Shown: positions 1 to 34,953 of the stretch, piece by piece
Numbering within the stretch: the first letter of the stretch is position 1
Layout of the letters: each line of letters opens with the position of its first letter
Assembly: GCA_017536405.1 (NCBI GenBank)
Contig: JAFXHL010000027.1
Coordinates: forward strand, 1-34,953
Source of the DNA: Oscillospiraceae bacterium
Lineage (GTDB): Bacteria > Bacillota > Clostridia > Oscillospirales > Ruminococcaceae
Reading direction: 5' to 3'
Length of the DNA stretch: 34,953 nucleotides
The notes under the pieces: model-generated
The model's input: only the letters and a program-made list of their open reading frames with translations
What the model was told of the DNA's origin: nothing
Database searches by the model: none
Translations under genes and position numbers: made by a program

Positions 1-1
1 C

Positions 2-658
2 GTTCCTAAGGTTGCAGGAAACGGAAGCGGCTCGGCGCTTATGAAAAACCCCGCGCTTGCGGGAAAAATCATTGCCGCAACGGTTTCTGCTGCGAAATGT
101 CCCGTTACTGTAAAAATCCGTTCGGGATGGGATTTCGATAACATAAATGCTGTAGAAATGGCGAAGATTGCCGAAGATAACGGTGCGTCGGCTGTCGCTG
201 TCCACGCAAGGACAAAAACTCAGCTTTACAGCGGTAAGGCGGACTGGGAAATTATACAGAGAGTAAAAAACGCGGTAAATATTACAGTTATCGGCAACGG
301 GGATATAAATTCCCCCGAGGACGCCAAAAGAATGTATGACGAAACGGGTTGCGACCTTGTTATGATAGGCAGGGCGACTTATGGAAAGCCCTGGATATTC
401 TCTCAGGTAAAAGAATATCTCGAAAACGGAACATATACCCCCGACCCTACAGCAGAAGAAAGAATGAAAATTCTTCTTCATCACGCAGAACTCATCGTTG
501 AAAACAAGGGTGAAAGAAAGGGTATGGCAGAAGCAAGAAAACACGCCGCATGGTATATGAAGGGGATGAAAAATGCCGCGTCATTCAGAAACAGATGCGG
601 AGAAATCGACAGTATGGAAAGCCTTGAAAAACTTATAGAAGAAGCTCTTTCGGAATGA
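2..658 (+). CDS. dus: tRNA-dihydrouridine synthase, 3' part
   Basis: This is the C-terminal ~218 residues of a Dus-family flavoenzyme that reduces uridine to dihydrouridine in the tRNA D-loop. The reading frame is open to the left edge, so the start lies outside the window; the first visible residues, VPKVAGNGSGSALMKNP, match the family segment after the catalytic cysteine, which is itself not visible. Visible family motifs are VKIRSGWD, AVAVHARTKTQLYSG (histidine and arginine near the flavin phosphate), VIGNGDI and MIGRATYGKPWIF. The C-terminal helical domain is complete and ends at a TGA that lies in the loop of its own terminator. The ATG at 41 is an internal methionine, not the start. The family is certain; the subgroup (DusB-like) is likely. 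Confidence 0.95.
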   Translation, partial: VPKVAGNGSGSALMKNPALAGKIIAATVSAAKCPVTVKIRSGWDFDNINAVEMAKIAEDNGASAVAVHARTKTQLYSGKADWEIIQRVKNAVNITVIGNGDINSPEDAKRMYDETGCDLVMIGRATYGKPWIFSQVKEYLENGTYTPDPTAEERMKILLHHAELIVENKGERKGMAEARKHAAWYMKGMKNAASFRNRCGEIDSMESLEKLIEEALSE

Positions 659-680
659 TTTTCCGACAGAGCTTTTCTTC
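642..680 (+). terminator. Intrinsic terminator of dus
   Basis: Arms AAGCTCTTTCGGAA (642-655) and TTCCGACAGAGCTT (661-674) pair with one mismatch around a 5-nt loop, followed by a T-rich tail. The dus stop codon (656-658) sits in the loop, so the last codons of the gene form the 5' arm. Confidence 0.8.
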
Positions 681-709
681 TTGACATCGCTATATATAAG
701 TGGTATCAT
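681..709 (+). promoter_or_regulatory. Promoter of trkA-trkH
   Basis: Housekeeping-type promoter: TTGACA (681-686), 17-bp spacer, TATCAT (704-709), 30 bp before trkA. It lies directly after the dus terminator, so trkAH is its own transcription unit. Confidence 0.75.
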
Positions 710-738
710 ACGGGTAGTACATTATTTCGGAGGGACTT

Positions 739-2103
739 ATGAAGATTATCATTGTCGGAATAGGAAAAGTAGGTGTTACTCTCGCTAATTTCTTTTCAAG
801 AGAAGGTCATGATGTAACTGTCATTGACAAGAATCAGAAGCTCATAAATGATGTTGTAAACAAATATGATGTTATGGGTGTATGTGGAAACGGAGTAAGC
901 CTTGATGTTCTGGATGAAGCCGATATCAAGAACACCGATATTTTAATCGCATCCGCATCAACCGATGAAACAAATATGCTTGTATGCGTTCTCGCAAGGA
1001 AAATGGGTGTTAAAAACACAATCGCCAGAATAAGAAATCCCGAATATGCCGTTAAGGCAGGGTCTGTATATAACGAACTCGGCATTACAATGATAGCAAA
1101 CCCCGAATTCAATGCCGCAGAAGAAATTTACCGCATTATCCGATTCCCCTCTGCTTTGAAACTTGAAAAGTTCGCGGGCGGGTCTATCGACATAGCCGAA
1201 ATCGCGATAACAGACGGTCATCCTTTAGAGGGAACACTTCTCTGTGACCTTCGCAGCCACAGTAAAGTACAGACGCTGATATGCGCCGCCAAACGCGGAG
1301 AGGATGTTGTAATCCCTTCGGGTAATTTTGAAATAAAAGCAGGAGATATTATATATATCATCGCTTCTCATTCAGAACTTCTCCTCTTTTTCAGGGAACT
1401 TAACCTCTTAAAGAAAAAAATCCGTTCGGTTATGATTATAGGAGGAAGTAAAATCGCATTCTATCTTTCAAGGATGCTTCTTAAACAGGGCATTGATGTA
1501 AAGATAATCGAAACCGACGCAGAACGCTGTGAGGAACTCGCCAATTTCCTTCCCAAAGCGGTTATTGTCAATGCCGACGGAACAGACGGTGATGTTCTTA
1601 TCGAAGAGGGTATTGACGATATGGACGCCTGCGTTATGCTTACAAATATCGACGAAGAAAATATCATCATTTCACTTTTCGCAGGTTCGAGAAATGTCGG
1701 AAAGATAATAACAAAGGTTTCAAGAAATTCGCTTGTTTCAATGATGCCTCAGGTTGACAGCAACAACAGTATCATTTCTCCTACATTCCTTTTGGCAAAT
1801 AATATAGTAAGATTTGTCCGTTCGATAGGAAATGCCGAATCCGAAAGCAATATAGAAACCCTCCATAAGATAGTTGACAACAACGCAGAGGCTATCGAGT
1901 TTTCTATGAGAGAGGGAGATTTCCAGAAATTCGGTATTCCCTTAAAAGATATTCCTTTAAAGCCGAATATTCTTATTGCTTGTATAAAGCGACAGAATAC
2001 AGTTATCCTTCCTAACGGTAATACAACCATTGAACTCGGCGACAGAGTAATTATCGTTACAACAAACGAAGGACTTACCAAAATGGATGACATTCTTGCA
2101 TAG
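739..2103 (+). CDS. trkA: Trk potassium uptake regulator TrkA
   Basis: A 454-residue cytoplasmic gating subunit of the Trk/Ktr potassium channel, the usual length for a two-RCK TrkA. The first RCK unit starts with a Rossmann nucleotide-binding motif (IIIVGIGKVG) and includes the acidic strand end VIDKN; the second starts near residue 230 with MIIGGSKIAFYLSRML and the strand end IIETDAE. Each Rossmann half is followed by a TrkA_C segment (for example GNFEIKAGDIIYIIA and NTTIELGDRVIIVTT). The start is fixed by GGAGGG at 729-734. It is followed 9 bp later by trkH, and the two products form one transport complex. Nothing is truncated. Confidence 0.95.
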   Translation: MKIIIVGIGKVGVTLANFFSREGHDVTVIDKNQKLINDVVNKYDVMGVCGNGVSLDVLDEADIKNTDILIASASTDETNMLVCVLARKMGVKNTIARIRNPEYAVKAGSVYNELGITMIANPEFNAAEEIYRIIRFPSALKLEKFAGGSIDIAEIAITDGHPLEGTLLCDLRSHSKVQTLICAAKRGEDVVIPSGNFEIKAGDIIYIIASHSELLLFFRELNLLKKKIRSVMIIGGSKIAFYLSRMLLKQGIDVKIIETDAERCEELANFLPKAVIVNADGTDGDVLIEEGIDDMDACVMLTNIDEENIIISLFAGSRNVGKIITKVSRNSLVSMMPQVDSNNSIISPTFLLANNIVRFVRSIGNAESESNIETLHKIVDNNAEAIEFSMREGDFQKFGIPLKDIPLKPNILIACIKRQNTVILPNGNTTIELGDRVIIVTTNEGLTKMDDILA

Positions 2104-2112
2104 GAGAATTTT

Positions 2113-3567
2113 ATGAATTACAGAATGCTTGTTTATGTTATGGGCAGAATACTCCGAGCAGAAGGGCTACTTATGATATTCCCGTTTATAATCTCGCTTG
2201 TCTATGGCGAAAAATCGGGATTTGCATTTGCAGTTGTCATTATCTCGCTTCTTCTGATTTCGACAATTATCTCAACTAATCCGCCCGAAAAGAGTTTTAT
2301 GCGCCCGAAAGACGGCTTCGCAGCAGTCGGTATCGCATGGCTTTTACTCTCTTTTTTCGGATGTCTGCCTTTTTATATAAGCGGTCAGATTCCATCTTTT
2401 ATCGACGCTTTCTTTGAAACCGTTTCGGGATTTACAACAACAGGTTCGTCTATACTAACAGAGGTTGAATCTCTCGACAGAGGAATGGCCTTCTGGAGAA
2501 GCTTTACAAACTGGATAGGCGGAATGGGAATTCTTGTTTTCGTTCTTGCAATCCTGCCGCAGTCAGATATGAAATCAACAAGAATGATGCATATAATGAG
2601 GGCGGAATCCCCAGGGCCCACAGTCGGAAAACTTGTTCCAAAACTCAAACAGACAGCGACAATAATGTATGCTATATATATAGTTTTAACAACTATCGAA
2701 TTCATACTTCTGCTTGTTGGCGGAATGCCTTTCTTCGATAGTTTATGTCATTCCTTTGCAACAGCGGGAACAGGCGGATTTTCAATAAAGAATGCAGGCA
2801 TTGCCGCTTACGGAAGCCCTTATATAGAAATAGTAATAACTGTTTTTATGATTCTTTTTTCAGTAAACTTCAACATATTCTATCTTATCATCACAGGTAA
2901 TATTTTAAGAGCGATAAAGAGTGAGGAATTATGGGCATTTTTAGGAATAATTGCGTTCTCGATAGCAACAATAACGATAAATGTTTCATCAATGTATGAA
3001 TCAATAGGCGACGCAATAAGAGATTCCGCATTTTCTGTTGCAACGGTTATCTCAACAACGGGATTTGCAACGGCTGATTTTGACAAATGGCCTCCGTTTT
3101 CACAAGTTATTCTCGTTCTTCTTATGTTTATCGGCGGATGTGCAGGGTCTACCTGCGGCGGTCTTAAAATTTCAAGACTAATTCTTCTTATAAAGAATGG
3201 CCTTCGTGAGATAAAATATATCTTCCAGCCGAATTCCGTATATTCAATCCGCTTTGAAGGAAAACCCGTTGAAAAGGATACAGTGAGAAGTGTTACAAAC
3301 TATTTCTTCATCTATATCGCATTATTCACGATTTTCCTTATTATGATTTCAGCGATAGAATCTGTTGACATAATAACAGCATTCACATCTGTTGCGGCAA
3401 CATTCAACAATATAGGTCCGGGGCTTGGTATCGTCGGCCCTACGGGGAATTTCTCATCATTCTCGCCTTTAAGCAAATTCATCTTCTCTCTTGCTATGCT
3501 TACAGGAAGACTCGAACTTTTCCCGATTATAACGCTTTTCGCACCATCCACATGGAAAAAGGTATAA
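2113..3567 (+). CDS. trkH: Trk potassium uptake transmembrane subunit TrkH
   Basis: A 484-residue polytopic membrane protein that forms the ion-conducting part of the Trk system. The four pore loops of the TrkH/KtrB family can be read in order: TTTGSS after the first pore helix, TAGTGGFS, STTGFATADF and NNIGPGLG, each with the conserved filter glycine. Hydrophobic segments span the whole length. The ribosome site AGGAGAA (2102-2108) overlaps the end of trkA, indicating translational coupling. An intrinsic terminator follows directly. Family assignment is secure; sodium or proton coupling cannot be told from sequence. Confidence 0.95.
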   Translation: MNYRMLVYVMGRILRAEGLLMIFPFIISLVYGEKSGFAFAVVIISLLLISTIISTNPPEKSFMRPKDGFAAVGIAWLLLSFFGCLPFYISGQIPSFIDAFFETVSGFTTTGSSILTEVESLDRGMAFWRSFTNWIGGMGILVFVLAILPQSDMKSTRMMHIMRAESPGPTVGKLVPKLKQTATIMYAIYIVLTTIEFILLLVGGMPFFDSLCHSFATAGTGGFSIKNAGIAAYGSPYIEIVITVFMILFSVNFNIFYLIITGNILRAIKSEELWAFLGIIAFSIATITINVSSMYESIGDAIRDSAFSVATVISTTGFATADFDKWPPFSQVILVLLMFIGGCAGSTCGGLKISRLILLIKNGLREIKYIFQPNSVYSIRFEGKPVEKDTVRSVTNYFFIYIALFTIFLIMISAIESVDIITAFTSVAATFNNIGPGLGIVGPTGNFSSFSPLSKFIFSLAMLTGRLELFPIITLFAPSTWKKV

Positions 3568-3570
3568 TAA

Positions 3571-3599
3571 AAAGCACCCTTATAAAAGGGTGCTTTTTT
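3571..3599 (+). terminator. Intrinsic terminator of trkAH
   Basis: Arms GCACCCTT (3574-3581) and AAGGGTGC (3586-3593), extended by AAA/TTT pairs, loop ATAA, then a T run. It begins 3 bp after the trkH stop. Confidence 0.9.
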
Positions 3600-3617
3600 G
3601 TTTGGGTTTTGTAAATC

Positions 3618-3686
3618 TATCGTTACCGAGCCACAAAGTTATTTATATACCAAACTCCGTAACGATATGTCGGTGGTGACTCACCG
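3618..3686. repeat. Intergenic inverted repeat plus hairpin, repeat family member
   Basis: Arms TATCGTTACCGAG (3618-3630) and CTCCGTAACGATA (3655-3667) pair at 12 of 13 positions. A second hairpin, CGGTG-GTGACT-CACCG (3671-3686), follows at once. The 15-mer TCCGTAACGATATGT (3656-3670) recurs exactly at 12929-12943, again followed by a GC-rich hairpin, so this is one copy of a dispersed repeat family. Confidence 0.6.
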
Positions 3687-4217
3687 CTATATGCCGTATG
3701 TTTTTGTTACGGGGTCTTTAAACAGCGGTATTTCGGGCGTGAAGAATGTGAATACAACAAATAAAATCGCAATTCCTGTAAGTATCGGAAAAACTATCTT
3801 CTGAGGGAATTTTCTGCCCACTCCCTTTTTCATAAGTTTAGTTTCGATAAAATATGCTATGGCGCCTGAAATATAAAAAATCGCTATGTTTATAAAATCA
3901 ACCGTAACTCCTGAAATTCCCGTATAAGTGTAATAGAAAACGGGAATGAGAATTAGTCCTATGAGTATTCCGATAAGCTTGACTGCTCTGAAATTCTCGT
4001 ATTCTTCTTTTAAAAAACGATACTCAAAAAGCGAGAATAAAAACATCGGAAAGAAAAGCAGTTTCATATGTTCCCATGTTGATTCGTTGACTGCCGAGAA
4101 GAACGATACTGCCACACTCTCCCCTGTTAAATCGTATAAAAAATGAAGAAGTGTTCCCAAGGCGGAAGTAAAGACATATCCGCCGAACTGCCATAACGCA
4201 AGTGAGCGTTTTTCCAT
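3687..4217 (-). CDS. Small membrane protein, DUF6512-like
   Basis: A 176-residue integral membrane protein with about five hydrophobic segments. It shows the signature GTLLHFLYDLTGES and VNESTWEHMKLLFFPM of a family I recall as DUF6512, whose function is unknown. The start is supported by an AGGGGGAC ribosome site just upstream on the minus strand. It diverges from spoVAD across 122 bp and converges on the trkH terminator through a repeat. The C-terminal residues run into repeat-like DNA, so the last few codons may not be ancestral. No catalytic motif beyond the conserved His/Asn/Glu/Trp cluster is visible. Confidence 0.75.
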   Translation of the reverse strand: MEKRSLALWQFGGYVFTSALGTLLHFLYDLTGESVAVSFFSAVNESTWEHMKLLFFPMFLFSLFEYRFLKEEYENFRAVKLIGILIGLILIPVFYYTYTGISGVTVDFINIAIFYISGAIAYFIETKLMKKGVGRKFPQKIVFPILTGIAILFVVFTFFTPEIPLFKDPVTKTYGI

Positions 4218-4276
4218 AAAAAGTCCCCCTTATTCTTTTTAAAAAGTATATGCAGAAAACTTTATAATATAACAAT

Positions 4277-4305
4277 GAATAAATGCTTTTTAAAATGGAA
4301 AACTA
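4277..4305 (+). promoter_or_regulatory. Candidate forespore sigma-G-type promoter for spoVAD
   Basis: GAATA (4277-4281) fits the sigma-G -35 pattern; after 17 bp, AAAACTA (4299-4305) matches 5 of 7 positions of the -10 pattern CATNHTA. In Bacillus the spoVA operon is read by sigma-G, which makes the match meaningful, but the -10 is imperfect and the call is tentative. Confidence 0.3.
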
Positions 4306-4339
4306 TCCTTGAAAATGATTTATGGGGGACTTTTTTAAA

Positions 4340-5374
4340 ATGTCAGTCAAAATATCAAAAAATACCTTCGCTATGTCAAATCCGCCGAGCATAACTTATT
4401 TCGCTTCAATAGTCGGAAAAAAAGAGGGCGAAGGCCCTATGGGACATGTTTTTGACAAGGTAGAAAACGACAGTCATTTCGGGCAGGACAGCTGGGAAAA
4501 AGCAGAGAGTGAAATGCAGAAAAGAACGGTTGAACTTTTATTTGAAAAGGCAGATATCACTCCCGATGATGTTGATTTTATGTTTGCGGGAGATTTACTC
4601 AATCAGTGCACAGGAACAACCTATGGTCTTCGTGACCTTAACATTCCTATTCTCATAGTTTATGGTGCTTGTTCGACTATGGCAGAAACCCTGCTTCTTT
4701 CTGCCGTTATGACCGATAATAATTTAGGAGGGAAGATAGTTGCAGTTACATCATCTCATTTCGGAAGTGCAGAAAGACAATTCAGACTACCTCTTTCCTA
4801 TGGTGGACAGAGGACTCCCACATCCCAATGGACCTGCACAGCCTCGGGTGCCGCTCTTGTTACCCCCGAAAGAACTGCCCCCTATATCAGAGGAGTTACA
4901 ATAGGAAAAATAGTTGACTTAGGCATTACCGACGCCAACAATATGGGTGCCGCTATGGCTCCTGCCGCCGCCTATACGATAACAACATTCTTAAAAGACA
5001 CAAAAACATCCCCTTCTGATTATGACTGTATCGTCACAGGGGATTTGGGATTTGTCGGCAGTGAACTTTTATATGAGCTTTTAGAAAAAGACGGGATAAA
5101 CATCCGCAGTAAACATATGGACTGCGGAAAGATGATGTTTGACAGAGAAAAGCAGGATGTTCATTCGGGCGGTTCGGGTTGCGGATGTTCGGCAAGTATT
5201 TTATGCGGACATTTTCTTCCTATGATAAAAAACGGCGATATAAAGGATATGCTTTTTATCGCAACGGGGGCTTTGATGTCAACAACGGCATCACAGCAGG
5301 GAGAGAGCATCCCCGGAATTGCGCATCTTATACACATTTCACACGAGTATCGGAAGGGTGATGACAATGGGTAG
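4340..5374 (+). CDS. spoVAD: Stage V sporulation protein AD
   Basis: A 344-residue thiolase/KAS-III-fold protein of the spore inner membrane SpoVA channel, which moves dipicolinic acid into the forespore and out during germination. Characteristic stretches include FAGDLLNQCTGTTYGLRDL, VYGACSTMAETLLL, GSAERQFRLPLSYGGQRTP and VTGDLGFVGSELL. The ATG at 4340 is preferred because GGGGGA (4325-4329 area) is correctly spaced before it; an in-frame ATG at 4322 lies on top of that ribosome site and is rejected. spoVAE overlaps its 3' end. spoVAC, which usually precedes spoVAD, is absent here and the DUF6512-like gene occupies its place on the other strand. Confidence 0.93.
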   Translation: MSVKISKNTFAMSNPPSITYFASIVGKKEGEGPMGHVFDKVENDSHFGQDSWEKAESEMQKRTVELLFEKADITPDDVDFMFAGDLLNQCTGTTYGLRDLNIPILIVYGACSTMAETLLLSAVMTDNNLGGKIVAVTSSHFGSAERQFRLPLSYGGQRTPTSQWTCTASGAALVTPERTAPYIRGVTIGKIVDLGITDANNMGAAMAPAAAYTITTFLKDTKTSPSDYDCIVTGDLGFVGSELLYELLEKDGINIRSKHMDCGKMMFDREKQDVHSGGSGCGCSASILCGHFLPMIKNGDIKDMLFIATGALMSTTASQQGESIPGIAHLIHISHEYRKGDDNG

Positions 5375-5732
5375 TTTTTATGATTATCTATGGGCATTTT
5401 TAATAGGCGGAGCGTTTTGTCTTATAGGTCAGCTTTTGATTGATTACACAAAGCTCACTCCCGCAAGGATACTGACGGTTTTCGTCGTTGCGGGAGTAGT
5501 TTTAGGAGCGTTTAAAATTTATGAGCCGATTGTAGAATTTGCAGGCGCAGGGGCGACAGTTCCGTTAACGGGTTTCGGAAATCTTCTCGCGGAAGGCGTA
5601 AGAAAAGCGGTTGACGAAAAGGGGATTTTAGGTGCTTTCACAGGTGGATTTACTTCAGCTGCGGCAGGGCTTTCCGCCGCCGTCATCTGCGGATTTTTAG
5701 TTTCACTTATTTTCAAGTCGAAAGATAAATAA
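5367..5732 (+). CDS. spoVAE: Stage V sporulation protein AE
   Basis: A 121-residue hydrophobic protein with four predicted membrane segments. It contains the family stretches GGAFCLIGQLLIDYTKLTPA and VPLTGFGNLLAEGV. It is a membrane subunit of the spore dipicolinate channel and works with SpoVAC and SpoVAD. The ATG at 5367 is chosen because GGAAGGG (5352-5358) stands 8 nt before it; an ATG at 5361 is too close. The gene overlaps spoVAD by 8 nt, implying coupled translation. A terminator follows immediately. Confidence 0.93.
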   Translation: MGSFYDYLWAFLIGGAFCLIGQLLIDYTKLTPARILTVFVVAGVVLGAFKIYEPIVEFAGAGATVPLTGFGNLLAEGVRKAVDEKGILGAFTGGFTSAAAGLSAAVICGFLVSLIFKSKDK

Positions 5733-5758
5733 AAAGGCACCCTGTAGGGTGCCTTTTT
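5731..5758. terminator. Bidirectional terminator between spoVAE and the lipoprotein gene
   Basis: GGCACCCT (5736-5743) pairs with AGGGTGCC (5746-5753), flanked by A5 on the left and T5 on the right. It can therefore end both the rightward spoVA transcript and the leftward transcript of the lipoprotein gene. Confidence 0.85.
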
Positions 5759-6330
5759 ATTTAGAATTAAATTCTGTTATCCACCATTGGTCGTCTATCG
5801 GTCTCCATGAGAAAATGTTATCAATAAACATATTCGCCGATTTAAACATTTTTGCCTGCTGATACTCTGCTTTCTTGAACAATATCATCCCCATCATATT
5901 CTTTGACAGATATAACTGATACTCCAACTTTTTCCGGATGTTCAAAATCAACGCTTCGATAAGCATATGCAATAATATACTTATGTTCTGTATCTGTTTT
6001 TGTATTTCTAATCTGTACTCCATACTCTTCCTTTGTAACAATTCCATCTTCAACTGATTTTCCCTCACTACCATTTTCAATGCTATATTCTATAATTTTA
6101 CCATCAACAAAATCAAACATAATCTGAATATCTTCATTAAGATTATGGGACTCTCTTATTTCTGTACAAAAAAGATTTTCGAGGCCTTCTACATCTTCAT
6201 TATTAAAACAAGCAACTATTTCTTTCGCCAATTCTTTTTTAGAATTCGGCTTATTGTCTGTTGACTTGGAACATCCAAAAAGCGTAAAAGAAAGACAAAT
6301 TAACACGATTACACATATTACCCTTTTCAT
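5757..6330 (-). pseudogene. DUF5104-like lipoprotein gene with a C-terminal frameshift
   Basis: The protein begins with a lipoprotein signal (lipobox LFGC) and contains KELAKEIVACFNNEDVEGL, FVDGKIIEY and EHPEKVGVSVI, as in DUF5104 lipoproteins of unknown function. Read as given it stops at 5842 after 162 residues. Removing one A from the AAAAA run near 5847-5851 (minus strand GCAGGCAAAAATG) extends it in frame through FSWRPIDDQWWITEF to a stop at 5757, right at the shared terminator, giving 190 residues. Start: ATG at 6330 after GGAGGG. It may be co-transcribed with the ABC operon upstream. The frameshift could be a real mutation or a sequencing error; alternatively 162 residues is the true form, since the recognised domain ends before the shift. 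Confidence 0.6.
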
Positions 6331-6368
6331 CTAATCAACCCTCCTCATACCACATAATCCAAACCCTT

Positions 6369-7130
6369 TTATATTTCTTCAAACTTTTTGAGGAACGCCT
6401 TTGTTCTTTCGTTCTTGGGGTTTAAAATAACATCGTCGGGGGCGCCTTCTTCAACGATAACGCCGTCTGACATAAAGATTACCCTGTCTGAAACGCTTCT
6501 TGCGAATTCGATTTCGTGAGTAACTATAACCATTGTCATTTTTTCTGCCGCGAGGGATTTTATTACTCTTAAAATGTCGCCCGTAAGTTCGGGGTCCAAA
6601 GCTGATGTAGGTTCATCGAAAAAGAGGATGTTTGAATTCATAGCAAGTGCTCTTGCTATTGAAACTCTCTGCTGCTGACCGCCCGAAAGCTGACAAGGAT
6701 AATAATCTGCTTTATCGGAAAGCCCCATTTTTTCAAGGAGTTTCTTTCCGATTTCTTCGGCCTCTTTCGGTGTCGCTTTTTTGGATGTCAGAAGAGGGTC
6801 TGTAATATTTTTCATTACATTATAATGAGGGAAAAGATTGAAGTTCTGAAAAACAAGTCCGAATTCGGAATAATATTTTCTCAGCTCGTTATTTTTAAGA
6901 TAGACTGCTTTTCCGTCCTTATCTTCGGCTACTGTATGTCCCGAATATGTAAGTGTTCCGCCGTCGAGTCTTTCAAGCATTGTCGCACAGCGGAGGAATG
7001 TTGATTTTCCTGAGCCTGAAGGCCCTATAATAGAAACAATTTCTCCCTTTTCGACAGATACCGATATATCCTTTAAAACCTCAAGGTCGCCAAAGGATTT
7101 TCTTGCATTCTTTATTTCAAATACGCTCAT
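6369..7130 (-). CDS. Polar amino acid ABC transporter ATPase
   Basis: A 253-residue cytoplasmic ATPase of the GlnQ/ArtP/TcyC type that powers amino-acid import. Motifs in order: Walker [11 protein letters not shown]-loop [15 protein letters not shown] signature [15 protein letters not shown], Walker [15 protein letters not shown], and switch histidine IVTHEIEFA. The length is standard. An AAAGGGGAC ribosome site precedes ATG 7130. It lies 18 bp after the permease gene and completes a binding protein-permease-ATPase operon. The substrate is not decided by the ATPase. Confidence 0.95.
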
Positions 7131-7148
7131 CTCTTAGTCCCCTTTCGG

Positions 7149-7799
7149 TTAGTTATAATATTCCATTGATTTTTCGATTTTTCTCATAACTGTCGCAACG
7201 ACAAGGTTGAAGATATAATAGAAAATACCTGCCGCAACGAATGCCACCATTGATTTTTCGGCAGCCGCGATAGCCTTTGCGTTTGTAAACATTTCGGGGA
7301 TAGAAAGTGTGAATGCGAGTGATGTATCCTTAATAAGAGTTATAACTTCGTTTGTAACAGCGGGAGTAATTCTCTTTATAACCTGAGGTAGAATTATCTT
7401 TCCGAAACACTGTGATTTTGTATAGCAAAGCACCTGTGCCGCTTCATACTGTCCTTTGGGGATAGATTCAATTCCGCCACGATAAATTTCTGCGAAATAT
7501 GCCGCATAGTTGAGTGAAAAGCCTATGATTACCGAAATAAAGCGGTATGTCGGATGAAGTGAAATTCCGAACATATAATAAGGTCCGTAAAAAACAACAA
7601 GAAGCTGAAGCATAAGAGGAGTTCCTCTCATAATGGATATGTATACCTGTGTTATAGCGCTTATTATCTTATTTTTAGACATTCTTCCGAAAGCGACAAC
7701 AAGTCCTAAAGGAAGAGAAAACAAAAGTGTAAGAGCGAAAATTCCGAACGAAGTTGCAAGACCCGTCAGAAGTTCTTTAAGCATTGTTGCAAAACTCAT
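7149..7799 (-). CDS. Polar amino acid ABC transporter permease
   Basis: A 216-residue membrane subunit of the HisMQ type with about five membrane segments. It carries the family stretch SIMRGTPLMLQLLVVFYG and the EAA loop EAAQVLCYTKSQCFGKIILPQ that docks on the ATPase. The ATG at 7799 is favoured: GGGGAG (7808-7813) stands 8 nt upstream, whereas an in-frame TTG at 7805 is only 2 nt away. Only one permease gene is present, so the transporter probably uses a homodimeric pore. Confidence 0.93.
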   Translation of the reverse strand: MSFATMLKELLTGLATSFGIFALTLLFSLPLGLVVAFGRMSKNKIISAITQVYISIMRGTPLMLQLLVVFYGPYYMFGISLHPTYRFISVIIGFSLNYAAYFAEIYRGGIESIPKGQYEAAQVLCYTKSQCFGKIILPQVIKRITPAVTNEVITLIKDTSLAFTLSIPEMFTNAKAIAAAEKSMVAFVAAGIFYYIFNLVVATVMRKIEKSMEYYN

Positions 7800-7826
7800 A
7801 TCCAAAACTCCCCATCGATAAAATTA

Positions 7827-7867
7827 AAGTAAAAAAGGGCAAGATGAACTTTCGTTCAGATGCCCTT
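7827..7867 (-). terminator. Intra-operon terminator after the binding-protein gene
   Basis: On the minus strand AAGGGCA and TGAAC pair with GTTCA and TGCCCTT around a GAAA tetraloop, followed by six T. It lies between the binding protein gene and the permease gene with no new promoter evident, so it is expected to be leaky and to lower permease/ATPase expression relative to the binding protein. Confidence 0.75.
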
Positions 7868-7885
7868 GATTTTTTGTTTAAAAGA

Positions 7886-8689
7886 TTATTCTTCGTCTTC
7901 GCTTACTTCGATTGTGCAGACATCATAACCGAACCACTTTTCAGAAATCTTTGCGAATGTGCCGTCCTTGACCATTTCTTCAAGTGTTGCCTGAACTTCA
8001 TCGCGGAGTTCTGTGTTTCCGAGAAGGAAACCAACGCCATACTGTTCTTCAACGATAGGTTCTTCGAGAATAACGAATTCGCCTTCTCTGCCTTCCATCT
8101 GGAATCTTGCAACGCCGATATCCATAGCGATTGCATCAACTGAACCGGCGTCAAGGTCCATAAATGCTGTGTTATACTGTGAACATGTCATAAGTTCCTT
8201 GAAAGACGCCTTAAGGTCTGCGAATTCTTCGCCGTTGAGTGCGTTGAGCGCTGCTGAGTCAGCCTGTGCTGTAACATACTTTCCTGCGAGATCAGCCTGT
8301 GTCTTTATTCCCGAATCAGCCTTTACAACGAATACCTGTGAGTTATCCATATAAGCAGATGTCCATGTGTATTTGTCTTCTCTGCCGTTCATTGTAAAGC
8401 CGTTCCAGATACAGTCGATTGAGCCTGAAGAAAGTTCAAGGTCCTTTGAGTTCCAGTCGATAGGCTGAAGCTTGATTTCCTTGCCCATGCGCTTAGCACA
8501 TTCTTCTGCCATTTCGATATCGAAGCCTGTGTATCCGCCGTCTTCGTCAACATAGCCGAAGGGAGGGAAATCCTGGTCGAAACCGACTGTAAATGTGTTG
8601 TCTTCTTTTTTCTGGTCAGCACATCCGATGAGAGCCGCAACAAGTGTGAGCCCTACAACAGCGATTGCTGTAAACTTCTTAAAATTCAT
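7886..8689 (-). CDS. Polar amino acid ABC transporter substrate-binding lipoprotein
   Basis: A 267-residue extracellular binding protein (SBP family 3). The signal peptide ends in lipobox LIGC, giving membrane anchoring by lipidation. Family features include FTVGFDQDFPPFGYVDEDG, GFDIEMAEECAKRMGK and NGREDKYTWTSAYM, which corresponds to the substrate-carboxylate-binding arginine region. The ATG at 8689 is preferred because GAGGAG (8697-8703) is 7 nt upstream; an in-frame TTG at 8695 would overlap that site. It is the first gene of the operon and is followed by a leaky terminator. The sequence does not decide which amino acid is bound. Confidence 0.93.
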   Translation of the reverse strand: MNFKKFTAIAVVGLTLVAALIGCADQKKEDNTFTVGFDQDFPPFGYVDEDGGYTGFDIEMAEECAKRMGKEIKLQPIDWNSKDLELSSGSIDCIWNGFTMNGREDKYTWTSAYMDNSQVFVVKADSGIKTQADLAGKYVTAQADSAALNALNGEEFADLKASFKELMTCSQYNTAFMDLDAGSVDAIAMDIGVARFQMEGREGEFVILEEPIVEEQYGVGFLLGNTELRDEVQATLEEMVKDGTFAKISEKWFGYDVCTIEVSEDEE

Positions 8690-8717
8690 AACCAATACTC
8701 CTCAAAATAAAAATCAT

Positions 8718-8737
8718 ATGTGATTATGTTATCACAT
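8718..8737. promoter_or_regulatory. Crp/Fnr-type palindrome over the -10 box
   Basis: ATGTGAT-TATGTT-ATCACAT is a perfect 7-bp-arm inverted repeat with the TGTGA-N6-TCACA layout known for Crp/Fnr-family sites. It covers the -10 element of the ABC operon promoter, a position fitting repression. The regulator is not in the window. Confidence 0.5.
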
Positions 8738-8754
8738 CATTATGATAAAGTCAA
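8726..8754 (-). promoter_or_regulatory. Promoter of the amino acid ABC operon
   Basis: Minus strand: TTGACT (8749-8754), 17-bp spacer, TAACAT (8726-8731), 36 bp before the SBP start codon. Confidence 0.7.
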
Positions 8755-8838
8755 CCAAAAGCAGAAATAATCGTCATTTTCAATACAAATGACAACAGGC
8801 AGGTTGAAAAAATTATAGTATATTATGCCAAAATCAAA

Positions 8839-8878
8839 GCCACATACCCGAATTTTCGGATATGTGGCATTTTTTTTA
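8839..8878. terminator. Terminator hairpin between the chemoreceptor and the ABC operon
   Basis: GCCACATA-CCCGAA (8839-8852) pairs with TTCGG-A-TATGTGGC (8855-8868). T8 follows on the plus strand; on the minus strand the tail is CTTTGATTTT. It ends the minus-strand chemoreceptor transcript with a poorer T tract. Confidence 0.65.
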
Positions 8879-10696
8879 AACCTTGAATCTTGAGACTTCT
8901 TTCTGCAATGCTACCGCCTGTTCTCTTAAATAATTGCTTGATGCGGCACTTTCTTCTGCCGACGCGGAATTTGACTGAATAGCGTTTGTTATGTTTTCAA
9001 GACCTGTATTGATTTCGTTTATCGCAACAGCCTGTTCTCTTGATGCTTCTGAAATATTTTCCATAAGCTGTGAGAATTCGTCGATTGATTCGCTGATTAT
9101 ATCAAACGACTGTTCTGTTTCTTCGGCAACCTTAACACCATGATTAACGGCAAGACTGCTCTTTTCGATAAGTTCCATAGTTTCCTGTGCGGCTTCCGAT
9201 GAACGCGCCGCGAGTGTTCTTACTTCATCGGCAACAACCGCAAATCCCTGTCCCGCTTCGCCCGCTCTTGCGGCTTCAACTGCGGCATTGAGGGCTAAGA
9301 TATTTGTCTGGAATGCAATGTCTTCGATAACTTCAACGATATTCTGAATTTCATCTGATGTAGCCTTGATTTCTTCCATCGACCTTGTCATTTCAGAGAT
9401 TGTTCTTCCGCCGTTATCAATGCTTTCAACAACGCTTTCCATAAGTCTTGATGCCTTTTCGGTATCTTCACTGTTTCTGTCAACAGTCGACTTGATATCA
9501 GATGTCATTGAGTTTATCTGTTCAATTGAAGCGGCTTCGTGTGATGCGTTTTCAGCGAGAAGCTGTGCTCCTGATGTAAGAGAATTCGAGCCGTTTAAAA
9601 CCTGACTTCCGACTGTGTTTATCTTCGACATTGTTGTTTTAAGGTTATCGCTTATTCCGTCGAGCGATTTTCTTATATCGATAAAGTCGCCCGAGTATTC
9701 AACATCGCTCTTTACATTGAGGTTACCCTTTGAAAGTTCTGTTAAAACATTATGTATATCGCCTATGTAGAGTGAAAGTGTTTCAACAGTTCTTGCGAGT
9801 GATTCATAAAGAACCTGTGTTTCGTCGCCTCTTTCGTTTTCTTCACACTTTGATTTGATATCGCCTTCAGAAAGAAGTGTAAGTCTTTTAGCGGCGTCTG
9901 AAACAGGTTTTGAAATCTGTCCCGCAACTATAAATGAGCATACAAGCGTTGCAATTACACTTACTACAAAAATAATTATGAGAACTGTTTTAAGAAAATT
10001 ATATGACTTTAAAATCTGGTCGTGACCTGCGGCATAGACTACATAAAGTCCCCCACTGATTTCGTATGAACAGATGAGTGTATCTCCGCCGAAGAATTTG
10101 CTTTCTGTATCAAAAGCCTCTCCTTCGCTTTCAATGACTGATGTCATAAGGTCTGTGAATTTATATGCCTTATCGGCTGTCATTTCTTCCTTGATTTCGC
10201 CCGATGTTATAACGATATTTCCATAAGCGTCGGCAACGAATACAAGTTCGCCTTCCTTTCCGGACATTCCCGAAATATAGGCGCCGAGATAATCATATGT
10301 AAGTTCGCCTAAAAGTATATCTGTTCCGTCGTTATATGCTACAAGTGTTACGACCTCATTAGCCTCATTCTCAACAGCAGGGAGGAATGTCATCTCTCCC
10401 TCAGGGATTGATGATGTTATCGCGACATAATCCTCAAGGTCATAAAGGTCATCTGAAAGATAACTTAAATTTTCAAATGCCGAATCTTCTCCCTCCTGCA
10501 TAGCCTCAAGGAGATATTCATATTCGCCTTCAAGCGATGAAGCAACGCTTTCTGAAATATTACTTCCGAGTTTGACGCCATCACCATAAGAAACCTTCTT
10601 AGCGCCTATCGTTGAAACAAGCGTCATCAAAAGACCTGTCGCTATAACAGCAACCGCGCAAAGACGCATTATTCTTCCTCTGATAGTAGTTCTCAT
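8876..10696 (-). CDS. Methyl-accepting chemotaxis protein
   Basis: A 606-residue transmembrane chemoreceptor. Order: membrane segment at ~10-30, extracellular sensor ~35-235 with Cache-like features ([18 protein letters not shown]), second membrane segment ~238-262, HAMP linker, and a long cytoplasmic coiled-coil signalling domain. The hairpin tip [20 protein letters not shown], contacted by CheA and CheW, and the following [15 protein letters not shown] are clear. A GAAAGGAAG ribosome site precedes ATG 10696. It lies 18 bp after the patatin-like gene, so the two are co-transcribed. No chemotaxis or flagellar gene lies nearby, and the ligand is unknown. Confidence 0.95.
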
Positions 10697-10714
10697 ATAA
10701 AATCTTCCTTTCGG

Positions 10715-11557
10715 TTATAAAAGATATTCCTTTACTTTGCCGAGATATTCCTCGCCGATTTTTCTGCCCAATCTGTAAACCCTTTCAAGTTCATCGGGAT
10801 TATGTTCAACCGCACCGATGTTAAGCGCCTCAGGCGGTCTGATAACGAGAATTCTTCCGCTTTCTTCAAGTTTTTTTATGCAGGCAAGTGTCTTGTTATA
10901 CATCTTGTGTCTTACTGAAATCGCCTTTATAAAATTCGGTTTATCCCTCATTGTCATTTTTATTACAGGGATGAGTTTATTCTTCTTTTTGACAAATCCT
11001 TCGGGCTGGGTAAGGATAACAACGATTTTGTCATATCCCTTTCTTATCATAAACTTAACGGGGATAGAATCTGATGTTCCGCCGTCTGAAAGGGAGTAAT
11101 TCCCTATCTTTACAGTTCTTGAAACAAGAGGCATTGATGCAGATGCACGCATCCATTCTATATCTTCTTTTCCGCCGTCCTTACATTTATGGTAAACGGG
11201 TTTTCCTGTATCCATATCCGTTGCGACAACATAGAAATCCATAGGATTCTTACTGAATGTTTCTGTATCGAAGACATCAAGTTCATCGGGAATCTGTCTG
11301 TAACAGAAATCGGCACCATAGATATCGCCCGTTTTTATCAGCGAACGGAAAGATGCATATCGCGGGTCGTTGCAGAAGCGCTTGTTGTATCTTATTGCTC
11401 TGCCTATCTGTCTTGATTTATAGTTGCATCCGAAAACAGCGCCTGCCGAAACACCGACAGCACCATCAAATTCAATTCCGTTTTCCATAAAAACATCCAT
11501 AACGCCCGCCGAGAACATCCCTCTCATCGAGCCGCCTTCAAGAACAAGACCCTTCAT
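10715..11557 (-). CDS. Patatin-like phospholipase family protein
   Basis: A 280-residue cytoplasmic serine hydrolase of the patatin/YjjU type, expected to cleave acyl esters of lipids. The N-terminal oxyanion motif GLVLEGGSMRGMFSAGV is present. The nucleophile elbow GVSAG places the serine at residue 37, and the catalytic aspartate is in LSDGGTSDSIP, completing the Ser-Asp dyad. An AAGAGGT ribosome site precedes the ATG. It is the first gene of a two-gene unit with the chemoreceptor, an unusual pairing. No signal peptide is visible. Confidence 0.9.
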   Translation of the reverse strand: MKGLVLEGGSMRGMFSAGVMDVFMENGIEFDGAVGVSAGAVFGCNYKSRQIGRAIRYNKRFCNDPRYASFRSLIKTGDIYGADFCYRQIPDELDVFDTETFSKNPMDFYVVATDMDTGKPVYHKCKDGGKEDIEWMRASASMPLVSRTVKIGNYSLSDGGTSDSIPVKFMIRKGYDKIVVILTQPEGFVKKKNKLIPVIKMTMRDKPNFIKAISVRHKMYNKTLACIKKLEESGRILVIRPPEALNIGAVEHNPDELERVYRLGRKIGEEYLGKVKEYLL

Positions 11558-11592
11558 AAAAATAAACCTCTTAAAAATACTTAGTTATAGTT

Positions 11593-11621
11593 ATTATACA
11601 CCAAAATTTTATTTTAGTCTA
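11593..11621 (-). promoter_or_regulatory. Promoter of the patatin-MCP unit
   Basis: Minus strand: TAGACT (11616-11621), 17-bp spacer, TATAAT (11593-11598). Its -35 overlaps the -35 of the divergent plus-strand promoter. Confidence 0.6.
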
Positions 11622-11648
11622 TACATTTATAAAAAATTGTGTTATAAT
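11620..11648 (+). promoter_or_regulatory. Promoter of the RGG-tailed membrane protein gene
   Basis: TATACA (11620-11625), 17-bp spacer, TATAAT (11643-11648), 34 bp before the ATG. The two divergent -35 boxes share positions 11620-11621, so polymerase can occupy only one promoter at a time. Confidence 0.6.
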
Positions 11649-11682
11649 GTAGAAAATTTTTGTTGAAAAGGAGAAAAATGCT

Positions 11683-12816
11683 ATGGCAAGAAGTGGTGGT
11701 GGCGGAAGTCGCGGTGGTGGAAGCCGTGGTGGCGGAAGTCGTGGCGGAAGAGGCGGAAGAAGCAGTTCGAGAAGAATTTCGAGAACACGCTTTCCCGGCG
11801 CTATGAGATACTCATATCTCGACAGACACGGAAATACACAGTATATCTATACTGACAGACCGATGAGGAAACAATCGGTTTTCTCACTTATATTCACACT
11901 TTTTTTCTTAATTCCTTTTATTTTTCCGATATTTATGCTGTTCGGAACATTCTCTAATGAATTTTTACCCCCTAAACCCCTTGTATCAAATGTTTCCTAT
12001 GAAACATCATATATAACGGATACAATAGATGTTATCGACAACGAAAGAGCAGTCACAGAAACGCTCAGGGATTTTCATCAGAAAACAGGTATCTGTCCTC
12101 ATGTTCTGACATTAAGCCACGATGACTGGGTAAGATACGACAGCCTAGAAAATTACTCTCTCGAAAAATATTATGATATGTTCTATGATGAAGAACATTT
12201 CCTTCTCGTTTATTCCGAATATTATTATGAGGATGACGACTATCTCGACTGGTCATGGGAATGTATCATAGGTGACGATACCATAAAGATACTTTCAGAC
12301 AGTAAAATGGATAAATTCAACGATGATTTCTATGAGGAACTTTCAAGAAGCAGTACTCCCCTTTCAGACGACCTTATAGCTATGTTCTCTGATGCGGAAA
12401 CCCGCTTTATGAAAGGTGGCGCAGATGTTGAAGGTTTACTTACCACCGGAGTATTTATACTTATCTGGGGCGGTGTTGTAGTTTTCTCAATAATATCTGT
12501 AATAAGCTCATTTATAACAAGCAGAAGAGATTATACATATGCTCCCGAGGATGATGTTTCCAAGGAGGCTTATGCATACAACAAACCTACAACCCGGATG
12601 ATGAACGGAACATTCACATCAGAAGAAGATATAAACAATATACTGAATATAGCGAAAGAACAAGGTATTAAAGTAGTCAATTTAGCGGATGATCAGCAGA
12701 CGGGTATGGATTCTCTGAACACAAGCGAATACCCCGCTCCCGATTATTCACAGTATACAGGCTCGGATTATACAGATACATCAGGCGATAATCAGGACCC
12801 CTGGGATATAAAGTAA
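11683..12816 (+). CDS. Membrane protein with N-terminal RGG repeats and TPM-like domain
   Basis: A 377-residue protein not assigned to a named family. Residues 1-35 are a Gly/Ser/Arg tail built from GSRGG units. Segment ~62-85 is hydrophobic (FSLIFTLFFLIPFIFPIFML). The domain from ~105 to 240 reads RAVTETLRDFHQKTGICPHVLTL, then VRYDSLENYSLEKYYDMFYD, resembling the TPM (Psb32/MOLO-1) fold in layout only. A second membrane segment is at ~254-278. The tail is acidic and polar, with DSLNTSEYPAPDYSQYTGSD. The start is set by AAGGAG at 11668-11673. Both membrane segments place the TPM-like domain outside and the basic RGG tail and acidic tail inside. It has its own promoter and terminator, so it is probably monocistronic. 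The function is unknown. Confidence 0.75.
   Translation: MARSGGGGSRGGGSRGGGSRGGRGGRSSSRRISRTRFPGAMRYSYLDRHGNTQYIYTDRPMRKQSVFSLIFTLFFLIPFIFPIFMLFGTFSNEFLPPKPLVSNVSYETSYITDTIDVIDNERAVTETLRDFHQKTGICPHVLTLSHDDWVRYDSLENYSLEKYYDMFYDEEHFLLVYSEYYYEDDDYLDWSWECIIGDDTIKILSDSKMDKFNDDFYEELSRSSTPLSDDLIAMFSDAETRFMKGGADVEGLLTTGVFILIWGGVVVFSIISVISSFITSRRDYTYAPEDDVSKEAYAYNKPTTRMMNGTFTSEEDINNILNIAKEQGIKVVNLADDQQTGMDSLNTSEYPAPDYSQYTGSDYTDTSGDNQDPWDIK
11692..11765 (+). repeat. Tandem 15-nt repeats encoding GSRGG
   Basis: About four imperfect copies of a 15-nt unit (GGTGGCGGAAGTCGC and variants) encode the Gly-Ser-Arg tail of the overlapping gene. Slippage could change tail length. Confidence 0.8.
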
Positions 12817-12822
12817 AAAACT

Positions 12823-12852
12823 AACGGCATCGGATTTCTGATGCCGTTTTTT
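12823..12852 (+). terminator. Terminator of the RGG-tailed membrane protein gene
   Basis: AACGGCATC (12823-12831) pairs with GATGCCGTT (12840-12848) around an 8-nt loop, followed by a T run. Confidence 0.9.
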
Positions 12853-12960
12853 GTTCTCCGCGACCACGCGTGAAAACTCAGAAACAATGGTTGTTATTTC
12901 CGAGTTCTTTTTGTTATCCTCAACAAAGTCCGTAACGATATGTTCTCCGCGACCACGCGG
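12852..12960. repeat. Intergenic direct repeat with internal hairpin
   Basis: The 19-mer TGTTCTCCGCGACCACGCG occurs exactly at 12852-12870 and 12941-12959. In the second copy CCGCG-ACCA-CGCGG forms a perfect hairpin (12947-12960). Just before it, TCCGTAACGATATGT (12929-12943) repeats the element at 3656-3670. No gene is seen here. Confidence 0.7.
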
Positions 12961-12968
12961 TAAAGCAG

Positions 12969-13016
12969 AAAGATTGTGCTTTATGCCAGGCAAACGAGCG
13001 AGCGGTGAGCCACCGC
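12969..13016. repeat. Partial copy of the 33-nt intergenic repeat
   Basis: Positions 12969-13001 match 13046-13078 at 32 of 33 bases (for example AGATTGTGCTTTATGC then GGCAAACGAGCGA). The copy is then followed by hairpin GCGGTG-AGC-CACCGC (13002-13016) instead of the rest of the palindrome seen in the second copy. Confidence 0.7.
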
Positions 13017-13036
13017 AGGCGTATACTCCACATTCA

Positions 13037-13140
13037 ATAAAACAAAAAGATTGTGCTTTATGCTAGGCAAACGAGCGAAGGAATATGCGGATATTCCGAG
13101 CGAGTTTAACGACGCAGAAAGTGCAAGATTTTTGTTTTAT
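13037..13140. repeat. 104-bp imperfect palindrome, MITE-like
   Basis: The ends ATAAAACAAAAA (from 13037) and TTTTTGTTTTAT (to 13140) are inverted repeats, and inner segments (ATTGTGCTTT / AAAGTGCAAG; CGAGCGA / GAGCGAG) continue the symmetry. The centre is GGAATAT-GCGG-ATATTCC (13080-13097). The layout suggests a small non-autonomous element or long hairpin; no flanking target duplication was identified. Confidence 0.6.
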
Positions 13141-13171
13141 ATTAATTTTTTTTAAACTTTTGCGACAACTA

Positions 13172-13200
13172 TTGACATTTTTTCTTTATTATGATAGTAT
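13172..13200 (+). promoter_or_regulatory. Promoter of the polyamine operon leader
   Basis: TTGACA (13172-13177), 17-bp spacer, TAGTAT (13195-13200). Transcription would start about 13205-13208, at the base of the first hairpin of the leader. Confidence 0.75.
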
Positions 13201-13204
13201 GAGT

Positions 13205-13485
13205 CTGTTGTAAAAAAACAACAGGACCGTCTTCTGCGATAGCAGGAGAAAAGCCCATACGGACAGGCGGGTCAGATGCCGAAGCGATGATTTCATCGCA
13301 TTATTGATTGGGTTAAAAGCCCAAATTTTATAAGATGATAACTTTATAATCAGAAAGTCACTTGTGAAACGGTCAATAAGGTATAATCGGCAGTAGTGTC
13401 CGAAAGAAAAATACAGCCATAAGGGGCTGTTATTTCGCGTTATTGACAGCAGGTTGCTTTTATGACAACCTGCTTTTTTATTTTT
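13205..13485 (+). promoter_or_regulatory. Structured ~280-nt leader/attenuator of the polyamine operon, class not recognised
   Basis: From the promoter to the terminator no coding frame is evident, but pairing is dense. There is a 5' hairpin CTGTTGT/ACAACAG (13205-13224). Closing stem GACCGT/ACGGTC (13225-13230 with 13369-13374) encloses CTTCTGC-GATA-GCAGGAG (13231-13248), GCGATG/CATCGC (13284-13299) and TTGGG/CCCAA (13308-13324). A second stem, GTCAATAA/TTATTGAC (13372-13379 with 13440-13447), encloses ACAGCC/GGCTGT (13413-13430). The two large stems share bases 13372-13374, so they compete in part. The leader ends in a terminator 21 bp before the first gene. I looked for T-box, lysine, cobalamin, guanidine (ykkC), SAM and c-di-GMP consensus elements and found none. 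It is therefore a candidate riboswitch or other attenuator; a free-standing small RNA is the alternative. Confidence 0.6.
13448..13485 (+). terminator. Leader terminator upstream of the arginine decarboxylase gene
   Basis: AGCAGGTTG (13448-13456) pairs with CAACCTGCT (13466-13474), then TTTTTTATTTTT. An alternative pairing of GCTGT (13426-13430) with ACAGC (13446-13450) would sequester the start of the 5' arm, a plausible antiterminator. Confidence 0.85.
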
Positions 13486-13506
13486 CTCGGATTGGAAAGA
13501 TGCAGA

Positions 13507-14961
13507 ATGAATATTGAAAATCAGAAATCAGCCCCCGTTTATGAGGCACTTGAAAGACTAAGAAGACAGAGAATTGTTCCCTTTGATGTTCCGGGACACA
13601 AAAGAGGAAGAGGAAATCCCGAACTCGTTAAACTTTTGGGCGAACAGTGCGTTGGGATTGACGTAAACTCAATGAAACCGCTTGACAACTTATGTCATCC
13701 CGTTTCTGTAATCTATCAGGCAGAACAACTCGCAGCCGATGCTTTCGGTGCTGCGCACGCATTCTTTATGGTAAGCGGAACAACATCATCCGTTCAGACG
13801 ATGATTCTTGCTACCTGTAAGGCAAAGGATAAGATTATCCTTCCCCGAAATGTTCATAAGAGTGTTCTTAACGCTCTCGTTCTCTGCGGTGCTGAGCCTG
13901 TTTATGTAAACCCCGATGTTGACGAAAGAATAGGTATTGCTCTCGGTATGAACATTGACAGACTGAGAGAAACTATTGAAAAAAATCCCGATGCCGTTGC
14001 GGTTTTTGTCAATAACCCTACATATTACGGAATATGCTCTGATATGAAGGCGATTGTCGAACTCGCACACAGCCACGGAATGCAGGTTCTTGTTGACGAA
14101 GCACACGGGACTCATCTTTATTTCCACGAAAACCTGCCTATGTCCGCTATGGAAGCGGGCGCTGATATGGCAGCGGTTTCGATGCACAAATCAGGCGGAA
14201 GTCTGACGCAGAGTTCAATGCTTCTTGTAAACGAAAACATCAACATAAGATATGTTGAACAGATTATAAATCTTACACAGACAACAAGTGCATCTTATCT
14301 TCTTTTATCAAGCCTTGATATTTCAAGAAGAAACCTTGCTTTGAGAGGAAGAGAGTCTTTTGAAAAAGTAGCATCTCTCGCTGAATACGCAAGAGATGAA
14401 ATAAATTCCATAGGCGGATATTACGCCTACGGAAAAGACCTTGTAAACGGAACAAGTGTTTATGACTATGACGTTACAAAACTTTCTGTATATACAAGGG
14501 ATATAGGTCTTACAGGTATTGAAATCTATGACCTTTTACGTGATGAATACGATATTCAGATTGAATTCGGCGATATAGGAAACATCCTCGCATATATCTC
14601 GATAGGCGACAGAATTCAGGAAATCGAACGCCTTGTGGGTGCGCTCGAAGACATAAAGCGTCTTTATTCAAAGGAAGTAACACACATCCACAATTCAGAA
14701 TATATTTCACCCATAGTTGCGGCAACTCCACAGAAGGCATTCTATTCTGAAAAGAAACAGCTTCCCATTAAGGAAACAGCAGGAAAAATCTGTGGGGAAT
14801 TTGTTATGTGTTACCCTCCCGGAATACCTATTCTCGCACCCGGCGAAATGATTACAAATGAACTTACAGATTATATGCTTTTCGCAAAGGAAAAGGGATG
14901 CTCCATTCAGGGCCCCGAAGACTGCGAACTTAAAACTCTCAACGTTTTGAAGGAGGGCTAA
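13507..14961 (+). CDS. speA: Arginine decarboxylase, Orn/Lys/Arg decarboxylase family
   Basis: A 484-residue PLP enzyme of the aminotransferase-fold Orn/Lys/Arg decarboxylase family, short form without the N-terminal wing domain. Visible features: PFDVPGHKRGRGN near the N-terminus, FMVSGTTSSVQTMIL, VLVDEAHGTHLYFH (cofactor aspartate) and SMHKSGGSLTQSS with the Schiff-base lysine at about residue 228. The C-terminal domain ends in CYPPGIPILAPGE. The ATG at 13507 is chosen since GGAAAG lies 7 nt upstream; an in-frame ATG at 13462 falls inside the terminator loop. Arginine is the likely substrate because agmatine deiminase and carbamoylputrescine amidase lie in the same operon; lysine or ornithine cannot be excluded by sequence alone. 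Confidence 0.9.
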   Translation: MNIENQKSAPVYEALERLRRQRIVPFDVPGHKRGRGNPELVKLLGEQCVGIDVNSMKPLDNLCHPVSVIYQAEQLAADAFGAAHAFFMVSGTTSSVQTMILATCKAKDKIILPRNVHKSVLNALVLCGAEPVYVNPDVDERIGIALGMNIDRLRETIEKNPDAVAVFVNNPTYYGICSDMKAIVELAHSHGMQVLVDEAHGTHLYFHENLPMSAMEAGADMAAVSMHKSGGSLTQSSMLLVNENINIRYVEQIINLTQTTSASYLLLSSLDISRRNLALRGRESFEKVASLAEYARDEINSIGGYYAYGKDLVNGTSVYDYDVTKLSVYTRDIGLTGIEIYDLLRDEYDIQIEFGDIGNILAYISIGDRIQEIERLVGALEDIKRLYSKEVTHIHNSEYISPIVAATPQKAFYSEKKQLPIKETAGKICGEFVMCYPPGIPILAPGEMITNELTDYMLFAKEKGCSIQGPEDCELKTLNVLKEG

Positions 14962-14964
14962 ATT

Positions 14965-15825
14965 TTGGATTTCTGGTTTTCTGAAATGCATACAAATAAT
15001 GTCAAGATGTCGATAAGAGTTGAAAAACAGCTTTTCAGCGGAACAAGCGATTTTCAGAGAATTGACATTTTTGACTCTGTCGAATTCGGAAGATTCTTAA
15101 CCTCAGACGGTAGCGTTATCTTTTCCGAAAAAGACGAATTCACATATGACGAAACGATAGTACATGTTCCGATGGCGGTTCACCCCTCGGTTAAAAAAGT
15201 TCTCGTAATAGGCGGTGGTGACGGTGGCGTTGCGAGAGAACTTTCATACTACGACGAAATCGAAGAAATCGATGTTGTTGAACCCGATGAACTTTTCGTA
15301 AATGTATGTCGTGAATTTTTCCCCGATAACGCAAAAGGTCTTGACGACCCACGTGTAAATATTTTTTACAGAGACGGGCTTCGTTTTCTCCGCGGAAAAC
15401 AGGATCAGTATGACCTTATCATCAACGACTCGACAGACCCCTTGGGCTATACCGCAGGTCTTTTCACAAAAGAATTCTACGGAAGCTGTTATAAAGCACT
15501 CAAGGAAGACGGCATAATGGTTTATCAGCACGGAAGTCCTTTCTTTGATGTCGATGAAGAAAGTTGCAGAACGATGCACAGAAAAGCATTCAGAAGTTTC
15601 CCGATAAGCAGGGTTTATCAGGCACATATTCCTACCTGCCCTTCAGGATACTGGCTTTTCGGATTTGCATCTAAAAAATATCATCCTCTTCGTGATTTCG
15701 ACCCTGTCCGTTGGGAAAAACGCGGTCTTAAAACATGGTATTATTCAGCAAATCTTCACAGAGGTGCATTTATGCTTCCTAAATATGTTGAAGATTTACT
15801 CATAGAAGAAGAAAAGAAAAACTGA
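14965..15825 (+). CDS. speE: Spermidine synthase homologue with altered motifs
   Basis: A 286-residue aminopropyltransferase-fold protein. Full-length family features are present: VLVIGGGDGGVARELSYY, LDDPRVNIFYRDG, NDSTDPLGY, LFTKEFYGSCYKALKEDGIMVYQ and AHIPTCPSGYW. It starts at TTG 14965, which has an ideal AGGAGGG site (14951-14957) 7 nt upstream and aligns with the family N-terminus. Several usually invariant positions differ. EFxYHE is EFTYDET (His to Asp), the GPA/GPG after DxTDP is GYTAG, and VEID is VEPD. The catalytic aspartate of DSTDP remains. No speD (AdoMet decarboxylase) is in the operon, which also carries the rival carboxyspermidine route. The enzyme may therefore use another donor or acceptor; classical spermidine synthase is the default. 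Confidence 0.85.
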   Translation: MDFWFSEMHTNNVKMSIRVEKQLFSGTSDFQRIDIFDSVEFGRFLTSDGSVIFSEKDEFTYDETIVHVPMAVHPSVKKVLVIGGGDGGVARELSYYDEIEEIDVVEPDELFVNVCREFFPDNAKGLDDPRVNIFYRDGLRFLRGKQDQYDLIINDSTDPLGYTAGLFTKEFYGSCYKALKEDGIMVYQHGSPFFDVDEESCRTMHRKAFRSFPISRVYQAHIPTCPSGYWLFGFASKKYHPLRDFDPVRWEKRGLKTWYYSANLHRGAFMLPKYVEDLLIEEEKKN

Positions 15826-15846
15826 TTTTAAAGGAGATAGAAAATT

Positions 15847-17100
15847 ATGAAATTACTTGTTATCGGTTGTGGCGGAGTTGCTACAGTTGCTATTCACAAA
15901 TGTTGTCAGAACCCTCTTTTTACAGATATCTGCATAGCAAGCAGAACAAAGTCAAAGTGTGATGCTCTGGTTGAAATTCTCAAAGACAAGACATCAGCAA
16001 AACTCTCGACAGCAACAGTTGACGCTGACAGCTTTGATTCACTCGTTGCACTTATGAAAGAAGTTAAGCCCCACACAGTTTTAAATGTTGCACTTCCTTA
16101 TCAGGACCTTACTATTATGGATGCTTGTCTGGAATGTAACGCAAACTATGTTGACACAGCAAACTATGAAGCAGAAGATACAGATGACCCCGAGTGGAGA
16201 GCAATCTATGAAAAGAGATGCAAGGAAAAGGGATTTACTGCATACTTCGATTATTCATGGCAGTGGGCTTATATGGATAAGTTCAAGGAAAAGGGCCTCA
16301 CAGCACTTTTAGGCACAGGCTTTGACCCAGGCGTTACAAGTGTTTTCTCTGCTTATGCTCTTAAACACTACTTTGATGAAATTCATTATATTGATATCTT
16401 GGACTGCAACGGCGGTGACCACGGTTATCCCTTTGCAACAAACTTCAACCCCGAAATCAATCTTCGTGAAGTTTCAGCAAACGGCTCATACTGGGAAAAC
16501 GGCAAATGGGTTGAAACAAAGCCTATGGAAATCAAGAGAGAATATAATTTCGAAGGCGTTGGTATGAAGGATATGTATCTTCTTCACCACGAAGAAATCG
16601 AATCTCTCGCAAAGAATATCCCAGGGGTAAAGAGAATTCGTTTCTTCATGACATTCGGTCAGAGTTATCTTATGCATATGAACTGCTTACAGAATGTAGG
16701 TATGCTCTCTACTACTCCCGTTATGTTTGAAGGAAGAGAAATCGTTCCTATAAAGTTCCTTAAAGCACTTCTCCCCGACCCTGCATCATTAGGACCTCGT
16801 ACAGTCGGCAAGACAAATATCGGCTGTATCTTCAAGGGAATCAAAGACGGCAAGGAAAAGACAATCTACATCTACAATGTCTGCGACCATCAGGAATGTT
16901 ATAAAGAAACAGGCGCACAGGCGGTTTCATATACAACAGGAGTTCCCGCTATGATAGGAACAGCTATGGTTATGAGCGGAACATGGAACAAAGCAGGCGT
17001 TTATAATGTCGAAGAATTCGATCCCGATCCTTATATGGATATGCTGGGTAAATATGGTCTTCCCTGGGTTGTTGACGAAAATCCCGTTACGGTTGAATAA
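15847..17100 (+). CDS. Carboxy(nor)spermidine dehydrogenase, saccharopine dehydrogenase family
   Basis: A 417-residue NAD(P)-dependent enzyme. The N-terminus is a Rossmann fold (LLVIGCGGVATVAIHKC), followed by NVALPYQDLTIMDACLE and NYVDTANYE, typical of the LYS1-like branch. GTGFDPGVTSVFSAYALKHY and LDCNGGDHGYPFATNFNPEI are signatures of carboxynorspermidine/carboxyspermidine dehydrogenases. With the next gene product it would condense putrescine with aspartate semialdehyde and reduce the Schiff base to carboxyspermidine. An AAAGGAG ribosome site precedes the ATG. Saccharopine dehydrogenase proper is unlikely given the neighbours. Confidence 0.9.
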   Translation: MKLLVIGCGGVATVAIHKCCQNPLFTDICIASRTKSKCDALVEILKDKTSAKLSTATVDADSFDSLVALMKEVKPHTVLNVALPYQDLTIMDACLECNANYVDTANYEAEDTDDPEWRAIYEKRCKEKGFTAYFDYSWQWAYMDKFKEKGLTALLGTGFDPGVTSVFSAYALKHYFDEIHYIDILDCNGGDHGYPFATNFNPEINLREVSANGSYWENGKWVETKPMEIKREYNFEGVGMKDMYLLHHEEIESLAKNIPGVKRIRFFMTFGQSYLMHMNCLQNVGMLSTTPVMFEGREIVPIKFLKALLPDPASLGPRTVGKTNIGCIFKGIKDGKEKTIYIYNVCDHQECYKETGAQAVSYTTGVPAMIGTAMVMSGTWNKAGVYNVEEFDPDPYMDMLGKYGLPWVVDENPVTVE

Positions 17101-17103
17101 GTT

Positions 17104-18249
17104 ATGGAAAAGAAAATTCTTGATATATTAAAAAGTGCACCCACCCCCGCGTATGTAATCGACGAAAAGAAGATAAGAGAAAATCTCTCTATTCTTAAAA
17201 GTGTCGAAGAAAAATCGGGTGCTAAGATACTACTTGCGCAGAAGGCTTTTTCAGCCTTCTCGCTTTATCCTACGATCGCTGAATATGTAAGCGGAACAGC
17301 TTGTAGTGGTCTTTATGAAGCTAAGCTCGGCTTTGAAAATATGGGCAAAGAGAACCATGTTTTTTCCGCTGCTTACAGAGAAGATGAAATGGACGAAATA
17401 ATTTCTTATTGCGGACATATCATCTTAAATTCAAAAAATCAGCTTTATAAATACAGAGATAAAATTCTTTCTGCGGGAAAGAAGATAGGTCTCAGAATAA
17501 ACCCCGAATGTTCAACGCAGGAAGGTCACGAAATCTATGACCCCTGTTCTCCTAAATCAAGACTCGGAATAACACTTAAAAACTTCGCTGAAATCGACCT
17601 TACAGGCGTTTCGGGAATACATTTTCATACCCTTTGCGAACAGAATTCCGACGACCTTGAAAAAACTCTTTCGGCTATCGAAGAAAAGTTCGGAAAATAT
17701 CTTTATGATATGGAGTGGATAAATTTCGGTGGCGGTCATCATATAACAAGAGATGATTACGACATTGAAAAACTCCTCTTATGCATAAAGAGAGTAAAAG
17801 AAAAATACAATCTCGAAGTGTTTATAGAACCCGGTGAGGCGTTTGCTTTAAACGCAGGTTATCTTGTAACAACCGTTCTCGATATAACAGAAAACGATAT
17901 GCCCATAGCAATTCTTGACACATCGGCTGCTTGTCATATGCCCGATGTTCTCGAAATGCCCTATCGCCCTCCCCTTTATATGTCGGGTGAAAACGGCGAG
18001 AAAAAATATTCATATCGTTTGGGTTCACAGACCTGCCTCGCAGGAGATGTTATCGGCGAATACAGTTTTGATGAGCCTCTTAATATAGGCGACAAGCTCA
18101 TCTTTATGGATATGGCAATCTATTCTATGGTAAAGAATAATACCTTCAACGGAATGCCTTTACCCGATATTGCGATACTTCGTGAAAACGGAGAATATGA
18201 AATTATAAAGCGTTTTTCATATAATGACTTCAAGGAGCGTTTATCTTGA
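17104..18249 (+). CDS. nspC: Carboxy(nor)spermidine decarboxylase
   Basis: A 381-residue fold-III PLP decarboxylase (alanine racemase-like barrel). The Schiff-base lysine is in LAQKAFSAF, about residue 47. Other family motifs are SGIHFHTLCEQ, WINFGGGHHIT, IEPGEAFALNAGYLV and GSQTCLAGDVIGEY, which holds the substrate-site cysteine and aspartate. It removes the carboxyl group of carboxyspermidine to give spermidine. The start is 3 bp after the dehydrogenase stop with little ribosome site, so it likely depends on translational coupling. Its stop overlaps the TTG of the next gene. Confidence 0.92.
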   Translation: MEKKILDILKSAPTPAYVIDEKKIRENLSILKSVEEKSGAKILLAQKAFSAFSLYPTIAEYVSGTACSGLYEAKLGFENMGKENHVFSAAYREDEMDEIISYCGHIILNSKNQLYKYRDKILSAGKKIGLRINPECSTQEGHEIYDPCSPKSRLGITLKNFAEIDLTGVSGIHFHTLCEQNSDDLEKTLSAIEEKFGKYLYDMEWINFGGGHHITRDDYDIEKLLLCIKRVKEKYNLEVFIEPGEAFALNAGYLVTTVLDITENDMPIAILDTSAACHMPDVLEMPYRPPLYMSGENGEKKYSYRLGSQTCLAGDVIGEYSFDEPLNIGDKLIFMDMAIYSMVKNNTFNGMPLPDIAILRENGEYEIIKRFSYNDFKERLS

Positions 18250-19364
18250 TTAAAATAAGTTCACTCCCTAAAAACGACGGCTTTTATATGCCCGCCGAAT
18301 ATTCAAAGCATGACGGCACAATTCTTATCTTTCCCGAAAGAAAAGGCTCATGGCCACACAATGCCGTTCCTGCTGTAAAGACATTTACTGAAATTATAAA
18401 TGCCATTTCAGAAGATGAAAAGGTTTTTCTTATAGTCAGCGATAACACCGAAGAAAAGGCGAAAGAAATATTTTCAGAAAATAATAATGTCATCATAACA
18501 AAAATCCCTCAGGATGATGCCTGGGCAAGAGATACTGCGCCGACATTCGTTACCGACGGAAAAAGTGTACGCGGTATAAACTGGCGTTTTAATGCCTGGG
18601 GCGGAGATTTTGACGGTCTTTATAAAGACTATGATAAAGATGACAGACTTGCCGTTTCTTTTATGGATTCTATCGACTGTGATTATTATGATGCATCGCC
18701 TTTTGTTTTGGAAGGCGGCTCGATTCATTCTGACGGCGAAGGAACAATTATGACAACCGAAAGCTGTCTTTTAAGCGCGGGAAGAAACCCTGACCTTTCA
18801 AAAGAAGAAATTACAGAAACATTATGTAAATATCTCGGCGGAGAAAAGGTTTTATGGCTTCCCCGCGGAATTTACAACGATGAAACAAATGAACATGTTG
18901 ACAATGTCTGCGCTTTTATAGGTCCTGCCGAGGTAGTTCTCGCCTGGACAGATGACGAAACCGACCCTCAGTATCCTCTTTCAAAGGCTTGTTATGACTA
19001 TCTTTCATCAGAAACCGACGCTAAGGGAAGAAAAATAACAATCCACAAACTTCCCATTCCGAAAACACCCGTATGCGTTTCAGAAGAAGATATGGAAGGC
19101 TATGTTTTCGAAGAAGGCGAAGATGTAAGAGATGTGGGCGAACGCCTTGCGGCATCTTATGTCAATTTCTATTTTTCAAATAATTCAGTAATTCTCCCGC
19201 AGTTTTCGGGTGAAAACGAAGAAAGCGACAGACTTGCTGTTTCTATAATGGAAAAAGTATGCAAGGGAAGAAAAATCGTTCCCATAAAGGCAAGAAATAT
19301 CATTGTCGGTGGTGGAAATATCCACTGTATCACTCAGCAGATACCGAAAGGAGCGTTGAAATAA
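18246..19364 (+). CDS. aguA: Agmatine deiminase
   Basis: A 372-residue guanidino-group-modifying enzyme that hydrolyses agmatine to N-carbamoylputrescine and ammonia. Family motifs: FYMPAEYSKHDGTILIFPER near the N-terminus, DDAWARDTAPTF, NWRFNAWGG, VLEGGSIHSDGEG, and the catalytic cysteine in GGGNIHCITQQ at residue 361. The start is a TTG (18246) overlapping the nspC stop as TTGA. AAGGAG (18232-18237) lies 8 nt upstream and there is no alternative start in the right place. Its length is normal for the family. Confidence 0.95.
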   Translation: MIKISSLPKNDGFYMPAEYSKHDGTILIFPERKGSWPHNAVPAVKTFTEIINAISEDEKVFLIVSDNTEEKAKEIFSENNNVIITKIPQDDAWARDTAPTFVTDGKSVRGINWRFNAWGGDFDGLYKDYDKDDRLAVSFMDSIDCDYYDASPFVLEGGSIHSDGEGTIMTTESCLLSAGRNPDLSKEEITETLCKYLGGEKVLWLPRGIYNDETNEHVDNVCAFIGPAEVVLAWTDDETDPQYPLSKACYDYLSSETDAKGRKITIHKLPIPKTPVCVSEEDMEGYVFEEGEDVRDVGERLAASYVNFYFSNNSVILPQFSGENEESDRLAVSIMEKVCKGRKIVPIKARNIIVGGGNIHCITQQIPKGALK

Positions 19365-20243
19365 ATGCGTAAAGTTACCGTTGCGGCAATTCAGATGAAT
19401 AACAGTAGAATTGTCAGTGAAAACATAGCAAAAGCCGAAAAACTCGTAAGAGAAGCGGCAGAAAAGGGTGCACAGATAATTCTTCTGCCCGAACTTTTTG
19501 AAAGACAGTATTTCTGTCAGGAAAGAAGATATGACTACTATGATTTTGCAAAGAAAACCGAAGAAAATGATGCGGTAATCCATTTCAGAAAAATCTGTAA
19601 GGAGCTTTCTGTTGTAATGCCCATAAGTTTTTATGAAAAAGACGGCAATACACTTTTCAACTCTGTTGCAGTAATCGACGCCGATGGAGAAATTCTCGGC
19701 GTTTACAGAAAAACACACATCCCCGATGACCACTATTATCAGGAAAAATTCTATTTCACATCCGGCAATACAGGTTTTAAGGTATGGGATACAAGATACG
19801 GAAAAATCGGCGTAGGAATCTGCTGGGACCAGTGGTTTCCCGAAACAGCAAGAGCGATGGCACTTATGGGTGCTGAACTTATCTTCTACCCTACCGCAAT
19901 AGGCTCTGAACCCATCCTTGAAAGCGACAGTATGCCTCATTGGAGAAGGGCTATGCAGGGACATTCGGCGGCTAATATCGTTCCCGTTATTGCGGCTAAC
20001 AGATACGGAAAAGAAGATGTTACCGCAACAGAAGAAAACGGCGGACAGAATTCATCGCTTATCTTCTATGGTTCATCATTCATAACCGATGAAACAGGCG
20101 GAATTCTTTCTTCTGCCGAAAGAGAGGGCGACGCAGTCCTCACAGAAACCTTCGACCTTGACGATATAAGGGAAAAACAGCTTTCATGGGGAATTTACCG
20201 TGACAGACGCCCCGAAACATATAAGATAATTACCGAAAGATAA
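19365..20243 (+). CDS. aguB: N-carbamoylputrescine amidase
   Basis: A 292-residue nitrilase-superfamily amidohydrolase that converts N-carbamoylputrescine to putrescine, CO2 and ammonia. The catalytic triad is visible as Glu43 in LLPELFERQYF, Lys116 in YRKTHIPDDHYYQEKFYF and Cys153 in VGICWDQWFPETARAMAL. The ATG directly abuts the aguA stop, and AAAGGAG lies inside the end of aguA. It is the last gene of the operon. Together with ADC, AguA and the two carboxyspermidine enzymes it closes the arginine-to-spermidine route. Confidence 0.95.
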   Translation: MRKVTVAAIQMNNSRIVSENIAKAEKLVREAAEKGAQIILLPELFERQYFCQERRYDYYDFAKKTEENDAVIHFRKICKELSVVMPISFYEKDGNTLFNSVAVIDADGEILGVYRKTHIPDDHYYQEKFYFTSGNTGFKVWDTRYGKIGVGICWDQWFPETARAMALMGAELIFYPTAIGSEPILESDSMPHWRRAMQGHSAANIVPVIAANRYGKEDVTATEENGGQNSSLIFYGSSFITDETGGILSSAEREGDAVLTETFDLDDIREKQLSWGIYRDRRPETYKIITER

Positions 20244-20246
20244 ATT

Positions 20247-20286
20247 AAAAACACCGTGGTACTTTTATGTACTGCGGTGTTTTTTA
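20247..20286 (+). terminator. Terminator of the polyamine operon
   Basis: ACACCGTGGTAC (20251-20262) pairs with GTACTGCGGTGT (20269-20280), 10 of 12 positions, followed by T6. Confidence 0.88.
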
Positions 20287-20344
20287 TCGGTAGTCCTCCC
20301 TAAAAAAGTCAGAGGTTTCAAAATGATTTTATACATAAATATCG

Positions 20345-20373
20345 TTGAATTATAAGGAATTAAATGTTATAAT
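20345..20373 (+). promoter_or_regulatory. Promoter of the BMP-kinase operon
   Basis: TTGAAT (20345-20350), 17-bp spacer, perfect TATAAT (20368-20373), 48 bp before the first ATG. Confidence 0.75.
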
Positions 20374-20421
20374 TATTTTGTATGGGCAAAATCTGAAAAA
20401 TAAAAAGAAAGAAGATTTTTT

Positions 20422-21513
20422 ATGAAAAAGATAATTATCATAGCATTGTCTTTTGTTCTTGCACTTATAATCGGAATTTTCGTTATCAATGTAAGCGAAA
20501 AGGAAACCGATGTTACCGAAGAGACAACGAGAGTGGGGCTTATTCTCAATGGCCCCAGAAACGACGGAAGCTGGAGTCAGTCTCATTATGAAGCACTCTG
20601 CGCTACCGCTAAAGAAATAAATTTACAGATAATCTGCAAAGAAAATATCTCCGCAGAAAATGCGCCCGATGTTATAAGAGAACTTGTTATGAGCGATTGC
20701 AAGGTAATCGTTGCAAACTCTGCTATTTTCGGTGATGCTGTAACATATGCCGCAAAGGCATATCCCGAAATATATTTCTTTCACGCATCAGGCACTAATT
20801 TCGATAAGAATTTATGCACATATTTCGGAAGAATGTATCAGATACGCTATCTCACAGGGATAGTCGCAGGGCTTACAACAAAAACAAACGAAATAGGTTA
20901 TGTTGCCGCTATGCCCGTTTCTGAAGTAAACAGAGGTCTTAACGCATTTACCTTAGGAGTAAGAAAAGTAAATCCCGAAGCAAAAGTTTATGTCCGCTGG
21001 ACAGATTCATGGAGCGATAATGAGGCTGCCGCAAAAGCATCAGAACAACTGATAAAAGAACATAACATAGATATTCTCGCTATGCATACAGACTCTCTGG
21101 AGCCTTTACGTGTCGCTGATGAAAATAATATTTACAGCATAGGTTATAACCTTGAGAACAAAGAAAAATTTCCCGATAGTTATCTTACCGCGGCTGTATG
21201 GGACTGGAAACAGTTCTATACCCCACAGATACTCAGATGTCTTCAGGGAAAATTCGAGGGAAAGAATCATTGGGCAGGTCTTGAAACGGGAATGATAAAT
21301 ATCGCCGATATTTCTCCTATGATAAATCCGAAAGCGAAAGAAAAGGCTATGGAAGAATACGAAAAAATGAAGAACGGAACATTTGATGTTTTCTATGGTC
21401 CTGTTTATGATAATGAAGGAAATTTGCGTATAGCAGAGGGCGAAAGTATGACCGATAATGCTATGCTCAATGATTTTGACTGGTATGTCGAGGGGGTATA
21501 TGTTGATGAATAA
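20422..21513 (+). CDS. BMP-family (PnrA/Med-like) ligand-binding protein 1
   Basis: A 363-residue extracytoplasmic protein of the basic membrane protein family, periplasmic-binding type 1 fold, which in known cases binds nucleosides. After an N-terminal membrane segment (~4-24) without a lipobox cysteine come [59 protein letters not shown] and LTAAVWDWKQFY, all family hallmarks. Absence of a lipobox suggests a signal anchor. No ABC permease or ATPase is adjacent; instead a paralogue and a hybrid sensor kinase follow with overlaps. A sensory rather than transport role is therefore inferred. The ribosome site is weak (AAAGAAAGAAG). Confidence 0.88.
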   Translation: MKKIIIIALSFVLALIIGIFVINVSEKETDVTEETTRVGLILNGPRNDGSWSQSHYEALCATAKEINLQIICKENISAENAPDVIRELVMSDCKVIVANSAIFGDAVTYAAKAYPEIYFFHASGTNFDKNLCTYFGRMYQIRYLTGIVAGLTTKTNEIGYVAAMPVSEVNRGLNAFTLGVRKVNPEAKVYVRWTDSWSDNEAAAKASEQLIKEHNIDILAMHTDSLEPLRVADENNIYSIGYNLENKEKFPDSYLTAAVWDWKQFYTPQILRCLQGKFEGKNHWAGLETGMINIADISPMINPKAKEKAMEEYEKMKNGTFDVFYGPVYDNEGNLRIAEGESMTDNAMLNDFDWYVEGVYVDE

Positions 21514-22603
21514 ATCAAAAAGAATTCTTATAATATCGGCGGTTGCGGTTTTTCTGCTTGTAATCTCCGTTATTATAGTTTCGGGAAAGGATATATTCCC
21601 CGATAAAAAACATACAATAGGTCTTATTCTTACAAGCACAAAAGACGACAACGGCTGGAACAGTATGCACTATGAAGGCGTTTTTTCCGCCTGTAAACAG
21701 CTTGACGCAAAACTCATTGTAAAGGAAAATATCCCCGAAGGCACGGGCGACTGTGAAAAGGCGATAGAAGAACTTATCGATGACGGCGCTGAAATGATTA
21801 TCCTTTCAAGCTATTCATATCCTTTAGAGGCAAAGGAAATCATCGACAGACATCCGACAATATCATTCTACGGAATTTCATCCGAATACACCTCAGACAA
21901 TATGACATCTTATTTCGGAAGAATGTATCAGGCGAGATACCTCTCGGGGATTGTTGCAGGAATGACAACAGAAACAAACGAAATAGGCTATGTTGCAGCT
22001 ATGCCCAATAATGAGGTAAACAGAGGAATAAACGCTTTTACTTTAGGCGTTAAGAGTGTCAACCCCGATGCGAAAGTTTATGTTGAATGGACAGATTCAT
22101 GGGACGACGCAGAAAAAGAAAAGGAAGCAGTAAACAAAATCCTTTCAGAAACAAAGGCGGATATTCTGACATATCATCAGAATCAGCATAATGTCGCTGA
22201 AATCGCCGATTCTATGGGTATATGTTCGATAGGCTACAATAAAGCTATCGAAGGATTATCAGAAAAATATCTTACTGCTGCCGTATGGAACTGGGAATCG
22301 CTCTATTATCAGATTATAAGAGAATTTATGCTTGGAAAAGCAAACTCTGTTGACCATCACTGGTATGGCATAACAGACAGCGAGGTTATCGGATTATCTG
22401 AATATTCCCCTCTCGTTTCTTCGGAAACAAAAACAGCGGTTGAAAATGCAAAGTCAAAATTTACTTACGGAAACTACATCTTCTCGGGCGAAATCTATGA
22501 CAACGAAGGAAATTTGAGATGCGAAGAAGGCGAAATGATAAGCGATGATGTTCTTCTCGCAAGAATGGACTGGTATGTTGACGGGGTGGTGGTTTCAGAG
22601 TGA
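21506..22603 (+). CDS. BMP-family (PnrA/Med-like) ligand-binding protein 2
   Basis: A 365-residue paralogue of the preceding gene, clearly a tandem duplicate. [58 protein letters not shown] and [13 protein letters not shown] align throughout. The N-terminus is a membrane anchor (~6-26) without a lipobox. The ATG at 21506 is chosen because AGGGGG (21491-21496) is 9 nt upstream. It overlaps the previous gene by 8 nt and the kinase by 4 nt, so all three are translationally coupled. Residues at the presumed ligand site differ from paralogue 1 (for example MHTDSLEP versus YHQNQHNV), hinting at different ligands or a heteromeric sensor. Confidence 0.88.
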
Positions 22604-25116
22604 AAAAAGCCATAACGAAACAGGTCGTTGTCAGAACAGCAACCCTCATTTTAGGCGGGCTTGCGGTTTTAGGAATCATCTGTATAATCATGTGGTTCAA
22701 ACTGCGTGAGATAACAACCAGCCAGGTTGAAAGCCATGTTTCAGGATATGGCGCTATGGCGGCGCAGATAATAGACAATCATCTCAACGACGAAATAGCC
22801 TCTCTTGAAATGATGACCTCTGTAATCAATAAAAAAACAGGAATACCCGATTATGATTTTGAAAATGAATATGGCATTTCCTATGGTGTTATGAAGATTA
22901 CGGGTGAAGCGACATATGGGCAACAGATTGACTTTTCTGAATCAGATGCATTTTTTGAAGCGCTCCACGGAAATCCTTCGGTAAGTTCTGATTCAGAAAA
23001 AACTCTTTTTGCCGTTCCTGTCTATAACAACGGAAATGTAAAATTTGTTTTCTATAAACTCTGTGATAACGATGTTCTCGCGGAACATGTAGACCTTGTC
23101 TGCTATGGCGGAATAGGCGAATGTATGCTCATAGACATCGACGGAAACATAGTATTCCGTTCACAGAATGCAAAGGATAAAAAAGAACTCTCTTTCTATA
23201 CATCTGAAGAAAAGACAGAAACTATGGAAGGCATAAGAGAAACTATGAATGTAAATATTTCTGCGGCAAAATTCTGTCCTTATGATGAAACGGTTATTTT
23301 CGCTTCAGAAACAAACTATCCTAACCTCTATCTCATAGGATATGTTCCCTACGCAGCACCTGCGGGTGATATAAAACTCATCGTTCCCCTTGTTTTATGG
23401 ACATTCGGTCTTTTATGGGTTCTTATCGTTATAGTTTTCGTTTATCTTATGAGTGCAGAACAGAAAGTTCAGCAGAGCGAAGAACTCAGACAGGCAAAAA
23501 TTTCTGCCGAAAAGGCAAACAGAGCAAAGAGTGATTTTCTTGCAAATATGTCACACGAAATAAGAACTCCTATAAATGCCGTTATCGGTATGAATGAGAT
23601 GATTTTAAGAGAGTCAAAGGAGGGCAATATAAGAGAATACGCAACAAATATCGATGCCGCCAGCCACAATCTCTTAGGAATCATAAATGATATATTAGAC
23701 TTTTCAAAGATTGAATCGGGTAAAGTTGATATCGACCTTCAGGATTATAAACTCAGTTCACTTTTAAGGGATATGACAAATATGATAAGCCTTAAAGCAG
23801 AACAGAAAAATCTTGTTTTCAATGTAAATGTAAATGAAAACACTCCCGATTTGCTTTATGGCGACGACCTCAAAATCAAGCAGATTATTTTAAATCTTCT
23901 TACAAATGCTGTGAAATACACTCACAAAGGAAGCGTGACGCTTGATGTAGGTTTCAGCAAATCAGAAAACGATGATGAAATAATGCTTGATATCGCGGTT
24001 TCTGATACAGGTATCGGCATAAAGGAAGAAGAGATGTCATCGCTTTTTGAAAACTTCAGCCGTTTTGATATATCTGCAAACAGAAATATCGAAGGAACAG
24101 GCTTAGGGCTTGCGATAACATATAACCTTGTAAGAATTATGGGCGGTGAAATAGCCGCTGAAAGTGAATACGGAAAAGGCTCTGTATTTAAAATTTCCGT
24201 TCCGCAGAAAGTAACGGGCGAAGATGTTATCGGCACTGAATGGGATAAGATTTCCGAATCCGAAACTCCTGTTTTAAAATCAGAATTCATAACACCCGAT
24301 GCGTCAATCCTTATTGTTGACGACAACAAGATGAACCTTATGGTTGCTAAAAATCTTCTTAAACATACAAAGGCTAAAATAACTACCTGTATGAGTGGTG
24401 AAGAAACGATAGAACTTGTCAAGGAAAATAAATTCGACATCATTCTTCTCGACCATATGATGCCTCATATGGATGGTATCGAAACTCTTAAAATCCTTAA
24501 ATCAATGGATGGCAACAAGAGTTCCGCTGCCGCTGTCATAGCACTTACAGCGAACGCTGTTTCGGGCGTTAAGGATATGTATATCGCAGAAGGTTTTGAC
24601 GACTACATAAGCAAGCCTGTAACAGGAAGTATGCTTGAAGAAAAAATGATAAAATTCCTTTCTGAAGAAAAAATCATCTATACAGAAAATAAGGACAGCG
24701 AAGAAAAAGCTTCTGAAACAAAGAATAATGATGTTTCAGAAAGCAGTAATATTTCTCCTGTCTTTGATTCAGATATCGGCAAGACATATCTTGGCAACGA
24801 TGATGAACTCTATGCAGAAATACTCGGTATGTTCTGTGAAATGCATGGCGAAAAATCAGAAGAACTCGAAAAGTTTGTTTCCGAAGAAAACTGGGCGCAG
24901 TATACCGTTTCTGTCCATGCGCTGAAATCAAATGCTCTTAATATAGGCGGAAAGAAACTTTCGGAACTTTGCCTGAAACTTGAAAAAGCAGGAAAGAAAA
25001 TCAAGGCAGGCGAAGAAATAAAGGAAAATATTTCTTTCATAAAGAAAAATCATTCCGATATGATAAGCCTTTTCAGAGAAACAGTAAACCTCGCAGAAGA
25101 ATATCTAAGAAAATAA
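22600..25116 (+). CDS. Hybrid sensor histidine kinase with receiver and Hpt domains
   Basis: An 838-residue membrane kinase. Order: membrane segment ~12-34, extracytoplasmic sensor ~35-255 (Cache-like, [15 protein letters not shown]), membrane segment ~258-283, and a coiled linker. The HisKA domain follows with phospho-His319 in [14 protein letters not shown]. The HATPase has [18 protein letters not shown] and [10 protein letters not shown]. The receiver has DDNKMN and phospho-Asp618 in [11 protein letters not shown]. The Hpt domain has His773 in [13 protein letters not shown]. The start is GTG 22600, overlapping the previous stop as GTGA. The phosphorelay ends at the Hpt domain and no DNA-binding response regulator is present, so its output partner is encoded elsewhere. 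The two preceding BMP proteins are likely co-sensors. Confidence 0.93.
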
Positions 25117-25155
25117 AAAAACCGTACTCAGTGAAAAATCTGAGTACGGTTTTTG
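25117..25155. terminator. Bidirectional terminator between the kinase and the tautomerase
   Basis: ACCGTACTCAG (25121-25131) pairs with CTGAGTACGGT (25140-25150), flanked by A-rich DNA on the left and T-rich DNA on the right. It serves both converging genes. Confidence 0.9.
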
Positions 25156-25157
25156 TT

Positions 25158-25499
25158 TTAGAGATTAGACCCGTTCCAGCCCCATGTATCCATCATCGTA
25201 TAACTTACATATACGCAATCGGGCGAAAGCGAGAGGGTTTCTGTGAGTATCCCCGTTATTCTTGCAGTAAGGTCTGAAAGAGCACTCTGTGATGCGTTTC
25301 CGTAAACACTTACTTCAACCATGGCAGCGGGAACATTCTCTCCTCTGAAAAAGAGCTTTTTATCTCCCTCAACGCACACCATAAGCCACATTTCTGACTT
25401 TCCGGGAATTGCTGTTATCGCTTTTCCGAGTTCGGTTTTTATGATGTTTACTTTTTCATCAGAAACTTCTCTGTTTGTTTTTACATTTATAAAAGGCAT
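25158..25499 (-). CDS. MIF-like tautomerase
   Basis: A 113-residue cytoplasmic protein of the macrophage migration inhibitory factor/phenylpyruvate tautomerase family, matching MIF in length (~115). The catalytic Pro immediately after the initiator Met is present (MPFINVKTN), and the C-terminus TWGWNGSNL corresponds to the conserved GWN-S region. AAGGAGG precedes the ATG. The physiological substrate in bacteria is unclear. It is monocistronic, with its own promoter, in a leader nearly identical to that of the neighbouring acyltransferase gene. Confidence 0.85.
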   Translation of the reverse strand: MPFINVKTNREVSDEKVNIIKTELGKAITAIPGKSEMWLMVCVEGDKKLFFRGENVPAAMVEVSVYGNASQSALSDLTARITGILTETLSLSPDCVYVSYTMMDTWGWNGSNL

Positions 25500-25554
25500 A
25501 GTTATTCCTCCTTGTGTTTTTTAAAATTATAACGCAGTTTTATCAAAAAGTAAA
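25498..25554 (-). promoter_or_regulatory. Promoter/leader of the tautomerase gene, repeat copy 1
   Basis: Minus strand: TTTACT (25549-25554), 17-bp spacer, TATAAT (25526-25531), then AAGGAGG and the ATG. Positions 25504-25531 match 26680-26707 at 27 of 28 bases, so the -10 box, leader and ribosome site are duplicated. Confidence 0.7.
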
Positions 25555-25558
25555 TATT

Positions 25559-26674
25559 CTATCTGAAATCAAATTCAGCAAAATCCTCATAATTTTCAAA
25601 AAATACATTTCCTTCTCTTCTCCATGCGATATTTTCTTTTATTATTCTCGCAGGATTTCCTGCTATACTACAGTTTTTCGGGAATTTTTTATTCACAAAT
25701 GTATTAGCCCCTACTATGCTGCCATCTCCTATATCACATCCGCTGAACAACATTGATCTGATGCCTACCCAAACATGTTCTCCGATTATAGTTGTTTTCC
25801 CTTCTATATTCAGATTTTTTCCTGTTTCCATGTCAAACATATTATGGCCATTTCCTGCCCTTACTGAAATATTGCTGGAAAACATACAGTCTTTCCCTAC
25901 AAATATCCTGCTGTTTTGCGCAGAAATCATCTGACCCTCTACACATATAGTCACATTTTCGGATATAATCAATTCAGAATTTTTATATGCCCATAAAAAC
26001 ATATATTTTGTCGGTCTGAAACAAGCATATATTCTGAAATTATTTTTTACAACCAGATTACTTGAATATGTTGACATAATAATACAACGACCTTCGGATC
26101 TGAAATTCTTTCCTATATGGATTTTACTGTTTGTTTCAGATAATATCTCACTCTTTTCATCAAATCCGGAACAATCTTCAATAACCGCTTCGGAATTATC
26201 AGAAATAGTAATTTTTGTTTCTTTAAACATACAATCCTTACCTATTGTCAGTTTACCTGCATTTTTTAGCCTTATATCGATTTTATATGTTTGTTCCGCA
26301 TTGTATTCATTGCCATATATATCGTTATAATGAATGCATCCGCCGTCAAGAGTAATCTCTTTACAAGGGTACCAGTAATCTTCAAATTCATTGTAATTAT
26401 TTTCTTTGAAAAATGATATAATATCATCGTATGTATTGAGTAATCCCACATAAACAAAATAACTGTTTTCTTTTATTATTTCTCTGCTGTATACGGGCAA
26501 AGAATTGAATGTATTGTTTTTATCATAATCACGATCTATGTATCCTACAACATTTATTCCGTTTTCTCTTAAAAAGCCAAGGATATCATCATTTCTTTCG
26601 CAAGCGCCCCATATCAGAACTTTATTGCCATTTTTCGTTATACTTTCTATGAGAATTTCTTTGTTGTGAAGCAT
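25559..26674 (-). CDS. Left-handed beta-helix (hexapeptide) acyltransferase with N-terminal nucleotide-type domain
   Basis: A 371-residue protein. Residues ~1-90 look like a Rossmann-type half (KVLIWGACERNDDILGFL, INVVGYIDRDY), as in sugar-modifying PglD-like or nucleoside-sugar enzymes. Residues ~125-365 are imperfect hexapeptide repeats ending in the classic acetyl-CoA site IIGEHVWVGIRSMLFSG, IGDGSIVGANTFV and SIAGNPARII, which indicates a CatB/WbbJ-type O- or N-acetyltransferase. His in AGNGHNMFD is the probable base. The ATG at 26674 follows AAGGAGGAA (26681-26689); an upstream in-frame ATG at 26779 lies across the neighbouring terminator and is rejected. The gene is more AT-rich than its neighbours and is bracketed by a duplicated leader, suggesting acquisition. 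A role in surface-glycan acetylation is likely but unproven. Confidence 0.8.
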   Translation of the reverse strand: MLHNKEILIESITKNGNKVLIWGACERNDDILGFLRENGINVVGYIDRDYDKNNTFNSLPVYSREIIKENSYFVYVGLLNTYDDIISFFKENNYNEFEDYWYPCKEITLDGGCIHYNDIYGNEYNAEQTYKIDIRLKNAGKLTIGKDCMFKETKITISDNSEAVIEDCSGFDEKSEILSETNSKIHIGKNFRSEGRCIIMSTYSSNLVVKNNFRIYACFRPTKYMFLWAYKNSELIISENVTICVEGQMISAQNSRIFVGKDCMFSSNISVRAGNGHNMFDMETGKNLNIEGKTTIIGEHVWVGIRSMLFSGCDIGDGSIVGANTFVNKKFPKNCSIAGNPARIIKENIAWRREGNVFFENYEDFAEFDFR

Positions 26675-26730
26675 AGGTAATTCCTCCTTGTGTTTTTTTA
26701 AATTATACCACATATATCCACTCAAAACAA
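26672..26730 (-). promoter_or_regulatory. Promoter/leader of the acyltransferase gene, repeat copy 2
   Basis: Minus strand: TTGTTT (26725-26730), 17-bp spacer, TATAAT (26702-26707), then AAGGAGG and the ATG. The 28-bp stretch 26680-26707 repeats 25504-25531 with one mismatch. Confidence 0.65.
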
Positions 26731-26732
26731 GT

Positions 26733-26766
26733 AAAAAATCCACCCGTATAAACGGGTGGATTTTTA
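26733..26766 (-). terminator. Terminator downstream of the recombinase-spoVT gene
   Basis: TCCACCCG (26739-26746) pairs with CGGGTGGA (26753-26760), flanked by A-rich DNA on the left and T-rich on the right, so it is active in the minus direction immediately after the stop. It was presumably the native spoVT terminator. Confidence 0.85.
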
Positions 26767-26768
26767 GT

Positions 26769-28964
26769 TTAGTCCTCAATCTGTTTTCCTAAAAATTGCG
26801 CTGCCGCCTGAACGAGACTGAGATGAATATCCGTTGCTGTCGAATCGGGGCTTGGCGCTAAAAAAGCGACCGCACCCGTAACATCGCCCGATGTTAAAAT
26901 CGGTGCGCAGGCTATTGCGGAACGGTCTATCCCCTCAACAGGGAAAACCCTCTGTTCACCGCTTTTATAGATATAGGTCTTTCGCTTTTCTAATATTTCT
27001 TCAGGCCCTGCTGAAACCCTGCGTTCGTTGAATTCTCTTTTCTGAACGCCTGAAACTGCAATAACATGGTCTCTGTCAAACACAACAACGGGGCAGGATG
27101 CGAGTTTTGTTATGACGTCAGCCACAGCCACAGCATTCCCCGACATTTCACCTATCGCAGAATATTTCTTGAAGATGACTTCCCCGTCGGCACTTGTGTA
27201 AATTTCAAGCGGGTCACCGCCACTGATAACATTGACAGTATAAGCCTTTGCAGGACGGTTTTTCGGCCTGCATATATAGCGTGTTTCAAATGAGTTACCT
27301 ATACTGCCAAACTGAAAATTTACGGTTTCCTCTCTTTCGGGCAAAGTCCCCGTTTTTAAAAGTGTGTCAATATCGGATTTCAGTTTTATCTCGATATTCT
27401 TGTTTTCATAGACATCTATTCTTTCTATTATAAGAGAGATATCCGACTTTTCAAGTCTGTCTTTTTTAAGAATATCATCGAAAACATCAAAGACAGTTTT
27501 AGACATTCTTGCGATTTCAACTATCGAACTTCTTTTTCTGATATTTTCCTTTATCTGATTTTTGCAACCGTTTATTCTGTTTATAGCGTCTTCTTCGAGT
27601 TCTCTGTATGTTTCCTCGATAAGTTCTTCGTTATCGGGATTTTTCATAAGTTCACGGATTTTCTGCTTTTCGATCGCTTTCAGTTCTTCTTTCGCACTGT
27701 TAAGTTGCTTTTCAAGGATTTTTATTATGTTGTCGCTTTCTTTAACAGTCTGTTCCTCGCCCGAAACTGTATTCTGAAGTTTATCAATCATATCTTCACA
27801 GTTGTTTTTGACAAGCCTGATATAATCCTTTACAACAGCGTCAAGAAAATCAAGGGTTGTGTTGTGTGCCGTGCAGGCATTTAGTCCCCTCTTGTGATAA
27901 GAACCACAGATATATGACGGAGTGAGTTTTATTGAACTTCTGCTGAACATCGGTTCACCACAGTCCCCACAGAATAACTTACCCGTGTATGGAGTGGGAT
28001 ATTTTTTAACCCCTCTGTAAGAGGTTGTTGTTCTTTCCTTGAGTTGTTCCTGTGTGTCAAGAAAAAGTCTGTCATCGATTATCGCTTCGTGGTGCTTTTC
28101 GATAACTATATGGTCGCTTTCATCAACCTTTGTGTCTTTTCCCTTGATAGTTCTTCGGGTGTATTTGTGTCCCCTGAATGTTCCTATATAATAATCGTTG
28201 CGAAGTATTCCCTGAACGGTTATGATGCTCCATTCATTCTTTACCTTGCGCTTGTATTCCTTTTCGGATTCTTCGGCGCGTTCTCTTTCTTTCGCCCTTG
28301 GGGTAGGTATATTCTTTTCGGTAAGATAATTTGCTATCTTCTTATATCCCCAGCCCTCAACGGAATAGAGCCTGAAAATTTCTTTTACAACCTCTGCCTC
28401 GTCGGGAACAATTTCGATTATGTTCTTCTTCTGATTTTTTATGATATATCCATAAGGAACAGCACAAAGCCATTCCCCCGCTTTCTGTTTCATATCAATA
28501 ACACTGCGGACTTTCTTGCTTGTTTCGGTAACGGGCATTTCATTGAAAAGAAAACGGATCGCAATGTTTGTCCACTCATCATTTGTGGGATAATCAATGC
28601 CATCCATAATGCTTATAATGCGTATTCCCTTATCTCTCATCTTTTCAAGTTCGTTAAGACCCAAACTTGTTCTTCTCGAAAAACGGGAGAAATCCTTTAC
28701 AACAAGAATTCTTGATTTTCCTTCAAGGAGATTTTTTCTGAGAGTCATATAGTTCTCACGCTCTTCAAAGGTATAACCCGATTTATCTCTGTCAACATAT
28801 TCTTTAACGGTGCATCTCGGAAAATGCTGTTTTACATAAGAATTGATAATCTTGAGCTGATTTTCGATAGAGGTGTTTGAATCGCTTTCTCTCTCGGTGT
28901 CAACCGAAATTCTCGCATAGACGGATATTTCTTCCGTAAGTTGTGAATCAGCTAACTTTACCAT
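26769..28964 (-). CDS. Large serine recombinase fused to the C-terminal part of SpoVT
   Basis: A 731-residue chimera. Residues ~12-160 are a serine-recombinase catalytic domain: nucleophile Ser20 in YARIS, and VKDFSRFSRR. ~185-300 is a recombinase DNA-binding domain. ~325-365 is a zinc ribbon (CGDCGEPM, then two more cysteines). ~395-460 is a coiled coil. Typical recombinase sequence ends near 560-575. From residue 582 (GGDPLEIYTSADGEVIFKKY) to the end are 150 residues of SpoVT, a sporulation transcription factor: the second half of its AbrB-type DNA-binding domain, then the whole GAF-like domain (VVVFDRDHVIAVSG, PILTSGDVTGAV, AAAQFLGKQIED). About 30 N-terminal SpoVT residues are missing. The start has AAAGGGGA upstream and a strong promoter. 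The best explanation is an element integrated inside spoVT; a stable fusion protein is the alternative. Confidence 0.88.
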   Translation of the reverse strand: MVKLADSQLTEEISVYARISVDTERESDSNTSIENQLKIINSYVKQHFPRCTVKEYVDRDKSGYTFEERENYMTLRKNLLEGKSRILVVKDFSRFSRRTSLGLNELEKMRDKGIRIISIMDGIDYPTNDEWTNIAIRFLFNEMPVTETSKKVRSVIDMKQKAGEWLCAVPYGYIIKNQKKNIIEIVPDEAEVVKEIFRLYSVEGWGYKKIANYLTEKNIPTPRAKERERAEESEKEYKRKVKNEWSIITVQGILRNDYYIGTFRGHKYTRRTIKGKDTKVDESDHIVIEKHHEAIIDDRLFLDTQEQLKERTTTSYRGVKKYPTPYTGKLFCGDCGEPMFSRSSIKLTPSYICGSYHKRGLNACTAHNTTLDFLDAVVKDYIRLVKNNCEDMIDKLQNTVSGEEQTVKESDNIIKILEKQLNSAKEELKAIEKQKIRELMKNPDNEELIEETYRELEEDAINRINGCKNQIKENIRKRSSIVEIARMSKTVFDVFDDILKKDRLEKSDISLIIERIDVYENKNIEIKLKSDIDTLLKTGTLPEREETVNFQFGSIGNSFETRYICRPKNRPAKAYTVNVISGGDPLEIYTSADGEVIFKKYSAIGEMSGNAVAVADVITKLASCPVVVFDRDHVIAVSGVQKREFNERRVSAGPEEILEKRKTYIYKSGEQRVFPVEGIDRSAIACAPILTSGDVTGAVAFLAPSPDSTATDIHLSLVQAAAQFLGKQIED
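27205..27245. other. Recombinase/spoVT junction, candidate attachment site
   Basis: On the minus strand the coding sequence changes from recombinase-type to SpoVT-type around GTTATCAGTGGCGGTGACCC (27211-27230). SpoVT homology begins at GGC GGT GAC (from 27221). The crossover core of the putative element should lie at or just before this point. The partner site with the spoVT 5' end is not in the window. Confidence 0.55.
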
Positions 28965-28997
28965 ATTGAATTTATCCCCTTTCTTTGTTTTTACAAC

Positions 28998-29026
28998 ATT
29001 GTATCATAAAATAAGTAGTTTGTCAA
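28998..29026 (-). promoter_or_regulatory. Promoter of the recombinase-spoVT gene
   Basis: Minus strand: TTGACA (29021-29026), 17-bp spacer, TACAAT (28998-29003), 33 bp before the ATG. It is a vegetative-type promoter inside the putative element. Confidence 0.75.
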
Positions 29027-29043
29027 GGGAAAGGGAGAAAAGA

Positions 29044-29081
29044 AAACGCCGTACTCGATATATTCCGGATACGGCTTTTTT
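29044..29081. terminator. Terminator between the hypothetical gene and the recombinase promoter
   Basis: GCCGTA (29048-29053) and TACGGC (29070-29075) pair, with further CG pairs inside. T-rich tails exist in both directions (TTTTTT on plus, GTTTTCTTTTC on minus). It ends the minus-strand gene at 29096. Confidence 0.65.
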
Positions 29082-29095
29082 GATAAATTAAGATT

Positions 29096-29650
29096 TTATC
29101 GTATACTCCAAAGAATGCTATCGATTTTCTTTACACTTGATATATGCTTATAATCAGGCATCACACGTTCAAATGCTTCGATACACTCTTTCGCTTTATC
29201 TGTTTGCAAGAAATCTGCATACCACTTTTCCATATCGGCATAAAGTGCGATGGCATTTGATAATCGTTCTTCTTTGGTTGCACCGACCAATTCCATATTC
29301 AGATTCTGAACCACATATCTGTCCCAAATTGGTTTGTCGGGAAATATTGTCGCAAGCATCTTGCTTGAAAATGATGGTTCAATGTTTCCTGTGTGTTCAT
29401 ACAAATGTGTCAGAATACTTGCAAATGTTGGTGTGCTACCCTTGACACTCTCGAAATGATCGTAGTAAACCTTTCGCCACGTTTCGTTTCTTCTGACTAT
29501 GTAAAATCCATTGAATGTTCTTTGAAAATCGGTATCCGTAGACACATCAGTCTTTTTCACTTGTTCCATAATGAATTGATATTTATCAAGGCCCATACTT
29601 GATGCTAAGCGTTCTTGAAAAATCTTGTTGACATCAAAGTTTATGTCCAT
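29096..29650 (-). CDS. Hypothetical protein, possible DNA-glycosylase-like fold
   Basis: A 184-residue soluble protein that I cannot name. It is largely alpha-helical and has no signal peptide or membrane segment. Conserved-looking stretches are FNGFYIVRRNETWRKVYYDHFE, then HLYEHTGNIEPSFSSKMLATI and DKPIWDRYVVQNL. The last two faintly resemble the substrate-pocket region of OGG-like helix-hairpin-helix proteins (SK...PIWD), but no HhH hairpin is obvious, so this is only a suggestion. The start ATG 29650 is preceded by GGAGGTG on the minus strand. It has its own terminator and lies within the putative integrated element beside the recombinase. Confidence 0.65.
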   Translation of the reverse strand: MDINFDVNKIFQERLASSMGLDKYQFIMEQVKKTDVSTDTDFQRTFNGFYIVRRNETWRKVYYDHFESVKGSTPTFASILTHLYEHTGNIEPSFSSKMLATIFPDKPIWDRYVVQNLNMELVGATKEERLSNAIALYADMEKWYADFLQTDKAKECIEAFERVMPDYKHISSVKKIDSILWSIR

Positions 29651-30118
29651 TGTCTACACCTCCGAATTCAATTTTTCAGTCTGCCTTATTTCCTACAGTA
29701 TACCATAACTCTCTGACTCTATCAATAATTACCCCAACTAATTATGATAACATAAAAAATTGAAAGTTCGGGGTGATTTTAAAAATATTTTTTATAGAGG
29801 TCAGACCCACCCTTTACAAAGCGCGTATCTACGTACTTTTATACAAAAATTTTATCCACTTTTTAACCTCCCCAAAATCAAAAAATCCGTTTTCCATTTA
29901 TAAAGAGTCATCTACACCTCAATTACTATAGTATTTTTAGACTACACTAAACGCTGTTTTTAATACACATAGGGGGGTACATCGCATTCATTTTATAGCT
30001 GTGAGCGTAGTTTTCTTGTAAATCAGAGGGGTTTTTTTAAGAATCAGGATTCTGATTTCAAAAAATCGGGATTTTTAAAAAAGCGGATTTTTATATAAAA
30101 AGCATATAAGAAAAGACA
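29651..30118. other. AT-rich non-coding stretch
   Basis: About 470 bp without a convincing gene. It contains A/T runs, a short hairpin AATCAG-GATT-CTGATT (30042-30057), and G or C clusters such as TAGGGGGGTACATCGC (29969-29985 area). It may hold the end or a transfer or replication region of a mobile element, but no such site was identified. Confidence 0.4.
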
Positions 30119-30233
30119 CCACCCCGTGCCACAGAGCGAAGCTCTGTTAAGGGGCAGAGAACGTGGAGATTTATCTCCCGTTCTGTGTCACGGGTGAACT
30201 CGCCGTAAGGCGTGGGCACAAGGCACGGGGTGG
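30119..30233. other. 115-bp cloverleaf-like structured segment
   Basis: A perfect 12-bp outer stem, CCACCCCGTGCC (30119-30130) with GGCACGGGGTGG (30222-30233), encloses three hairpins. These are ACAGAGC-GAA-GCTCTGT (30131-30147); AGAACG-T-GGAGA with TCTCC-CGTTCT around TTTA (30158-30184); and CGCC-GTAA-GGCG (30201-30212). It is far more GC-rich than its surroundings. It could be a cruciform recognition site or a structured RNA. No open frame spans it, and strand is undetermined. Confidence 0.6.
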
Positions 30234-30484
30234 GTAAAAGGAAAGCGAATTTTGAAAAAAGTGCAAAAGTGCATCGAAGATATCTCTGAAAAGTGGCATA
30301 CTACTTTTATAAAGAACGGGATAATATGAAACGAAACGCGATAGAATAACCTTTAAACTAAAAACAGTAATAACCAAAATCCGATTATCAGTTCAAGGTG
30401 CATTGACAGAAAACTATGCGAAAAAGGCTGTTATGTTTCTCTGGGACACGAACGACCCGAATTTATCTTGCGAGGAAACAAGAC

Positions 30485-30521
30485 AGACGGAAGTGTGTAA
30501 AATGCGCACTTCCGTCTTTTA
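30485..30521 (+). terminator. Terminator-like hairpin in the accessory non-coding region
   Basis: AGACGGAAGTG (30485-30495) pairs perfectly with CACTTCCGTCT (30507-30517), followed by TTTT. No convincing gene precedes it. An open frame without a start codon runs from ~30327 across the hairpin (containing AKKAVMFLWDTNDPN), and may be a decayed remnant. Confidence 0.6.
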
Positions 30522-30550
30522 TGTATGGTTTTATACAACCGAAAGAAAAA

Positions 30551-30661
30551 GATTTTTTTCAACAATTTAAAATTTTTTTCAACAAATTGATTTTTTTTAA
30601 AAATTTTTTTCAACAATTTAATTTTTTTTATTTTTTTTAAAAAATTTTTTCAACAAATTTG
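30551..30661. repeat. T-rich direct repeats containing TTTTTTCAACAA
   Basis: Four copies of an ATTTTTTTCAACAA-type unit, at about 30552, 30572, 30602 and 30643, are separated by 20-41 nt of A/T-only sequence. They could be iteron-like, a nucleoid-protein site or slippage-born low-complexity DNA. Confidence 0.55.
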
Positions 30662-30771
30662 ATTTTTGGCGTTTTTTCGCTCAAAAGTGCCTGTTTTGTA
30701 TAAATTTATACATTTGAGTTTTTAAGACCTGAAAAGCCTCTCCGACTTTTCTTAAATCCTCTATTTTCCTA

Positions 30772-30822
30772 TTGACAAAATGACTTGGATAATATATAAT
30801 TAACTTTAAAGTAAATTACTTT
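30772..30822 (+). promoter_or_regulatory. Consensus promoter and palindromic operator of the ATPase gene
   Basis: Perfect TTGACA (30772-30777), 17-bp spacer, perfect TATAAT (30795-30800). Directly at the expected start site are ACTTTAAAGT (30803-30812, 10-bp palindrome) and the overlapping AAAGTA-AAT-TACTTT (30808-30822). Such a strong promoter with a start-site palindrome suggests tight repression. Confidence 0.7.
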
Positions 30823-30847
30823 TGTTTCACTTTAAGGAGATGATATT

Positions 30848-32254
30848 ATGCGTGAAGTCTTTATCGGAAGAGAAAAAGAACTTTCAGATTTAAACGAACT
30901 CTATTCACAGGACAAGTTTCAGCTTTTCGTTCTGTATGGTCGCAGGCGCGTCGGAAAGACAACTCTGCTCAACGAATTCTGCAAGGATAAGGATACCATT
31001 TTCTACTCCGCAGAACAGAGTAACAATAAGCTCAATCTTGAAAAGTTCTCATCACTCGTTTTTAACTTCTATGGAGAAAACAATTTAGAGCCTTTTTCGT
31101 CGTGGACTAACGCATTGTCATATATCGATGATCGTCAGAAAGGCAAAAAGCTTGTGCTTGTTATCGACGAGTTTCCCTATCTTGTAAAGAAAAACAAGGC
31201 TCTGCTTTCAGAACTTCAGCATCTTATCGACCATAAGCTTACAAACGGAAATCTTTTTATGATACTCTGCGGAAGTTATATGGGATTTATGGAAAAGGAA
31301 GTTCTCGGCTCAAAGAGTCCCCTTTTCGGAAGAAGAACTGCACAACTCCATATGAAACCATTTAATTATCAGACAAGTTCAAAGTTCCTTGAAGGATTTT
31401 CTGATACAGAAAAGCTTGAACTGTATGGTGCATTCGGAGGTACTCCCTTATATCTGCAACAGATAAATGCTGATGAAAGTTTTGAAGAAAACATAAAGAA
31501 ATCGTATCTTAAAGTAACTTCATATCTTTATGAAGAAGCTCTGTTGCTTCTTCGTCAGGAAGTTCAGGAGCCGGGCGTTTACAGTGCAATCATCGAAGCT
31601 ATTGCAAGCGGACACACAAAGGCAAATGAGATTTCTACAAAAATCGGCGAAGACTCTGCGAAGTGTCTGAAATATATAAAGACCTTATGCGAACTCGGAA
31701 TACTGCATAAAGAAACGCCATTCGGAGAAAAGGAATCCTCACGAAAAACAATTTACGGCATTTCTGATTTTATGTTCAGATTCTGGTATAGATATGTTTT
31801 TGCAAACAGAACTCTTATCGAAACGGGTGCACAACAAGCTGTATGGGCAAAGCGTATTGAGCCCGATTACAACACTTATATGGGACTTATTTTCGAAAAA
31901 GTCTGCACAGATTATCTATGTGTCAAGAATGCAAACGGCGAACTTCCCATACTCTTTACCTCTGTCGGAAGATGGTGGGGAACTAATCCCGTTACTCACG
32001 GTCAGGAAGAAATCGACCTTGTTGCAAATGACGGAAAAGATTATATTTTCGGTGAATGCAAATGGCGAAACGAAAAGCTCGACCTCTCCGTGCTCCGTGA
32101 ACTGAAAGAGAAAGCCGATATATTCTGTAAAAACAGAAGCAACACCTATTATGCACTCTTCTCGAAATCGGGATTTACCGAAGCCGTGATAAATGAAGCG
32201 AAATCCGATAGAAACATTATGCTCTTTGATTTGAATGAGATTATGAATTTCTGA
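30848..32254 (+). CDS. AAA-type ATPase (ATPase_2) with C-terminal DUF234 nuclease-like domain
   Basis: A 468-residue cytoplasmic protein. The N-terminus FIGREKELSDL leads to Walker A YGRRRVGKTTLL and Walker B LVLVIDEFPYL. FGRRTAQLHMKPF and YGAFGGTPLYL follow, typical of the archaeal-type ATPase family common in bacteria. A winged-helix part at ~270-310 precedes the DUF234 domain, which has EEIDLVANDGKDYIFGECKW. Its spaced Asp and Glu-x-Lys resemble a PD-(D/E)xK nuclease core. The function of this architecture is not established; roles in mobile elements or defence are guesses. Start: AAGGAGA ribosome site before ATG 30848. It is monocistronic with a consensus promoter and operator-like palindromes. 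Confidence 0.88.
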   Translation: MREVFIGREKELSDLNELYSQDKFQLFVLYGRRRVGKTTLLNEFCKDKDTIFYSAEQSNNKLNLEKFSSLVFNFYGENNLEPFSSWTNALSYIDDRQKGKKLVLVIDEFPYLVKKNKALLSELQHLIDHKLTNGNLFMILCGSYMGFMEKEVLGSKSPLFGRRTAQLHMKPFNYQTSSKFLEGFSDTEKLELYGAFGGTPLYLQQINADESFEENIKKSYLKVTSYLYEEALLLLRQEVQEPGVYSAIIEAIASGHTKANEISTKIGEDSAKCLKYIKTLCELGILHKETPFGEKESSRKTIYGISDFMFRFWYRYVFANRTLIETGAQQAVWAKRIEPDYNTYMGLIFEKVCTDYLCVKNANGELPILFTSVGRWWGTNPVTHGQEEIDLVANDGKDYIFGECKWRNEKLDLSVLRELKEKADIFCKNRSNTYYALFSKSGFTEAVINEAKSDRNIMLFDLNEIMNF

Positions 32255-32257
32255 TAA

Positions 32258-32295
32258 AATAACCGCCTGAATGTATTCATTCAAGCGGTTATTCC
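32258..32295 (+). terminator. Terminator of the DUF234 ATPase gene
   Basis: AACCGCCTGAATG (32261-32273) pairs with CATTCAAGCGGTT (32278-32290) with one mismatch. The tail ATTCCTTTG is only moderately T-rich. Confidence 0.7.
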
Positions 32296-32322
32296 TTTGC
32301 CTGAAGCAAGAAAGAAAACATA

Positions 32323-32340
32323 ACCTGCTCTTCTGTAGAA
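32323..32340. repeat. 18-bp direct repeat, left copy
   Basis: ACCTGCTCTTCTGTAGAA is identical to 34674-34691. The two copies bracket the glycoside hydrolase gene together with its promoter region. Confidence 0.75.
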
Positions 32341-32416
32341 AAGGATAACTTATCGCATTTGTTTTCTTTCTGCTGTAAAAGAGAAATCATCGTCTCATAA
32401 GAGAGGGGTTTTGGGA

Positions 32417-34458
32417 TTATTCAACGCCGTTGATTTCTTTCCAGAATTCTACCAAGTTTTTATCAAATACGAAATGATAATGTTCGGGAGCATACCAATC
32501 AGCACCTTCTTGTTCATAAGGATACAAATCTGCAAATCCTCCGGTATACGAACCGAATACCCAGGGAACATCATCGCCTTCATACATATTTATTTTATCT
32601 GCTACGTATGCATTTCTTGCTTCTAAACTATGAATTGGTACATTACCATCTCTTTCGAAATTCCAACCCATATAATTACCGCCGAAGTAACCGAATTCAT
32701 TTACAATAAATCCGACACCATGCTTTTCAGCTGTTTCTTTAATAAGTGCATAAGAACCAAGATTGTAAGGGACTATATTACGGGTTGCTTCAGCATCGAT
32801 TACATTTCCGTTTTCATCAGTATATTCCACTCTAATGATTCATAAAATCCCGGGTTTTCTCTTGCATAATCCATATTTATCTCGCCGAATTTTTCAGGAG
32901 TATAATCATGATATGCAAGTGCACAACCCATTTCAGCCATTTTTTCTCCGGTAATCATCGTATGTGTTGCAACATCCGCTATTATAATTCTTCCGGGGGA
33001 TTCTTCCCATATTGCTTCTACTGTAGGTTTCCACGCCTGTGCGTAAATCTCATCAGATTCAGGGTCTGTTTCGTTTAAAAGATTAAATGACAGATACTTA
33101 TTTGAGATATTTGCATAACGCTTGGCAAATGCACGGAACCACTTTGCAGTTTCCTGCTGAACATATTCATTTCTGTATATTTCATTTGTACAATAATCTG
33201 TATCAAACCATTGATCATGAGTAGTAACTCCGGGATTTTCCAATCCTGGTGTGTCAGAGAAACATATACATATATGCATATCATATTCCATCGCCCAGGC
33301 GATTAACTGATCCATATATCTTAATTCTTCCATATTTACCATATCGGGATTATTTCTTGTTTCTTCATCAAGATTAACATTAAAATTGCTGTTCATATAC
33401 GGATCCTGGAAATGATACCAACTTGTCCAGATACGTACATAATTGAATCCTGCGTTCTTCATTTCCTGAAAATCGCGTTCATTCATGAAATTATCAAAAT
33501 TATTACTCCTTGCACCCCAAGATGCGAATTCTTTATAACATGCACATATTCCGTGCCATTCACTTGGAAGGTCATTATTACTTGCATCGGGAAGTGATGA
33601 TTCTTTGTTTATTAGTTCATCTGTAATAATAGTTGTGTCATAAGTACCTATATCTTCAATACCCACATACTCAGGCATAGGATATAGCGATCTGTAATAA
33701 TGGAATACCATTAAAATAGCATCTTTTACAGATATTGTATCATTTTCAGGAAAAACTCCATCCTCCGGAAGTGTATATAAACGATCATAAGAAACTCTGT
33801 CATATTTAGACATAAAGTATGATGCAGCAGGCCACGAAGTCATTTGTAACTCATTGGCATTGACCATCAATTCATTTGCAAGAACAGACAAGGTTCCATC
33901 CTGTGTTAATCCCAAAGGCATACCCTGATTATCCCAATAATAATCAGCTACTACTCCGCCGATACCCAATTCTTCCCAGAGATTTTCGTGAGCACCCCAG
34001 AAATCAGACACAAAATCTCTTTCAATTCCTCTGAAATAAATCGCATCACCCTGAGCGATAATATCCGAAATATGTCCTAAAACAATAGGTTCTTCTGCCA
34101 TCCACGAAGAATCTCCTACTGAAACATAACTAACCCATCCGTCAAAATAACAGTTTGAGTTTTCGCCATATTGTAAATCGTGAGCATTTTTCAGCATTGT
34201 GGTAAATTCAAGATATGTAACATCTCTTTCCATATCTTCATACAAGGATTCATCTGCTATTCCGAGTTCTTTTGCCTGAAGAAGAAAATATTCTTCTGAA
34301 AACTCATCAATTTCCACAGGTGCAACAACCTCTTCTGTAACTGCAGTTGTTTCTGCCGGTGTTGTTTCTGCGACATCATCCGGTGCTACGGCAGGTTTTG
34401 AACAAGCCGTCATCATCATTGACACAGCAAGAAACATCGCAAAATATTTCTTTTTCAT
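32417..34458 (-). pseudogene. GH5-like glycoside hydrolase lipoprotein, single-base frameshift
   Basis: The gene encodes a secreted lipoprotein (lipobox MMTAC) with a Thr/Glu-rich linker. Residues ~60-310 contain repeat units such as AKELGIADESLYEDMERDVTY, which weakly recall S-layer homology modules. A clan GH-A catalytic domain resembling GH5 follows: FNYVRIWTSWYHFQDP, MHICICFSDTPG, and the acid/base Glu in FNLLNETDPE. The frame stops at 32800. The rest of the domain, including the nucleophile Glu in GFIVNEFGYFGG, continues in another frame (32417-32830). One missing base near 32826-32834 explains this: 2042 nt plus one gives exactly 681 codons. Start: ATG 34458 after GGAGGT. Beta-glucan or related hydrolysis is likely. 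It could be a sequencing error or a true inactivation; the stop-free second part favours a recent event. Confidence 0.8.
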
Positions 34459-34469
34459 AGATAAACCTC

Positions 34470-34529
34470 CATAAATAAAAATATAAAACACCTTTAAGAC
34501 CTGCTTTTAAATGCAGATCTTAAAGGTGT
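34470..34529 (-). terminator. Leader hairpin with T tail before the GH5-like gene
   Basis: The arms at 34488-34504 and 34513-34529 (ACACCTTTAAGACCTGC and its complement) pair with one mismatch. On the minus strand they are followed by TTTTATATTTTTATTT, directly before the GGAGGT ribosome site. It lies between the promoter and the gene, so it can act as an attenuator. Confidence 0.6.
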
Positions 34530-34547
34530 CTGTAAACTTAAAGATAT

Positions 34548-34611
34548 AAGCCGAAAAGGACAGAGTTATCCTGTCTGTCAGAATTATCCCAGACTTTCAT
34601 CGGCTTGTCAA
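34548..34611 (-). promoter_or_regulatory. Promoter of the GH5-like gene with overlapping repeats
   Basis: Minus strand: TTGACA (34606-34611), 17-bp spacer, GATAAT (34583-34588). The plus-strand sequence CAGARTTATCC occurs twice (34561-34571 and 34579-34589), the second over the -10. AAGCCGA (34548-34554) and TCGGCTT (34600-34606) are inverted repeats spanning the promoter. These are operator candidates. Confidence 0.6.
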
Positions 34612-34673
34612 CCCTTTCTTATGAAATATTTTCTAAATTATACCATAAGAAAAAAAGAAAATCAAGAGAAATC

Positions 34674-34691
34674 ACCTGCTCTTCTGTAGAA
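34674..34691. repeat. 18-bp direct repeat, right copy
   Basis: Identical to 32323-32340. Confidence 0.75.
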
Positions 34692-34706
34692 GTGGCATCT
34701 CCAAGT

Positions 34707-34782
34707 ATTCTATTTACTAAAATCAATATTTTTTCAAAAATGGTAAATAGAATTTGACAAACACTTTCCCCAATATATAAAT
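34707..34782 (+). promoter_or_regulatory. Inverted repeat and promoter for a gene beyond the window
   Basis: ATTCTATTTAC (34707-34717) and GTAAATAGAAT (34743-34753) are perfect 11-bp inverted repeats. The second abuts TTGACA (34754-34759), followed after 16 bp by TATAAA (34776-34781). This suggests a rightward promoter with an upstream regulator site. Confidence 0.5.
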
Positions 34783-34871
34783 AATATAAAAAAATAAAAA
34801 AGATTTAATTTTCGAAAAAATCATCTTATTTTTCACTTTTTTCGTTAAAATAATTATTTTTATTTTAAATA

Positions 34872-34948
34872 TATTCTGTTTACACAATTAAGTCCTTTCG
34901 GAATATCAAAGGAATTTCTTGTGCAGAATATATACGAAAGGGTGATTC
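34872..34948 (+). other. Structured leader at the window end
   Basis: Nested complementarity: ATTCTG and CACAA (34873-34887) with TTGTGCAGAAT (34919-34929), and CCTTTCG (34894-34900) with CGAAAGG (34935-34941). It is AT-rich DNA between a candidate promoter and the right edge, with no start codon for a long frame visible. Confidence 0.35.
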
Positions 34949-34953
34949 CTATA

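Follow-up and report, generated by a model that had tools for sequence, protein, structure and literature searches.

A probable polyamine riboswitch leader upstream of a polyamine operon in an Oscillospiraceae bacterium and its relatives in Bacillota

Analysis of a 34,953-nucleotide stretch of DNA from an Oscillospiraceae bacterium (contig JAFXHL010000027.1, hereafter the window) indicated that the RNA upstream of its polyamine operon is a probable polyamine riboswitch leader. As read from the sequence, its anatomy is that of a transcriptional OFF riboswitch. We consider it likely that the leader acts in cis, terminating transcription on binding spermidine or a close polyamine and thereby controlling polyamine synthesis and uptake. 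An earlier note on this DNA had proposed a transcription-attenuating polyamine leader, and this proposal is strongly supported by a covarying RNA, by the placement of that RNA before polyamine genes and by the complementarity of terminator and antiterminator strands. The identity of the ligand, the direction of switching and independence from a helper protein are what we infer from these observations. All features of the leader and the operon described below are on the plus strand.

The leader of about 280 nt lies between a promoter and the first gene of the operon. The promoter, judged good in the earlier note, proved to be of the sigma-70 type (TTGACA-17-TAGTAT, 13172-13200), with an extended -10 element (TG) and 10 of 12 consensus matches, and transcription would start near 13207. 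Reading by eye of the region 5' of the promoter (12850-13090) showed the direct repeats TCTCCGCGACCACGCG and AAGATTGTGCTTTATGC-AGGCAAACGAGCGA, each present twice. The strong structure suspected for the leader was confirmed by folding, as the RNA 13204-13484 folds at -92.3 kcal/mol (z -6.8), a value equalled by none of 200 shuffled sequences. An intrinsic terminator was found where it had been expected, between the leader RNA and the first polyamine gene; it consists of the hairpin AGCAGGTTGC/ACAACCTGCT (-14.0 kcal/mol) and a U tract (13448-13479). With respect to leader-peptide attenuation, the open reading frames in the leader are only 6-24 codons long.

The operon has the order speA-speE-casdh-nspC-aguA-aguB. 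It begins with a speA-type Orn/Lys/Arg decarboxylase gene (13507-14961, Pfam OKR_DC_1) with ATG at 13507 and, as read by eye, the ribosome-binding site GGAAAG at 13494-13499. This gene is followed by speE for spermidine synthase (14965-15825; TIGR00417 and NF002010 above cutoff), casdh for carboxynorspermidine/carboxyspermidine dehydrogenase (15847-17100; Pfam saccharopine dehydrogenase, with NF043000 as best match at 409.7 bits, under its cutoff of 800), nspC for carboxynorspermidine decarboxylase (17104-18249; TIGR01047 above cutoff), aguA for agmatine deiminase (18246-19364; TIGR03380 above cutoff) and aguB for N-carbamoylputrescine amidase (19365-20243; TIGR03381 above cutoff). A search of the bacterium's own genome gave no match to E. 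coli-type speD (TIGR03331), the only speD type searched, and no potA above cutoff; hence the operon may be the main source of spermidine in this genome. The presence of speE (14965-15825) in a genome with no match to E. coli-type speD raises the question of the source of decarboxylated SAM or of another role for SpeE. Immediately 3' of the operon (20422-25116) lies a tandem pair of PnrA/BMP-type binding proteins, and after it comes a hybrid histidine kinase that carries receiver and Hpt domains. On the minus strand at 26769-28964, a single open reading frame combines a large serine recombinase (Resolvase, Recombinase and zinc ribbon) with a SpoVT C-terminal domain, and its sequence looks as though an integrase had inserted into the front part of a spoVT gene or taken its place.

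The earlier note had treated the leader as unassigned and had seen in it no consensus of a known class. At the level of Rfam this does not hold, since a scan with the Rfam covariance models matched RF02440 to the 5' third of the element (13224-13282) with 50.8 bits (E 2e-6) against a gathering score of 37.2, covering the model in full (1-54). RF02440 is a 54-nt family named SpF59_sRNA, 'Streptococcus sRNA SpF59 (ldcC RNA)', and is filed as an sRNA. It was the only family at gathering score in the window, and in this respect the absence of other known classes stood. T-box, guanidine (ykkC) and cobalamin families gave zero matches in the window and none at E<=1 in the leader; SAM families gave no match at E<=1 within 13100-13520. 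The lysine riboswitch (12.3 against 30 bits) and RF02449 ncr1015 (29.5 against 60 bits) were below their gathering scores in the leader. Of 197 genomes in the window's family, 49 carry a match to RF02440, and at these loci conservation extends far beyond the 54 nt of Rfam. The pneumococcal RNA known as F59, srn235, SN20 or Spd_sr49 corresponds to the 5' third of the leader RNA. It is described as a sRNA gene of 54 nt, whereas the conserved element has about three times that length and is placed as a leader before polyamine genes. The Bacillus RNA ncr1015 aligns weakly with the 3' half of the leader and its terminator; it was rejected as the same RNA, since in genomes that also carry the leader RNA (e.g. 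G531 and G788) it occupies other genomic sites.

The conserved, aptamer-like domain spans 13222-13383, the sole match in the window (113.8 bits, E 1.2e-29) of a covariance model, R1, with 167 positions and 48 pairs. Stem P2 (13225-13273) pairs GACC (13225-13228) with GGTC (13270-13273) and encloses P3 (13230-13237/13242-13249) and P3b (GCC 13253-13255/GGC 13266-13268); double changes were found in this part of the structure. A possible pseudoknot, CGG 13260-13262 with CCG 13279-13281 (13260-13281), is invariant in 75 of 75 sequences and hence has no covariation support either way. Hairpin P4 (GCGATG/CATCGC, 13284-13299) shows double changes in all six of its pairs. Stem P5 (13301-13379), formed by TTATTGAT (13301-13308) and GTCAATAA (13372-13379), encloses P6 (13309-13314/13318-13323), P7 (13330-13334/13361-13365) and P8 (13337-13351). 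Among aligned relatives the highly conserved segments are GACC, GGCCAUACGGACAGCCGGGUC, UGCCGA, UUAUUGAUUG, UUUUAUAAGUUGG and ACUUGUGAAA-GGUCAAUAA. The minimum free energy fold of the window's RNA lacks P2, P3b and P5 and so differs from this comparative structure.

Comparative analysis of the relatives revealed double changes in 38 of the 48 pairs, against a shuffle mean of 18.2, in an alignment (A2) of 100 loci picked from those fetched with weight on divergent ones, which leans toward the structure because it was made with model R1. A second alignment (A1) was made with MAFFT and not fitted to a structure. Its input was 149 loci, from which nine too short were dropped; 132 were left after removal of near-duplicates, 19 of these had no recognised 3' end, and from the remaining 113 (104 non-redundant) we chose 75. 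In A1, 93.7% of the cells pair, against at most 46.5% for slid partners, and 24 of 51 pairs show double changes, with none of 500 shuffles as good. A structure-free covariation scan placed the pair flanking GACC/GGGUC on top. Pairs belonging to P3, P4 and P6 came next, while P8 and a single pair of P5 ranked lower; some of the top pairs of the scan are non-complementary and look like clade signal. RNAalifold alone recovered P3 to P7 and paired the P2 and P3b strands differently. The stem GACCGT/ACGGTC that the earlier note had drawn was not supported by these comparisons: GACC pairs with GGGTC as P2, and the pair needed to continue the drawn stem beyond GACC/GGTC can form in just 27 of the 75 sequences.

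The copy in the window is divergent, with a short P7 and no P9. In many relatives the 5' and 3' ends can be closed by the stem AGAGUC..AGCA/UGCU..GACUCU, which over 107 leaders has a mean energy of -10.7 kcal/mol, against -6.9 for shuffled sequences; a local hairpin at -7.7 is a candidate competitor. The 3' GACUCU half present in most relatives was not seen in the window. P3b is GCC/GGC instead of GGC/GCC in the window and in a group with genomes of 1.8-2.3 Mb (f126/g342), probably Streptococcus; some members of this group have AACC/GGUU in place of GACC/GGUC in P2. Model alignment also revealed reduced forms of the RNA, one (L169) lacking the P2-P3b domain and three (L104, L109 and L168) lacking the P7/P8 part; L169 is still upstream of speA and L168 of casdh. 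In L021, the P8 hairpin is apparently doubled in the alignment.

The RNA is the leader of the genes of one pathway. Among 145 distinct loci, the first recognised gene is a polyamine gene in 131 (speD 46, speA 44, casdh 21 and potA 20), and the remaining 14 have less than 600 nt downstream, too short to tell. At two loci, an unrelated or unrecognised open reading frame of 132 or 310 amino acids is ahead of the polyamine gene. Names of gene clusters were checked on representatives with NCBIfam and Pfam. Among 398 genomes sampled from the phylum, model R1 found the RNA in 20, the own genome included, and all 20 loci are upstream of casdh, speD or speA. A class sample that was centred on G531 and also comprised 398 genomes gave hits in 37; the locus sets overlap, as with L153 and L055. 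Another 37 loci from these searches comprise 24 upstream of casdh, 12 upstream of speA and one exception, L200, where a transposase-like open reading frame directly follows the leader terminator at the place of speA in relatives. The RNA is present in four of six genomes of the window's genus, with one copy in its own genome. A pattern scan of named genomes gave at least 118 stretches; among the matches listed are Lachnospiraceae, Oscillospiraceae, Paenibacillus, Bacillus, Neobacillus, Acidaminococcus and Phascolarctobacterium, as well as single Synergistaceae and Spirochaetes metagenome-assembled genomes, either of which may reflect a binning error.

Analysis of the region between RNA and gene covered 128 distinct leaders, after 14 loci with no gene in reach, four repeats and three loci with no landmark were dropped. 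A terminator of at least -7 kcal/mol was found in 117 of these and not in the other 11. The pattern CARGY, complementary to the conserved ACUUGU that forms the 3' strand of P7, occurs in the 5' arm of the terminator (with 6 nt upstream) in 96 of the 117 leaders, against 7.8 expected from shuffling. The mean pairing energy between the ACUUGU region and the terminator arm in these 117 leaders is -7.2 kcal/mol, against -3.7 for shuffled sequences; only 62 reach p 0.05 individually, and the best-pairing positions are scattered over the P6-P7 region and beyond. The base after ACUUGU varies with its partner, which is C in 3 and U in 10 leaders beside A, and C in 52 and U in 20 beside G (Fisher p 0.0012, a value that is optimistic because the sequences are related). 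The partner base was obtained in 115 of 117 leaders; 85 of these have C or U and entered the Fisher test, whereas the 30 with A or G (26 beside G and four beside A) were omitted.

In the window, the putative switching strands are ACTTGT (13360-13365) and GTCAATAA (13372-13379), together spanning 13360-13379, and their candidate antiterminator partners, considered in the window and its genus mates, are GCAGGT (13449-13454) and TTATTGAC (13440-13447). Complementarity that makes the expression platform exclusive with the aptamer is seen class-wide and is weak in the window alone. Here the ACUUGU strand pairs over 6 bp at -5.5 kcal/mol (shuffle p 0.24), and adding GUCAAUAA/UUAUUGAC gives a composite of 8+6 bp with p 0.15 against shuffles (0.017 for the P5 half alone). 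This composite is kept in all four genus loci. The pairing of GTCAATAA with TTATTGAC, which the earlier note had also drawn, can indeed form and is likewise kept in these four loci, shortened in L172. The GCTGT/ACAGC antiterminator suggested there is not kept in that genus mate, as read by eye.

On these observations, the aptamer would be the 5' domain of about 160 nt, made of P2, P3, P3b with the possible pseudoknot, P4, and P5 enclosing P6, P7 and P8. At low levels of spermidine or a close polyamine, ACUUGU, which forms the 3' strand of P7, would base-pair with the terminator's 5' arm and allow read-through; in the window's genus, the 3' strand of P5 (GUCAAUAA) would also pair with bases just before the terminator arm. 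Bound spermidine would hold P5 and P7 in the aptamer, the terminator would form and the operon would be off. An OFF switch is expected because the terminator would be free to form once the aptamer retains P7 and P5. Spermidine can be made through either speD/speE or casdh/nspC, and it is taken up by PotABCD. Spermidine is the leading candidate ligand and appears the most economical one, as it is shared by the two synthesis routes and by import. Arginine and agmatine, also suggested earlier as ligands, are poor candidates, given that in many members the only genes downstream are casdh-nspC or potABCD. Polyamines bind RNA generally, and selectivity is therefore the weak point of the spermidine reading.

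A riboswitch for another molecule of the pathway (putrescine, cadaverine, carboxyspermidine, agmatine, decarboxylated SAM or MTA) is unlikely, though it deserves to be weighed. Every controlled gene also touches precursors, and putrescine or cadaverine is of relevance to the speA-type genes and to potABCD; however, casdh-nspC and speD members have only spermidine as common product, and casdh-nspC loci offer no role for agmatine, decarboxylated SAM or MTA. We regard as improbable an attenuator in which a polyamine-sensing regulatory protein binds the conserved RNA. Covariation does not separate a protein site from a small-molecule pocket, but the size of the conserved part (about 160 nt) and its many invariant bases in loops and junctions speak against this alternative.

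We take SP0916 to head the same polyamine operon in pneumococcus. Pneumococcal sRNA tables place F59 between SP0915 and SP0916 (PMC3395615, PMC12323649, PMC4387999), in PMC4387999 under Lung. This short Streptococcus pneumoniae transcript, tabled as an sRNA, speaks for an independent trans-acting sRNA, as RF02440 is filed. Such an sRNA is nevertheless very improbable, since at every testable locus the RNA precedes polyamine genes and has their orientation, with the exception of one locus where a transposase-like open reading frame is between, and a terminated leader is in itself a short transcript. The main text of a pneumococcal 3'-end study (PMC6296669) does not mention the F59 RNA. No description of the leader class was found in the open-licence papers that were searched. 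To judge by the Rfam label 'ldcC RNA', the link to the gene seems to have been noticed by others before, and priority for the class is uncertain.

The spermidine riboswitch that is a SAM-I variant (PMC10853860) resembles the leader, if the ligand proposed here is right, in switching off by transcription termination before polyamine genes. It differs in its four-stem SAM-I architecture, whereas the leader has another structure with no SAM match; its authors describe that class, the only polyamine-sensing one met in the papers searched, as narrow in distribution and expect further ones, while the leader RNA is widespread in the Bacillota samples. The speF, odc1 and potE motifs and the Pasteurellaceae potABCD leader are likewise candidate leaders of polyamine genes, reported from other taxa (PMC11477304, PMC8632094, PMC2965389); they are set apart here by these reports and by Rfam scores rather than by structural comparison.

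Taken broadly, though with slightly less assurance than for the window's leader, we favour a widespread class of spermidine (polyamine) riboswitches, structurally unrelated to the SAM-I variant, that would govern polyamine homeostasis across Bacillota (Clostridia, Bacilli probably including streptococci, and Negativicutes) and of which the 5' third is catalogued as a pneumococcal sRNA. The existence of dedicated polyamine-sensing riboswitches has been disputed. With a common class whose aptamer is defined, whose genes are clear and whose switching strands are visible, the question of polyamine sensing would become directly testable and, if the reading is true, the pneumococcal sRNA F59 would be the terminated leader of the polyamine operon.

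Follow-up and report, generated by a model that had tools for sequence, protein, structure and literature searches.

Sporulation genes that are rebuilt by the elements interrupting them include sigK, spsM, gerE and yabG, and vfbin of B. weihenstephanensis has been described as well (PMC5595907, PMC4191935, PMC5025042, PMC10747680). The known programmed elements split genes of the mother cell and are thereby retained in the spore; SP-beta is excised in the mother cell only and the prophage remains in the spore (PMC4191935). The element analyzed here is inserted in spoVT, the gene of a forespore regulator in model species, which in C. difficile depends on the forespore factor sigma-G (PMC4605598, PMC3738446). 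Such an insertion makes the rule that intervening elements leave a terminal cell only directly testable.

The spoVT element shares with the intervening elements skin, SP-beta, gin and yin a location inside a sporulation gene whose halves rejoin in frame. Gin, found in gerE of Bacillus cereus ATCC10987, is likewise a non-phage element with a sporulation gene as target, a serine recombinase, an inverted-repeat attachment site with a short core (9 bp), and an excision that rebuilds the gene (PMC5595907). Unlike the spoVT element, gin encodes three recombinases, its directionality factor is known (GirX), and its description, as read here, reports no gerE-recombinase fusion (PMC5595907). Gin is present in few strains, whereas the spoVT element was found in about 100 genomes. 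SP-beta (spsM, SprA/SprB, B. subtilis) shares a related recombinase (YokA), a sporulation-gene target and an attachment site with inverted repeats, which are of 16 bp, but it is a phage excised from a late envelope gene in the mother cell, and no tail exchange is reported in that source as read here (PMC4191935). Yin (yabG, Clostridium botulinum) is comparable in being clostridial and, possibly, in the coexistence of integrated and excised subpopulations, which yin shows in culture; it differs in being prophage-like and sporulation-timed, and in its target gene (PMC10747680).

Two further systems are relevant. SCC elements and their Ccr proteins resemble the spoVT elements in having a serine recombinase, a single conserved coding target, tandem composite arrays and a highly variable cargo (restriction-modification, CRISPR-Cas and others). 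Nonetheless, the Ccr models score far below the NCBI cut-offs for the recombinase studied here (107 vs 900 bits), and SCC inserts at the 3' end of rlmH while the spoVT element lies within its gene, at codon 32. The integrase of Mx8, a phage of Myxococcus xanthus, is of the tyrosine type, unlike the serine recombinase of the spoVT element. As in the spoVT element, the Mx8 attP is located in the integrase gene, which receives a new 3' end on integration and still specifies an active integrase (PMC6070905). Mx8 is the nearest precedent for the tail exchange described below (PMC6070905), although in the spoVT element, unlike in Mx8, what comes from the host is an entire GAF domain, sensor-like and belonging to a sporulation regulator. 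Among 5.39 million open papers, none joining spoVT with a serine recombinase was found, nor any with spoVT as an insertion target by title or abstract; subscription papers and preprints were outside the scope of both searches. The family of spoVT gene-intervening elements appears to be undescribed in the literature searched. It spans dozens of gut and rumen species, cultured isolates included, and carries defence and surface-polysaccharide cargo.

The recombinase-SpoVT fusion, its attachment sites and its native tail

The window, i.e., the whole stretch of 34,953 nucleotides that was analyzed, is contig C12 of the 1.85-Mb genome G000 (108 contigs, 98.75% complete). Its features are collected in Table 1. 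The fusion ORF satisfies the criteria for a large serine recombinase (LSR), with a Resolvase catalytic domain (residues 15-165), a Recombinase domain (187-311), a zinc ribbon (Zn_ribbon_recom, 325-383) and a coiled coil. Y16, R18, S20, R94 and R98 are among the residues of the catalytic domain that are invariant in 22 relatives, and the nearest solved recombinase to the catalytic and DNA-binding parts is YokA (PDB 9dxh/9dxd). The LSR extends from residue 1 to about 582 and is followed in frame by SpoVT from its residue ~32. An earlier note, made from the letters of this DNA alone, had read the C-terminus of the recombinase as SpoVT running without stops to its natural end, and three matches bear this out: fusion residues 606-730 cover the entire SpoVT_C profile (E 8e-31), and residues 580-730 correspond to positions 27-180 of the NCBIfam model TIGR02851 (spore_V_T) and align with residues 28-177 of the solved SpoVT 2w1t. 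The window shares 92% DNA identity with the intact spoVT of G002, a genome of the same genus, and the match ends at 27218. A chance fusion is excluded because about 100 genomes show the identical junction. The fusion is thus confirmed as real, and represents the right end (attR) of an integrative element that has inserted into spoVT. In an AlphaFold model (mean pLDDT 71.6, pTM 0.33) the GAF domain is predicted to be well folded (pLDDT 83-93) and separate, on a poorly ordered linker.

Table 1. Coordinates of the fusion, its attachment site and the rest of the element in the window
Feature	Position	Strand	Remarks
LSR-SpoVT fusion ORF	26769-28964	-	731 aa, stop-free; integrated-state form; Pfam/NCBIfam domains
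Orphan spoVT 3' part, chromosome side of attR	26772-27218	-	stop-free; GAF domain pLDDT 83-93
Recombination core GGTGACCCG	27218-27210	-	common to attL, attR and spoVT; limit of the G002 match
Inferred crossover dinucleotide GA	27215-27214	-	spoVT Asp32 codon
attP arm TGTCAATGTTATCAG	27223-27237	-	half-site of near-palindrome; other half at far (attL) end
Sigma-A type promoter TTGACA-17 bp-TACAAT	28998-29026	-	precedes recombinase; best match, 1 mismatch
Remaining element up to contig end	28965-34953		attL end beyond contig
184-aa protein, unknown	29096-29650	-	within element
Non-coding stretch shared with the G004 element	29874-30240		strong structured hairpin
ATPase_2/DUF234 protein	30848-32254	+	within element
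GH5-like lipoprotein, split	32417-34491	-	within element

At attR, TGTCAATGTTATCAGTGACGGCGACCCG is followed by spoVT; at attL, spoVT up to GGCGACCCG is followed by TTACTGATAACATTGACA. The attP is a near-palindrome of about 46 bp centred on GA and located inside the recombinase ORF, and 21 of the 24 positions of the joined consensus pair around that dinucleotide. The central GA was present in all 87 distinct attR and in 43 of 44 attL sequences. The orientation in which serine integrases insert follows the central dinucleotide. One element, that of G140, is reversed relative to the other insertions; read in the direction of the LSR gene, its core is TC.

In nearly all of the 49 attL junctions compared, the reading frame of spoVT continues into a short ORF of typically ~24 amino acids with a shared motif whose consensus is near SQTTLTWWExFCFGMLDLAKRxG. 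In G140 this native tail adjoins the 3' half of spoVT, on the opposite strand (GSPSLITLEDRFCLGISGFGERICCT). The pN/pS ratio, pooled over 14 pairs, was 0.39 in the frame of the tail vs 1.04 and 1.08 in the other two frames. Since it is low in that frame only, the tail is a genuine coding sequence under purifying selection. As attP lies within the recombinase ORF, the circular form encodes the native ~24-amino acid tail and the integrated form carries SpoVT from residue ~33. Thus, integration swaps the native tail of the LSR for SpoVT and excision swaps it back, which satisfies the criterion for an attP within the integrase gene of the Mx8 type, where integration changes the 3' end. With attP so placed, the C-terminus of this natural integrase reports its own integration state, a property of interest for recombinase mechanism and for tools.

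Distribution, mobility and coexisting alleles

Of 397 genomes sampled from the host family, 26 carry the fusion at the identical residue (23 complete and 3 cut by contig ends). Scanning of the LSR alignment against one genome per species (84,980 species) produced 502 relatives, and among the best 80 of these, from Clostridia, 76 continue in frame into SpoVT. Every fusion examined has its insertion at codon 32 of spoVT. Isolates with the fusion include Ruminococcus bicirculans 80/3, R. flavefaciens 007c and ATCC 19208, Anaerotruncus massiliensis AT3, Butyricicoccus pullicaecorum DSM 23266, Flavonifractor An100 and Eubacterium MSJ-21. Nearly every fusion genome has an orphan 5' half of spoVT. 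On contigs that contain both halves, the orphan is located 11-56 kb upstream of the fusion on the same strand, as in R. bicirculans (20.1 kb), A. massiliensis (14 kb), the single-contig genome G189 (19.4 kb) and G117 (13.3 kb); in the sister genome G004 the orphan half is on a contig separate from the fusion. The halves are undecayed, both being intact in essentially all cases, and all 18 testable pairs rejoin in frame in silico to an open SpoVT of 178-184 amino acids. No second intact spoVT was found in most fusion genomes.

These results strongly support the earlier proposal that a serine-recombinase element was inserted in spoVT with the 3' end of its recombinase gene as the junction. Besides the orphan 5' halves of the relatives, that proposal is supported by the shared core with inverted-repeat arms, the reversed element and the assemblies with mixed alleles described below. 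The uninterrupted spoVT that the earlier note proposed to look for in related genomes is present in the sister genomes G001 and G002, in synteny with the window. According to the earlier note, a complete spoVT elsewhere in the genome without an orphan 5' half, together with the same fusion conserved in many genomes at unrelated loci, would speak against insertion. The fusion does occur in many genomes, but not at unrelated loci: it is widespread yet always in spoVT because insertion has been repeated.

Composite arrays or relics at spoVT were noted in G096 (L110-L112), G420 (L124), G144 (L105) and G421. The kinds seen are additional 5' halves, each preceded by an RBS of its own, junctions resembling attP between elements, or the relic of an LSR immediately ahead of an intact spoVT; the arrays of G096 and G420 are composite, with additional 5' halves or with junctions of the attP-like kind. 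An R. flavefaciens metagenome-assembled genome, G419, has an LSR of the spoVT-inserting family whose end is not in spoVT (L167:11680-11860) together with an intact spoVT elsewhere, and may represent a relic or a second target.

The identities of the LSR and SpoVT parts are not correlated (rho 0.065, p 0.30, all pairs). The LSRs of G117 and G354 share 95% identity and their SpoVT parts 58%, while the corresponding figures for G117 and G340 are 61% and 89%. Synonymous differences in one pair of ruminant-gut species were 0.01 for LSR and 0.55 for SpoVT, and in another pair 0.05 and 0.68. As judged by these divergences, the insertions are recent and horizontally spread. The cargo varies: the G281 element carries type I restriction-modification, that of G189 glycosyltransferases and that of G354 Cas4/Cas7. 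Transfer genes are found in some elements only (a relaxase in G163 and Mob_Pre in G249), and no relaxase was recognized in the part of the element contained in the window. No phage structural genes were recognized in six fully covered elements, inspected by eye, or in the subset of window ORFs that was scanned. Seven LSR-bearing island fragments (L195-L199, L286 and L287) are filed as viruses (five, in IMG/VR) or as unverified phage records (two); nothing was found in the plasmid records searched.

Some assemblies contain both the intact and the interrupted allele. G380 combines a contig with intact spoVT, an attL contig whose start is 95 bp ahead of the junction and a contig with attR that ends 158 bp beyond it, the three being 100% identical where they overlap. 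In G445, an intact spoVT and an attR contig share an identical overlap of 99 bp. In both genomes the intact allele is the assembled main path. All four arms in G444 end at the core or 99 bp away from it, which is the branch pattern of an assembly graph; a second element at the same site is an alternative that is not fully excluded. The mixed assemblies fit the presence of integrated and excised forms in one population, although strain mixtures are not excluded, and no closed circular form was seen for any element. The unlinked divergence of LSR and SpoVT, the differing cargo and the mixed alleles together indicate that these are active mobile elements rather than relics or a single ancient fusion.

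Excision, its control and competing explanations

We consider it very probable that the window holds the attR end of an LSR-type site-specific integrative element that has codon 32 of spoVT as its sole common target, swaps the tail of its recombinase and restores the gene on excision. In the excised circle, the LSR frame would run through attP into the native ~24-amino acid tail. Integration would join the frame to spoVT, giving an LSR that bears SpoVT from residue ~33 to the end, and would leave the 5' half of the gene, now extended by the former LSR tail, at a distance of ~11-56 kb. Recombination between attL and attR would then remove the element and restore spoVT exactly. It is inferred that the native-tail LSR catalyzes integration, that the SpoVT-tailed LSR catalyzes excision, and that a small protein adjoining the LSR acts as directionality factor. 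The anatomy, the target, the in-frame restoration in silico, the horizontal mobility and the presence of both alleles in some assemblies are demonstrated by the comparisons above. The weak points are that the 5' half in the genome of the window was not found, that no circle was seen, that strain mixtures are possible and that only some elements have recognized transfer genes.

The small protein (60-90 amino acids) is encoded by an ORF that precedes the LSR in 68 of 93 loci (e.g., L165:6489-6695), with near-invariant positions W15, S49-G50, L54, L61 and N65. It had no convincing Pfam or PHROG match and no significant match in a fold search, was not found in the part of the element present in the window, and is placed elsewhere in the G004 element. 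It is inferred to be the best candidate for a directionality factor. Promoters of the sigma-A type were detected before the LSR in 22 of 83 relatives, against 4.4 in shuffled sequences, while the promoter motif of sporulation sigma factors was not enriched before either the LSR or the small ORF. The sporulation gene spoIVA was identified in all 31 genomes tested, in 28 above the cut-off, the other three matches being in genomes that are 74-91% complete. The hosts therefore look like spore formers.

Excision could be programmed, which is one of three outcomes considered in the earlier note, and rebuild spoVT on schedule during sporulation as in skin, SP-beta and gin. This would be compatible with the integrative element proposed above, to which it adds timing, and it is neither shown nor excluded; we regard it as possible, at rather less than an even chance. 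The hosts appear to retain sporulation, both halves of spoVT are intact, the small ORF could encode a regulated directionality factor, and sigma-A promoters also drive the constitutive recombinases of SP-beta and of the C. difficile skin (PMC5595907). However, the insertions seem recent and horizontally spread, so intact halves need no selection for programmed restoration, and the sporulation-sigma motif is not enriched. A pN/pS of 0.03 in the 5' halves was considered as evidence of programmed restoration and rejected, because host divergence predates the recent insertions. Moreover, if spoVT is under forespore control, as its dependence on sigma-G in C. difficile suggests (PMC3738446), excision there would strip the element from the spore, unlike that of SP-beta, which is excised only in the mother cell (PMC4191935). 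The same recent insertions, in a target gene dispensable for growth and mostly without a second intact spoVT in the genome, could instead reflect a parasite that simply abolishes SpoVT, restoration being a by-product of rare loss. We find this doubtful, as spoIVA is kept in all hosts tested, the intact allele is the main assembled path in G380 and G445, and neither half is decayed.

That the fusion is itself a selected functional protein, such as a GAF-regulated recombinase or a regulator, beyond the mere placement of attP, seems unlikely. It is always in frame, but the frame is set by the shared core and needs no separate selection, and the SpoVT part tracks the host and not the element. In favour of such a function, the GAF domain is predicted to fold separately, artificial LSR-RDF fusions alter directionality (PMC5737554), and the fused enzyme is the form of the LSR when integrated, yet the elements are mobile. 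Vertical descent of an ancient gene fusion can practically be discarded, as can an artefact of assembly: many genomes carry the fusion, but the divergences of LSR and SpoVT are uncorrelated, and orphan 5' halves, empty sites, a case in reverse orientation and finished isolate genomes all argue against both.

An extension of the proposed integrative cycle is that tail exchange is a state switch, in which the native-tail LSR integrates and the GAF domain of the host SpoVT gives the LSR that carries it a bias towards excision, or a gate on it. The direction of recombination is indeed reversed in artificial LSR-RDF fusions (PMC5737554), but we think this extension improbable on present evidence; natural control of excision by the GAF domain is speculation. 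If it were true, a sporulation sensor domain of the host would signal to the recombinase both its integrated state and the time to excise, and an integrase-effector fusion that arises naturally, through the reaction of the integrase itself, would control a forespore rather than a mother-cell gene.

The window contig and the rest of its genome

The orphan 5' end of spoVT expected by the earlier note elsewhere in the same genome was not recovered, being absent from the window contig and from the searched G000 assembly. Contig C86 holds the flank that precedes spoVT in G002, with a 95% match until ~112 bp before the spoVT start, followed by 12 kb of other genes and the contig end. Since the match ends before spoVT, the 5' half of G000 is in an assembly gap or lost. 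Positions 18069-18218 of contig C21 were considered as the orphan half and rejected, as they encode a complete 80-amino acid AbrB-like protein with a zinc ribbon. Window positions 34474-34637, which resemble the region upstream of spoVT in G001, were considered as the far flank and are read as a shared leader of lipoprotein genes.

At the DNA level, the elements of G000 and G004 share only the recombinase and ~370 bp upstream, so they were not simply inherited whole. The shared non-coding stretch, located just upstream of the recombinase in G004 (L024:2907-3270), is 70% identical over ~370 bp and 86% over 103 bp, and contains a hairpin of 141 nt (-73.9 kcal/mol). No Rfam family was matched in the element, this stretch included. 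Conserved in two elements of the genus, it is possibly an RNA or a transfer origin. The GH5-like lipoprotein consists of two overlapping ORFs, possibly due to a frameshift or a pseudogene.

Outside the element, a hexapeptide acyltransferase gene of ~1.15 kb (25532-26680) directly after the spoVT stop is missing in G002, which is syntenic in other respects and has ~26 bp between the flanking matches. An Rfam match to the SpF59 sRNA (ldcC RNA) at 13224-13282 lies just before a decarboxylase gene that is part of an apparent polyamine cluster (13462-20243). The region 20422-25116 encodes two tandem related lipoproteins similar to BMP-type binding proteins and, after them, a large histidine kinase that includes receiver and Hpt-like parts; comparison with G002 makes the repeat between the tandem lipoprotein genes visible.
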